Origin: Bactericera cockerelli | Taxonomy: Eukaryota; Arthropoda; Insecta; Hemiptera; Triozidae | Assembly (NCBI GenBank): GCA_024516035.1 | Contig: CM044956.1 | Span: forward strand, 31,036,217-31,100,216 | Direction of reading: 5' to 3' | Length of the DNA: 64,000 bases | Shown: positions 1-64,000 of the stretch, piece after piece | Position numbering within the stretch: the first letter of the stretch is position 1 | Layout: the number at the start of each line of letters is the position of its first letter | Program-made: the position numbers and the translations under genes | The notes under the pieces: generated by a model | What the model saw: only the letters and a program-made list of their open reading frames with translations | Told to the model about the DNA's origin: nothing | The model's database searches: none

Positions 1-1905
1 CTGTTTGACCCCTGCACCGAGGAGAACCACTTCAACTATCACAAGTCCGGGCCCTGCCTGTTCCTCAAGCTCAACAAGGTAAGGGGGAGGAGTGATTTTT
101 TTTTAAGCTTTATTAGGTAGAACAAAAAATATATACAGTAGAATACAATGAAATATAAAGAAAAACAATAATATTAAGCAAATATACAAGAAAAAAAGAG
201 AATGAAGTTAATGTCCTACCTAAAGGGCGGGGTTATTGCCTGTGGCAATCTCTTGCACCGTGATTGTGAAAGACAGACAGGGTCAAACAAACAAAAAACC
301 TCCACTCTACAGAGATTTGGCCATAACAACGAAGCAAAATGCCCCACTGCAATTCAGCTTATTTGATAGTCCATGGGGCCTGAACCTCCCTTAAAATATT
401 TGCATCTAGTCGTGGGACATCCTGTATAGAATCATGAAATGAAAAATATTTTTACCTTAGTGCCAATAGATAACATTTAATTTAGACTAATGTTCATACT
501 CAGTATCTATTGGACACTGTCCTAAGATATCTGCATAGGAATTTCTCAACGATGCGATGATCTTTTTTGTACAGCAACAAATTGCTCTAATTTAATAAGC
601 ATCTTATTCTTCCGATGGTGAATTGATACTCTAAACATTTTAGGGTCAATTCTAGAATTGAACTTGAGACCTTCTTGTTCATATCCAAGGAGTATTAGAT
701 TGGACCATGTGCCTGCAATCATATGAAGATTCTTAAAACTCACTGCCCTTCTCATCCCAGAATTGGCCAAGGAATACTAGCCCATGTACTCGGTTCATTG
801 ACCTGACCAGCTGACCACCCTTGTTCGTAACACTCATTATCTTATTCACAGGTATACGGCTGGATACCGGAGTACTACAATGATACTCAGAGCTTACCCA
901 ACATTATGCCATCACACCTGAGGAATTATATTGAAGGCATTGCTCGAACTAATCCAAAGCAGGTATGTGAAAGTTTAGGTTAAGCCAGCTTTCAAGAGGT
1001 GCTTTGGGTTAATTTTTTTTAGTAAAAACACTTGAATAATTTGTAGTACTATTGTACTATTGAGGAGACAGCGCGGTAAATTATTTTAACTCATTCGGGT
1101 CTTTATTCTCTCAGACTCCAAAATCACAACCAAAATATTTTGCTTAATCATTTCTAGTTGAACACAGTATGGGTATCTTGTGAAGGAGAAAACCCTGCCG
1201 ACATTGAGAATCTGGGAGACATCAAGTACTTTCCCAAGCAAGGCTTTCCAGGCTACTTCTTCCCCTATGAAAACTCAGAGGGCTACCTCAGTCCTCTGGT
1301 GGCTATCAACATTCCAAGACCAAGAAGTAAGTGTGTTAGTGACCCTAAGTAGGATAAGGATGATGAAACATCTACAAAATAATTAATATTACTGTAAATT
1401 ACATAAAAATAATGTAAGCAGTGCTTTATTTAGATGACTGTTAGCACAAGACAAGTAAGTAGTCCCATTATGTCAACATTTTTTCCCCTTTATATTTGTA
1501 GAGGAATATAATTATATTTCCTAACATATACAATTATACATACTAGAAATTGAGATTTTGAAACGAACTGTAATTCTATGTTGTTGTTGTAGCGGCAAAA
1601 GCTATGCCATGGGGGTGTGATGGACTCTAACCGGGTTAATAAATAATAATAACTATGTTGTTGTGAAGATAAATTCACCACAAAAGTTGTGAAAAATAAA
1701 CACAAAAAGACTGTTATTTATTTTTAATTCCAAACCATGTGAAACACGAGATAGTTATTCCCCTCCCTGATACTCAACATAAATATGGTTTCTCTTTCTT
1801 AAAGCTGGTATCCTGATCAACATCAAGTGCAAGGCATGGGCCAGGAATATAAAACATCTCAAGGACGGCTCAGGATCCGTTCACTTCGAGATTATGGTGG
1901 ACTAA
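1..1905 (+). CDS. nrv: Na+/K+-ATPase beta subunit (nervana type), C-terminal part
   Basis: The beta subunit of the sodium pump is a type II membrane glycoprotein that assembles with the catalytic alpha subunit and takes it to the plasma membrane. Four exons are visible: 1-78, 852-962, 1158-1326 and 1805-1905, all with GT-AG introns and compatible phases (0, 0, 1). They encode 152 C-terminal residues of the extracellular domain, ending FEIMVD then TAA. The reading begins inside the motif LFDPCTEENH; the cytoplasmic tail, membrane helix and N-terminal ectodomain lie before the window. Cysteines in DPC, GPC, VSCEGE and NIKCKAW match the conserved disulfide-forming cysteines of the family. YFPKQGFPGYFFPY is a strong family signature. 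Family identity is secure; which nervana paralogue it is cannot be decided. The intron at 79-851 contains half of a foldback MITE. Confidence 0.95.
330..429. mobile_element. Partial foldback MITE end (ACAGG-GTGTCCCA type)
   Basis: This intronic segment matches the right arm of the foldback element at 44832-45773. Shared features are a conserved 'gatagtcca' block, the 'cccttaaaatat' block and the terminal 'cgtgggacatcctgtata'. Only one arm is recognisable, so it is a truncated or decayed copy. Confidence 0.6.
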
Positions 1906-2057
1906 GTCAATTACAGGGTGGAAAACAAGAGTAAAGATGTATTGAAAAGTATAACTGTTTTTCATTGGTTGACTGAATTTAAGTTCGCCCTAGTGATACA
2001 ACTTTTCATACGAAAATCAAAAATGTACATCCAAACACTGAGGTCAGACTTAAGAAT

Positions 2058-2297
2058 CAAGCACTCAGATCAGCTCAGTGGTATAGACCCCTGTCTCCCA
2101 TTCAAGAAATACCTAGAGCCGACAAAAAAAAATATTACTTGTGATGGATATCTTCTGATTCTCTTGTTTTGACTCAGCACCTAAATGGGAAGTATTGTGT
2201 CTCTTGCTGCCCATGAGCATACTACAGGATAGACAAGCTACAGCACATACCACAATCACTTTAAGTTGTTGTTTCAAGACTTCGAAATAAAAAATGT
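2058..2297 (+). repeat. SINE-A copy (tRNA-derived) forming the nrv 3' UTR end, with AATAAA
   Basis: This is a degenerate tRNA-headed SINE starting 153 bp after the nrv stop codon. Its box A region reads cagctcagtgg, and its body shares gacccagcacctaaatggg-like and gaagtattgtgtc blocks with the better copies at 3219, 25206 and 28999. Its 3' end carries AATAAA at 2286-2291. The 25206 copy has the same hexamer at the same place in its tail. This is the first AATAAA seen downstream of nrv, so it is the likely polyadenylation signal. Confidence 0.6.
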
Positions 2298-2440
2298 TAG
2301 ACAGAGATCACACAACTTTTCCTATTTAATATACATACATTACATATATGCATTTCTAAATTTGTGAACCAGAGGATATCCACAGTCCGTCTCGCAATGC
2401 CATCCTTCATTTGAATGACTTGTCATCATAGATTATTATA

Positions 2441-2855
2441 ATTGAATGCGTGTCTCGAAAAACAATGTATGATACAAATTTTTGAAATTAGTTTATTTGA
2501 AAATAATGATCTGAGAGCGGTTTAGAATGCATAGCTTCAATTATTTTAATCGAAAAATGTTTTCAAGACCCTAAAATTTGCCTCTAAACTTATTTCTTTT
2601 TATCTCTCAAAAAGTTCTGTTGAAAATAGTTTATGTTAGAACGAAATATGATATAAATCCTATACTTAATATTAGGAATCTATGTATTGGGTATCCGATC
2701 CAAGAATCCACGCGCTGACTTTTATAGTGAGAGTGGAAAAAGGGCTTACTTCTGAAACTGAGCGACGCGTATTGTCGGAACATTAATCGTTTATTGCGTC
2801 TCCTGTAAATTTTGATATTTGTAAAATAGATCGTTTTTCGAGACACGCATTCAAT
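2441..2855. mobile_element. MITE with about 27-bp inverted ends (ATTGAATGCGTGTCTCGAAA)
   Basis: The left end reads attgaatgcgtgtctcgaaa and the right end is its inverse (tttcgagacacgcattcaat). The element is about 415 bp with no transposase. A clear target duplication was not found. A fragment of the same end (gtgtctcgaaaaacgatct) recurs near 17440 in the MRG15-like gene. Confidence 0.6.
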
Positions 2856-3218
2856 CACTGTCCACAACCTGATTAATATTGTAAATATCTATATAGCTAA
2901 TCAATGTAATATTCAACAGTAACTGCGGGTATGATGAGAGCACACTCTCATCATAATTAAATGCAATGCATTTTTTCTTTTAATTTTATATTTTTATAAT
3001 CAAACCTAGTTCTCTTTATACTCATTTCTCTAAGCTTCCTCCTGTTTGTTCAAGTCTACATATCACCTCAAAGCTCTCTCTTCTACGTACAAGATACAGA
3101 TTGGTTTTTAAGTAAGCCATAATAAATTGTATCATTTCAAAAACTAAATCAGTTACTAGCTCTGGTATAAAGCTAAGTGGAATACTTACTTTACTATAGA
3201 TGATTATAATTATTCATT

Positions 3219-3505
3219 CAATGCACGATTGGCTCAGTGGGCTACTCGCTTGCCATGCGGAAGGTTCCGAGTTCGAACCCCGAAGCCGACAAAAAAATGT
3301 ATTAAAAACTTTGATACAGTTGTTTGTATGGAATACCTTCCTGTGCGCTCGTGTTGACCCAGCACTTCAATAGGAAGTATTGTGTCAGTTCTCGCACATC
3401 AGAGGGGAGGCATACTACATACTACGATATGGGCAACCTACAACACAGACCACAAGCGTCTACAGTAGTTGCTGTTTCATGGTTACGATTTTTTTTTTTT
3501 TTTTG
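3219..3505 (+). repeat. SINE-A copy, best preserved in the window
   Basis: The head looks like a tRNA with box A (ttggctcagtgg) and box B (gagttcgaacccc), followed by 'gccgac' and an A run. The family-specific body contains gtgttgacccagcac, ggaagtattgtgtca, gaggggaggcatacta and acagaccacaagcgtct. It ends in a poly-T stretch of about 20 on this strand. The pol III boxes and fixed body make it a SINE rather than a tRNA gene. Confidence 0.8.
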
Positions 3506-5870
3506 GTAATTCCATTACTTTCCTTTCTGCTTGATAAGGAAAGAAAAAATCGTATTCTAACATGTACATTATCTGCTTTTTCTCTCTCTCAACTCTATTT
3601 CTAGTTTTAGTTTTTACAGTTCTCACTCAACCTACTTACGTTAGTGTTGTTAATCCTACAGTTCCACTGCTCCACAATTCGCAATTCCACATGAGAGTCA
3701 ATAGATTTTGAACTAGAATTCAGTATCTGATTATGTAGATTGAATTCTGGCTCATTTGTGAAAATTATTCGATTAACTATGTAATAACACAGGAGAAATG
3801 TTCCATACGATATTCTCTCTTAAAATATTGTGAAATAACTAGAAATTATTAATTTTCTCTATTCATTCTTATATTGGGAATGTGGAGTGTCGAAAAGGTA
3901 GATGTTTTTGCACTATTTTGTTGAACTTTGGCGATATCCGTGCAAAATTTCATGGTAATTATTTTATTTGTTTAGTTTTAAGATGAATCTCAGCACTGTA
4001 AAACTATAATAACCAACGATTCCGCCATTTAATTTTATTTTCAATAATATATATTTGGTCTTTTCACGAACAATATTCTGTCCAATTTTGCAATACTGCT
4101 ACACCACCGTGTATATAGATTCAAAATCAAAAATATTTATCATTTTATCTTTAAAATTACCTTAGGCTATTAGTTATTTTTCATCACAATCATTTACTTA
4201 CCATTACTTGGTAGGAACTGATTAAACATGTGAATTTTTGATTTATCGACATTTCAAAGTTTTAAGTGACTCTGAATATCAAACAAACCTTTTGATTACG
4301 ATTATTTTCAGTATTATTTTGATTTATTTTTACTATCTTCATCATCAACCATAACTTATTTTTTAATTAGCGGACAAAAATTTCAAATACACTTAAAACC
4401 AATTTCTTTTACAATATTTTTTTCTTACATAATTTTGAGTTTTAATAATATTTTTAAAAAAATAGTTGGTTGTCAGAAACAACATCAGATTGTATATTAT
4501 TACTAAGTACATGCATGTACAATGTACCTACTACTAAGCTTTTTTCCCAAAATATCTATTTCTACTCATTACTTCAGTTAGTATGTGGATTAAGTTATTT
4601 TCCTTGTACGGACATGCTCTTTCTACATTTAAAGTTATAAGTGTTTTTGTGTTCATTTGTTTCTACAAGGTTAACTTAACTGTCTGTATATTTGAACTAA
4701 AGATTTACAATGTTTTTATGTATATTTTGGATCAAACATAATTTGGTCAATATCTGTATATTAGGGTCCTTAAATCTAATATCTAACTATTACCTAAACA
4801 CCTACATAATATTTTTTCAAGACTCTGTCACAAAATTATCCAGACAGTGACAATTTTTCATTCAATGCCTAACTCTTCTCTTGTATTTCTTTAAAGTTTT
4901 CTTGATCTTGAGAAAATATTTTTATTATGAAAGCAGAATCATATTGATAAGCAAGCAGTCACATTAATTAAATTTAAAATGAACCTTTTTGGGAGACGTT
5001 GGGGGATGTGATCTTTTAATGGTTTTCACTGGAAAATTAATGATGACACATCTTCTCATAATAAGAAAATTATACCCTTTTAGTTTAAAAATGTGATTTC
5101 CTATTATTGAACCAATCCCGTTACTGATGTTTCAAAAAAATTAATACCGAACCCTTTAAAACTTTAAGAAATGGAATTATAAATATAAAGTGAGGAAAAA
5201 TACATTGATTAGAGGACTAAATTGTCACTGAGTGTATATTTTTATTTATTTAACTTACACACTTTTTTTATAACAAAAACTTTTCATAGAAAATGTGCCC
5301 AATCTTTTATTATGTCCAGTTTTTGTTTTCAATTGAACTGACAAACCATGTATTCTACTATAATATATTTCATACTGCTTCTCTCTTTACCTAATTGGTA
5401 AACTGTTTGCATTTTTCAAATAATTTTTGTGAAAGAATATCTTATCTATTAATATTATAAGAAAGGTGATTTCAGAGAAAAAATACGCTACCAATTATGG
5501 ACACAATACTTCCTCGTGATTGGTTTACATTGCGTACACGTGGCAATTTTGAGATTTTATACTAAATCACTTGTACTCGTATCTCCAAAACAGCTTAACC
5601 GATTCTCTTCAAATTGGTTTTATATGGTAAAATACCGTTTTTCTTACATTCTAGATCGTACAAAAAAAATTGTATCGGCAAGTTGTAGGCCTTATTTTTG
5701 CTCTTTTTGGCCCAAACTTTCGCGGTCTCTTAAATATCAAAGCTCAACTATTAAATATTCAAAAATAAATAAAAATATACTATGTGAAATGCTAATACGC
5801 ATATACTTCCTAAATTTCATCTAAATCGGGTGTGTACTGTGGTCACAAAATCAAATTAATGAGAAAAAAT
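3506..5870. other. AT-rich intergenic DNA, no gene seen
   Basis: No exon-like reading frame, RNA gene or clear transposon end was found. At 5520-5830 the wording (a run on 'cttaaccgattctcttcaaa' and 'aatttcatctaaatcgggtg') resembles the dispersed noncoding repeats that recur near 6140 and in the 57.4 and 63.2 kb arrays. Confidence 0.5.
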
Positions 5871-5875
5871 TCATG

Positions 5876-5960
5876 CACTGGGTGGTATTCGAACCAATGC
5901 AACGGATCCCTACGCTACCTGGATTACCATACTAGCGCGTTAACCACTTGACTACCAGTG
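5876..5960 (-). repeat. tRNA-like SINE head, degenerate
   Basis: A minus-strand tRNA-like head is recognisable from a box-B-like 'attcgaaccaatgc' (inverse) and a box-A-like 'ttaaccacttgactaccag'. The tail family with 'ctgagggttaggtggtag', seen at 50030 and 62160, appears related to the same head at 62085. Low information; family assignment is tentative. Confidence 0.4.
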
Positions 5961-5967
5961 GTTAACG

Positions 5968-6043
5968 CGTGTAAGTAAAAAACTTTTTACTTATAAGCGT
6001 ACAAGTAAAAACTTTTTACTTATAAGCGTATAAGTAAAAAGTT
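5968..6043. repeat. Tandem short palindromes (taagtaaaaaacttttta type)
   Basis: Three closely spaced units, period about 30 bp, each centre on a palindrome of the form taagtaaaaa/ctttttactta separated by 'taagcgta'. The whole stretch can fold into several alternative hairpins. Confidence 0.6.
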
Positions 6044-6531
6044 AGAGGTCAGGTGCATGATCTATCTCTATCACCAAGAACCGCTAGTCCGCAGTTAATG
6101 AATTTAAAATGGGACCATCTAAAGAACGTCTCCTAAATGTGTACAAAAAAATTCGTTGAAATCCGTTTAGTGGTTTCTGAGATTTTATTCAGTGTATTTT
6201 ATGTGAATACGAAAACACTTGTTTTGTTTTTTGTTTGTTTGGGGGTTCAATTTTCTCAAGGGGGTTATAAAGAATACATATTTGGTGCCAACAGGCGAGC
6301 TGTATTTTCCCCATGTTCAATTTTTTTCTCCTAATATGTCTAGGACTTTTTTTTTATATATATAATACAGTTTACGGCAATACAATATAACTATTACATT
6401 CTGCCATTAACATGGTGGTAATCATGTAAAATAACATGATTACCATCATGTTTACAAACTTAAAGTTAACAAGTAAAATACAAAAAGTCAAAATCTCCGT
6501 TTGTTCTGATGAGGAGGACCTTGGTAGAATT

Positions 6532-7871
6532 TTAGCAGCAGGAATCAATCCAGTGCCAGAACTTGGTGGTGCCATAGTGTGCCATACAGGAGAAGAGCTG
6601 GCTGTGTCTCATAGCGTTGAACCCGCTGCCTATCATCATGAGGTTCTCACTAGTCTCCTTGCCCACCATACTCATCCAGTAGGCCAAACCCTCCTCCTCG
6701 GGGGAGAGCCCTAGGAACTGCATGATCATCGCATTCATAGCATCTAGAAGAGATTCCTGTGAAAACTGTCTACTCGAGACTTTGTAGATTTTAGTTTGAT
6801 CAGCTTTTGGACTCAAATAATTTAATAACCTTTTTACTCGATTTGAGATAAGTTTGATTTGACCTGGTGTAAAAATGTACTTATTGTGATTTTCAAATAT
6901 TTTTGTTTGTTTATCATTAAATGGGTTTATCAGAGATTTGGGTATATCATTTTGACTAATAATTTCTTGATTTGATATTTCGTCTGAGGACTTTTTATTA
7001 GGGAGTATTAGTTTTGGAGTACTATTTTCAAAGGAATTAACTATTTCATGGTTACTTTTCTTATCTTCTCTTTTGTTTTGCAAACCATCTATTAAGTTTG
7101 TCTTATTCTCTATTAGTTCAAGATTTACTGAATTTAATCCACCCATTGTATCATTGATTCTTAAATAGTAGTATTTTGTTGATTTTCATTGGTAACTATA
7201 TTGTTAAAGATTTTCGAGTTTAGATTATCATACCTAACTTTTTGCTTACTTATCTTGTAGATTGTATCCTTCAAACTATCGAAATTTTTAGTTATGTTTT
7301 CATGAATTGTATTCATTTATCCAAATTTCTTTCTAATTGTTTTTGAATGGTAAAAAGCTTTTCTGTTTCCTCTATGATACTCTTGTCTTTGTTATCATTG
7401 ACTTTGATCACACTGTCAATTTTATTGGATTCAATTACTGTCTCCAATTCTATCATTGGTATTACTCATCTTCGTTTTGGAGATATTTAATGAAGGCTGA
7501 ATGTTATTAATTTTATTTTGATATTCTACTAAATTGTTTTCTGCAAAAATTAGATCAGGTATTGTGCTATTTAAGTTTCGAGTTTTTCCCAGTCCCCGAA
7601 TGTCTTCCATTTTGATATTTTTGGCATGAATCAACTTCTTATTGAACGAATAAATAGAATTATAAATGAGCGAAATAATTTTCCTTATGAATCCAAAAAA
7701 ACATCCGGATAGTTCGAATTCTAGCTTGTGCTTCGTGTACATAGACTTGGTCTTGAATATCATCTGCCTCATCCAGTGCAGCATGGGCATGGGACCGCCC
7801 TCATCTGGGGGATCTGTCTGTCCTGGGCTTGGGCGTCCCTGACGTGATCAAGCTTCAGAGATATCACATCA
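6532..7871 (-). pseudogene. Unrecognised gene with apparent frameshifts (or exons around an AT-rich intron)
   Basis: I do not recognise the protein. The 3' exon 6532-6756 follows a good acceptor (ttttcacag) and has coding-like GC content: it begins ESLLDAMNAMIMQF, includes LSPEEEGLAYW, and stops after HWIDSCC. The 5' part, after acceptor tttcccag at about 7872, opens as DVISLKLDHVRDAQAQ in one frame. It continues as MLHWMRQMIFKTK in another, so one shift is needed near 7790. Between them, AT-rich frames stay open over long stretches (7431-7790 and 6757-7146), rich in Lys, Asn, Ser and Ile. They need further frame changes at about 7431 and 7147-7310. Either this is a fast-evolving gene broken by indels (real or assembly errors), or the AT-rich middle is an intron with chance open frames. 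No upstream exon was found. Confidence 0.4.
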
Positions 7872-7977
7872 CCTGGGAAATTTAGAAAAAACTTATTAGT
7901 GTGCCAGATTTTTCTTGATTTCTTCTAAACACCGTTCTTGGATAAGTGAAAGATATTGCCTTGAAAAATCTTTAGGT

Positions 7978-8145
7978 GGTCAAGGCGTCGTCAGTCTGGT
8001 AATCCAGAGATCGTGGATTCGAATTCCAGCCGGGACATGACAAGTTATCCTCCCATTGGATTTTGACCACAAAATACGTCTTGAGCTTCATGCTTGAATA
8101 GTGGACTCATTAGTTCTAGTTGGGCAGTATAAATAAAGACGGTAC
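7978..8145 (+). repeat. SINE-B copy, 5' part diverged
   Basis: It shares with other SINE-B copies the box B and 3' block around 'gattcgaattccagccggga', the phrase catgacaagttatcctccca, and the 3' 'gggcagtataaataa'. The 5' tRNA half is diverged compared with the copies at 17770 and 49143. Confidence 0.65.
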
Positions 8146-8624
8146 TTGTAAAAATTCTGAGATGAACATGTAATACATTTATGTGCATATATTATATTTG
8201 AAGAAGTGCCACTAGTAAACCATGATCATAGGTACAAGTATTGAATTCTGGGTACCTATCCCCTATTGGTATCTAACTCTGCTAACTTTTGTTCTAAAGT
8301 GGTCTCTGGATATCACGCGAAAATGAAACTTGAAAAAACTCCAAAATAATAATTGTTAACTTTTCTTAAATGAAACTCCTAAAATAATTATTGCTAACTT
8401 TTCTTAAAAGAATATATCCAGTAGTATGAGTCACACAGGGTCATTTATGTCAAAATTTACCTCTAGCACACCCTGTGCAGTGTTCATTAGGGTGATGTTG
8501 ATAGTGGTACTGAAGTTGACTCTTGCAATGCACCAGTTGTGTTTCCATGATGATCCAATATACCACTAGTATTATGAGACCTGGCGAGGTAATAAGAAAT
8601 TTAATGATTATATTATTAATATAA

Positions 8625-8827
8625 TAATAATATCGCCTTATTATACTGCCCGATTAAGATTATTAAAGTCCCATTATTCCAGCAGTAAGCTCAAGACATA
8701 TTATTATGTGGTAAAAATCCCAAATGGGAGGATAACTTGTCATGTCCCGGCTGGGTTTCGAACCCACGACTCTGGAACTGTGGATTCACAGAGTGCCGCC
8801 TTTACCACTGAGCTACCGGGACAGACA
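8625..8827 (-). repeat. SINE-B copy (tRNA-derived)
   Basis: In the minus direction the head reads gtcccggtagctcagtggta (box A) and then gtgggttcgaaacccagccg (box B), and the body contains 'gacaagttatcctcccattt'. The tail is an ATT-type microsatellite. It is nearly identical in layout to the copies at 17770, 18853, 26383, 46245 and 49143. Confidence 0.85.
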
Positions 8828-9029
8828 TATTATTAGTGGTGGTGGTGACTGAATAGACTACAGGGTGGTTCAAACCAGGCAGCCACTATCTTTTTCGAGA
8901 ACCACTTCAGTTGGAAGCTTGAAGAATATAAATCATTGCCGATTTAATACATTGGAAACTAAAATTGATTTCTAGCAGCCACACATTAAAGTAAAAGTTG
9001 TACATCTAGCCAGAGCAGCACTCGCCGTA

Positions 9030-9268
9030 GGGTCGATGCCGATGGCACGTTGAATACACCAGTTAAGCAACGTCCAGCGAGGATAGTACTTGGATTGGTG
9101 ACCATTCAATTTGGAACTCTCAAGATGCTGGCTATTCCACTCAGGTTAGGTGAGGTTAATTTGATTAGCTGGTTTGTGATTTCCCATCGAATGGAGGGTA
9201 AAACCCCCGTCGTCATATGATTATGCAGTTGAAAGTGCCGTTAAACCCGAATTAAAAAAATAAACGCT
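9030..9268 (+). repeat. 5S-SINE copy (5S rRNA-derived head)
   Basis: The head reads gatggcacgttgaatacacc, then aagcaacgtccagcgagg and tagtacttggattggtgacc. This is the order of internal promoter elements of eukaryotic 5S rRNA (A box, intermediate element, C box). A fixed unrelated body follows, with tcaggttaggtgaggttaat, tcgaatggagggtaaaaccc and atgcagttgaaagtgccg. Many other copies in this window share head and body. Confidence 0.75.
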
Positions 9269-10036
9269 TAAGACGTGTTTTAGAAAACACATTAAATCGG
9301 CCCTCAAGGGTACCCTTCAGGTCTGATCGGGATCAATTTATTTTTCGCGTAGTTGTTTGGATGGTCCGGACAACATATAGCTTAAAACCGTTCAAGAGTT
9401 ATGACTTGTTACAGACGGTGTACGGAAAAAGGTTCGTTAATAGAGTTTTTTCTTCGGATGAACAAAACCCTAAAAAATTATATCCAACGGTCATACAATT
9501 AACTTTAACTACTCAGTTTCTAGCACCGAATAGAGTTGGGTGCTCAGTCAGTTTTAAAAAAAAAGAGAAAAATACTCACGTTTACCACAAAAGTCCATGT
9601 CTTTTTTTCCTCGCTCACATCGTATCAATATCAGAAATCGTCACATCACAGTATTGCACAGTTTTATTTGGCAGGTAGTTTTACGATTGAACAGAGAGAG
9701 GCAAACACCAGTAGGTTACTAATATCATAAGTAGGAACTGATGAGTGAAATTATTTGCGAGTGTCATAGGTACCTATAGTTATGAATAGTAGGTACTGAT
9801 GGTCAAGTCTTATTGTCAATAGATCATACCAATGTCTTGTTTCCTCAGAGTTCTACAAATAGGAGTATATTCTAGAATTTCTCAATAATTATGAACATTG
9901 CAGCAGTTATATTTCTAAAATACTTTAACAATTGCGAATGAACTTAATCGACATCTATCACTATAAGTATCTATATAAGTATGTAACGCGATAAAGTTGT
10001 AATTTTTGTCCAAACAAGCTGAAATTTTCAGGAATT
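9269..10036. other. Intergenic DNA, dispersed noncoding repeat
   Basis: The phrase 'aaaccgttcaagagttatga' at about 9388 resembles 'aaaccgtccttgagttatga' at about 63149, so part of this stretch belongs to the same dispersed repeat family as the end of the window. No gene is supported; the 105-codon open frame here has no splice or compositional support. Confidence 0.4.
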
Positions 10037-10215
10037 TGGGTACAGTTGTTTGTGAGGGACACCTTCCTGTGCGCTAGTGTTGACCCAGCACCTACATGAG
10101 TGGGAAAGTACTGAGTCACTTCCCGCCCGTCAGAGGGGAGGCATATACTACGGGATGGGGAAACTAGAACACAGACCAAAAGCGTCTCCAGTAAGTAACT
10201 GCTATTTCATGGCTA
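10037..10215 (+). repeat. SINE-A copy, 5' truncated
   Basis: The body is present (tgtttgtgagggacacctt, gtgttgacccagcacct, cagaggggaggcatatacta, acagaccaaaagcgtctcc), but the tRNA head is missing. This is the expected product of incomplete reverse transcription. Confidence 0.7.
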
Positions 10216-11111
10216 CGAAAAAAGGCTGCAAAACACTCATCTCGAAGAAAATATAATCATTTTTTGCAATTATATCAAACACCTCGGCCGAGGTGTGAAG
10301 AACGCCTATACAAATAAAGAGACAGCGCGGCATCTTGATTACTTGAAAGGGAATAAATATATCTATTTTTCACACCATTCTAAAATCCGTGTGAGGAACA
10401 TCAAAGATTTCAATCATTAGTACGTTTGTATACTAATTTTCAGAAAATTAGGAGGAAGCAGTGAGCTAATTAACGTCAAGCTGACAGAAATAATATGACC
10501 AATGCACATGTCGCAAAGTAAGTATGTGGACAGTTATTCGCTTGAGGGTGTGAAGTCTGATGCCTTCGTGCCTGTGCGGATGTACCTAATTCAGTTGTGC
10601 CGATTATGATTGCCAACTTGTTAAATCCTAGATAAACAAAGTGCACCTGCACTCCTACAGCTTAAAACAAAAGACGAACACATCAGATGAAGGGGAAATT
10701 AGGGGGTTCATCAGCGAAAAAATATTGTTGTTGAAATTTTTGAACAAACGGAAAAAATACCTGGGAGATTAAATATAACGAGTTTGTAGATGAGGAGAGA
10801 GAGGTTGGCGATTTAGTCTAGGTAGGTACATTACTTTGTATTATTTCTTTCTTTTTTACAAAAACGAACACAATACTTCCGATTAACTAACTAGCGGGTT
10901 ACACCCGTCGCTTCAAATTCTACTGCTCTTCTGTCGTCTGGTACTCTGGTCTTCGAGCTAGGAGTAGGTACTCTCTTGATTGGACCGGAAAATTCGAAAA
11001 TAGTAATAGATTAATTTTGATTATTTTCTAGGTGGTTTAGGGGGGGTCAACTCTCATGAAATTTTTGCTATCTCTTACCGTTTAAGCTGTGCTATTGTAA
11101 ACAGACATCCA
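10216..11111. other. Intergenic DNA with 'tagcgggttacacccg' repeat
   Basis: At 10893-10915 the phrase 'tagcgggttacacccgtcgc' recurs with one change at 12270-12292, on the far side of the nested transposon. The stretch around 11060 (tttttgctatctcttaccgt) is the inverse of 63055-63075. No gene seen. Confidence 0.4.
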
Positions 11112-12222
11112 TTAACACGTTCGTTACCAAGCCAATTTTTTCAAGTTTTACGTAGGGACCGGGCGGTAAAGTCGCTGTTGCAATGTTGCATCCTGGGGAC
11201 CAAAATTTTTTTGTTGTTGCATATTTGGCATCGTATTTGTACAAGAATCGATCCTATATCTGTTCTAATACTAACAACCTACCTCAAAAAGGCCATATAT
11301 GGATGTCCGGTCCAGTGCCGGATTAAGGCTGCGCGGGGCCCTTGGCATTTTCAAGGCGCGGGGCCCCAAAATTGTACTGAGTTTTTTCTAGAATACTATT
11401 TTTAAAACCTTGAAATCGAAGCCACTAATCCATAATAGTATCCAAAACGACGTTTTCGAAATGCATTTCGAAAATGCCCAAAGACTTTTTTTCTTTTAAT
11501 GGTACATACTAGAATTGCACGTCTTGAAAAACAATCCAAAACATCATGATAAGTAAATTTGACGGCGCCGCAGGCGAAATTTTTGCAAAGTTATGGGGTA
11601 AAATGCTCGGAAAATAGATACAAAAAAATATCTTGAAAAAAACATTAAAAGCGTCGCAGGTGACTATAATGAAGATCATTTGTTAAGATGTCGATAAAGC
11701 CGATCACTGAGCTCTCAGAAGACACTTCATGGGTTTGATGGCAGAGATTACCGAAGGCGATAATCACGTCCGTCAATATTATTCTTTTCAAATACGAGTA
11801 ATTATATAATATACTATATGAAGAGCCCCAGGCAATTGGTATAGAGATCTACCTATTTTCATATACGTGGTCAATTTTAAAGGGGGCCCCATTCAATTTA
11901 TGTACTTTGCTGTGAGTGTGTTTTTTCCCCCCTTTATTTCTTCTTCTTACTCATTATCCAAAAATACCTAGTGTAAGCTTTAAAAAACTCATAATACCTA
12001 GTGCAAGCTTTTTAAAAATCTCATAATATCTAGTGTAAGCTGCTCAAGCGCGGGGCCCCCTAAAGCGCGGGGCCCTTGGCATCTGCCAAATCCGCCATAT
12101 GGGTAATCCGGCACTGGTCCGGTCCCTCGTTAAAATTTTGATAACAGCCATATGTGTGTTTTCGGTCCCAGAGAAAAACACAAAAACATCCACATATGGC
12201 CGTTCGGTAACGAACGTGTTAA
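11112..12222. mobile_element. piggyBac-like MITE (TTAA target site), interrupted
   Basis: The ends are exact inverted repeats next to TTAA: TTAACACGTTCGTTACC at 11112-11128 and GGTAACGAACGTGTTAA at 12206-12222. TTAA target duplication is the hallmark of the piggyBac superfamily. Without the nested hAT element the original unit is about 300 bp, so it is non-autonomous. No transposase frame is present. Confidence 0.75.
11313..12116. mobile_element. hAT-type MITE with 8-bp target duplication
   Basis: The terminal inverted repeats start CAGTGCCGGATTA and end TAATCCGGCACTG. The flanking direct repeats GTCCGGTC at 11305-11312 and 12117-12124 form a perfect 8-bp target-site duplication. CAG-type ends with 8-bp duplication are characteristic of hAT. 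The subterminal GC-rich phrase gcgcggggcccttggca occurs near both ends. At 804 bp with no transposase it is non-autonomous. It sits inside the piggyBac-like element and is therefore younger. Confidence 0.9.
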
Positions 12223-12384
12223 GAGGACATAGTCCGGCGACACGCACAGATTTGAGTTTTAAATAATATTAGCGGGTTACACCCGCCGCTTCGCCAGCCC
12301 ATCAAACACACACAACATTAAAAATCTTGGCAAGTTTGAATTATAAAAAAATTGCTTTGAACTTGCCAAGATTTTTTTTTTTTA

Positions 12385-12640
12385 AGTGGGGTTTAACGTC
12401 ACTTTCAACTGCCATGGTCATATCACGACGGGGGTTTTACCCTCCATTCGCAGGAAACTCACAAACCTGCTACTCACATTGACCTCACCCAGCCTGAGTG
12501 GGGCCGGGAAAAGCCAGCGTCACGAGAATTAGAATTTGAATGGTCACCCATCCAAATCTTAACCTCGCTGGATGTCGCTTAACTTCGGTGTTCTGAAGGG
12601 AACCGGTGTATTCAACATGCCATCGACGCTGGCTGCCAAG
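12385..12640 (-). repeat. 5S-SINE copy, well preserved
   Basis: Read on the minus strand: gccagcgtcgatggcatgtt, gaatacaccggtt, accgaagttaagcgacatcc, agcgaggttaagatttggat, gggtgaccattc. These match the order and spacing of 5S rRNA internal control elements. The SINE body follows, ending in the 'cagttgaaagtgacgttaaa' phrase and an A run. Confidence 0.85.
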
Positions 12641-13181
12641 ATTTTTAATGTTAAATTTTAGAAAAAAATGGGAAATATAAAGTATGTCCAATCGGCAGCT
12701 TGATTCTTGTACTTGAGACTCTTTTGTATCCAGATAATATCCGGTTTACAAGAACTTTGCCTTCATTTGATATCAGTTCCTTTTCAGGCAATCATTTTCA
12801 AGTAATTCTATTTACAAAGGATTGTTATTTTCTTGTCGTCTTTTGCACACGAAGTGTATTCTTGGGGATAATTATATAACGTTAAAATCAAGATGGAAAA
12901 ATAAGGGATTTTTTTTTTGAAAACGGGTTTTTTTACGAGGGAAATTGAGTATTTTTAAAACTTCACCATCACCGATTCATGGCAACGCTGTCCCGACTAC
13001 GATTTGAATTTTCAAAATTAAATTAACCCATATCTCTTTATTTCATTTTTTGAAATTTATCAGAACAACGAAAAAGATTTGGAGCATTTGAACATTTGGT
13101 TGTTTCATTTTTCAAGAAATCTTCTGGATTAAAAAGAAAAAACTTGCTGCCAAAACAACAGTCCCAATTTACGGACTTATC
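12641..13181. promoter_or_regulatory. Upstream region and 5' UTR of the MRG15-like gene
   Basis: This is the sequence between the last upstream SINE and the start codon at 13182. It must hold the proximal promoter and 5' UTR if the first coding exon is also the first exon, but no TATA box or initiator could be assigned with confidence. Confidence 0.3.
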
Positions 13182-16100
13182 ATGAGTAGATCAAGGCATA
13201 ATAGTGACTCCAAAAATTCAAACAGCTCAGACTCGAAGATCCTTGAAGGTAAGTTGTGTACCTACCTAAGTTAGAAAAGTAGAAAGAAGAAGTTGTGTAT
13301 TATGAAATTCGTAAAATGGTGCACTGAACAATATGAACATACCTCTCATAAGTTTCATACAAACAGAGAATCTTTTTCCTTTTCTGTGGGAATAAGAATC
13401 ATCACCTTCCTAGAGAAGCAAGCTCTACTTGTAATTGCACAGGCCCCTGTGGTTATAATTGTTGTATCCAACCTATGGCAAGACTCACTGTCTTGAGACC
13501 ATGGGTCTGGGTTCAGAGCAGATAACCAATAAATCTGGCCCCTGTGGTTATAATTGTTGTATCCAAGGCAAGCCTCACTGTCTTGAGACCATGGGTCTGG
13601 GTTCAGAGCAGATAACCAATAAATCTGGCCCCTGTGGTTATAATTGCTGTATCCAACCTATGGCAAGCCTCACTGTCTTGACACCATGGGTCTGGGTTCA
13701 GAGCAGATAACCAATAAATCCATGGAACCAAGTTTGGTGCATTGTAATAAACATTTTTTCTCACCTCACTATTATACATCAAACCACATATTTATACTTA
13801 CAGTAAAACCTGAATGTAACAGAGAACTTGATAACATATCAAGAACTGACATTTATTTTCCTTCCCCTCATTGGTGTTTAGCAAAGTAAAACAATTGAAA
13901 GCTTCAATGGCACTTTGAATGCACCGGTTCTTGAAGGATCACCAAAGTAGAGAAAATGTGATGATGGCATCCCAGAACAACAAAGGCTGGGTGAGGTTAA
14001 TGTGGGTAGCAGGTTTGTAAGTTTCCTGCAAATGGAGGGTAGCACTCCAAAATATGACCATGCAGTTAAAAACAAAGTTTAAAAAAAATGATAAATTGAT
14101 CCCAAGATCTGGTAAATTTAGCTCTACACAACAAAGTACTTCAAAATAGAGAGGTACTTGACCCATGTAGAGTTTACGTTTATATGTGGGCATGCGCTAC
14201 GGTTTCAGTTTATTCTGTCCTGAATATAAAAAAAACCATGTTAGTGTTTAACTGCCTGTCTAATGTAAGATTATGTAGTGTAGCTAAAGACAACTTCTGA
14301 TTTTTAAAAGAAAAAAAGAAAGCTCTCATGGTTCACAAAATGTTAGATTTTAAAAATTCAGAAAAGGAAAACTTATATAGAAAAGAAATTTGGTATTAAT
14401 TTTATGTACCCTCTCAACAATATTGAAGAAAAAGAACAAATATCCTTGAGAATAGGACAGGATCTATAAAAGATATAATCTACAAAACTAGATACAACAA
14501 TTTTTGTAGGTTGGAACTTTTTATAATGATACCTCAATTTAATGAAAACCATGTCATAATGGAATAAAGTGCATTTTCCATAACTATGTTATATCAAGGT
14601 TCTACTGTAGCCTAGCTGTCTGTCAGTTATTTAATATGATAAAGAAATTACAACTTAATTGGACTTTTTAATTTCAATTGCCCTGAACTTGGTGTAGGCA
14701 GTTGTATCATATACCCATTTTATGTCAGCACAGTTAAGATACAATATTTCATTGAACAGACACAATTTCTACTGTTTGAACGTGAATTGATTCTGCTGGT
14801 CTTCTCATTGTAGATTGCAGATTTCAAGAACCATATGAAACATTTTGAACTTACTTCAAGTCACTTAAATTAAACCTACCCAAAGTCCAAACATTTAGTT
14901 TTTCTTTCTCTTCAAGAGGTGTCTCCTCGAAATGTGTTTTAATTAAATATGATAAATTTAATATAATGAAAATTTGATTTTAGGTGAAAAAGTTCTGTGC
15001 TATCATGGGAGCCTTATCTATGAAGCTAAGTGTTTAAAGGTACGTGAAAGTGAAGATGAACCTGACAAGATGGAATATTTCATACATTATGCTGGCTGGA
15101 GTAAAAAATGGGAAGAGTGGGTTGGTAAGTTTACTTAAGATATTATCCTGATTTTTTTTATAATTGCAGAAGACAATTGCACTCAACATTTAACACATTC
15201 TACTAAGACTGGAAGGGTCTAATCAGTGAATGTGTGCAAACCAAAAAAAGGTATTCATGGAAAAAAAACACTATTTGCCAACTCGAAAATAAAATGCTGG
15301 AAGTTTTTTTTTCTTAATTTTTGTGATACATTTGTTATTAAAATCAGATACTCAAAGAATACATAGATAATTTGGGTTAACAATCTCAATGAAGTTTGGA
15401 GTAGCATTTTCATAAATTAGATTTTCCTCCTTCAGGAGACAAATTATGTTCCTCTAAACTAGGGATGTGATTAAAGGTTTCTATAATCATCAAGAAAACG
15501 GATCATATTCAATGTCTCTTTTCAATTTCCCAAATGTTGGGGTAGTTTTATTCATCAGGTAGATGCACTTGAAAATAAAATACTTATATGCACAGATGAA
15601 ATCCTTCTGATTTGTTTACCTCATTCTTTGATTTATGGTGAATATTTTCATACCTACTTTATAGAACTTACAATATGAATTACAATAAGAAAAACTAGAG
15701 AAGAACCAAGAATACCATGGATAGACGTGGTTCTTAAGTGATGATTACAATGTTTTTAATTATATTGGTACAAGTTTTTCTCTTTCCACAACCACAACTT
15801 CATCAGTTTTCTAACCTATTTCGTTACAGGTGAGACTAGAATTCTTAAATACACTGAAGAAAATGTGAAGAAACAAAAAGCACTGAAAGATCAAGAAGGA
15901 AAGGGTATCAAAAAGGCTACTCCTGGCCGAAAATCGAGTACTACAGATAAAGGTAAAACTCCTTGCATACTTTTCTAAATTCTAAATTGAAAAAAAAAAA
16001 AAAAATACTTTCCAGTTATGAGGATTTTATACTAACTAAATTATAAGCGCCCCTCTTGTATTCTTGTAATCTTTTCTGATAACCGTTGTGTTAATGTCAA

Positions 16101-19100
16101 GATATGATTTCCAATATTAATCAATCAATTATTAAGTTTAAATATTACTGTTGATTGGCTTTTTTTATTGTTAAAATCTCAGAAGAATATCTGTGTGTGT
16201 TTTCTCCCCAAAAGCAATAATGTGTCCCTCAAAGCTAACTTACTTAACACTCATGTTATTAGTGAGTTCTCTCGTTGGACCAGCCATAATTTGGCTATCT
16301 AACCCATACAGACATGCATGTACTAACCATGACACAACTGGTCATGGTTGGTACTGATAAAACAAATAAACTTACTGTAACAATACAGTTTGGTTTACAC
16401 AGTCATGTCATTCCTTGTTTTAGAAAGTAACGGCAACAGTCGACCATGTTCTCCCGCTGTATCTGTCAAGTCTAACAAGAGTAACCAAGATACCTCTGGT
16501 AAGGACGACTTGGAATTACCTGAAACCAAGAAGAAAAAATCTTCGATTTCTGTCAAGGAAAAGGAAAATGAAAACAAGCCAAAAGAAAAAGAATCCAAAG
16601 TGGTCAAAGAGATAAAATCTCAAGAAGTAAGTAAGCTTTTCTCTAGCTCTCTATAAAATTCAAATTACAATTTGGAAATTGTTTGAGTATGATTTCCTTA
16701 TTACTGGCCAATCCTTGTGAGTCTGTTCTCAGCAATTTTTTTTTCTTCTTTTACCGACCTCAGTAGCTTGATCGATAAAGCGGCGGACTTGTAACCTGGA
16801 GGTAGGTGGTTCAAGTCCCAAGTTCAACGAAGATTTAGTAGCAAGTTTGAGTAGTTGTGACATCATGCAGAACCACCAAAAGCATCGCAGGAATGAAGAC
16901 AGATGTGCTGTGGAGCACTACTGTTTAGTTCTTTTGCACTTTTTTACTCAATCAGGATTAAGGGTGTAGCAGATCTTTCAAATTGATTTTCTTTCCAATC
17001 CCTAAAAAGGCCAGGTTTTCCTGGAATTGTTACCAGGGAATTACTAGCAACATGCGATATTTTTATTCAGGGAATGATAATGATCAAAGTCACAGAGTAC
17101 TGACCCGCGCGCCGACCTCACATCATCTGATTGTTTCCTTTGTTTCTGATTGACCCTATAATTTAGTCTCATACTACAATAAATTGTACATATGGTTTAT
17201 ACTACTCATAATTAGGTAAACTCACTTGTTTTATTGTATGGATTACTAGTTGAACACTAAGCTTTACTGTGTACCTAAATACATGAATATCGTTACGTTC
17301 GGCTCTATGTATTTTGTATTATGATGAACAATTGATAGATGTTAATTAAACTGTAGGACAAGCTGCACCTTTTACTTCTCTATGGAGCAATTGCTCGTGA
17401 GCAAAAGCAAATGGTGAGGAATAGGAAAAAGAGCTATGTGTGTCTCGAAAAACGATCTACATTTATGGGGATTAAATTCTTGGTACTTTGCTAGAGTGTG
17501 AACGATGCCTGAGGAAATAATACTGGCCTCGTGAAAACTCATAAATATGAAGTTCCTCGACCATCAAGCCAGTTTATATTCCATGCAGATAAGGAGTACA
17601 CCCTTCCTAATCTTCTCACTAGTTTTATTTTTGTGTGCTAACAATAAACCAGCGAGCTTTTCATTACTATACAGTGCTAAATCATTTTCCACGTGTCGTC
17701 CTTCCTTCTAAGTTTGATAAAGTTCATGACACCCAATATAAATCTTACTTCTATGCACCGAAAAGTAAGTCTGTCCCGGTAGCTCAGTGGTAAAGGCGGC
17801 ACTCTGTGAATCCAGAGATTCCAGAGGTCGTGGGTTCGAAACCCAGCCGGGACATGACAATTTATCCTCCCATTTGGGATTTTTACCACATAATAATATG
17901 TCTTGGGCTTACTGCTTTAATAATGGGACTTTAATAGTCCTAATCGGGCAGTATAAATAAGATGATATTATTATTATTACTTGAAATTAAATTTGGCATG
18001 CATGACTAGAATTTTTACCACATAAAAGATGGGCTTGTAATGTGAAGAAAGATAGGTATATGGCCGCCACTAACATGTGACTTTGTTTCTCCCAGGAAGT
18101 GAAGAGGGTCTCGCCTGTGTTGGAGCACAAGCACGTGCTACGTGTGCATTTACCTGAGATTCTCTCCCGGTGTCTCAACAACGATACCAACTTCATCCAG
18201 GAGCAGCGCTTCCTCACCTCGGTGCCTGCTCCCATAACATGCAAACAACTCTTTGATGAGTTCCTCCTCAGTAAAGGCACGGAGAATGCTCATCATGTAC
18301 AGTGAGTCTTGTTTTGTTTTATTATTATAACACTAGGCGCTTTGCAGCGCGCGTGAGTTTATCGACGCATGGCCGACTTGTAATTAATACCTATGTAGTT
18401 AGTTTTCATAGGTGGTCCATCGTGTTTTTTTGCAACGGCCATTTCTGGACCGCTTTTAATGAAACTTTCACAGAATGCTTAGAATGATATAAAAAAATGA
18501 TTTAACCTTGAAAATTTGTATATATTTTTATTTAAGCTACCCAAATGATGAAAAAAGATATGTTTTGTTAAGCTAGCCAAAATAGCTTTGTTGATGGATG
18601 GTCTTAGCTTAGATTTGCCAGAGTATTACTGTAGCTGGTTTCCGTCGACTTTTTGCTATCTTGTGCCATATGACCCATGACTACCAAAACAAACTCAGTT
18701 CTGAGACAAACATAGACCCTAGTGCATAGAGACTCACAAATGGTCTCACAAACTTCAATTGACCGATTAAGCTACTCGTTCATTAAAATTTTAATTTGCT
18801 TTGCTTAGATGCAATAATTTTAATTGTAACTTTAATGTTGGTCGGATCACTAATAATAATAATATCGCCTTTTTTAAACTGCCCAATTAGGACTATTAAA
18901 GTCCCATCATTCCAGCAGTAAGCCCAAAACATATTATTATGTGGTAAAAATCCTAAATGGAAACTTGTCATGTCCCGGTTGGGTTTCGAACCCGCAAACT
19001 CTGGAATATCTGGATTCACAGAGTGCCGCCTTTACCACTGTGCTACCGGGACAGACATGAAAGTCAAAATGAAAATTCTAACAGCTGATTCTAGAAAAAA

Positions 19101-20683
19101 AAAAATTGTATTGCACTTTTGAATCAACCAATCAGAGAGCTCGTAATATTAACAACATTTCACCAGTGTGAAACTAGCACTTAAATTTAAAACTCAATTT
19201 ACTCAATTAGCACTATGCACTGGATAAATCAGTTAATTTCCCCATATGATCTCTAGTGAAGTATCTTCAGTGAACACTTCAATTAGCGTTTAACTGTATG
19301 TTTACTACCCCAATAGATTTCTATTTTATAAGCATATCCGCCTTATACAGATGGTCAGGTCTACAAGAGTTCATCAAAGGTCTACAAGTGTACATTGATG
19401 AGATGCTGGGAGTTCGACTTCTGTACCGGTTTGAAAAACTGCAATACAAAACGATCAAGGAAAAATATCCCGATACACCACTGCACACTCTCTACTGCCC
19501 TATTCTGGTCCTGAGACTAATTTGCAACTTGGAGAAAGTCTTCAGTCCCTCCATGGCTCTCACACCCACGGGAATGAAATTGATTGATGCTCACCTCAAA
19601 GATTTCATCAGGTAAGAAGCTACAATCTTATGGGTTCTGTGCCACCGCTGTTTATGTTATGTTTTGAGGTTTAACGTCTCTTTCACTTACTAAGGGCTCT
19701 TTCAAAGGTTGGGTGGAAGCAGGTTTACCCAACCCTTCCACCACACCGAAAATCTGTGAGTACCTCCATTCACTTGAAACTTACCAACCAGCTACCCACA
19801 TGAACCTCACCCAGCCTGGGTCGGTCCGAAAATAACCACCATCACGAGGTTTCGAATTCGAATGGTCATCTATCAGAGTCTTAACCTCGCTGGATAATGC
19901 TTAACTACAGTGAGGAGAACTGGTGGTAACGAACGTTCTTTCACCACTCTTTATGATGTATGTATCTATTTATATTTTATTGTATTAAGTGATGTTTTTC
20001 AACTTTATAGTTATATACACCACTCTTTCTTTATGATGTGAATTAATGATAGAATAATGAAGAAAATTATTACTAAAAGCCTTATTTACTGTAGCTTTTT
20101 TTTAGTTAAGTCGAGTGTGCTTGCACTTTTTCAGACAAAATTTAAAATCTAAATCCTAATATTCATGGTTACGATTGTATGAACTTTATTATCTCATGAA
20201 TATTAGTATTTAATGATCAATATGAATATTAGTATTCAATAATAAATTAACTGGTGTGACAACACACGACTTTCCTTATCACTCGAAAATAAGTTTCGCC
20301 ACTAGTGACTCAACGGTAACAGTTAGCTAAAAATTAATGTCAAATTCGTAAAATTCATTTTGACAACTACACTAAATTAAAACTTAAATTTCCAAATGTT
20401 TTGAATCTGCTGAACTTGTCATAACTTGTCTAATTACAAGTGCGGCTGCACACTGGACGTTTCAAAAAAGGAAATTCCCGCTCCCCACCCTGTATTAGCA
20501 ACTAAATAGTGTAAGAAATAAGAAAATACTGTGCTGTATTGTTTAGCTTCATTTTCTATAGACTCATATCTCCACTTTCCTATCTTTCATTACAGATATC
20601 TGGTGGTTAACTATGACAAATATTTTAGTCGCAACTTTTATGACGCCGCTACCCCCGAGTATCTGCGCATGACTGCAAAGTAG
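13182..20683 (+). CDS. MRG15: MRG15-like (MORF4L1-type) chromodomain/MRG protein, copy 1
   Basis: MRG15 family proteins are nuclear subunits of NuA4/Tip60 acetyltransferase and Sin3/HDAC complexes; the chromodomain binds methylated H3K36. Exons: 13182-13248, 14984-15124, 15830-15952, 16424-16626, 18096-18301, 19351-19611, 20596-20683. All introns are GT-AG and the frame closes to 362 residues, close to the usual family length. The chromodomain (about 24-75) has [15 protein letters not shown] and [16 protein letters not shown], keeping the aromatic-cage Tyr and Trp residues. A Lys/Ser/Glu-rich linker (about 115-178) carries a basic KKKKSS-type patch. The MRG domain (about 180-358) includes [30 protein letters not shown] and [10 protein letters not shown] at the end. 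The usual 'WLVDDWD' segment is replaced by a diverged sequence, so this copy is less canonical there than the minus-strand paralogue. Introns host four SINEs of three families plus one two-nested array. Confidence 0.92.
13442..13725 (+). repeat. Three-copy minisatellite, unit about 91-95 bp, in MRG15-like intron 1
   Basis: Units start ggcccctgtggttataatt at about 13442, 13537 and 13628, and contain gtcttgagaccatgggtctg and agagcagataaccaataaat. The second unit lacks a few bases. Open frames across it arise from the repetition and are not treated as coding. Confidence 0.8.
13898..14085 (+). repeat. 5S-SINE copy, diverged
   Basis: The head is recognisable as caatggcactttgaatgcac and the body as gctgggtgaggttaatgtgg, aatggagggtagcactcc and atgcagttaaaaacaaag. 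It lies in intron 1 of the MRG15-like gene. Confidence 0.65.
16755..16945 (+). repeat. SINE-D copy (tRNA-derived)
   Basis: The head reads gacctcagtagcttgatcga (box A) followed by ggtggttcaagtcccaagtt (box B), then 'gcaagtttgagtagttgtga'. The same order is seen in inverse at 22725-22878 and 50500-50638. It lies in intron 4 of the MRG15-like gene. Confidence 0.7.
17770..17972 (+). repeat. SINE-B copy, full length
   Basis: Starts gtcccggtagctcagtggta, includes cgtgggttcgaaacccagcc and ctaatcgggcagtataaata, and ends in an ATT microsatellite. It serves well as the reference copy for this family. It lies in intron 4 of the MRG15-like gene. Confidence 0.9.
18853..19057 (-). repeat. SINE-B copy
   Basis: Inverse orientation, same head and body as the 17770 copy with a few substitutions and a small deletion in the body. 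It is in intron 5 of the MRG15-like gene, less than 1 kb from the 17770-17972 copy in the opposite direction, so the two could pair in the pre-mRNA around exon 5. Confidence 0.85.
19655..19932 (-). repeat. 5S-SINE copy
   Basis: Body phrases (aacctcacccagcctgggt, ttaacctcgctggataatgc) match the family in inverse orientation. The head is partly degraded. It begins 44 bp after the exon 6 donor of the MRG15-like gene. Confidence 0.75.
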
Positions 20684-22419
20684 TGACACTTGGTTTCGGG
20701 CCCTGCGGCTGACATGAGAAATCCAAGTGCTTGTTTGAATTTTCGTTTTCTCTTTATTCTTCCACTTAAAATGATCAAATTACATGCTATCGGAACAACC
20801 ACTTGATTCAGCTCACTTTAGAATCTTAGAAAGAAAATACTCATTAAAAAGATGGTATGACGTAATTGGAAGACCTGAGCATTTAATTTTTATTGTTCTG
20901 TCCTAAAAATTGACACGAAATTTGTTTTCGTCATTTCTTAATGTAGCGCGCTAAGCAACTCAGAAGAAAGTAGTAAATAATGTAAATAACTATAAATGGT
21001 ACCAAGGCAAGTAATATTCAGCTCGTAAATAAATATGTAAATAAGGTTTTGTAAAAATGTAAGATCAGTTCTGAGAGTAGTTGATTAAAGTTTTCACATT
21101 GTCTTGAAACCCCACCGTATTTGTTGGATGGAACAACCCTCACTCACCACCTTCCTGCGTAATTGTGTAAATTTCTGATGAAAAGAAAACTCACCTACAT
21201 TTACCTTTTCCTTTCCGATAAACGCACTTATTATTTTTGTACGTTCAAAACCAGTTCCTATAGCATTAATCTTCCAATATGTACAATAATCTTATATTGT
21301 TTACTTTTTTTTTCACTTGAGAACAAAGCATTAAGTGAGGCAAAATACAGATAAGCCATTTAGTTTTTTTTTGTATGAGGACATCTCTTATTCATTTGTT
21401 TCAAAAATAAATACAAGTGAAACTGTATCTTTGTTAAATATTTGTATTTTATTATCTTACTAAGCTGACTCTTTTTTCACTTTTGGCAAGAAAATTATTA
21501 TCTAACAAAATTATTTTACACTCGCCACTATTCACTTGGTTCGCAAATTCCACAGTCTTCCCCGAGGCTGGCATCCCATTTGACTTATTTCATTAATAGA
21601 CCTCTAGGAAAACCTTCAAAATTTCACTCTTTTTACGTTTTCGTATTAAGGTCTCGCTGGGGGAAGTTAAACAGATGCGGTACCAGCTGTAACACAAATC
21701 GTTGGCGCCCTTCACAAGGTTAGTGTTAGGAAGGAAATGTGGAAGTTGGAGTCCTAGAACCAACCAACCTAAACCATGTGGTAGTCCAATGCCGACCCAA
21801 AGTAAATTTAGGAAACGGCAAAGTGAAAAGAGAATTAAGGTTTAGAGCAAAGATCATTCCCATGTTGGTCATTAACACATTGGGTGCCTCGCCGGTCATA
21901 ATAAGAGAGCATAGTATTCTGAGACATTAGATTTTTCTTTCAAGTATAGTCTCTCAATATTGACCCCCACGATACAATGCATTTAATATGGAGAGTTTGA
22001 AGGGTGGCCTCTGAGGATAATCCAGGAATGTTTGGTTTTCATCTATCATGATTGTCTCTCATACTGAGAGACAATTCTTTGTATTGTGGCCCCAGGGGAT
22101 AGTCATCATTTTTTGTGTTGGCACACGATGTGTAAAACATTGCTACGAATATGGAGAAGATGTAAAGCGAAAAAAGTTGGATTTGGGAACTATTTGGAAA
22201 TAGCACATGTGACGTCATACGATATCCTGAATCCGGACACAGAACTGTGCCCCTGGTCAAGTATAACATTAACCTGCGAACGCAGAGTATCAACATTCAT
22301 TTGAATGGAACATCACAAGTTGGAGAAGTGATGTTCTGGCTTTCAGAAATTCCCTCAACTGCTCATCATCAACTTGACTTCCTCATCGTAACTGTTCATC
22401 TCACTTCAAGTTGGTCTCC
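20684..22419. other. Convergent intergenic region between MRG15-like and methyltransferase genes
   Basis: Contains the 3' UTR of the plus-strand gene, with AATAAA at 21028-21033 and another AATAAA near 21407. No further gene is supported, although short frames are open on both strands. Confidence 0.6.
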
Positions 22420-25400
22420 TCATTGCGTCTCTGAATTCTGTTTCTTCCACTCATCTATCTTGTGTTTCATATGCACTGTATCGTCCGCATAGGTTCTGCA
22501 GCACCCCCCCACTATCGTGACTCCGTCATCCAGCCACTCCGTGATGTATTTGTCCACTGGTTCACAGAGCTCACGGTCTATCCACCTGTAAGACAAATAA
22601 TTACAAGCTAATAGTATCATCAACATGGGCTCACTTTTCTTCTTCTTTTACTGTACTTAATAGAATAGAATATACCTTGTTTATACTGCCGAGGTAAGAC
22701 TGAAAAGTCCCTTTACTCCTTTTATAGAACTTTACTAGTTATCATATTTGTGTCAACCACTTTCGTGATATCACAACTACTCAAACTCGCTTTGCTAAAT
22801 CTACACTGAAACCGGGACTTGAACCTCCGACCTCCAGGTTCAAAGTCCGCTGCCTTATCGATCAAGCTACTGAGGTCAGTTTATAGAACTTTACTACTTT
22901 AATAGAAAAGTTTTCGGATGACTCTGAACACAAACTTGTCTCTTACGTATCTTACTAAGAAACCTGCCTTACTGAAATTTACCATGCTTGAAAGTCTTGA
23001 GTATTACCTAGCATTGACGGCATCCCAGCGCTCTCCACTGTTGGGGTAGACAACGAGGGGGATGTGTTCAGTCTTGAGTTGTTCTATGAGGGGGGACACC
23101 ATGAGAGGTCGTATACAGTTGATTCCCACTGCTATCAGCTGATCAGGATTCATGTTATAGCAAGCTCGCGCCACGGGGGTAAACTTCTCGCCGTTGGAGA
23201 TGTGTTTCTCATCCTACAAAGTAAACATAGCAACGGGAATTATTTCCTCCACGTTCTTGCTAGAAAATGATTTATTTTACAATTGTTCGTTCTATGAGTT
23301 ACGCTCCAACACTAATACTTATATGATTTCTGAGCATGGTCGTTTTTTAGAGGACTAAGGGTGAAATTAATAGACAAATTCTATATCACAACTCATTGCT
23401 AAGCGTCGTTTTTCCCTATCTTACACAGTACGCAATCCGTGACTTAGCGCCACAGAGGTATTACAAAAACGTCTATTAATTCCGCCCCTAAATCTTTAAA
23501 TTAAATGGGTATTTTATTTACGTTGCGTTTTTTGTGAGACAAGAATTTCCATAGTAAGCCATGATACACAATGGAACAAAACACAATTATTATTATTTAT
23601 GTGTTGACGGGAGATACCCATTTTACAAGTGTCCCTAAAACGTAAAACTAAAACTTAAAAATGTTGACCTATATTTGGTGAAAAAAAAAATCGTGAGTCT
23701 AGGGCGCGCTGCAAAGTCAACTGGTCCTCCTGCCCATTTATGTTGAACGAAAGTCTTAAATCATCAGCAAAAAGTAAGCTAAGTACTTGATTAATGTTGG
23801 GGATTAGATCTAAGTACAATTGATTCATAATTACCTTGCAAGAGAAGGAAAGCCAAGCTTTCTGGTTGGGCCACTCTCGGAGAAGTCGGCACAACATCTG
23901 CGCCTCCTTGGAGGCGGGTATGGTCTCGAGGGCCAGGATGTCGGCACCTGCGTCCACCAGGGCCTGTATGCGGGGGCGGTGCCACTCCGCCATGGTGGCC
24001 TCACTCACGTGCTCTGCGTAGTCGCCCCTGTACTCCGACCCGTCCCGCAGGGAGGCTCCGTAGGGACCCACGGACCCAGCTACCAGGATGTCTAGAGTCA
24101 TCATATGCAACATAAGGGATATATAAATCTCATATTGGCATAAGTACTTAAGTAGGGTAGGTATGGATGTCTAGAGTCATCATGACACATAAGGGATACA
24201 TAAATCTCAAATGGGCATAAATACTTAAGTAGGGTAGGTATGGATGTCTAGAGTCATCATGCAACATAAAGGGTACATAAATCTCAAATGGGCATAAGTA
24301 CTTAAGTAGGGTAGGTATGGATGTCTAGAGTCATCATGACACATAAGGGATACATAAATCTCATATTGGCATAAGTACTTAAGTAGGGTAGGTATGGATG
24401 TCTAGAGTCATCATGACACATAACGGATACATAGATCTCATATTGGCATAAGTACTTAAGTAGGGTAGGTATGGATGTCTAGAGTCATCATGACACATAA
24501 GGGATACATAGATCTCATATTGGCATAAGTACTTAAGTAGGGTAGGTATGGATGTCTAGAGTCATCATGACACATAAGGGATACATAAATCTCATATTGG
24601 CATAAGTACTTAAGTAGGGTAGGTATGGATGTCTAGAGTCATCATGACACATAAGGAATACATAAATCTCAAATTGGCATAAGTAGTGTAGGTATGTCTT
24701 TTTAATTTCCACAGCTAAAATAGATGGTGATACCAGGATGTCTAGAGTCATCATGCAACAGAAGGGATACATAAATCTCAAATTGGCATAAGCAGGGTAT
24801 GTCTTTTTAATTTCCAGCTTGTGGCAGAGTGAGTTAGCGCTCTAGGCATTGCACTCATGGTGACCTGGGTTCGATTTCCAGCGGGGTAGGATTTTTTCTG
24901 CTCTGTACTTGGATCTTCGGGGTCCACTCATACCTCGTGAGGAAAAATGAGTAGCTGTTTTGATGTGAAACAGCGACCAGTGGCAGAATGATAGGCCAAA
25001 AAAGTACAAGATACTGTAAATTAAATTTGTAGAGTCCTATGATTCTGCGCTACCCACTAAAATTGTGACATAATAACACAAAGAAAAAGCATTATTGTTA
25101 TTATTAATTTCCACAGCTAAAACAGATGGTGAAAAATTAAATGAAATCGGATTTACAAATAGTTCTATCAACTGTAAAACTCTTATCAAATTATAAATGT
25201 CCTTTCATTCAATTAGCACTTGTTTCAGTGTTTAAGCACTCGCTTCCCATGCGAAAGGTCTCGGGTTCGAGCCGACAAAAAATTTGTATTCTAAATTTGG
25301 TTACAGTTGCTTGTAAGGGATGCCTTCCGGTGGGCTCGTGTTGACCCAGGACCTAAATGGGAAGTATTGTGTCACTTCTCGCCCATCAGATATCAGAGAG

Positions 25401-27271
25401 GAGGCATACTATGGGATGGGCAAGCTACAACACAGACCACAAGCGTCTACAGTACCTCCTGTTTCGTAGCTACGAAATAAAAAAGGCTGTGGAACACCTC
25501 ATCTTTTTTTTAAATACCCCACTCGACTGGTTTTATTAATAAAAAAAAATATACCAATCGACCCACTTTTGGGGCCCCTTTTCTTTTTCTGACCACATTG
25601 CGGCCCTCTTAGCTTTCACTATCACAAAAGTACACCACTAAAATCAAATATTATTTCTAACCACTCTATACAAATTTTGAAGAGCCTTGGTATATTAAAT
25701 AAAATTAAAAAAATATATTTTCAATTTTCACCAAAACGGCTCTCATGCGAACTAATTCGGCCCAAAAAATGAACATGAACATGAATACATACTAAATTTT
25801 TACAATTTTGAAGTATCCGGTCGGGAGTTATCGTTGAATAGAAAAGCGAAATCTAAATCATCCAGTACCCAAGTTAAAACAGAACCTTACTGCGTTCGGT
25901 TAAAATTAAGGACGAAATGAATAGACAAATTCTATCACTTAAGTCGTTGCTAAGCGTCGGTTTTCCCTATCTTACACAGTACGCAATCCGTGAATTAGCG
26001 CCACAGAGTTAGTACGAAACCGTCTATTAATTTCGCCCTCAGTCCAGTTGAGAAAACTAGGTGCAGAATTATAATTATTATTCGAATGGAACAGAATTAT
26101 TCAAATGGAAATATTTCTATTCACATAATTTAAATTTAGCCTAGAAGATGCTATTGTGAACTGTTAATAAAAGATGCAAATGCAATTATTAGCTGTGGTC
26201 TGTCATCTCACCTGACCTTACACGGGAGTGTTTCGCCTCGAGTGCTATAGCCTCCTTGACATTGTACACGGAGCTCTTGATGAGTTGGTAGCTGGAGTCG
26301 TAGTCCATATGCAGGTACTCCATGAAGCCCCCCACACTGGCCTGATACGAGTTGGTCATGATGATGTCTGCACCGGCTGGAATAATAATAATAATATCGC
26401 CTTATTTATACTGCCCGATTAAGACTATTAGTGTCCCATTAATCCAGCAGTAAGCCCAAGACATATTATTATGTGGTAAAAATCCCAAATGGGAGGATAA
26501 CTTGTCATGTCCCGGCTGGGTTTTCAACCCACGACCTCTGGATTCACAGAGTGCCGCCTTTACCACTGAGCTACTGGGACATCATCAATTTAAAGGTTTA
26601 ACATACCTTTCAACTGCTAAGGTCACAACGAAACGGGTTTATTCTTCATTCGCTGGAAACTTACCAACCAACCAGCTGCTCACATTAACCTCATTCACAC
26701 TGGGTTGGGCCGGGAACAGCATCACGATGGTTTGAGTTTGAATGGTCACTCATCGAAGGCCTAACCTGGCTGCATGTTTCTTATATTCAGTGACATAAAG
26801 AGAACTGGTGTAATCAACTTGCCATCGAGGCTGGCTCTAAATTTAATTTTTAGTCCTCGTCTGTCAAAATGATTTTTTCACCTATTCATTATATGAAGTT
26901 ACTTTCCATTCCCAATATCCCGGTTCGCTTCTTGAATTATTTTATACTGGTCCTAACCGGGCAACGGGCAGTATTAAAAGTGTCATTTATTATTTTGTTG
27001 TGAGTAGGTTAGAGATAAGGACTAGGTAGACAGTTTGTACAAGACTAGGTTCAAAAAAAATTATGAGTAGGTTAAGAGACACCATGTATTTTCAAAATAT
27101 CCTGTGTTCTGAATTCTTACCTCTGATAAAATCCCTGTGTGTCTGAACTACGAAATCTTTTCCGACAGCAAGAAAGTACGAGCTCCAGAGTGGATGGCCG
27201 TCTATGATATCTCCCACATAGGTGCTGAGTTGAGATGCGAACCCGCCATCCATCAGTCTCACTTTGCTCAT
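22420..27271 (-). CDS. Homocysteine S-methyltransferase, copy 1
   Basis: Zinc-dependent cytosolic enzyme family that makes methionine by transferring a methyl group (for example from S-methylmethionine) to homocysteine. Exons in transcript order: 27271-27121, 26376-26212, 24091-23835, 23213-23008, 22585-22420; phases 1, 1, 0, 2; 314 residues. It starts [15 protein letters not shown], the usual N-terminal 'DGG' strand. The three zinc-binding cysteines of the family are visible: C224 in AVGINC and C288-C289 in [21 protein letters not shown] and AWLSFSCK are also typical. Exon 2 is seven codons longer than in the plus-strand copy because it uses a later donor, giving [15 protein letters not shown]. 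The introns are full of repeats, including a 77-bp array at the exon 3 acceptor and a SINE directly against the exon 2 acceptor. Nothing in the frame suggests loss of function. Confidence 0.93.
22725..22878 (-). repeat. SINE-D copy
   Basis: Inverse copy: head gacctcagtagcttgatcga and box B gaggttcaagtcccggtttc on the minus strand, then 'caaactcgctttgct' inverse in the body. It lies in the last intron of the methyltransferase. Confidence 0.8.
23347..23490. mobile_element. Small MITE, about 144 bp (GGGYGRAATTAATAGAC ends)
   Basis: Imperfect inverted ends: gggtgaaattaatagac on the left and gtctattaattccgccc on the right. The core has ttttccctatcttacacag and acgcaatccgtga. A second copy is at 25908-26044 in another intron of the same gene. 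Confidence 0.7.
24081..24760. repeat. 77-bp tandem array carrying the exon 3 splice acceptor
   Basis: Nine occurrences of gatgtctagagtcatcat lie between 24088 and 24755, most spaced about 77 bp. Units contain acataagggatacataaatc and gcataagtacttaagtaggg. The first occurrence is the real junction of intron 2 and exon 3 of the minus-strand methyltransferase (exon begins at 24091). In the minus direction each unit therefore carries 'actctag' plus the first exon bases 'acatcc'. The last unit also copies a few more exon-like bases (taccagga). Confidence 0.9.
24822..25040 (+). repeat. SINE-E copy (tRNA-derived)
   Basis: The head reads gtggcagagtgagttagcgc (box A) and ggtgacctgggttcgatttc (box B). 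The body contains 'ctgtacttggatcttcgggg', 'tcatacctcgtgagg' and 'gaaacagcgaccagtggca'. Related heads lie at 39545, 50325 and 54535. Confidence 0.75.
25206..25490 (+). repeat. SINE-A copy
   Basis: Head with cactcgcttcccatgcgaaa and ctcgggttcgag. Body with gtgttgacccaggaccta, ggaagtattgtgtcactt and acagaccacaagcgtctaca. The tail 'gctacgaaataaaaaagg' carries AATAAA. Confidence 0.8.
25908..26044. mobile_element. Small MITE, second copy
   Basis: Shares the core ttttccctatcttacacag and acgcaatccgtgaattagcg with 23347-23490, and the inverted ends (aatgaatagac, gtctattaatttcgccc). Confidence 0.7.
26383..26583 (-). repeat. SINE-B copy abutting the exon 2 acceptor of the methyltransferase
   Basis: Inverse full-length SINE-B. 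In the transcript direction its ATT tail ends only a few bases before the acceptor 'ccag' at 26377-26380, so the tail is the T-rich tract in front of exon 2. Confidence 0.85.
26590..26836 (-). repeat. 5S-SINE copy
   Basis: Minus-strand head 'gatggcaagttgattacacc' and body 'gggtaaa'-like remnants with 'ccagctgctcacattaacct' on the plus strand. It sits directly next to the SINE-B at 26383, so two SINEs are stacked in intron 1. Confidence 0.7.
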
Positions 27272-27514
27272 TCTGGAGGATGACTGCACCAAATCTCTGC
27301 AACACAAGAGAGGGGAAATCTACAAATTTACCGATATAATTTGAAGGACATAGTTTTTTTTTTTCTTCTTTTTTTTCAAATCTCCAATAATCTTGGTATA
27401 ATCATTGTTGGTCTCATTAATAAATGATTTAAAAGACCGTGTAGAGTGTGTGAGAGACGACGCAGCCAATTCCTTCGCATATTAGTTCAGGAGGGTGAGA
27501 TTGTAAATTAAAGG

Positions 27515-27885
27515 TAAGATCACACTATATGACACAGATGCCATATTTTCTATGGCGAGAAAAAAAAAAACGAATGGCACATATAATACATATATGGCAC
27601 TCACACGATGCCATATAATTTGGCAAAAAACTCTATGGCATTGTATGTCTTACCCCTTGCCATAGACAAGTCTGCCGGTCGTCACCATATCAAATTGTAG
27701 ACCATGTGTGTGATGAAGCACTCACACGAATGCCATAGATCCTGCCATACGCCTATGGCACCATAGAAAAAACTTGTCGCCATAGACCCAAATAGTTCTA
27801 TGGTCATGTAAACAAAGACCGATCACACGCTATGGCAAGGGAGATTGCCATATTATATGTCGCTCTGCCATATCCTGACGTCATG
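27515..27885. repeat. MITE-like unit built of TATGGCA/TGCCATA words
   Basis: More than a dozen TGCCATA or TATGGCA words occur within about 370 bp, in both directions. 'gatcacac' occurs near both ends. It has no coding capacity. The dense inverted words suggest transposase- or host-factor-binding subterminal repeats, but no clean terminal repeat or target duplication was found. Confidence 0.55.
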
Positions 27886-28096
27886 GATAGGGACCTAGGC
27901 ATTGTAACCAGCGTTTCCTCTCTGGATGTCTGCTGATCTTCTGCATGAGGAAAGAGCGTGTAGGTTCTCCTATTATCTTTTTTCCAAGACCCTTCACTAA
28001 ATGGATTGCGTCCCTGCTTAGGGTATCATTAAGAAAATTCTGACATGACAAACCATTTTTGAAGATAAATTCTCCACATTGCAATTCTAAACACAT
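27881..28096 (-). other. Short orphan reading frame of unknown nature
   Basis: A 71-codon frame with protein-like composition (CLELQCGEFIFKNGLSCQNF, then KGLGKKIIGEPTRSFL) adjoins the TATGGCA-rich unit. It may be a fragment of a transposon-encoded protein. No family could be named and no splice context is evident. Confidence 0.2.
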
Positions 28097-28852
28097 TATT
28101 ATAAAGAAAGAGTTCCAATTGCTTTTGATGGAAGGGCGTTCAACAAAGCATTTGATTCTTGCCGATAACTTGCTAGGTACAGGGCCTTGTCTTCACTTGT
28201 GGAAAAGTTCAAAGTGGAAATAATCTTTTACTAAAAAGAACCTCGAGGAAGAATCTTTCCGGTTAGAAATTTCCAAATGAAATGGAGTTAAAGCCTCAAA
28301 ATAAAAATATTACTACATGTGAATATGATATCCTTTGTATTGAATGTCAGGATATGAAAAAAAAAACTAGATTTTTTAGCAAAATTTAACAACTTACCTG
28401 GTTAAAGTTTCACCGCTCACGACCCTCTAAGAACTTTCCTCGAATTTGTAAATAAACACAAAACGACCTTGCCAAAAATAATATTTAAATTAGATTTTAC
28501 TATCAAGTTTCTTTGCAAATGTTCAGGAGGAAACTGAAAGAGAACTATTGATTAGTCTGATCTTACCTCCCCGGTCTAGTGAAGCTGATAACCTTATCCC
28601 GATAAAAACCAGGTCCTACTCGTACGACTTATCAAAGTTCACACTTAGGTGTCTATTCCTAATATAAGGTGGATTGAGAGGGACCGTGATCAAACATGAA
28701 GAATAGTTAGGTACCTACTAATTAGGTTCTTCTTCTTTTACTCTGTCTTATCCCGCTTGAGCAGGGTCGACGTTGTTCAACCTCATAGTTGAGGTTGGTT
28801 GGTTTTGGCACATTTTTTACGGCTGAATGCCCTTCCTAACGCCAACGATTCT
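28097..28852. other. Intergenic DNA upstream of methyltransferase copy 1
   Basis: No gene or recognised repeat seen. About 28740-28840 contains 'gcttgagcagggtcgacgtt', whose inverse-like phrase recurs at about 57243-57280, so a dispersed repeat is present. Confidence 0.4.
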
Positions 28853-28960
28853 ATTTGATTTAATGTCCTGGATTAGGACGGGGGTTTTACACTCCATTCG
28901 CTGGGAATCATACCAGCTACCCACATAAACCTCACCCAGCCTGGGTAGGGCCGGAAATTA
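28853..28960 (-). repeat. 5S-SINE body, head missing
   Basis: Only the body is present (gacgggggttttacactcc, aacctcacccagcctgggt on the plus strand). It lacks the 5S-like head, as expected from 5' truncation. Confidence 0.65.
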
Positions 28961-28998
28961 AGTCAATCAGATTAGGTTAATCTCTGAAAATCTAATTT

Positions 28999-29245
28999 TG
29001 AATTCGATTAGCTCGGTGGTAAGAAACCATGCGGAAGGTCTGAAGTTCGAACTCCAGATCCGACAAAAAAATGGTTTTCATAATTTGATTACAGTTATTT
29101 ATAAGGGATACCTTCCGGTGCCCTCGTGCTTATCCAGCACCTAAATGAGAAGTATTGTGTCACTTAGCGCCCATCAGAGGGGAGCTGAGGGGACGCATAT
29201 ACAGGATGGACAAGGTACAGCACAGACCATAAGCGTCTCAAGCAG
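28999..29245 (+). repeat. SINE-A copy
   Basis: Head with gattagctcggtggtaag and gaagttcgaactccagatc. Body with aagtattgtgtcacttagcg and acagaccataagcgtctca. Confidence 0.75.
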
Positions 29246-30330
29246 AACTCATCATTTAACGCTTCAGTTTAGATAGTGCCGGAAATATCAGAATGCTTCC
29301 CTTTTCCTTTCTGTCTAGTTCTTCCTTTTTATTTTGAAAAAGCTACTTGCTATCTCTATGGTGAGTAGTACAAGTTGGTATACTTACCATCACAAGTATT
29401 GTCTACAAACGTTTTGCTAACACAGAGAAGAAACAAATAAGGAAACAATGGTGCCCGAGTTCCTACTTACTAAAGCCTATGATGGGGCCTCTGAAGTTAC
29501 AGCAATTAGGAACATTAGTTCCAGGCTATTTTTTTGTGTCAATAAATGAAAAAAAACTAGAGTTTAAATAGAACTGATATATACTTTACATGAAAAAATC
29601 TTCCGTATGAGTTCTAAATAAACAGTATAAACTTTACCTAAGTAGGTAGCTGGTACAAAAATTATAATACATCGACTGTGCTTTTCTTTTTTGTTTCTTA
29701 TCATAAACTTATAAAGGATATGAAAAAATAAAACATATGTTTCTATTTCTATTCAGCCAAATAATAAATTTAATCCGAGCCGCTAAATTAGCAAGTTTTA
29801 AAAATCCTGTTAAAATTGCCCTTAATTTATAATTTCTCTAACATAGTTAATTTTATTTTGTTCTGAAAGAGGATAGGTATTAACAACACACTGTTGTCTA
29901 GATTCGACACTATTGAAAGGTTTGAGACAAAAAAAGCGAATTAGAAATGAATAAATTTATTTTTTTGTACAAGAATAATATTAGTATACAATAAATACAT
30001 ATGTATTTATCTTTTTAGGAGATATCTCCTATAAACATGTAAGTATGCTAAATCAAATTTTTGAGGAGATCTCAAGTAAGTACCTAATATCCAGAGACAG
30101 GACAAACTCAAATTTGGGAAGAAGACAAGAATCTCAAATGAAAAGTGAGAGCAGTCGAAATATAATTATAGTAAACGCAAAATCCACTCATTGCGTGATT
30201 GACTGGCATATCACTGAACCTTTGTGATGCCATAAGCTGAAAGCTGAACTATTGTTTTTACACTGGGTGTCTCAATATGCATTGAGAGAGGTGCTATAAA
30301 AGGACGTTAGTCGCGAGGTGCTACAAAGAT
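29246..30330. other. AT-rich intergenic DNA, nothing recognised
   Basis: No exon-like frame, transposon end or tandem repeat was recognised. Confidence 0.5.
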
Positions 30331-30683
30331 AGATCACTAACTCAATGTTCTAAATTGTAGTAGACTTCCTCGTTGGAGAGTACTCAAAATGAAGTGTAGT
30401 AAACCTCAAAATTCTAAATTGTGGTACGAAAAAATTGTAGTAAGTGAGCCTCTACATTGAAGAGTACTATGACTTTACTGTTGTAATAGACCTCAAAATT
30501 CAGGTCTACTCACAACTATAAATTGTAGTAGACCTCAAAATTGAAGTAAGAAGGCCTTCATAATGAAAATTGTTCAAAACTATCGATTTTATTAACTGTT
30601 GTAATAGAGCTATAAATTCAAGCGTTCTTAAAATTCGAAATTGTAATCAAACTTAAAAGTTCAAGAGCACTCTGATTTCTAGA
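30331..30683. repeat. Degenerate 'ctcaaaattgtagtag' repeats left of the LINE
   Basis: Loose repeats of words such as gtagtagacctcaaaattga and taaattgtag. The same words resume at about 34530-34660 beyond the LINE, so the retrotransposon appears to have inserted into this repeat field. Confidence 0.55.
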
Positions 30684-30859
30684 TAATAATAATAATAATA
30701 ATAATTTTATTTTATTGTACATTACCAAACACAGAGCTTATGGTACAAAGTCATACATGATCAGTTTGCAAAAATACATAATACTTAAATATAGTTTAAA
30801 TGGCATTATTTTAAATTATGACTAAATTAAGACTAAATTAAATAATTAATTAAAGAAAA

Positions 30860-30927
30860 GTAAAATGTATGTAATATATATGCGTACACATACATGCACG
30901 CACAAACGCACACACACACGCACACAC

Positions 30928-30963
<36 letters not shown>

Positions 30964-31010
30964 GTACACACACATGAATACATACACATACATTCTCTCT
31001 CTCTCTCTCA

Positions 31011-31056
<46 letters not shown>

Positions 31057-31255
31057 CACATACATACATACATATACACACACATGCATATACGCACACA
31101 TACACACACACGCATACATATACACACACATACATATACATACACATACACAAACACACACATATACATACACCCACACACACCCACACGCACACACACA
31201 TGCATACACGCACACGCACACACACACTCACACACGCATGTACATACATATGAAA
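30860..31255. repeat. Compound (CA)n microsatellite, about 400 bp
   Basis: Runs of CA interspersed with CATA, CACG and one CTCTCT block. Long open frames on both strands here are a consequence of the dinucleotide repetition and are not genes. Confidence 0.95.
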
Positions 31256-31259
31256 AGAT

Positions 31260-34200
31260 CTAAGAGCCTTCAACAGTTATGGTGTCCCACTGAATCTCAT
31301 CATGTCCATATGGTGCGGATGTTTTAAGGTGTTTGTTGATTACATCTCTGAAGTCTGTTGGTCTGAGTTGTTTGGTTTTTAGGGGTATTTTGTTGAATGT
31401 TTTGATGCCACGTATTATGATTGATTCAGAGTATGTAGTGTGTTTTGGCAAGATGAGGTTTGTTGAGTTTCGGGTGTTGTGTTGATGAATGTCTTGAAAT
31501 GTTGGAAGTGTGTCGGCGATTTTGTGTATTGTGCAGCACAGCTCGAGGTTGTATAATGCAAAGTATGTGAGAATATTGTGTGAAATAAAGTGTGGTTTGC
31601 ATGGTTCATCTCTTGCGAGTCCTAATGCTGTGCGCAATGCTTTCTTTTGAGCAATGAAGATTGCATTGTCAGTTGTAATTGTGGAGCCACCCCAGAACTG
31701 AATACCATATCTGAGGATGCTTTGAAGATGAGAGTGGAAGACTGTGAGAGCCATCTTGACACCACAGTTTTTTTTTGCTGTTTTTATCAGGTAAGTTGCA
31801 GATGATAGTCTGGATTGTATGTATGAAGTTTGTAATGACCAGTTTAGGTTACAATGGATGAAAATGCCTAAGAATTTGGTACTATCAGTTTGTTTGATTT
31901 CATTGTTGTTGCCTAGTGATAGAGGGTGGAATGTTGAATTATTTCTAGGGGATTTGAAGTACATGAAAACAGTTTTATTGACGTTCATTGATAGGTTGTT
32001 TTTCTTGAACCAGTGAGAGAGATTTTGCATTATTGTTTCAGAATCAGATCTTAAAGTGTGTATGTTATCTCGTGATATGAGTATTGAGGCGTCATCGGCG
32101 TAGAGTGTGAGAAGGAGGTCAGGTGAGATGGGAAAAGAGTCTTTGATGTCGTTTATGTATATTAGAAACAGTAGGGGCCCTAGGATAGATCCCTGTGGGA
32201 CCCCATAACAAATTTCTTTGTTTGATGAAAATGAGCTTCTAAGAATGCCTTCTTTGTCAACTGTTGTTATTGCCACTTTTTGTGTGCGCCCTGTTAGATA
32301 GGACTCGAACCATTTTAGAGTCAAGTTTCGGACACCATATTTTTCTAGTTTCTGGATTAAAATATTATGGCAGACACAGTCAAATGCTTTTGATAGGTCG
32401 CAGAAAATGCCTAGAATGTTTTTCCCGCTGTATAGGTCAGAGTATAGGCGGCTCAAGAAGGAGGTGATTGCGTCTGCTGTGGAAGTGTTTTTTAGAAACC
32501 CAAATTGTTCTTTTATTAATATATTATTAGTTTCTAGATGTTCTATTAGTCGCCTTTCCATTAGTTTCTCGAATATTTTTGAGAAAGACTTGAGTAGTGA
32601 GATGGGTCTATAGTTTTCGAGTGAGGTTTTGTGTCCTCGTTTGAATAAGGGTCGAATAATGGTGGTTTTGAAGTCTGCAGGAAAAAATCCTGTATTGAGG
32701 GATGTGTTGAATATTTTAGAGAGAGGTTCAGCTAGATACTGTGCGTTTTCTTCGATGACTGACAAGGGTACTTCGTCCTCGCCTTTTGCTTTTTTATTTT
32801 TGAGGAGTTTCATAATTCCTATTATTTCACCGGGGTTAGATGGGTCAGGGATGAAATTATTGATGGGTGAGATGTGTGTTGTCAATTCTGTATGGGTGTT
32901 GTTAGTGTTTGATTGTATTTGATTTGTATTTGTCTCGTTTTGTTTAGTGATATTACTGTATGATTGGTTGTTGTTGGTTGTGAAGTTGTTATTCTGGATG
33001 TATGAGTGATTTATACAGTTAGTGTTTGTTGTAGGTTGAGAGGAGCTGTTTGTTTCTATGCGAGATGCAATTGTTGTGTAGAAATCACAGAATTTTTCTG
33101 CGATTTCGTTTGCGTCATTGATAAGGTAATCATCTATTTTTAATTGTAGGGGTCTGTTTATTTTTTGTGATGGTTGAATGTATTTTTTTAGGACTATCCA
33201 TGTCTTCTTTGATTTTTGTTCTTGTAAGGATTTGATTTCTTTTAGTTCGTGTCCTCTTCTGGTTTCTCTTATGATTTTGTTGAGTTCTTTTTTGTAATAT
33301 TTGTAAAAAATCATTAAATTTGTGTTGTTAGAATTCATGCATTCTTTGTATAATTTATGTTTCATCGTGCATGCTTCACGTAGCTGTGGAGTAAACCATT
33401 TTTTCTTGTTGTGATTAATTTTAGATATTTTGGTGGGGAAAGCTTTATTGAAATGTTCTTGGAATGTGTTGCAAAAGTTGTGTGTCATGAGGTTAACTCC
33501 AGAGTCTTCATGTAGATTCGTCCAATTTTCTTTGGATAGGTCTTGTTGAAGGTTATTTAATCCTTTCTTTTCAAATTTCCTAGATTGTATCTTTTCTACT
33601 TTTTCAATTTTCCTTTGTAGTGAAATCGAGATGATTTGGGAGTATTCATGGTCGGACAGACCACTAAATATATTTTTTGATTCATAGAAAGATGGTTCAA
33701 TATTGGTTAATATGTTATCAATTAGGGTAGCGCTTGTCGAAGTTACGCGGGTGGGAGTGGTGATTGTGGTGGTTACGTTGTGACATAATAATAGGTTTTT
33801 TAGATTGGTTACATTGTTGTTATTTTGTAGGAGGTCAATATTTAAGTCACCTACAATGACAACCTGATACTTTAATGTTATTTCTTCAAGTATGGATTCC
33901 AGAGTTTCAAAAAATTGTGTTATACTACTTTGGGGATTGTTTGACCTATAGATGCATATAATTAATAGTTTTAGATTATTTTCAATCGCAGCGGTGAATT
34001 CTAGGGAAAGTTCTATGGGTTTAGTTTTTAATACGAAAGGCTCAAAGTTTAATGTTCTGTCAATGAATATTGATACTCCTCCGCATGTCTTTTGTTGTCT
34101 TATGTAGTGATTGCAAGCATAATAATTTGGTATGTTAGTGCAGATGAGTTCTTCTTTTTTGAGCCAGGTTTCGGAGAAACATAAAACCTTGGGCTTGTCT

Positions 34201-34505
34201 TTAAGAGTTTCTAGAAATGTTTGGATAGTATCAATCTTGTTGCAAATTCTTTGAATATTCTGATGTAAGATTATTAATGTTAGAGGATCTTTGGTGCTGA
34301 CAGTTTTGATAGTTTGTTCAGTTGGTTTTGTGAGGAGGTGTATGAGATTAACAGTTCTAGTGCCATGTACAGCATTTTTAAGTGACTTTGCTTTTCGTGG
34401 TTGTAAGATTATTGGGATAGTGCTTGGGATTATTGGGATTGGGATAGATAGTAGACCTAAATTCAAGCGAACTCTACATTCTAATTGAACTTGAAGAGAT
34501 CTCAA
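31260..34505 (-). CDS. LINE ORF2: endonuclease and reverse transcriptase
   Basis: An uninterrupted 1081-codon frame. The N-terminal third is an apurinic-like endonuclease: LHQNIQRICNKID, CFSETWLKKEE, VGDLNIDLL and GLSDHEY mark the conserved catalytic stretches. The central part is a reverse transcriptase with FKTTIIRPLFKRG, ENYRPISLLKSFSKIFEK, CDLSKAFDCV, YGVPQGSILGPLLF and the catalytic LYADDASI box. The C-terminal third has no RNase H motif that I can recognise. The layout fits the Jockey/CR1 side of non-LTR elements, but the clade is not certain. With no stop or frameshift in 3.2 kb, this looks like a recent insertion. Whether the first Met is the original start is unknown. Confidence 0.92.
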   Translation of the reverse strand: MRSLQVQLECRVRLNLGLLSIPIPIIPSTIPIILQPRKAKSLKNAVHGTRTVNLIHLLTKPTEQTIKTVSTKDPLTLIILHQNIQRICNKIDTIQTFLETLKDKPKVLCFSETWLKKEELICTNIPNYYACNHYIRQQKTCGGVSIFIDRTLNFEPFVLKTKPIELSLEFTAAIENNLKLLIICIYRSNNPQSSITQFFETLESILEEITLKYQVVIVGDLNIDLLQNNNNVTNLKNLLLCHNVTTTITTPTRVTSTSATLIDNILTNIEPSFYESKNIFSGLSDHEYSQIISISLQRKIEKVEKIQSRKFEKKGLNNLQQDLSKENWTNLHEDSGVNLMTHNFCNTFQEHFNKAFPTKISKINHNKKKWFTPQLREACTMKHKLYKECMNSNNTNLMIFYKYYKKELNKIIRETRRGHELKEIKSLQEQKSKKTWIVLKKYIQPSQKINRPLQLKIDDYLINDANEIAEKFCDFYTTIASRIETNSSSQPTTNTNCINHSYIQNNNFTTNNNQSYSNITKQNETNTNQIQSNTNNTHTELTTHISPINNFIPDPSNPGEIIGIMKLLKNKKAKGEDEVPLSVIEENAQYLAEPLSKIFNTSLNTGFFPADFKTTIIRPLFKRGHKTSLENYRPISLLKSFSKIFEKLMERRLIEHLETNNILIKEQFGFLKNTSTADAITSFLSRLYSDLYSGKNILGIFCDLSKAFDCVCHNILIQKLEKYGVRNLTLKWFESYLTGRTQKVAITTVDKEGILRSSFSSNKEICYGVPQGSILGPLLFLIYINDIKDSFPISPDLLLTLYADDASILISRDNIHTLRSDSETIMQNLSHWFKKNNLSMNVNKTVFMYFKSPRNNSTFHPLSLGNNNEIKQTDSTKFLGIFIHCNLNWSLQTSYIQSRLSSATYLIKTAKKNCGVKMALTVFHSHLQSILRYGIQFWGGSTITTDNAIFIAQKKALRTALGLARDEPCKPHFISHNILTYFALYNLELCCTIHKIADTLPTFQDIHQHNTRNSTNLILPKHTTYSESIIIRGIKTFNKIPLKTKQLRPTDFRDVINKHLKTSAPYGHDEIQWDTITVEGS

Positions 34506-35067
34506 CTTTCTGCATCGAATAAATGGTAGACCGAAAAATTCAAGAGTAGGTACTCAAAATTGTTAATATTGTAGTAAGAACGCCTTGAAATTCAAGAGAA
34601 AGTAGGTACTCTTAATAATTATAAATGTTTTCAACATTGAATAATTATCAAGTGCTTTTGTAAAGCGCCCTTAACCATTTCAACACTAAAATAAAAGTCT
34701 GAATGGTAAATGTGTCCCTGTACCTTTCATGTAAAAGTAGCTAACACTTTAGGGTATTATCGCTGTTATCAGTAAGCCTCTATGTATATTTCTGAAGAGT
34801 TAGGAGATTGTCTAGCGAAAAATGCACTCGCTTACTCTACCTATAGACTTATCAAGTTGAGTTAGCACGCCTACTTATTTTCTCCGTACCTGGCATTAGT
34901 GATAACAATATGTTCTGTTCGTATTTTAGACATCAATTTTATGTCTCAAAAAGAATCCGTTATTGAAAACAAATTTTGTGGGCTCCCACATTTTCACTTC
35001 GTACTCAAAACCAAGTGAAACTTTTCTCACTGTCCAAGGCGTACCAGAAGCTCAAGATGGGCGGGGC
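34506..35067. other. Intergenic, right flank of the LINE
   Basis: Carries the continuation of the 'caaaattcaagagtaggtac' repeat field to about 34660, then ordinary AT-rich DNA up to the receptor stop codon. Confidence 0.5.
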
Positions 35068-36977
35068 TCAAGAGTCGCTGGGCTGGAACTTGATCTGCTG
35101 GGCGTAGAGTGCTATGAATGGGGCGGCATAGGCAATGATCAACAGGATGAGTTGCTTGTCAATCACCACAATGCGCATCACTTTCATCTCAATCTTGTAC
35201 ACATTGAGGCTGTGCAGGAACAGGTGCAGCACATTGAGGAAGTTCTGCTCACTCAGCAGCAGGTTGAACTGCAGCAGCAGGCGCGGTATAGCAGTCGCGT
35301 TGGCGACAAGGGCTTGACACGAGAAACAAATAAACCCGGTTTGAAATGCAAACTTGCACATTTTCCAGGATGGATATAGGAAATTAATAAAGTTAAATTT
35401 CTGAAAAATCCGAATCAAGAAATGAGAGGCAAGAACCACGTAGTTCATGTAGATAAGAATAAGAAACAGAAGTTCTGGCTTGTACTCGTTGTTCAGTTGT
35501 GACACTAAAATCTTCAACTTTTTGAATTTCTCGATGAGCTGCAAAATCTCTTTCTTCTTCTCATCCAGCAAGATCTCCTTATTCCCGTGGTTCTTCTCGA
35601 TATTCATCTTGGTGCGGATCATGATCCTGTGCAGTGTCTTGTGCAGATTGATGAATGCAAAGTCCAGTATCTTGCACATGGTGCAGAACTGAAGATTTAC
35701 AGTGGAGTATCCTAGTTGATAAAACAACTCGATGCTTGACTTTCCTATAGAACGGTACTGGGTTACTCCGAGTGTGAAATCAATGAAAGATATTGTGAGT
35801 ATAGTGATGCCTGTAATGTCAAACAGTCAAACCATACATCACTTAATGCATAATGAAATTGATAAACTATAATATACATAGCTACGCCTACAGCAGCTAC
35901 AGTATCTAAATAATTACAGCTAAACCTACGTAAAATTTCTAATATTTACTTACAGTAAAAAATAAAACAAAAATTTCTTGCTGACATCAAGAAGAATAGT
36001 TACATCTTATCATCAAGCGTTACCCACAATCCTACCTGTATGAAGATTCTGTTTCTTTTGATGACGTCCCAATAATTTGTACCTCGATAATGTTTTGAAA
36101 CAAAACTGATCACAAGCTTCACAAAAAATTGCTTAGGTATATCGTTATGGTTTCATATTTTCTCACGATAAACTGCACTCCCAGCAAATTTCTTTCTAGC
36201 CCAGGTATTTATACGATATGTCTCTATTAAAGTACATTCACTGTAAAGGGCCCGATAAGTGAACCCTACTTGAAGTATACAGAGGTTGCTTGTTTGCTAC
36301 GAACGTCAGTTGTTCACTCCAGAAGATATAATATCTCCGCGGGATTATTGAATGGGAGATAAAAGATAGCGGGCCAAAAATGAGGTAGGTCCCGCTATCA
36401 ATAAATTATTACAATGTCAGCGTTATCATTCTCTGCATGAGTCTGTCTGACGCCCTCACAAACAAACCCAAAACGGCAAATTTTAAGAAGGGAATGAATG
36501 GTGGACTATCTGGATTCTGAAATGAACGAATGACTAACCAGGCAAAAACCAGTGGGCAGGAATATCCTGTTCGTGTTCCAGATACAGTTTGTGCACCTGA
36601 CTGCAGAGGTAGAAATGTTTCTTAATCTTGAATATCCTCGAGGTGACGATGTTCAGCTGTATGAGCGTTCCTCCGTAGAAGAACCAAGGCTCCAGCACCG
36701 ACTTGGAAGTATAAAGCAAAGATTTGGTGAATGTGGTGAACATCACTGTGGGAGACATACAAAGCGCAACTACTACAAGTATCATGCCCCTTTTGCAAAA
36801 GATGTACTTCTGGGAGTGAGGATTGTAGCGGTAGGGAAATGTCCCGCACAGAAAACAAATGAGGAACAGAATTTGAAACATATTGATTCTATTGGACTGT
36901 TTTATTTCTTTTTTGTCTGAGGGTGAAATAATCTTTCCTCTTTCCAGTTTGTTCGTCGATGTCCTTTTCATGATCAT
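35068..36977 (-). CDS. Gustatory-receptor-like seven-transmembrane protein
   Basis: Insect gustatory receptors (7tm_7 family) are ligand-gated channels of chemosensory neurons. Two exons: 36977-36539 and 35810-35068, with donor CCTG/GTTAGT, acceptor ACATTACAG and matching phase 1, giving 393 residues, typical for the family. Exon 1 has CFLCGTFPYRYNP, a usual N-terminal motif, and three hydrophobic segments (ILFLICFLCGTFPY, MILVVVALCMSPTVMF, FFYGGTLIQLNIV). Exon 2 adds about four more (ITILTISFIDFTLG, LFLILIYMNYVVLASHF, FAFQTGFICFSCQALV, LILLIIAYAAPFIALYAQQI). The C-terminal family motif TYhhhhhQF appears only in diverged form (APFIALYAQQIKF). ATG codons at 36977 and 36971 are both possible starts. 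Ligand unknown; an odorant receptor is less likely. Confidence 0.75.
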
Positions 36978-37079
36978 CACAATTTATTGGTGAATTTATC
37001 TTGATAATAATAGGAATATTTTAATATGATGCATAAGAATTTAGAATATGTTATGTTTTTAATCTATGGAGTAATAAAT

Positions 37080-37207
37080 TCAGAAGACAGACATTATGGC
37101 TGAACAAATGCAATGTGACTGAGGAAGAGAAAACTTGTAGAACTGAACGATAGGAATGATGAGCGACGCCACGGACGCTCCAAATATAAATAAACGAGGA
37201 CCACCTA
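37080..37207 (-). other. Possible terminal exon of an unidentified gene
   Basis: After a fair acceptor (cttttaatag) a 41-codon frame reads GGPRLFIFGASVASLIIPIV and so on to a stop at 37080. It has one hydrophobic segment. It lies upstream of the receptor gene on the same strand and could be the end of another receptor or a chance frame. Confidence 0.2.
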
Positions 37208-37299
37208 TTAAAAGATAAAAGAAACAATTATGTCCTTGTAAATGGATAGAGTATACACATTTCTCCTCACCATTCAACATTTAATAGCTGTCACATTTC

Positions 37300-38555
37300 T
37301 GAAGCTTGCTTTTGTCAAAATTGAACAAATACAAATAACAAATACTAGGGGAGTTGACAAATCAAAAACTCCGTGTTAGGAATAATAATGGCGTCTGTTC
37401 CTCGTCACAAGTTTGAAAGAAAATTTCATCCGTGCACTCTTCAGACTAAACTTTTACCCCATGGTTAGTAATTTCAAGCTTGCAGTTAGAAGACTCAAGA
37501 ATCGTGCGTTAGAGGTCAGAGCTTTTTTGAATTTTTTGATCGTACCTATAGCTGTAAACGGGTCATCTCACCTAAACCATCAGTTCCAAGGCGGCATCCA
37601 CAGAATTTTATTCAGTTAAATAAATGCTCATGACTGCCTCAAAAAGAAGAACGGATTACCTTTAAGACTGTAGTTTGGGGTTCTGATATCAAAATTTTGG
37701 TTAAATCAAGGAATCCGTAAAATATTCAAGTTCGATGAAAACAAGTTGAAGGGACATGTCTGTGGGTTGATCATGACAAGAGTCACCCTGGGCCTCAAGA
37801 GTCCTCACGAGTATTGCTCATCAAGTAGAAAATGAAATGGAAGTTTCCACCCGCTCATGTGATGGTAATTGAGGGTGATTGGAAAACGCTTTGCCCTTGA
37901 AACTGTGACGTCTCGAACAATGCCCCCGCCCCCCGGGCTGCATGGTGCGATATTTAGCCTGCATGCTCGCAACCACAGTTGATTGACCTTTATCTTTTCC
38001 CAATGAGTAGCGAATTTGATAACATCTCCTCTTTCTCGACGGATCATTAAAATCCGACGTAGCGCTCGCTTGTGGGAACAGAGGTAAATAAATAAAGGCA
38101 TGGCCAAAGTCTCATTATATTCAACTTTTCCCTCATTTGTTATTAATTTATGTTTCCTCGAGTTATTTTACTGAACCAAATCGTCCTTTATCATTAAATT
38201 TGTAATTTGTTATTTATTTGCATAATTGATGTACATAATAGGGTAACACATATTAATTGTGACTACCCTATACTAAGGGGATACAGTCCTCTTGTTTTGT
38301 GGGGTATTTTCATTTCTTATAATAACTTTCTTTTCACTCTAACTCATAGTTAGAGTGAAAAGAAGAAAGATCACTATAGGCTGGGTGTATGATTGGTTTG
38401 TGGTGTAGTAAGAGCCTCTTAACATTTTTTGTGGGTAGCACAGCTTTACTCTGGTAATGCCGCCACTGGTCGTTACATTACTCATAAAAGTAACTAGGTA
38501 CTCATTTCTCCACACGAGGTGGAAGTGGACCCCAGACCAGATATCAAAAGTAGGT
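37300..38555. other. Intergenic DNA between receptor and MITE
   Basis: No convincing gene. The frame at 37805-38107 (-) has moderate GC but no recognisable domain or splice context. A near-perfect hairpin at 38327-38369 is listed separately. Confidence 0.45.
38327..38369. repeat. Near-perfect hairpin with 3-nt loop
   Basis: ttttcactctaact, then loop cat, then agttagagtgaaaa, with the purine/pyrimidine arms continuing outward (ctttc.../...gaaag). Confidence 0.85.
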
Positions 38556-39526
38556 GGGTCATTTTCATTTATCTTGGGCAATTGGATTTTTTCAAGTCAT
38601 GAACGTTACATTTTTCCTAAACAATTTTTTACAATTTTTTAGGCTCAGAAGACTAAGACAAATACCTTTGAGCAAAAGCTTTCATTTAGAATATTTCTAG
38701 CAGCTACCTCTTCACACAAAATTACAAAAACTTAACGTACCAGGTAACGTTCATGACCACGGGTAATGTTCATGACGGTAACGTTCATGAGTAACACGCC
38801 ACTAAAACAATCTTTTCTCAATAAAAGAATATTCACTTTACAAAAAAAATATTTGATTGGAAAGAGGACATGCAGAAGAATTAAAGAAATACATACATTT
38901 TATGTTAAAGAATCATTACAATTTATTTTAAAAACCGCGTAACGTTCTTGTGAAAAAAAATTAGACCCACCATTGTCCCTCACTGTACTGCATCCAACAT
39001 TAAACTGACCGGAAATTTCAAAACAAAAACAATGTCATCTGTAAGAAGCAAAATGGCGGCAGCTGCTAGCTTCTCATTCTAAGGGTTTTTCAAAATGGTT
39101 TACATTTTTTTGGGGGTAACATTCATGACGGAGATTTTTTTTTTCTTCGTAGGGACACAACTTTACATGTCTGTAGAATGAGGTGAACATTATTATTTTT
39201 ATGAAAACTAAGGGTCACATCCTAAATAAACTCTATTTTTCTCATTTATATTGGATTTTGGTGAAAATAATGGGGAGAAATGCATTTTTTTCTATCAGAC
39301 ACAGTAAAATCTTAGACTAAGGGACACCTAAAATATCATGAACGTTACTTGCATAACTGGCAATTTTGAGTCTCCACATTAGTTTAAAAGACAATTTATT
39401 ATTGTAATTTATAAAAAAAATTGTTTCCTATGTGATCAAATAGATTTAGTCATATATCCCATTTTCACATTTATTAAAGGAGAAAGGTTGCGGACTTGAT
39501 ATGCCCAAGATAAATGAAAATGACCC
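38556..39526. mobile_element. DNA transposon copy 1 (GGGTCATTTTCAT ends, 4-bp target duplication AGGT)
   Basis: Inverted ends of about 24 bp: GGGTCATTTTCATTTATCTT at the left and its inverse at the right. They are flanked by direct repeats AGGT at 38552-38555 and 39527-39530. Internally there are several copies of the word aacgttcatga (38750-38795, 39345). It is 971 bp with no transposase. A 4-bp duplication is compatible with superfamilies such as Sola or Chapaev, but the superfamily is not established. Confidence 0.85.
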
Positions 39527-39544
39527 AGGTATAACAAAGTAAAA

Positions 39545-39628
39545 AAAAAATCTAACTACCCGGGATTCAAACCCAAGTCACCGTACGTCCAAGTCTGGTG
39601 CGCTCCTCAACTAGGCCACGGTTTACAG
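39545..39628 (-). repeat. SINE-E head
   Basis: In inverse: a box-A-like 'gtggcctagttgaggagcgc' and a box-B-like 'ggtgacttgggtttgaatcc'. It is close to the MITE's right end. Only the tRNA-like half is recognisable. Confidence 0.6.
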
Positions 39629-39770
39629 TTAGGTAGGTAAATGTACCATGTTATTATATGTAGGTATGTATGTACTTGGTACATATATGTACTATGTTAT
39701 TATATGTATATTATATGTAGGTATGTATGTACATTGTACAATGTACATATATGTACTATGTTGTATTTGC
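39629..39770. repeat. TATGTAGG/TATGTAC-rich simple repeat
   Basis: Repeated words tatgtaggtatgtatgtac and acatatatgtactatgttgt. Confidence 0.7.
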
Positions 39771-41219
39771 AGTCAGGGCTATTTTTCACATGCACAGATA
39801 AAGAAGTGTGTAGGTAATATACTGTCTGCATAATGTGTACACTCGTACAGTTAGAGTAAGAGGACCAACTATAACGTCGTCTTCGATGAAATCAAAGTTT
39901 ACATCAGTAATTGTGTAACCATGTAAAGGCATACTGCGGAAACAAGAAGTTCTTGATTCTCAGGCAGACGTACCTACATCGATTGTAATCAATGCATTGG
40001 ATTTTATTCAATATTCAACAAAACAATTCACATCGAACTGCATCACTAAAAACTGTTTTCATTTGAATTTTTAAAAGCAGTTTAGTTTTCCAGTGTTTTT
40101 AGTTTTACATGCTACTCCTGTTCCTTGAACTAGGCACCTAAACTATAATAATCACATACGTACGTAATAAAGCTACCTAAAGATCAAAAGTTTAATGGAC
40201 GGGCGAAACAATTTTAGACAAAGCTCAAAAATAGGTTGAAAATGATAAATTATTGAAATAATAATATTGGTGATATTAGTAATAATAACAACACGGATTT
40301 ACAAAACTAACAAGAAGGTAATATGAAGGTGTAACCATATTTAAGGGAATTCATAATTGTTATTAGCCTGTCGCATTGTTCTGTTATAATTATACAAATG
40401 AAACATATAAATAGTTTTTGCCGCATGCATCGAGAATTTAAATAAAATTACGCCATAGATTAAAATGGGGATACCATGCGACACCTATAAATGGCACGAA
40501 TGAAGATAGGTATAATACAATATTGCAGTACGGCAGATTAGCTAAACTATCGTGCATTTTATGATAAAAGCACCACAAATTTGGCACAGAGGTAGACCCA
40601 TATGATATAAGCAAATTTAGATATAGAGCCATCAACTGCCTTTCCTTTCAATTTCTAACATAACCGCTATTTGGGGGCTCTTTAAACAATCCAAGATAGG
40701 GAAAATTTATAAGTAAATAAAAAGCTTTAAATTAAGAAATAAGTAAAAAAAAATATTCTAATATACTTTTGGTAAAAGCTAGTCTAAGCGAGATTTTACC
40801 GCTTTTTGGCGTCCGCTTTCAAAAAAATTATATCATTTAAATGCCACTCCTAGAGGTTCCACCAATGCGTTAATTAGTCGCTTGAGAGTTTCCAGCGAAT
40901 GGAGATTAACACTAGTCTTCAATTATCTCCGACGTTAGAGACGTTGGAGCAAAGAAAATCCACAATCGAGGTGCTCGCAATAAGTAGATTGGATCAAATT
41001 TAGTAGCCTTGCTATACATATGTATACTTCTCATAGCGCCACCATAGGATTTAGGATGGCTCATGTCGGACTATATCCTGTAGTAATCAGCATTCAAGAC
41101 TGGTTTTTCATTTAACAGTAAAGATGTTTCGTTAAATAATTGGCATAAAACTTTAGAGGTCTACACGTTTTGCCTCTACATAAATAGTCATTCAAACTCT
41201 TCAGTGTGAGCGCACAGAC
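39771..41219. other. Intergenic DNA upstream of methyltransferase copy 2
   Basis: No gene or clear transposon seen. The promoter and 5' UTR of the methyltransferase must lie near the right end. Confidence 0.45.
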
Positions 41220-44200
41220 ATGAGCAAAGTTAGACTGTTGGATGGAAGTTTCACGAGTCAAGTGGCAAAACACGCAGTGAAGGACATTGATGGGCATGCT
41301 TTGTGGAGTTCTCTGTACTTGATTACTGAACCGGAGGCCTGTATTGAAACACATCGAGACTTCATCAGGGGTAAGTTTTTACGGTTTGATAAAATAACTG
41401 GCAGGAAACCTGCACTTGGTCGGAAGAAATATCTCGGAACTAAGAATTCATCACCAGTGTACGCTGGAATACCGCAGTCTTTCCCTCATCAGCCACCTTC
41501 TACGAAAATTTCCAGAAACTCTTTTCTTCGTGCACATCTACGTCATCAGATAATCCTTTTTAATCTCGATATAGAATTTCAGCCTCCTATGTTGTGGCTA
41601 TATCAGTGAGTGAGCGGATTTAGTTTCAAACATTGATAGCTATGTATTAATAAATTAATATCTCTTTCATTTGAGACGGGAATTTTTAAAGTTTCACCCT
41701 TCTGAGGAAATTTACAATATTTGGCTGGGAATAGTCAGCATCACAAATGGTTGAGTCTGGGGATCACCTACTAAGTTTTTACTTCGCTGGACGTAGCTTA
41801 ACTTGAGAGAATTAACGAGAGCTGGAATAAAAACTCGGAAATTTGGTATTTTACACATGTACATCGCTTTATTACAGCCGGAGCAGACATCATTGAGGCA
41901 AACAGCTATCAAGTGAACACAATAAACTTGGCTAAATTAGGTTATTCTAATGAAGAAGCTCATGAAATCCTACAGAAATCAATCCACCTGATGAACATCG
42001 CGAAGGATAGGGAGAACAAGAGTAAGTGATGTGACAGATTATTTATCTAAAATCCTATTGTCAAATTGTATTAAATTTTATACAAGTTAGACCACTTCGG
42101 TCTTATAATATGTATTGGCATCAATCGTACTTGAAAAGACGAAAATATCAACTTTAAAAAAAAAAAAAAAAAACAGTCTTAAACTGACATGTTTAATTTA
42201 CAGGAAATATTTGTTTTATGAATTTACATTTTTATTATTTATTTATTTTTCACTATCAATTTTTTTTTTCGTCGTGAAATATATGAGCATGACTTGAAGT
42301 CGTAAAAGAGAGTCGTGTGATGTCCACACATGATCTGTTTATTGAGGAGGTAAATAAACAAGTTAGGTGGGCAGTGAAGACGCGCGGTAGAGGCGATCTC
42401 TCTCATTATCATACAAACGGCACTAGCCAAGTCACCAAGTGAGGCGAATTTTACCGTCATAAAGTTATTCATGAAGAAGACAAGATTGTTACCATCAATG
42501 TGATGACACGATATCGAATACACAACATTGAAATAACAACAAGATAAGACAGTTTTAATAGAAGGTGGTACAATACTGTTAAATGAAAAAGAATAGTATC
42601 ATTAGAAGGAACTTTACACAAACAGTCAAACACCTGATCTAGGATATAGTACATTGTTTATGCGTTTTCTACCCCATAGGAGAATAATGATAATAATAAT
42701 AATAGATCTCATGAACAAGTCTAAACACTGAATTGTGCTTATTGCTACATTGAGAAATTCTGGGCTAGCTCGAGATAGCAAAGGTGGAAAATATTTGGCT
42801 ATAAGAAGATTTCTCTCACAGGACACACAGAAACAGCAGGATCAGTGGGACCCTATGCAGCAGCTCTGAGAGACGGGTCTGAGTACAACGGACATTACGT
42901 GAACTCCATGACTGAGGCTGACCTGATGGACTTTCACCGGCCCAAGATTGAGTCCCTGGTCAATGCGGGAGTGGACTACATAGCCCTCGAAACCATCCCT
43001 GCCGAGAAAGAGGCTCTCGCCCTGGTGAAGTTGATGCGGGAATTCCCCGGACAGAAAGCTTGGCTCTCGTTTTCATGCAAGGTAAGCTTCGGTTCATTAC
43101 TCTCTAGTAACCTATACATATATTCCAGGGAGAACGAATGAAAACTAACAGCTAGGTAAGTTTACTGTGGGTAGCTGGATTACGAGTTTTCAGCCAATGG
43201 AGGGAGCGTAAACCCCTCGGTTCGAATAACCTAGCGCTCAATGTTAGAGATGTTAAAAAAAACTCCTTATTGGAATTTCAAGTCGGTACGTGCAAATGGT
43301 TATTTTAAAAACTGACCCAGATTTCAGAGGATGATTTCATGCGTATTCAGTTAGGTTCCAATGATTGTTTTGTTATTCGATCGGAGAATTGTATAGTTTG
43401 ATTTGGACTTTCATGTTGGTTCCTCCAAAATTAAAGTACCATTTAAATTTTAATGAATTATTATCAATTGTGTCACGGGCATTAAAAAATTAACGATGGA
43501 GAAGAAGCTTAATTGGTGAAGCAATATTTAAGAGACCATTTACTCTGACTATGCAATTGGGCCTATCTATACTTATAAAAGAGAGTTTCACTCACTGACT
43601 GACTGACTCACTCACTCACTGATTCATCACTGTTTCTCCGAACTGGTAAGTCCTAGGAAGCTGAAATTTGGTAAGTAGCTTTGTCTTATAGTCTAGATGT
43701 GCAATAAGACGGGATTTTTGAAATTCCCACTACAACACCTGCCATTGGCGAAAAAGGATTTTTTGCTTTACGACCATGCCTCGGCCCGCTAGTGGATAAT
43801 AAATGCTCAAAAAAAGTACAATGTATATGTTCATAGGATGACTGCCACACAAGTCACGGAGAACTGTTCTCCTCTGCTGTGTCCTCGTGCCTCCTCGCTA
43901 ACCCAGACCAGATTCAGGCAGTAGGAGTGAACTGTGTCAGTCCCAAACATGTATCCGGCCTCATCCGAAGTGTGAAACAGATGCACCCTGCCGTGCAAAC
44001 CATAGTGTACCCGAACAAGGGTAGTGTTTGGGACAGTGCTACCATGACGTGAGTACTGCTAACTAATTGACCTGTTAAATTACACCTGACAAGAGATACA
44101 CAATTGGGTAGAAAAATGGCGCTTTCGTCTCTGTAATGCTAGGCCGCGGGTTCAATTCCTCCTCGAGGCAAATAGTTTAATATAAAAAGAACGAAATTAC

Positions 44201-46209
44201 TATGGATATGGTGAAATCAAAATATTTTACTCACACTCGGTGCGAATTTATTAAATTTCATACAATGTAGGCACATTTGATAGAAAAGTTGTAAACTTAA
44301 ATGAAATATTTATTTTAATTCATAATTACCTATTTGTAAAATGGTAACCCACACGCGCGTGTCTATTAGATTGTAGTACTACTCACTTTACTATGTACAA
44401 AATATTTACAACCTACACAGTACATAGGAAAATTGGCTACGAGCACAGAAATACGAAAGACAACACGAGCAAAACACAGCTAACACTACGACAGTATCGC
44501 GACTTAAGATAAAGTGTTAAGCATTCCATCTCAAGATGATGAGAACGTAAACAAGAGAATAATAAACAAGTGGGTGATACAGGCAGAGAGAGAGAGATGG
44601 GGAGAGAGAGAGGGGGGAGAGATGGGAAGAGGTAGGGAAGAGAGAGGAAGGGAGTGTGTGAGAGAGACACTCGCAGAGGACGAGAGGGAAGGGATATAGG
44701 GACAGTGTTTTCGAAACTAGGAGTTCAAAAGGGTTCAATCTGAATAAAATGACCTCGTAGCTTCTACAAGAGCCAACTCGCAATAATCTAACAATTTTCT
44801 ACCTTAGTGTTTGTTATTTATGTTGTTATCTATACAGGGTGTCCCACGAACAGATGCATATATTTTAAGGGTAGGTTCAGCCCACCGTGGAGTATCATAT
44901 AAGCTGAAGTTGCAGTGGGCATTTTGCTGCGTTAAAGATTTATGGCCAAATCCCCGTTTTTCCTACAGGTCAAGAGGTCACTTGGATTGATGTAAGTTTT
45001 TTTAAGAAATCATGGTCAGTAGGTAAGTTGTGACTTCATGTATGGATAGTCATTCATATTTCCCTTCGAATACTGTTAGTTGCTTCGAAAAATATTAAAA
45101 AACAACTTTTTAGTTGTTCAACTTTTTATTCAATCATTAAAGTTCAACTTTTTTCGAAAATTCGCTTTTTCCCTTTCTTGAATTGTGTACTTTTACAATA
45201 GCAATTATTCGTATCACTAGTCAAAAAATACCTTGGGAATATTACTTTCGATAAAACTAAGGTTCTTTCTTTGGTGATTAGAAATAAAGGAGGTATTTTT
45301 GTGATTAGGAATAAAAAAGGAGTTTGTACGTTGTACCTTTGAATTCGATTTCAGAGGTACAACCTCTGAAAAAAAAAAAAAAAAAAAAAAATGATGGAGT
45401 TCTCTAGAATTTTGAAACTGGGCGCTATTGTATTCTGACGTCGATTAGATGTCTGAAGCAATTTGTGCCAAGTAAAGGGAAGTTCAAATTTAGTACAGAA
45501 ATTAAAAAAAAGCTCCAGTAAAGAAAGCTGAATACAGAAATTAAATGAAAAGTATCTTATGCATGACTACCCATAATATGCAATGACTACCCAACTACCC
45601 ATACGTGAAGTCACAATTTACCAAGTGACCTATAGCTTGTGGGAAAAACAGGTATTTGGCTATAACTCTTTAAAGAAATAAAATGGCTCACTGCAACTTC
45701 ATTATATGATAGTCCACGATGGGCTGACCTTACCCTTAAAATATATGCATCTGTTCGTGGGACACACTGTATAAGTACATACTTATTTCCCATTCCTCCT
45801 TAACAGTGTAACGTATAAATAAACAATTAGATTTTCCACTAACACGTAATTTATATTTAAATAAAAATGGTAGTTTATCTTCGTCCATTGAATAAAATAC
45901 GCAGGCCAAATCATGAAATAAATTCAAAAGGTATAGAAATTAATGGAAAGTAAAAAAAAAATCAAATATTCTTGAAGCTTTATTACGACTATGCCTCATT
46001 CTAGAGAAGATTTATGCTGTGATTTCCTACTTGATAAACATTGTTTCAGATGGAATATGAGAGAAGGAGAGCAAAGTATCCTGCAGCATCTACCTCAGTG
46101 GTTGGAGGCTGGGATCAATATCATAGGAGGCTGCTGTGAGGTCGGTGCCCAAGAGATAAAACAAATGAGAACAGTCATAGATGAATTTAACATGAAGAAA
46201 AACGATTAG
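41220..46209 (+). CDS. Homocysteine S-methyltransferase, copy 2
   Basis: Same zinc-dependent methionine-forming family as the gene at 22420-27271, in the opposite orientation. Exons: 41220-41370, 41878-42021, 42822-43081, 43837-44048, 46050-46209; phases 1, 1, 0, 2; 308 residues. Exon 1 has exactly the same length (151 bp) as in copy 1, and starts MSKVRLLDGSFTSQVAKH; it also shares THRDFIRG at its end. Zinc cysteines are present: C218 in AVGVNC and C284-C285 in IGGCC. Exon 2 contains ADIIEANSYQVNTINLAKLG. GSVGPYAAALRDGSEY and AWLSFSCK match copy 1. The 'DGG' of the N-terminal strand is DGS here, a small departure. By eye the proteins are roughly half identical, so the duplication is not recent. 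The last intron (44049-46049) contains a foldback MITE. Confidence 0.93.
41722..41826 (-). repeat. 5S-SINE fragment
   Basis: The plus strand reads ggctgggaatagtcagcatc and 'cgctggacgtagcttaactt', the inverse of the family's body/head junction. It lies in intron 1. Confidence 0.55.
43148..43262 (+). repeat. 5S-SINE body fragment
   Basis: gtgggtagctggattacgag and 'ccaatggagggagcgtaaac' match the 3' half of the family. The 5S-like head is absent. It lies in intron 3. Confidence 0.55.
43560..43790. repeat. Dispersed repeat beginning with ACTG/ACTC microsatellite
   Basis: A 'ctcactgactgactgactca' microsatellite is followed by 'gctgaaatttggtaagtagc' and 'cctcggcccgctagtggata'. This wording is common in dispersed insect repeats; the class was not determined. 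Confidence 0.5.
44580..44700. repeat. GA-rich simple sequence
   Basis: About 120 bp that is almost purely purine, with GAGAGA and GGGA words. Confidence 0.8.
44832..45773. mobile_element. Foldback MITE with about 155-bp inverted arms
   Basis: Left arm tacagggtgtcccacgaaca and right arm inverse (tgttcgtgggacacactgta). Both arms continue with matching blocks (gatgcatatattttaaggg, 'gtcacttgg' at the inner end). It is about 940 bp, with a poly-A run at 45370-45391 in the loop region. TA flanks fit a Tc1/mariner-like origin. It lies in intron 4 of methyltransferase copy 2. Confidence 0.8.
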
Positions 46210-46244
46210 TCTATATTCACCAAGGATTTGAGCCATTACGATGT

Positions 46245-46412
46245 ATGTCTGTCCCGGTAGCTAAGTGGTAAAGGCTCTGTGGATTCACAGAGTGAGTGAA
46301 TCCATAGATTCCGGAGGTCATGGGTTCGAAATCCAACCGGGACATGACAAATTATCCTCCCATTTGGTATTTTTGCCACATAATGATATGTTTTGGGCTT
46401 ACTGCTCAAAAT
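46245..46412 (+). repeat. SINE-B copy right after the methyltransferase stop codon
   Basis: Head gtcccggtagctaagtggta, box B tcatgggttcgaaatccaac, body 'ttatcctcccatttggtatt'. The 3' end is truncated. It begins 36 bp after the stop codon, so it is in the 3' UTR; the next AATAAA is at 46724-46729. Confidence 0.8.
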
Positions 46413-47056
46413 CTCAAACATCCAAGAATCTACTGACACAAACTACATATATTTTCTTTTTTATCAAAATCATTCCAGTTATTTATGACGAGTACAGAGT
46501 CACACATCATGTACAGAAGAATATAATATTGCCGTGTTAAAGATAGGTAGAGGTAAAATAATTATCATGGGATAAGTAGAACAAGATGAGACAACAAGAC
46601 TGAATATAGTGGAGACGTTTTGTACACAGCCCGATGATAATGAACAAGCTGATTTATGCATCTAAACCACATTTCTAAACAAACGGGTGAACCTTTTAAT
46701 TTGTTCTTAAGTTGTGTTGGTTTAATAAATTTGCATCTCAAATTACTGTTTTTTTTCTTTTCTTCCAAATATAGGTTTAATGAAAAATTTTACCAAGCTC
46801 ATTTGGAGCACATTTGACACAAAGAAAAGCTAAAAATGGTCTGAGCGAATGACTGAAAATTATCTTGTTAACATGACTTTAGAATAAATGCCGTCAAAAT
46901 TCAGTATTTAACAACAAGCAATGCTGGTATAAATTAAACAACCAAGAGAGGTAAAAGCTCACTTCTGCCTGAATCCTACTGCTAGCTCATCCTAATAATT
47001 TCGTCTCCATGACCATTGATCCACAAAATATCTGTGAGAGACTGAATTTGTTTTGC
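46413..47056. other. Convergent 3' region of methyltransferase copy 2 and MRG copy 2
   Basis: Contains AATAAA at 46724-46729 on the plus strand, a likely polyadenylation signal for the methyltransferase. No other gene is seen. Confidence 0.5.
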
Positions 47057-47458
47057 TTATTGCATTTTCATTGGAGTTCGACTTTTTCTTCCTCTCTTAC
47101 GAGTCACAACTTTCTCTTTGTCTTCTGTCTTACATTCTTCTTCGTCCCTGTTTTCTCCTTCCTTCTCTATCTTACATTCTTCATCTCCTTCATTATCTTT
47201 TCTATCCAACTTGACATTATCCTCTTCTACTTTACATGTCACCTCATTACCTATCTTACCTGCCTCAACTTTCTCTTGACCCACCTGAGTGCCAGACCCT
47301 CCACTTTCTGTATCTCCTGTTTTGCGTGGTCTTCCTCTCTTTCTCTCGCTCTTCGCCGTCTGTCTCTCACTTCCTAAAGCTAGTCTTTGTTTCTTTGGTC
47401 TTCCTCTGCCTTGCTTGACGACAGCACTGGGATGCAAGGCAGTGCTGCATGGCGTGTG
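47057..47458 (-). CDS. AT-hook C-terminal extension, in frame behind the MRG stop codon
   Basis: Directly after the TGA at 47461-47459, the same frame stays open for 133 codons and stops (TAA) at 47059-47057. The peptide is strongly protein-like, with two textbook AT-hooks (GRGRPKKQR and KRGRPRKTG) and a weaker third (KRGRKSR). They are separated by an acidic/basic Glu-Lys-rich stretch. The only in-frame ATG codons are in the last few residues (RTPMKMQ), so it cannot be an independent AUG-initiated gene. It should be made as an extension of the MRG protein by stop readthrough (context AAC TGA CAC) or by splicing. A candidate 51-nt GT-AG intron, 47477-47427, starts inside CAGAG/GTGCGC, ends at CATCCCAG, contains the stop plus an 'aactgac' branch-like word, and preserves the frame. 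Alternatively, an ancestral longer protein acquired a stop. Confidence 0.65.
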   Translation of the reverse strand, partial: HTPCSTALHPSAVVKQGRGRPKKQRLALGSERQTAKSERKRGRPRKTGDTESGGSGTQVGQEKVEAGKIGNEVTCKVEEDNVKLDRKDNEGDEECKIEKEGENRDEEECKTEDKEKVVTRKRGRKSRTPMKMQ

Positions 47459-50400
47459 TCAGTTGGGTGTCGCGCACCTCTGAATGAGATCTGACGGAAT
47501 GTCAATGTAATGACTGCAGTGGTTCAGGGTGGTTGCTTGTTGCAGTAGATACCTGAAAAGTGTCATAATCATCATTATAATAGGGTGGGATTACATTATA
47601 GTGAACCATGTTAGCCAAGTAATGAAGAAATCTCTTGGGATTCCTATTTGTCTTGACAGATTACCTGATTGCTTGACGTCAAGCAAGTGCTGTCGTCAAG
47701 CAAAAATCTTTTCCTGCCTGTCAAAAGATAGGCAGGAAAAGATTCCTGCCTATCTTACAAACACTATCGATAATACAAATGTTTTTGGGGTTTAAAGTCC
47801 CTTTCAACTGCTAAGGTAATATCGAGACGGGGTTATAACCTCTATTTACTGAAAACTTACCAACTAGCTACCTAATTTAACCTCAACGAGCTTGGTTTGA
47901 GCCAGGAGTAGCCACCATCACAGGGGTTTGAATTGAATAGTCACCCATCCAAGTCCTATCCTCTCGATGTTGCTTCACTTTAGTGACAGAACGAGAATTG
48001 GTATATTCAACTTGCTTTCGACGCTAGCTGATGGAAATATGTAATTCGTATTCTCACCAAAGAAAATCCTGGAAAGCGTTCTGCAGAAGTTGAATGTTCC
48101 TCTCACTGAGCGCTGTGTAGGCCAGGACGGAACCTATGCGGACAAATAGGCGCAACAGGTGACTCGCGCCATAGAGAGAACTCAGCGCAGCTCCTTGGTG
48201 CCTCTGCATCAGCTGAGAGTACTGGCGACGCTCCGCCTGGTACAGCAATTGTGACCCCAGCATCACGTTGAAGTATTCCTTCAAATAAAACCAGGTGAAT
48301 GTTTCTCCTCATTTATCTTTACAAGGATTATTTTCTCAGTGATTCATTGACAATGATAACATATGTGTCTTAACCAGGGGGGGAAAAACAAGAAACTATG
48401 CTTACTTGACGACACCCTGAAACGGACACATTGTTCCAGCTTCAATGAGTCATGTTCTGGCAGGTTTAACGGCAATGCAGCCTCTGAGAACAATCTTGAG
48501 ACTATCCTAATAGTTTTATTCTCGTACCTAAGTACCACAAAATATAAATACTCCGATTTCTGGTATTAGAAATTTATCGGAAGTAAAATTAACCTAAAAA
48601 TACTAAATATTTACCAATTTAGGATTTAAAGAAAAAAGTGAAGGAAAAATTCGTACCTTTAGTCCTGCAACCATTTCAGTAGCTGCTTTGCCTCTTGCTC
48701 CGGACATTTGCTTGCTGCTTGCCTTGTGCTTCAGGTATGATTCTAAGATGTCGTCTACGCATGTTTTTGCGGGAATCTGGTGGAGCTAACAAAAAGGAAC
48801 CACAAATAATTATTTATTCATTGGTCATTACTATCAGAAAAACGGGACTAACGGAAATATCTGACTCGAAGCAAATTGGTGCAAGCTAAAAAATAAAACC
48901 AATTATACTAAGAACATTTTCGTTTTCAGTGTTTTTTTTATTAAGGTCTCACCAATGAATGTAAAAACTGTTTTACTTTTTGACAGGTGATTCTGCTGGT
49001 TAACTCCCTGTTTATAAGAGTCTCAAGTCAGGCTTAATTTGCTGGACTACAACATACTCGTATATGTTATGTATTGTGAACTTGTGTTATTCTCCTGCAA
49101 GGTTTTGTAATCAACATAAATCCTAAATGCTAGTATTACCAGCAGTATGTCCTGGTAGCTCAGTGGTAAAGGCGGCACTCTGTGAATCCAGAGATTCCAG
49201 AGGTCGTGGGTTCGAAACCCAACCGGGACATGACAAGTTATCCTGCCATTGGGATTTTTACCGCATAATAATACGTCTTGGGCTTACTGTTGGAATAATG
49301 GGACTTGATAGTCCTAATCGGGCAGTATAAATAAGGCGATATTATTATTATTACTCGCGCTTACCTTGTTTTTATTATTGATAGTGTCCCAGTCATCCAC
49401 CAACCAGGTCCTCAGAGAATCTGGAATTTTGATCTTGATCTCCACCTTGTTTAGATATTCTTCCATCTGCAAAAATGAAACCAATTAATGAATAACTAAA
49501 TCCTAGGATTGGTATTATTTTATACTAATTATTTTTGCAAGAAAGGAAGCATGAGCGAATAAATTGATACTGTTTTTCGGTTCGTGTCACAGCGCGGTCT
49601 ATTCTTTCAAAATTAAAAGTGCTGTAGTATCACATGCATTTGTAAAATAAAGAAATAACTTTATTTAAGTGTATACTATAATTTCATATTTGGTTTTATA
49701 GTTTAAGTAGGTACATTATATAAGTTAACCAGGTCCGCGTTATAAAAATGGGTTTGTAATGCGTTAATGAAAAAAAATATCATTTGTGAAGAATTTCAAA
49801 ACTTTTTTGAAATTTGAAAGAGTAGGATATTCAACTTACAGTTTCAACACTGTTGTCCAGGCGGGCTTTCTTCTTCCTGGGGACATCACTACCGGAGTCT
49901 TGAGACGACGCCACAGATGGGGCCCGGGGTACTCCTCCCATGGCTTTGATCTTACCTGTGTCAAATTTTCCAAGATAAATATTTAAAATGTACAGATACA
50001 TATTACATTTCTCCTCATTAATTTGAGTTTGTGACCACGTAATAATAAGACCCTGAGGGTTAGGTGGTAGAAAATGCTTTGAGCATTAACCTCGCCTAGT
50101 GGTTACCTTCCAATAAAGAGTATTATTATAATTATGTAGCAATAATTTATGCCCCTATAATGAATAAATTTGTATTTTTCCTTTCATTTTGTATTTTTCT
50201 TCTCGTTAAAAATAACAATAATGCATAGATAAAATAGATTTGTTTCTTTGTGTTATCACGACATATTATATTACTTTGCCCATAATTTCGCCACTTCTAG
50301 TTCCGCCACCGCAAGCAGCTAGTCATTTTTCATCACGAGGTATGAGTGGCCCCCGTAATATCCAAAAGACAGATCAGGAAAATTCGTACATTTTTCGCGA

Positions 50401-53400
50401 ATCCTAGAAAATTGTATTCGAACCCAGGTCACCGCTTGTGCAAGCCTAGTGCGCTATACCACTCGGCCACGGTGACTGCTTGATAAAAATATAAGTTATC
50501 ATATTTTGTGTTGATTACTTTCGTGATATCGCAACTACTCAAACTCGCTTTAATAAATCTACGCTGAAACTAGGACTTGAACCGCCAACCTCCAAGTTAT
50601 AAGTCCAACGTCTTATTGATCAAGCTACTGAGGTCGGTTTAAAAAATATACATAAGAACATACATAGATGGATCAAGAGCACTAATTCCTGAATCTACAA
50701 GACATTTTTTTTTTTTTTTTTTTTTGAAGTTTTTTTATCATTCATTTAAATATCTCTGACTCCAAGAGGATTTTTTTTCTTTTTTAATTTATGAAAAGAA
50801 AAAGAAAAGATCGCCACACAATATTTTTACAGCAATTAAATAACAGCCACTAGAAAAAACTTGTAGTGTGTGTATCTTACACTTGCAACGTGTGCTTCAC
50901 CATCCTTTGGTATGCCTCCCTCTCATAGGTGAGAGCCACAATTCTGCCTATCTAACACATTTGTATTTTTTTACAAATATTTGTCAGCACTGGGTTTGAA
51001 AACCACATGGAAGTATAAGAAGGATAATCAGTGATCTTTTTCAAAAATTAAATTCTGTACTTTTAAGTTCATTTTAATGGCGTTCACATTACATCTTTGA
51101 ACTGAAATGAAAAAAAATATGTGCTGAAAAAATAATTAGTAATATTAGTATGAAGTATGAACTTACATATTTTATCTAGTGTAGGTGTCACGCATCTTCC
51201 TTCGCTATCCTTTCCATCTGTTTTCTTTTTCTTTTTAGCACTCCTGAAACAAAAGATATACATGCTAACATTAAGATCCCAGAAGAAACGCTTAATTCAA
51301 CCCGATCATAATGTATATCCTTAGATCCACACGCTAGCTTGTTTACATTACTACTCTGAAGCTTTATTTCGACAATGCTAAGTAAAGTTAATGTCGGTAA
51401 TTACAAAAATCAATACCTAATGTAATGTGTGTTGAGTGCTATAGTATTGTTATTGGATATTGGAAATGACTTACTGATCAGACTCTTGCTGAGATTTCTT
51501 TAAGTCTTTCTGTCTCTGGACATTGCTGTCATTGAACTTCAGAACTCTGCACTCTGGTACCCATTCATCCCATCTGAAATCAATAACAAGAACAGCAAAA
51601 GTTTCCTTTAATTAAATTAAAAAAAAATCATCAATATTATTTCCAATAAATTTCTAACAATAAATTTTTTTTGCTCCTATTTCAATCATATTTCTTCAAA
51701 TAATTTATTTAGTTTAAAGTCCCTTTCAACTACATGGTTTACCTTCCATTTCCTGGAAATTCACAAACCCAGCTACTCAAATTTCAATTTGAATGATCAC
51801 CCATCCAAGTCCGAATCTTGCTGGGCATTGCTTAATTTCAGTGACTAATATATTAAACGTGCCATTGATGCTGGCTATATGTCATAGAACATTAAGACGA
51901 GTATACATGCAAAAGTTTTGAAATTTAATTAGATGTTGCTGGAATTTTTGAACACACTTGAGACATGTTGTAGATGTTCAACTTTGAACAAGCATAGACA
52001 AAGAGCTTGCACATGACCTCTAGCTCAAATTTATTACATTATGAATGAATTGTAAATCTTTACAGAAAAAAATCCTGGAACAATTTTTTATCTTTTTAAG
52101 TGCTTAAGATAGATACTTGGAATTTTGTATATAATTTAACACAAGTTTATCAATTTTTATCATAATGAAAACTGTTATAGGATGTCCTTAAATAGTGAAA
52201 CTTACCAACATTCGATTTTTAAATGGAACATGTTATTCTTATTTAATATTCAATTTTTTTTTTTAATTCAACACACAATCATAGTTCCTATTGCACTTTT
52301 GGATCATCCTGTAGAAATTTGTACAATACCCAAAAATGGATAAACTTGTGTTAGAAGTAAATGTATACATATTTTTTATAGTATCAATCTTTAGCCATTA
52401 AAAGGATAAAAATCTGTTCTGAGTCTTCTTGACCAGTCAGTGCAATAATTCATTGAAGACTTACGTTTTATTCCACCCATTATAATGGATAAAGTATTCA
52501 CTCAAACCTTGATCATTTGTTCTTACATTATGACATTTAGCTTCATAAATCAAGGGTCCATGAAAACAAAGAACTCTTTCACCTGGAAAAAGTAAAATAT
52601 TATGAAAACATTAGAAAGTAATGAAAATTACTGATCTTATTTTGATCTTTCAATCAGATTTAAATGATTTCATTGTGAAAATGAGGTAGAAGACACTGCA
52701 GAAACAAAATAGATTGTTTTCATACTGTTGTTTGTTTATTATATCTACTGAATTTTCTCTAATTTGAGAACTACAATCATCATTGTACTCGTATTTTATT
52801 ATCTCTCAGAAATGTATCAAACAGTAGGTTTGTATCAAATGTATCAAACAGTTCTCACTTGAACCTCTGAAGCTAAGTCAGCTACACCAAAACTTGACAA
52901 ACTCTCTGAATAAGGTCAACCCTGAATATATTCTTTTTTTTTCAACTAATCAGTGACATTCTTAACACTCTGTATCCAAAAAATACAAATATATAGAGCA
53001 AAAAGCAAATTTTTATACAGGGTCTGCCATTGATTATGAACCATTTTGAAATGCCTATTTTTCAAAGCTAAAGTTTTGTTACAAGTTTTTCTTTGATGGG
53101 ATGCTAGAAAATAGAATACCATTTACTGTAATACAGACCACAGAGATGCTCGCCTTAATGTAGAGTGCATGAATTCAGAGCTCAGAAGTTCCCCCAAATT
53201 ACTCATAGCAATTACCAACATGTTTACCAACAGCAAACACAATGTAAAGCTTGAGAGAATGTCAGAAATCATTCTGCATCAGGGCCACCATCTTCATGGT
53301 GATTGATCTGATCTTCAAAACAAATTGTGAGTATTACAATAAATGGCATTTTGTTTTCTAGCATTCCATTAAAGAAAAATTCATTGTGAAACTTCAATTC

Positions 53401-53978
53401 AGAAAATAGAGATAGGCATTTCAAAATGGTTCATAATCAATGGTGGACACTATAACATGAAATTTACAATATTAACCAATCTTTTGTTGTTTTTCATACT
53501 CAAATGTTAAGTTATCTTCAGCTAAATTAACAGCCATTATTTGTGTAGTGGGTGTTATATCCTAACAAAACATACCTGCTTTAAATCTATGGTTTGAAGG
53601 AGTTACATTTGGTCTTTCAATTTGATTAGATGTTTCAATGGGAGGTTTATCTTCAGTTAATGTCTTGTCCTCTACCAATTCCATGGTTTCATCAGTTTTT
53701 TCTGAAGCATTATCGGCAGGAGATTCAGTTGATGCTTCACATTCTAAACCATTTTCATTTTTCTGTACATTTTTTGTGATAATACATTCATCCACTTTGC
53801 AATCATCACTTTTCTGTATACTTTTAGTGACATTAATATCATCACATTTACTATTTTCACTTTTCTGTATATTTTTTATAACAATATTTTCATCACATTT
53901 ATCATCTTCATTTTTCTGTGAATTCTTAGTAAGACTATTTTTGAGTTCTGATTTGCTAGGTCTTTTGGAGGGTGACAT
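47459..53978 (-). CDS. MRG15: MRG15-like chromodomain/MRG protein, copy 2
   Basis: Exons in transcript order: 53978-53576, 52582-52465, 51573-51475, 51243-51167, 49955-49840, 49466-49365, 48785-48657, 48278-48058, 47552-47459; the frame closes at 452 residues. A 134-residue N-terminal extension, absent from typical MRG15, holds four 17-residue repeats. The chromodomain (about 136-190) has [15 protein letters not shown] and [18 protein letters not shown], close to the canonical family and with cage aromatics kept. A basic linker follows with [10 protein letters not shown] and a serine patch before PRKKKARL. The MRG domain (about 272-448) includes [27 protein letters not shown] and [11 protein letters not shown]; it is more canonical than copy 1 at its start. 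The end IQRCATPN lacks the usual PPEYHRK-type tail. It presumably acts in NuA4/Sin3-type complexes; division of labour with copy 1 is unknown. Intron positions only partly match copy 1: the first intron agrees in place and phase, but the chromodomain here is split. Confidence 0.92.
47671..47757. repeat. Cluster of palindromes in the last intron of MRG copy 2
   Basis: An 18-bp perfect palindrome, ttgcttgacgtcaagcaa, at 47669-47686. A 13-bp stem, tcttttcctgcct/aggcaggaaaaga, lies at about 47707-47745. A further copy of the word (ttcctgcctatctt) follows. Confidence 0.85.
47782..48033 (-). repeat. 5S-SINE copy
   Basis: Inverse copy with body (aaagtccctttcaactgcta on the plus strand) and head (inverse of 'caacttgctttcgacgctag'). 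It ends 25 bp from the exon 8 donor of MRG copy 2. Confidence 0.75.
49143..49354 (+). repeat. SINE-B copy, full length, next to an exon
   Basis: gtcctggtagctcagtggta to the ATT tail. The tail ends about 10 bp from the donor of exon 6 of MRG copy 2 (49365), on the intron side. Confidence 0.88.
50030..50135 (+). repeat. SINE tail shared with 62085-62270
   Basis: Both places share tgaccac.taataataagac, ctgagggttaggtggtagaa and 'ggttaccttccaat'. Here the tRNA-like head is missing. Confidence 0.65.
50325..50478 (-). repeat. SINE-E copy
   Basis: Inverse of the 24822 copy: tRNA-like head from 'gccacggtgactgcttg' and box B 'ttcgaacccaggtcaccg', and a body word tcacgaggtatgagtgg. Confidence 0.7.
50500..50638 (-). 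repeat. SINE-D copy
   Basis: Inverse: 'gatcaagctactgaggtcgg' head and 'tcgcaactactcaaactcgc' body match the copies at 16755 and 22725. It lies in intron 4 of MRG copy 2. Confidence 0.75.
51711..51883 (-). repeat. 5S-SINE copy, partly deleted
   Basis: Body fragment (aagtccctttcaactacatg) and head remnant (inverse of 'cgtgccattgatgctggct'), with part of the middle missing. It lies in intron 2 of MRG copy 2. Confidence 0.65.
53016..53453. mobile_element. Foldback MITE in intron 1 of MRG copy 2
   Basis: Left arm tacagggtctgccattgatt and right arm inverse of tatagtgtccaccattgatt. Both continue with atgaaccattttgaaatgcc. The arms exceed 100 bp with imperfect matching. TA at both outer edges suggests a TA target site. 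It is noncoding, about 440 bp. Confidence 0.8.
53724..53927 (-). repeat. 51-bp coding minisatellite (17-residue repeats) in MRG copy 2 exon 1
   Basis: Residues 18-85 contain four units of 17 residues starting at K18, K35, K52 and K69: [54 protein letters not shown]. The unit keeps a K-x-x-Q-K core and Asp/Cys positions. Confidence 0.85.
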
Positions 53979-54149
53979 ATTTTAAAATATTCTATGCTGT
54001 AAATATCATTCAGTTTTAAAATCTTTGGAGGAAAAAGGTGATAGTAATTTTATGATTAGATCTGAAAAAGTAAAGAATTGTTATGAAGTAATTTTTTGTT
54101 ATCAAATTATCCTTGAGCCTCGATCATGAGGAAACTTTTTTTTAATTTA

Positions 54150-54378
54150 AAGTTCCACTTGGCTTTCAACTAAATGATGGGGGTTTTAGTGTTTTAGCCT
54201 CCATTTGCTAGAAACTCTCAAACCAGAGCTACTCAAATTAACCACACCACGACTGAGTGGGACCAGGAATAGCCAGCATCACAAGGGTTTATATTTGAAT
54301 GGTCACCCATTCAAATTCTAACCTCACTGGACATTGCTCAACTTCAGTGACATAACAAGAACTGGTGTATTCAATTGT
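54150..54378 (-). repeat. 5S-SINE copy
   Basis: Body (ctcacaccactgag-like region with 'gggaccaggaatagccagca') and the C-box-equivalent 'gaatggtcacccattcaaat' in inverse. It lies upstream of MRG copy 2. Confidence 0.7.
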
Positions 54379-54534
54379 TGATTCAAAAACATCTATGTAC
54401 TCACCATTCCACAAGTTGAAGTTGATATAGGTACTTCAGCTAGTCTTCCCTAAAAACTATTTCTGCTGGTTCAACTGAACAAAATGAACAGTATTGAGAG
54501 TATAGAAGAAAAAAAATAAAAAAATTCCTGCCCT

Positions 54535-54605
54535 GCTGGGAATCGAACCCAGGTCACCATGCGTACAATGCCTAGCGCGCTAACTCACTCTGCCACGGTG
54601 ACTAC
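54535..54605 (-). repeat. SINE-E head
   Basis: Inverse: gtggcagagtgagttagcgc and ggtgacctgggttcgattcc, the best-preserved tRNA-like head of this family in the window. Confidence 0.75.
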
Positions 54606-54639
54606 TGATATGACCAGGCAGTTGAAAGCGATGTTAAAT

Positions 54640-55295
54640 TTTGTTTAAAAAAAAAACGCTTGCATACGAGTCTGCAACCATTTCGACATTTTCATCTTTA
54701 CTATTCAAGGTCCAAAACCCAACTGACCAAATTTCGTATTGTGTGCATGACACACACTTTCCCTCTTCTCTTAGGGTTGCAATATCGAAACGAAAATATC
54801 GAAACCATAATATCGATATCCGATATTAGAAGACTTCTCTCCCTTTACAATTCAATATTTCGTTACATAATATCGTTACATAATATCGTTACATAATTTC
54901 GTTACATAATTTCATCACATAATTTTGGTTATGTGCCAGAGCAAAGACATGAAAATGTCAAAAACGCTTGCATGCGAGTCTGCAACCATTTCGACATTTT
55001 CATCTTTACTATTCAAGGTCCAAAACCCAACTGACCAAATTTCGTATTGTGCGCATGACACATACCTTCTCTCTTCTCTTAGGGTTGCAATATCGAAACG
55101 AAAATATCGATATTAGGTATATCGATAATATCGAAACCATAATATCGATATCCGATATTAGAAGACTTCTCTCCCTTTACAATTCGATATTTTGTTACAT
55201 AATATCGTTACATAATATCGTTACACAATTTCGTTACATAATTTCGTCACATAATTTTGGTTATGTGCCAGAGCAAAGACATGAAAATGTCAAAA
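54640..55295. repeat. Two tandem copies of a repeat of about 310-320 bp
   Basis: Each copy starts aaacgcttgca(t)acgagtctgc, includes gttgcaatatcgaaacgaaa and a series of gttacataat words, and ends gacatgaaaatgtcaaaa. The copies start at about 54651 and 54962. A third copy is inserted inside the transposon at 55679-56083. Confidence 0.85.
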
Positions 55296-55382
55296 CATCG
55301 ATTAATTTTAACCAACTGCATTGAGGTTCTATTTCTAGGTATTGGACAGTTTAACTTTTGTTTGTCTATCTGTGTGAGGTTT

Positions 55383-56761
55383 GGGTCATTTTCATTTATC
55401 TTGGGCAATTGGATTTTTTCAAGTCATGAACGTTACCTTTTTCCTAAACAATTTTTAGGCTCAGAAGACTAAGACAAATACCTTTGAGCAAAAGCTTTCA
55501 TTTAGAGTATTTCTAGCAGCTACCTCTTCACACAAAATTACAAAATCTTCACGTACCAGGTAACGTTCACGACCACGGGTAACGTTCATGACGGTAACGT
55601 TCATGAGTAACACGCCACTAAAACAATCTTTTCTCAATAAAAGAATATTCACTTTACAAAAAAAAAATCCAAATTAAAATGCCTAGCGCGCTAACTCACT
55701 CTGCCACGGTGACTGTTGATATGACCATGCAGTTGAAAGCGATGTTAAATTTTTGTTTAAAAAAACGCTTGCATACGAGTTTGCAACCATTTCGACATTT
55801 TCATCTTTACTATTCAAGGTCCAAAACCCAACTGACCAAATTTCGTATTGTGCGCATGACACACACTTTCCCTCTTCTCTTAGGGTTGCAATATCGAAAC
55901 GAAAATATCGATATTAGGTATATCGATAATATCGAAACCATAATATCGATATCCGATATTAGAAGACTTCTCTCCCTTTACAATTCGATATTTCGTTACA
56001 TAATATCGTTACATAATTTCGTTACATAATTTCGTCACATAATTTTGGTTATGTGCCAGAGCAAAGACATGAAAATGTCAAAATATTTGATTGGAAAGAG
56101 GACCTGCAGAAGAATTAAAGAAATACATTATATATTAAAGAATCATTACAATTTATTTAAAAAAACCGCGTAACGTTCTTGTCAAAAAAAATTAGACCCA
56201 CCATTGTCCCTCACTGTACTCCATCCAACATCCAACTGACAGGAAATTTCAAAACAAAAACAATGTCATCTGTAAGAAGCAAAATGGCGGCAGCTGCTAG
56301 CTTCTCATTCTAAGGGTTTTTCAAAATGGTTTACATTTTTTTGGGGGTAACATTCATGACGGAGATTTTTTTTTCTTCGTAGGGACACAACTTTACACGT
56401 CTGTAGAATGAGGTGAACATTATTATTTTTATGAAAACTAATGGTCACATCCTAAATAAACTGTATTTTTCTCATTTATATTGGATTTTGGTGAAAATAA
56501 TGGGGAGAAATACATTTTTTTCTATCAGACACAGTAAAATCTTAGACTAAGGGACACCTAAAATATCATGAACGTTACTTACATAACTGGCAATTTTGAG
56601 TCTCCACATTAGTTTAAAAGACAATTTGTTATTGTAATTTATAAAAAAAATTGTTTCCTATGTGATCAAATAGATTTTAGTCATATATCCCTATTATTTT
56701 CACATTTATTAAAGGAGAAAGGTTGCGGACATGATATGCCCAAGATAAATGAAAATGACCC
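55383..56761. mobile_element. DNA transposon copy 2 (GGGTCATTTTCAT ends, 4-bp target duplication GTTT)
   Basis: Same ends and interior as the copy at 38556-39526, flanked by GTTT at 55379-55382 and 56762-56765. It is about 400 bp longer because of the insert at about 55679-56083. Apart from that, the copies differ by only scattered substitutions. Confidence 0.9.
55679..56083. repeat. Insert inside transposon copy 2: duplicate of flanking DNA
   Basis: It begins atgcctagcgcgctaactca, the same SINE-E head fragment as at 54571, and runs through the 310-bp unit to gacatgaaaatgtcaaaa. It then rejoins the transposon at atatttgattggaaagag. Confidence 0.85.
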
Positions 56762-57404
56762 GTTTACATTTCACAGAACTACTGGTATTTGGTACTAGAT
56801 AGTTGGATTGTTTCTTATCTTTATAGATGTCTTATGGCATGTAGTTTTATAGGACACTGTAACAAACAGTGAACAGAAATTGACAGTTTTGTGATCGTAA
56901 TGAATAATTTCATTATCTAATAAAATATAATATGTTTTAAAGAAAAAATTAATTTTTCAACTGGACAATTTGTTTTAAAATTTGGTGCCAATGTGCCATC
57001 GTCAAGGAAATGTTTGCATTTGTCTTTACTATTGTCTATACGGACTTTTTTGAAATACGACACAGTCCCTACATACCACTGTTGCCAAAGCCTGTATGAA
57101 TTCACCTACAAGGATTCTACCTACAATTTTTTTAGGGTTCTCAATTTTTAGGGTTCTTATTTTCCAAGATGATTTTTATGATTATTACAATCGATCTACA
57201 TTTTTTGTCTATATCTATAATAAAAGATAGCTCCACCATGAGGTTGAACAACGTTGACCCTGCTTGAGCGGGATAAGACAGAGCAAAAGATGAAAAGAAG
57301 ATGTATGTATTATTATGTATGAGTGTATGAATGTTCTTTATACAAATCAACAACGTTTGACCAAGAAACCTGAATTTTGGCAATTAGGTCCGTTTGGATC
57401 AAAA
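56762..57404. other. Intergenic DNA, nothing recognised except a dispersed repeat word
   Basis: Near 57240-57290 the phrase 'gttgaccctgcttgagcggg' is the inverse of a phrase at about 28750, indicating a dispersed repeat. No gene seen. Confidence 0.4.
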
Positions 57405-57735
57405 TATATCTCCTTGAGGTTAAGCTACAATGAGCAAGGATGAAAATTGGACGGCTGACCCAAAAAATAATCACGTTTTTCGACCAAAATGACATTTTTT
57501 CTCGAAATTTGTCGCAACGACCTACCAACTCAAAGAAAGAAAGTTTTAGGTAAGGGTTTGAGCTTTCATTTGATATATCGATCGCGAACTTCTAATGAGC
57601 CATTCTTGAGCTACCCCGGTTAAGGATAGAAAATGGATGGGTAACTCAAAAAAATCCACATTTTTCGACCTAAATGACATTTTTTCTTTAAATTTGTCGA
57701 GTTGACCTATCAAATCAAAGCGTGAAAGGACGTCG
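57405..57735. repeat. Two copies of a repeat of about 187 bp
   Basis: Both units contain 'tttttcgacc(a/t)aaatgacat', an 'aaatttgtcg' word and 'gacctaccaa/gacctatcaa', about 187 bp apart, with gagctttcatttgatatatc between. The order of words resembles the 185-bp array at 63.2-63.9 kb. Confidence 0.65.
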
Positions 57736-57736
57736 G

Positions 57737-57905
57737 GTCGGGCCCGTTTTTCTGCCTTCCTAAGGGGTATCCGGGTATCCCCGACAGTATGAATATCTAC
57801 TTGGAAAAGAAGAATTCATATTGCAAGGCCTAATCCACTTCGTAACAAACTATTTCTTATAAATAAATAAGAAAAACTTGTGGCGCCAACAAGTGAAAAA
57901 AAACT
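57737..57905. repeat. Boundary module, copy 1
   Basis: Contains gcccgtttttct, 'aaggcctaatccacttc' and ends with the near-palindrome acttgtggcgccaacaagtg. A second copy is at 59225-59395. Confidence 0.75.
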
Positions 57906-57911
57906 TACAGG

Positions 57912-58298
57912 TCAGAGCGGTCGAGGTGGTTAGGGTGGTCAGGGTAATTAGGGTAGTCGAGGTGGTTAGGATAGTCAGGATAGTCAAAGTAGTCGAGCTT
58001 GTTAGGGTGGTCGAGGTGGTCAGGATGTCATTGTGGTCAAGGTGATCGAGGTCATTAGGGTAGTCGAGGTGGTCAGAATAGTCCGGGTAGTCAAGATGGT
58101 CGAGGTCATTAGGGAGTTCGAGGTGGTCAGGATAGTCATGGTGGTCAAGATGGTCGAGGTCATTAGGGTGTTCGAGGTGGTCAGGATAGTCATGGTGGTC
58201 AAGATGGTCGAGGTTATAAGGGTGTTCAGGGTTGTCAAGGTAGTCAGAGGGGTCAAGGTGGACAGAGGGGTCAAGGTGGTCGAGGTCAATTGTGGCAT
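57912..58298. repeat. GGTGGTCA-type minisatellite
   Basis: A 9-bp-based degenerate repeat (gtcgaggtg, gtcaggata) with a 54-bp higher-order unit visible at about 58113 and 58167. The strand is strongly G-rich. Open frames on both strands are products of the 3-multiple period. Confidence 0.9.
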
Positions 58299-59224
58299 TT
58301 ACTTGAGTAGAGTTTACGGCAGCTAATTTACTTAAATTCTAAACTTAATACTAATGCTGTGTAATACTAATTGTGACAAAAAATACTTGAGTAGCGTTCA
58401 CGGCAGCTAATTTACTTAAATCCCCCTTCTATTCTTCATACTAATCTTAAAGCTAAAAAGCTAAGCAACGATTTGGGCAGGTGTATTGACTGCTAAACCC
58501 TTACTCCCTTAAAGCATCAATACTAAACTTCTAAATTGTTAGATGGCATCTGAACTAACTGAGCTGTTAAAAACCTTCACAGTTTGATTTCTTGAGTGTC
58601 GTTAAAGGAGATGAAGGTATTAGCTGTCAAAACCCCGACCACTTATATTCTTAATACTAACTTTAAAGAAAAGAAGCTAAGGCAACGTTTAGGACAGATG
58701 TAACTGCCAATCAAATCCCATCCCTCTTATATTCTTAATACTAAACTTAAAGCTAAAAAGCTAAGCAACGTTTTGGGCAGATTTATTAGGTTGAGCTCCC
58801 GGCCCGATTGTGTAGAGTGGGTAGGCTGGATAGGCTGAAAATGAATCCTAAGAACAACATGCACAATTGAACAGTACAATAAAGAGAAAAAAAGATAGCC
58901 AAAAATAGAAGAAAACATAGAAAATCATGCAACACAAAATCATGCAACATTAAACCATGCTACAAAGGGAAAATACAATAAGCAAAAAAAAATAAAAATA
59001 ATAAGCCATAATACGCGATGTAACTAGTATTATCTCGTACTATCGCTTGTAAAATAGGTGTTGGGTTGTAGCTAAACAGTACAACCCAACACCCTCGGCC
59101 TCCTCCTCCCCTACAGCCGGACCTTTCCTCGCCAAAACAGAGATCTTATACGATAGACAGGTCAATCATAAAAATATTCAAGACCATTCGTCAATAACAT
59201 AAAATTATCAGAATGAACTCGTTT
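58299..59224. repeat. Diverged precursors of the downstream satellites
   Basis: Single or double copies of the 83-bp unit words (ttgtgacaaaaaatacttga, acggcagctaatttacttaa) and three 'aaagctaaaaagctaagcaa' segments near 58450, 58670 and 58750. No gene seen. Confidence 0.6.
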
Positions 59225-59395
59225 CCAGGCCACCCAAGAGGTAGAGTTCCAGCCCGTTTTTCTAACTCCCTAAGTGGTATCCCCTATAATATGTATCCCT
59301 TTCACAGAAGGGATACATATTTTAAGGCCTAATCCACTTCTCTATAATCTAAATCGAAAAAAAACTTGTGGCGCCAACAAGTGAAATAAAAGGTG
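59225..59395. repeat. Boundary module, copy 2
   Basis: Same order as copy 1: gcccgtttttct, 'aaggcctaatccacttc', acttgtggcgccaacaagtg. In this copy a small hairpin (atgtatccctt...aagggatacat) lies in the middle. Confidence 0.75.
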
Positions 59396-59440
59396 AATTA
59401 AGGAAATTGCAACAACAAAAAAAAACATATGCATTCGTGT

Positions 59441-60555
59441 GTCAATATTCTTAATACTAAACTTAATACTAATGTAGCTTAGGAGTATTGTCAATATTCT
59501 TAATACTAAACTTAATACTAATGTAGCTTAGGAGTAATGTCAATATTCTTAATACTAAACTTAATACTAATGTAGCTTAGGAGTATTGTCAATATTCTTA
59601 ATACTAAACTTAATACTAATATAGGATAGGAGTAATGTCAATATTCTTAATACTAAACTTAATACTAATGTAGCTTAGGAGTAATGTCAATATTCTTAAT
59701 ACTAAACTTAATACTAATGTAGCTTAGGAGTAATGTCAATATTCTTAATACTAAACTTAATACTAATGTAGCTTAGGAGTAATGTCAATATTCTTAATAC
59801 TAAACTTAATACTAATATAGGATAGGAGTACTGTCAATATTCTTAATACTAAACTTAATACTAATGTAGCTTAGGAGTAATGTCAATATTCTTAATACTA
59901 AACTTAATACTAATGTAGCTTAGGAGTAATGTCAATATTCTTAATACTAAACTTAATACTAATGTAGCTTAGGAGTAATGTCAATATTCTTAATACTAAA
60001 CTTAATACTAATGTAGCTTAGGAGTAATGTCAATATTCTTAATACTAAACATATTACTAATGTAGCTTAGGAGTAATGTCAATATTCTTAATACTAAACT
60101 TAATACTAATATAGGATAGGAGTAATGTCAATATTCTTAATACTAAACGTAATACTAATATAGGATAGGAGTACTGTCAATATTCTTAATACTAAACTTA
60201 ATACTAATGTAGCTTAGGAGTAATGTCAATATTCTTAATACTAAACTTAATACTAATGTAGCTTAGGAGTAATGTCAATATTCTTAATACTAATGTAGCT
60301 CAGGAGTAATGTCAATATTCTTAATACTAATGTAGCTTAGGAGTAATGTCAATATTCTTAATACTAAACTTAATACTAATGTAGCTTAGGAGTAATGTCA
60401 ATATTCTTAATACTAAACTTAATACTAATGTAGCTTAGGAGTAATGTCAATATTCTTAATACTAAACTTAATACTAATGTAGCTTAGGAGTAATGTCAAT
60501 ATTCTTAATACTAAACTTAATACTAATATAGTAAAGGAGTAATGTCAATATTCTT
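59441..60555 (+). repeat. 49-bp satellite, about 23 units
   Basis: The unit contains gtcaatattcttaatactaa, then acttaatactaatgtagctt, then aggagtaat. Most units are identical or differ at one or two sites. A 'ataggataggag' variant recurs at regular-looking intervals, and two units are shortened near 60280-60340. Confidence 0.95.
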
Positions 60556-61150
60556 AATACTAAACTTAATACTAGTGCTGCGTGATATTAATTGTGACAA
60601 AAAAGTTTGAGTAGCGTTAACGGCAGCTAATTTACTTATATACTATACTTAATACTAGTGCTGCGTGATATTAATTGTGACAAAAAGTTCGAGTAGCGTT
60701 TACGGCAGCTAATTTGCTTATACACTAAACTTAATCCTAATGCTGCGTGATATGCATCGTGACAAAAAATGTTTGAGTAGTGTTTTGGCAGCTTATTTAC
60801 TTATATACTAAACTTAATACTAGTGCTGCGTGATATTAATTGTGACAAAAAAGATTGAGTAGCGTTTACGGCAGCTAATTTGCTTATACACTAAACTTAA
60901 TACTAGTGTTGCGTGATATTAATTGTGACAAAAAAAGTTTAAGTAGCGTCTACGGCAGCTTTATTACATATATACGAAATTAAAACTAGTGCTGCGTGAT
61001 ATTAATTGTGACAAAAAAAGTTTGAGTAGCGTTTAGGGCAGCTAATTTACTTATATACTAAACATAATACTAATGCTGCGTGATAATAATTGTGACAAAA
61101 AAAGTTTGAGTAGCGTTTACGGCAGCTAATTTACTTACATACTAAACTTA
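60556..61150 (+). repeat. 83-bp satellite, about seven units
   Basis: The unit contains gtgctgcgtgatattaattg, tgacaaaaaagtttgagtag, cggcagctaatttacttata and 'ctaaacttaatacta'. The last word is shared with the neighbouring 49-bp unit, so the two arrays are related. Confidence 0.92.
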
Positions 61151-61154
61151 ATAC

Positions 61155-61400
61155 TACCCAGACAGCACAGTCAACTGGATGTATACCATACTGTTAGGTG
61201 GAAAAAGTCTACTTGCCCACCTGGAAATCAGCTGGAGATTTCCACCTTCCACCTGACCTCCACCTGGAAATCAACTGGAAATGAACTGGAAAGTAACCCA
61301 ACTTTTAACTGGAAGTCAGTTGCCCAAAGTCAACTGGATTTGTTCCACTTATTTCCAGCTACTTATAGCGCTCTCTAGTGGATGGGTAGTAACTCACTAC
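61155..61400. repeat. MITE-like end rich in 'aactggaaa' words
   Basis: Starts acccagacagcacagtcaac and carries at least nine direct or inverted 'actgga'/'tccac' words. It resembles one end of a DNA transposon with subterminal repeats. The other end was not found. Confidence 0.45.
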
Positions 61401-62084
61401 CACAATGTTGACATACCTATTTACCTATACTGTACATTATACTACATAATAATCAAATGCTACGCTCTTGGTTTTGAGGTCGTGGGTTCGAATCCCATTA
61501 TATGCATTTTTTTTGCAAATAATAATAATAATAATAGTAATAAAAATCTAGAAACAAATGTATATTAGGCATAAATTCAATTTCAGTTATTTAATTTAGA
61601 GGCCATACATTCAAATCTCATGAAGAATATTTTTTTTGTATAAAAATAAAGTAATAAATTTTAAATAGGTTTTTTTAACACATACACACACACAAATTTG
61701 GGTATAATTTTTTTTTATAGAAATTTGGAAAGAAAAAGAAAATAACTAATCTGTTTTAAACAACACAATTCAAATAAGACTCTTTAACATGATTATATTT
61801 TACAATAAGAGTGTTTATTATTAATAAAAAAATTGTCACAAAAGTGTAAAATGCACTATTAAATTTCCACCATGTCACAAGACCTTGTACCAATGTATCA
61901 CAAGTACTTCCTAAGTAGGTATAATCTCTATATATAATACTCAAAGTTGTGCATGTCTGGCTGACTATGTCCTCTTGGGGTTACAATACGAAACGGTACT
62001 TTCACTGAGAGTTCACCCCCCCTAAGCCACCTTCAACATACTAGAAAATTATCAAAATAAAAATATGTAATACAATTTTCAAGT
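61401..62084. other. AT-rich intergenic DNA, no gene seen
   Basis: A box-B-like phrase (gtcgtgggttcgaatcccat at 61480-61499) shows another decayed tRNA-derived piece. Nothing else is recognised. Confidence 0.4.
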
Positions 62085-62270
62085 GCACTGGTAATCAAGT
62101 GGTTAACGTGCTAGTCAGATAATCCACTTAGCGTAGGGTTCCGTTGTTTCAATTTTTTCCTCATTATGGTTGTGACCACATAATAATAAGACTCTGAGGG
62201 TTAGGTGGTAGAAAATGCTTTGAGCATAACCTGACCTGGTGGTTACCTTCCAATTAAAAATGTTATTATT
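62085..62270 (+). repeat. tRNA-headed SINE with 'ctgagggttaggtggtag' tail
   Basis: Head 'tggtaatcaagtggttaacg' with a degraded box B (gtagggttccgttgtttc), then the tail also present at 50030-50135. An ATT run ends it. Confidence 0.6.
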
Positions 62271-62473
62271 ATTTTCATTAGGACACCGGCCATGAGAAAA
62301 AACCTTAATGGTGACAAAATGCCAGGTTTTAGCTAGTATAGAAATAAAATAATGATATCCAATTATAAAATATGCTCATACCATGTACATAATCACAATA
62401 AAATAATAATACTATGTAAATGAAAATATATTTCTTCAGTGAAACCAAAAATAACAAAGAAATAAACTAATAG

Positions 62474-62570
62474 CCAGCAGAAAATGATGATGAGGCATTG
62501 AATACACCAGTTTTTATGAAATAGCCAAAGTTAAGCAATGTCTAAAGTGGTGGAACATGGATTAGTGAAT
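62474..62570 (+). repeat. 5S-SINE head fragment
   Basis: gaggcattgaatacaccag, 'aaagttaagcaatgtcta' and 'ggattagtgaatg' follow the 5S-like head order. The body is missing. Confidence 0.6.
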
Positions 62571-63159
62571 GTTATTATGTATTTGTAATCCTTCATGACA
62601 ATTTACATACTTCTGTGGCTAATTAGAATTGCTGGGTTGTTTGCTTTGAGAATTATTACCAAAAAAGCATTTTTATACTTAAATTAAAACAAAATTGACT
62701 TAATTGTTAAGACTAGTGAAATTATAAAACACAATAGTGTGGAACACTTTTTTTTAATAGATATAAAATGAACACAAAATTTGAGGGGCTTCATAGTAAT
62801 AAGGTGGTTTAGAAAGCTGAATAGTTAATATTATTATTAGAGACAGTGCACAGAAGATTGGCTAATTAATTTTGAGTCAAATAATCAGGAAGCATGTAAA
62901 AAAGTATACACTACATCATCTTTTTAGTGTGGCAGAAGCACGTACGAGTGAAAAATTCATTTTATAATAAAATATTATGTATTGCATCTCTATATATAAA
63001 TGAGAAATATGGACGGGCTTTGTATCTTTGTGTGCAGGAATTGTTTAGGCGAAACGGTAAGAGATAGCAAAAAATTGATGGGAGACGACCCCAAGTAAAA
63101 TTGCCGAAAAACACCAGGAAAATTATCAAAAGTCCGAAATTCCAAACCGTCCTTGAGTT
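62571..63159. other. AT-rich intergenic DNA with dispersed repeat
   Basis: No gene. From about 63000 the wording (gcgaaacggtaagagatagc) is the inverse of 11055-11085. Confidence 0.4.
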
Positions 63160-63960
63160 ATGACCTTCCTCAAGTATTTCCTTGAGGAAGGGTCCGATTT
63201 TAAGACAGTCTTTGCCCTGGAACTTGAAATCTATCGCGAGGACCTATATTTTTTATTATTTAATAACAAATAAGACAAAATTAGCTTTCATTTAATTCAT
63301 TTTAGGCCACATTCTGACGTACCGTTCTGGAGATGTAAGCCAGAATGTTCGAAATTTCGACCTTTTTTTCAGACTTTTCACGTTTTTTAGCAGATTCCAG
63401 CGCGGAACTTAAAATTTGTCGCGAGGACCTATATTTTTTATTATTTAATAACACATTAGACAAAATAAGCTTTCATTTAATTCATATAAGGCCACATTCT
63501 GACGTACCGTTCTCGAGATAGAAGCCAGAATGTTCGAAATTTCGACCATTTTTTCAGACTTTTCACGTTTTTTAGCAGATTCCAGCGCGGAACTTAAAAT
63601 TTGTCGCGAGGACCTATATTTTTTATTATTTAATAACACATTAGGCAAAATAAGCTTTCATTTAATTCATATAAGGCCACATTCTGACGTACCGTTCTCG
63701 AGATAGAAGCCAGAATGTTCGAAATTTCGACCATTTTTTCAGACTTTTCACGCTTTTTTTTTACAGATTCCAGCACGGAACTTGAAAGTTATCGCGAGGA
63801 CCCATATTTTCATTGTAAAAACTGTCTGAGAACATCACATGATTTTATTTGAGCCCTTTGTTGCCATATTCTGACAAATCGTTCTCGAAATATGGGCCAG
63901 TTTGCTACATTATCAATATCCGCTATGATAGATTTGGCTCGGGATTTTGAAATTTACAGC
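63160..63960 (+). repeat. 185-bp tandem repeat, at least four units
   Basis: The marker ggaact(t) recurs at 63219, 63404, 63589 and 63777 (spacing 185, 185, 188). Units contain gtcgcgaggacctatatttt, agctttcatttaattcatat, cattctgacgtaccgttctc and gaatgttcgaaatttcgacc. The two middle units are nearly identical. The array runs towards the window end and decays into TG-rich DNA. Confidence 0.92.
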
Positions 63961-64000
63961 GATGATGGTTTTGTGTGTGTGTGGTGAGTGTGTGGTGATG

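What the first reader, a model, noticed from the sequence alone, without database searches (positions are those of the whole stretch)
47057..47552. AT-hook domain in frame behind the stop codon of an MRG15 paralogue
Seen: the last MRG exon stops at TGA 47461-47459 and the same frame stays open for 133 more codons. Those codons contain GRGRPKKQR and KRGRPRKTG, clear AT-hooks, with no ATG until the last residues. The peptide therefore needs the MRG start codon. Two routes are visible: stop readthrough (TGA followed by C), or removal of a 51-nt GT-AG segment (47477-47427) that contains the stop and keeps the frame. Known: AT-hooks bind the minor groove of AT-rich DNA, and MRG15 reads H3K36 methylation. 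Inference: the gene may make two isoforms, one able to bind DNA directly, which I do not know from described MRG15 proteins.
Basis: partly seen in the sequence, partly recalled or inferred. Interest (0 to 1): 0.92.

Follow-up and report, generated by a model that had tools for sequence, protein, structure and literature searches.

The report
Possible AT-hook tail behind psyllid MRG15
In a psyllid insect, the gene for the chromatin protein MRG15 is followed, in the same reading frame behind its normal stop codon, by 133 codons that spell DNA-binding AT-hooks; the stretch looks more like protein-coding sequence than chance would give, but whether the insect ever translates it is not shown.

Summary
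The gene is a 9-exon psyllid MRG15 (92% identical to Diaphorina citri over the MRG part). Its TGA (47461-47459) is followed in frame by 133 open codons with GRGRPKK, KRGRPRK and a degenerate KRGRKSR. Chance of the open frame is about 1e-4 to 1e-3; codon periodicity (P 0.004) is absent from the following 3' sequence.

The stop is genuine: D. citri and Cacopsylla proteins end at the same place, and 199 of 208 relatives have a C-terminus of that length. So the tail, if made, is an addition. Three in-frame routes exist: readthrough of TGA-C; a 51-nt intron (fair donor, poor acceptor, far shorter than the gene's other introns); or exon 8 joined directly to the same acceptor. No expression data and no relative's DNA could be reached; the tail alone found no protein homologue. 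I favour occasional readthrough, without discriminating proof. AT-hook-like words in MRG15 are not unprecedented: oyster MRG15 has two KKRGRP in its linker. New variant of a known kind, moderate interest.

The parts
53576..53978 (-). exon 1, start codon and divergent N-terminus
   Evidence: GT-AG junctions, joined in one frame; start resembles D. citri P0121
52465..52582 (-). exon 2, chromo-barrel part
   Evidence: tblastn to MRG15 proteins, joined in frame
51475..51573 (-). exon 3, rest of chromo barrel ([12 protein letters not shown])
51167..51243 (-). exon 4, basic linker
49840..49955 (-). exon 5, linker
49365..49466 (-). exon 6, MRG domain
48657..48785 (-). exon 7, MRG domain
48058..48278 (-). 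exon 8, MRG domain core; its donor is in phase with acceptor 47427
47459..47552 (-). exon 9 up to the normal stop TGA 47461-47459 (protein end [10 protein letters not shown])
   Evidence: end homologous to D. citri and Cacopsylla protein ends
47427..47477 (-). 51-nt GT-AG segment holding the stop; possible intron
   Evidence: donor GAG|GTGCGC scores 5.5 (own donors 2.5-8.3), acceptor CATCCCAG|T scores -2.5 (own acceptors -0.8 to 12.3)
47057..47458 (-). 133 open codons behind the stop, AT-hook tail, ending TAA
47390..47410 (-). AT-hook 1, GRGRPKK
47321..47341 (-). AT-hook 2, KRGRPRK
47411..47428 (-). exonic arm of a perfect 18-nt inverted repeat; begins at the AG of acceptor 47427
47686..47703 (-). 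intron-8 arm of the same inverted repeat

Best explanation
This is the psyllid MRG15 gene with a genuine, conserved stop codon, followed by an extra C-terminal reading frame that is or was recently translated as an AT-hook tail. The most likely way to make it is occasional ribosomal readthrough of the TGA (followed by C), giving a minor MRG15 isoform with two AT-hooks that could add direct DNA binding to the protein that reads H3K36 methylation. Shown: the gene, the conserved stop, the open frame, the hooks and the coding-like statistics. Inferred: translation, the route and the function.
For: Open frame and two hooks rarer than chance. Period-3 composition P 0.004 in the tail against P 0.98 in the next 357 nt. 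Stop at the homologous place in D. citri and Cacopsylla, so the tail is an addition, not an assembly slip. No ATG in the frame before its last residues, so it needs the MRG start. Readthrough is reported as abundant in most insects tested, and extensions may begin as leakage and later be kept (PMC5100048, passages only). That TGA-C is a leaky context is recalled. The intron route has a poor acceptor and a length of 51 nt against 231-1211 for the gene's eight other introns.
Against: No expression data. No tail homologue found (45 candidates of 73-233 residues, 0 significant), and none of the four psyllid proteins read (P0001, P0021, P0121, P0122) shows the tail; P0122 stops before the last exon, P0021 is a fragment and P0001 a scrambled model. 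A codon score trained on this gene favours the frame over the two others of its strand but gives the antisense frames higher values (7.3, 0.5, -12.0; antisense 9.6, 8.0, 15.8). Periodicity is not significant in the first half of the tail alone (P 0.12), the half with the two GRP hooks, and intron 8 comes near significance itself (P 0.055). RNA folding behind the stop is no better than shuffles (z 0.26 and 0.02). The tail is purine-rich, which favours open frames. Tribolium and Apis did not show abundant readthrough in PMC5100048, and I saw no hemipteran result there.
Confidence: 0.38

Rival explanations
1. The tail is joined by splicing: either the 51-nt segment is an optional intron, or exon 8 splices directly to acceptor 47427, skipping 126 nt and cutting off the end of the MRG domain. 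Both keep the frame.
For: Donor GAG|GTGCGC is within the range of this gene's own donors and in the top 8.5% of 378 GTs; phases fit. The segment holds CTGAC, a good branch-site word (recalled), placed over the stop itself. An 18-nt perfect inverted repeat pairs intron 8 with the exon at that acceptor and would loop out the normal one; the fold of 47380-47800 is better than 100 of 100 shuffles (z -5.7). The protein letters of a D. citri gene model (P0001) suggest that it leaves exon 9 at the homologous donor.
Against: Acceptor is weak (score -2.5; 44% of 485 AGs do as well). 51 nt is less than a quarter of the gene's shortest other intron (231). The fold includes hairpins lying wholly within intron 8, and I did not separate their share from that of the stem. 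P0001 is a scrambled model (exon 9 before exon 3), so its junction is poor evidence. Going from exon 8 to 47427 removes the last MRG segment.
Confidence: 0.27
2. Not translated: a purine-rich 3' UTR whose open frame and hook-like words are chance or the relic of repeat expansion.
For: Composition (42% A, 31% G on this strand) makes open frames and R, K, G, E codons likely; three 27-nt imperfect repeats at spacings 42 and 84, multiples of 3; the opposite strand has a 134-codon open frame too and higher codon scores; 4th-order Markov simulation reaches two hooks in 0.7%; no homologue found.
Against: The exact frame is open in only about 0.01-0.1% of simulations; the strand's other two frames carry 8 and 14 stops; strict hook motifs occur nowhere else in the window's six frames.
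Confidence: 0.22
3. The tail is the last exon of a different transcript that starts elsewhere and uses acceptor 47427.
For: A phase-2 acceptor fits any phase-2 donor, and exons 2 and 3 end in phase 2 as well, so a chromo-barrel plus AT-hook product is possible on paper.
Against: Weak acceptor. No further exon was noticed nearby, but none was systematically searched for.
Confidence: 0.08
4. A sequencing error or a private mutation made the TGA, and the normal protein is one long MRG15 with AT-hooks.
For: The frame is the same on both sides.
Against: Other psyllid proteins end in the same place with a similar ending (ATPN, ATLN, STPN), and with this stop the C-terminus is 58 residues behind the LRLFV block (counted by hand), as in 199 of 208 relatives with 50-59.
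Confidence: 0.05

Closest known systems
MRG15 / MORF4L1 (Drosophila MRG15, yeast Eaf3)
   Same: Chromo barrel, basic linker, MRG domain, usual C-terminal length when read to the TGA
   Different: MRG C-terminus of a kind shared with other psyllids, long divergent N-terminus, and the possible AT-hook tail
LEDGF/p75 (PSIP1), a PWWP chromatin reader with AT-hook-like motifs
   Same: Would combine a chromatin reader with AT-hooks in one protein (LEDGF domain map seen in passages of PMC10854676)
   Different: Different reader fold; its motifs are a regular part of the protein, not behind a stop codon
Ash1, an MRG15 partner with AT-hooks
   Same: AT-hooks in the same complex; hooks and BAH domain hold Ash1 on mitotic chromatin (PMC8426247, abstract and passages; complex with Mrg15 from the abstract of PMC10148413)
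   Different: Here the hooks would lie on MRG15 itself
Oyster MRG15 with KKRGRP linker words (P0181, P0211)
   Same: AT-hook-like words inside an MRG15 protein
   Different: In the linker, regular part of the protein, not reported by Pfam's AT_hook model
Insect stop-codon readthrough genes
   Same: Coding-like frame behind a stop codon
   Different: The published candidates seen (PMC5100048, passages) rest on alignments of many species; here one genome only

Membership tests
MRG15 | MRG domain | tested here: met
   PF05712 E 4.1e-49, 167 bits; chain 8bpa_D, Mortality factor 4-like protein 1, E 6.7e-86 for the whole query
MRG15 | N-terminal chromo barrel | tested here: met
   aligned to chains 2f5k (Mortality factor 4-like protein 1, E 1.3e-28) and 2lrq (EAF3 homolog, E 4.9e-24)
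MRG15 | C-terminus ends shortly behind the MRG domain | tested here: met
   58 residues behind LRLFV with the TGA; 199 of 208 relatives 50-59; would not hold for the extended form
AT-hook | GRP core flanked by basic residues | tested here: met
   GRGRPKK and KRGRPRK
AT-hook | Pfam AT_hook gathering score for the protein | tested here: not met
   17.0 bits against 17.4, 2 stretches
AT-hook | binds AT-rich DNA | not testable with these tools
   needs the protein
stop-codon readthrough gene | coding signature behind the stop conserved among species | not tested
   no psyllid DNA other than the window could be reached; the genome search did not complete 17 times
stop-codon readthrough gene | single-genome coding signature behind the stop | tested here: inconclusive
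   open frame and whole-tail periodicity yes; first half not significant and codon score no better than antisense
stop-codon readthrough gene | RNA structure behind the stop | tested here: inconclusive
   a hairpin of at least 7 bp about 12 nt behind TGA is in the predicted fold, but z 0.26
alternative intron 47477-47427 | splice sites as strong as the gene's own | tested here: inconclusive
   donor yes, acceptor no (matrices from only 8 introns)

The most novel reading that the evidence does not exclude
Psyllids make two MRG15 proteins from one gene, a normal one and a minor one with an AT-hook tail added behind a leaky or spliceable stop, so that an H3K36-methyl reader gains its own DNA anchor under translational or splicing control; a stem between intron 8 and the alternative acceptor could be the switch.
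Probability: 0.3. Interest if true: 0.65.

Novelty: new variant of a known kind. Interest (0 to 1): 0.42.

Why it matters
If real, it would be a case where a general chromatin reader gains DNA binding as an optional C-terminal extension, testable in a group of insects with sequenced genomes. It would also give a clear functional content (AT-hooks) to a stop-codon extension; the function of most is described as unknown (PMC5100048, passages). I found it in no relative, so if real it may be a recent invention of one lineage.

Tried and rejected
Tail alone against the protein database: 45 candidates, none at E 0.001 or better; that search considers only proteins of about 73-233 residues. MRG-plus-tail query, 290 residues: 260 of 2585 candidates significant, 120 listed; in the two psyllid hits read only the MRG part matches. 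Bacterial and archaeal genome contigs scanned for stray psyllid DNA: 41 pattern matches, none a relative. Stem-loop behind the stop as a readthrough stimulator (idea from passages of PMC13170385): not better than shuffles. Repeat origin of the tail: among the 40 best similarities between bases 1-30000 and 34001-64000 none covers it. Tandem repeats in 46900-48400: none. AT-hook tail behind the second MRG gene: no strict hook motif there in any frame. Literature, listings only: 'MRG15'+'AT-hook' 16 papers, 15 listed, none titled on an AT-hook MRG15; 'MRG15'+'Diaphorina citri' 1 paper, on condensin II; 'MRG domain'+'AT-hook'+'H3K36' 1 paper, on Ash1; 'MRG15'+'splice variant'+'insect'+'chromodomain' none; psyllid intron lengths 9 papers, 8 listed, none opened. 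Listings of readthrough (29 papers, 12 listed) and LEDGF papers (40 papers, 8 listed) served to choose what to open.

Full report
What the gene is. The minus-strand gene has nine exons, the first 53978-53576 and the last beginning at 47552, with GT-AG junctions and one continuous frame when joined by script. It encodes a chromo barrel and an MRG domain (PF05712, 4.1e-49; Mortality factor 4-like protein 1 of solved structure 8bpa, 6.7e-86). The nearest proteins are psyllid: D. citri P0121 (92% over 58% of the 290-residue query), Cyamophila P0122 (88% over 49%) and the Cacopsylla fragment P0021. The window is therefore from a psyllid other than D. citri, or it is a diverged copy; I could not name the species.

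The stop. Read to the TGA the protein ends [11 protein letters not shown]. citri P0121 ends DLIQRSSSATLN and the Cacopsylla fragment DLIQKPTTISTTPSTSTPN; whether the Cacopsylla record is complete at its end is not stated. Of the 212 distinct proteins listed (only the best 120 of each search are listed), 208 had the LRLFV block, and 199 of these have 50-59 residues behind it; the longest has 99. The window's normal form has 58 (counted by hand). So the TGA is the ordinary end of MRG15, and the tail is an addition.

The tail. 133 codons are open behind the stop, with two clear hooks and a third degenerate one. The other two frames of the strand hold 8 and 14 stops. In 50,000 dinucleotide shuffles the frame stayed open in 0.014%, two GRP[RK] in one frame occurred in 0.002%, and an open frame together with two hooks never. 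Markov models trained on the tail gave 0.035-0.105% for the open frame and up to 0.7% for two hooks, at order 4. Of 8098 stop codons in the window 17 are followed by as long an open frame, and a strict hook motif occurs only twice in its six frames, both times here. The three codon positions differ in composition (G 20.0, P 0.004; from the acceptor on P 0.0015), as in the gene's own coding sequence (0 of 4000 shuffles) and unlike the following 357 nt (P 0.98). Results the other way: the first half alone, which holds the two hooks, is not significant (P 0.12; second half P 0.026), intron 8 comes near (P 0.055), and a codon score trained on the gene is higher in all three antisense frames. The tail found no homologue in the database.

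Routes. Readthrough: TGA then C; folding behind the stop is ordinary. Readthrough is described as abundant in most insects tested, though not in Tribolium and Apis (PMC5100048, passages); I saw no hemipteran result there. Splicing: with matrices made from the gene's own eight introns, donor 47477 scores 5.5 (own donors 2.5-8.3, each left out of its matrix) and acceptor 47427 scores -2.5 (own ones -0.8 to 12.3). The intron would be 51 nt, the others are 231-1211. The same acceptor is in phase with the donors of exons 2, 3 and 8, so a direct exon 8 junction is possible too. A perfect 18-nt inverted repeat joins intron 8 (47703-47686) to the exon at 47428-47411, starting at the acceptor's AG; the window holds 7 inverted repeats of 16 nt or more with loops under 600 nt, this one among them, so it is not unique. 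The precursor fold of 47380-47800 is better than 100 of 100 shuffles (z -5.7); it contains both this stem and hairpins within the intron, and their shares were not separated. The stem could mask or favour the acceptor; this is speculation.

Judgement. I give about 0.7 to the tail being or having recently been translated as an extension of MRG15 or as part of a related transcript, 0.38 to readthrough as the route.

Novelty. No listed MRG15 relative has a hook word behind its MRG block (0 of 212, motif search; in five of the seven with a hook word the place was checked by Pfam, and in one of these, P0055, it lies at the very start of the MRG match). Seven of 212 have such a word ahead of or at the start of the MRG domain; three have two of them, including the oysters Saccostrea and Ostrea, not reported by Pfam at E 0.5. 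So hooks in MRG15 are rare but not without parallel; hooks behind the stop are new as far as the searches show (listings only).

Surroundings. The window contains a second, more diverged MRG gene on the plus strand (14983 to about 20683) and two homocysteine S-methyltransferase genes (one above the Pfam cut-off, the other found by similarity to it), arranged as mirror images around about 34 kb: an old inverted duplication of the pair.

Noticed in passing
14983-20683 (+) with 27271-22429 (-), and 41184-46209 (+) with 53978-47057 (-): An MRG gene and a homocysteine S-methyltransferase gene occur twice in mirror order, apparently an old inverted duplication; the plus-strand MRG copy is more diverged from other insects' MRG15.
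   Followed up: partly
12512-12633 (-), with similar stretches at 47786-48030, 54191-54374, 26595-26836, 9061-9251, 19762-19913: 5S rRNA match inside a dispersed repeat, so probably a 5S-derived SINE family; one copy lies in intron 8 of the gene.
   Followed up: partly
49144-49356, 46243-46406, 17765-17981, 8621-8829, 26380-26582, 18851-19056: Dispersed repeat with tRNA family matches at 46251, 8743 and 17773, probably a tRNA-derived SINE.
   Followed up: partly
31263-34553 (-): 1097-codon open frame with a reverse transcriptase domain and an endonuclease-like match just under its cut-off, a LINE-like element between the two duplicated halves.
   Followed up: partly
47725-47756 and 47700-47749: Strong hairpins in intron 8 directly upstream of the 18-nt inverted repeat arm.
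   Followed up: partly
53027-53058 and 53412-53443: 32-nt perfect inverted repeat inside intron 1 of the gene.
   Followed up: no
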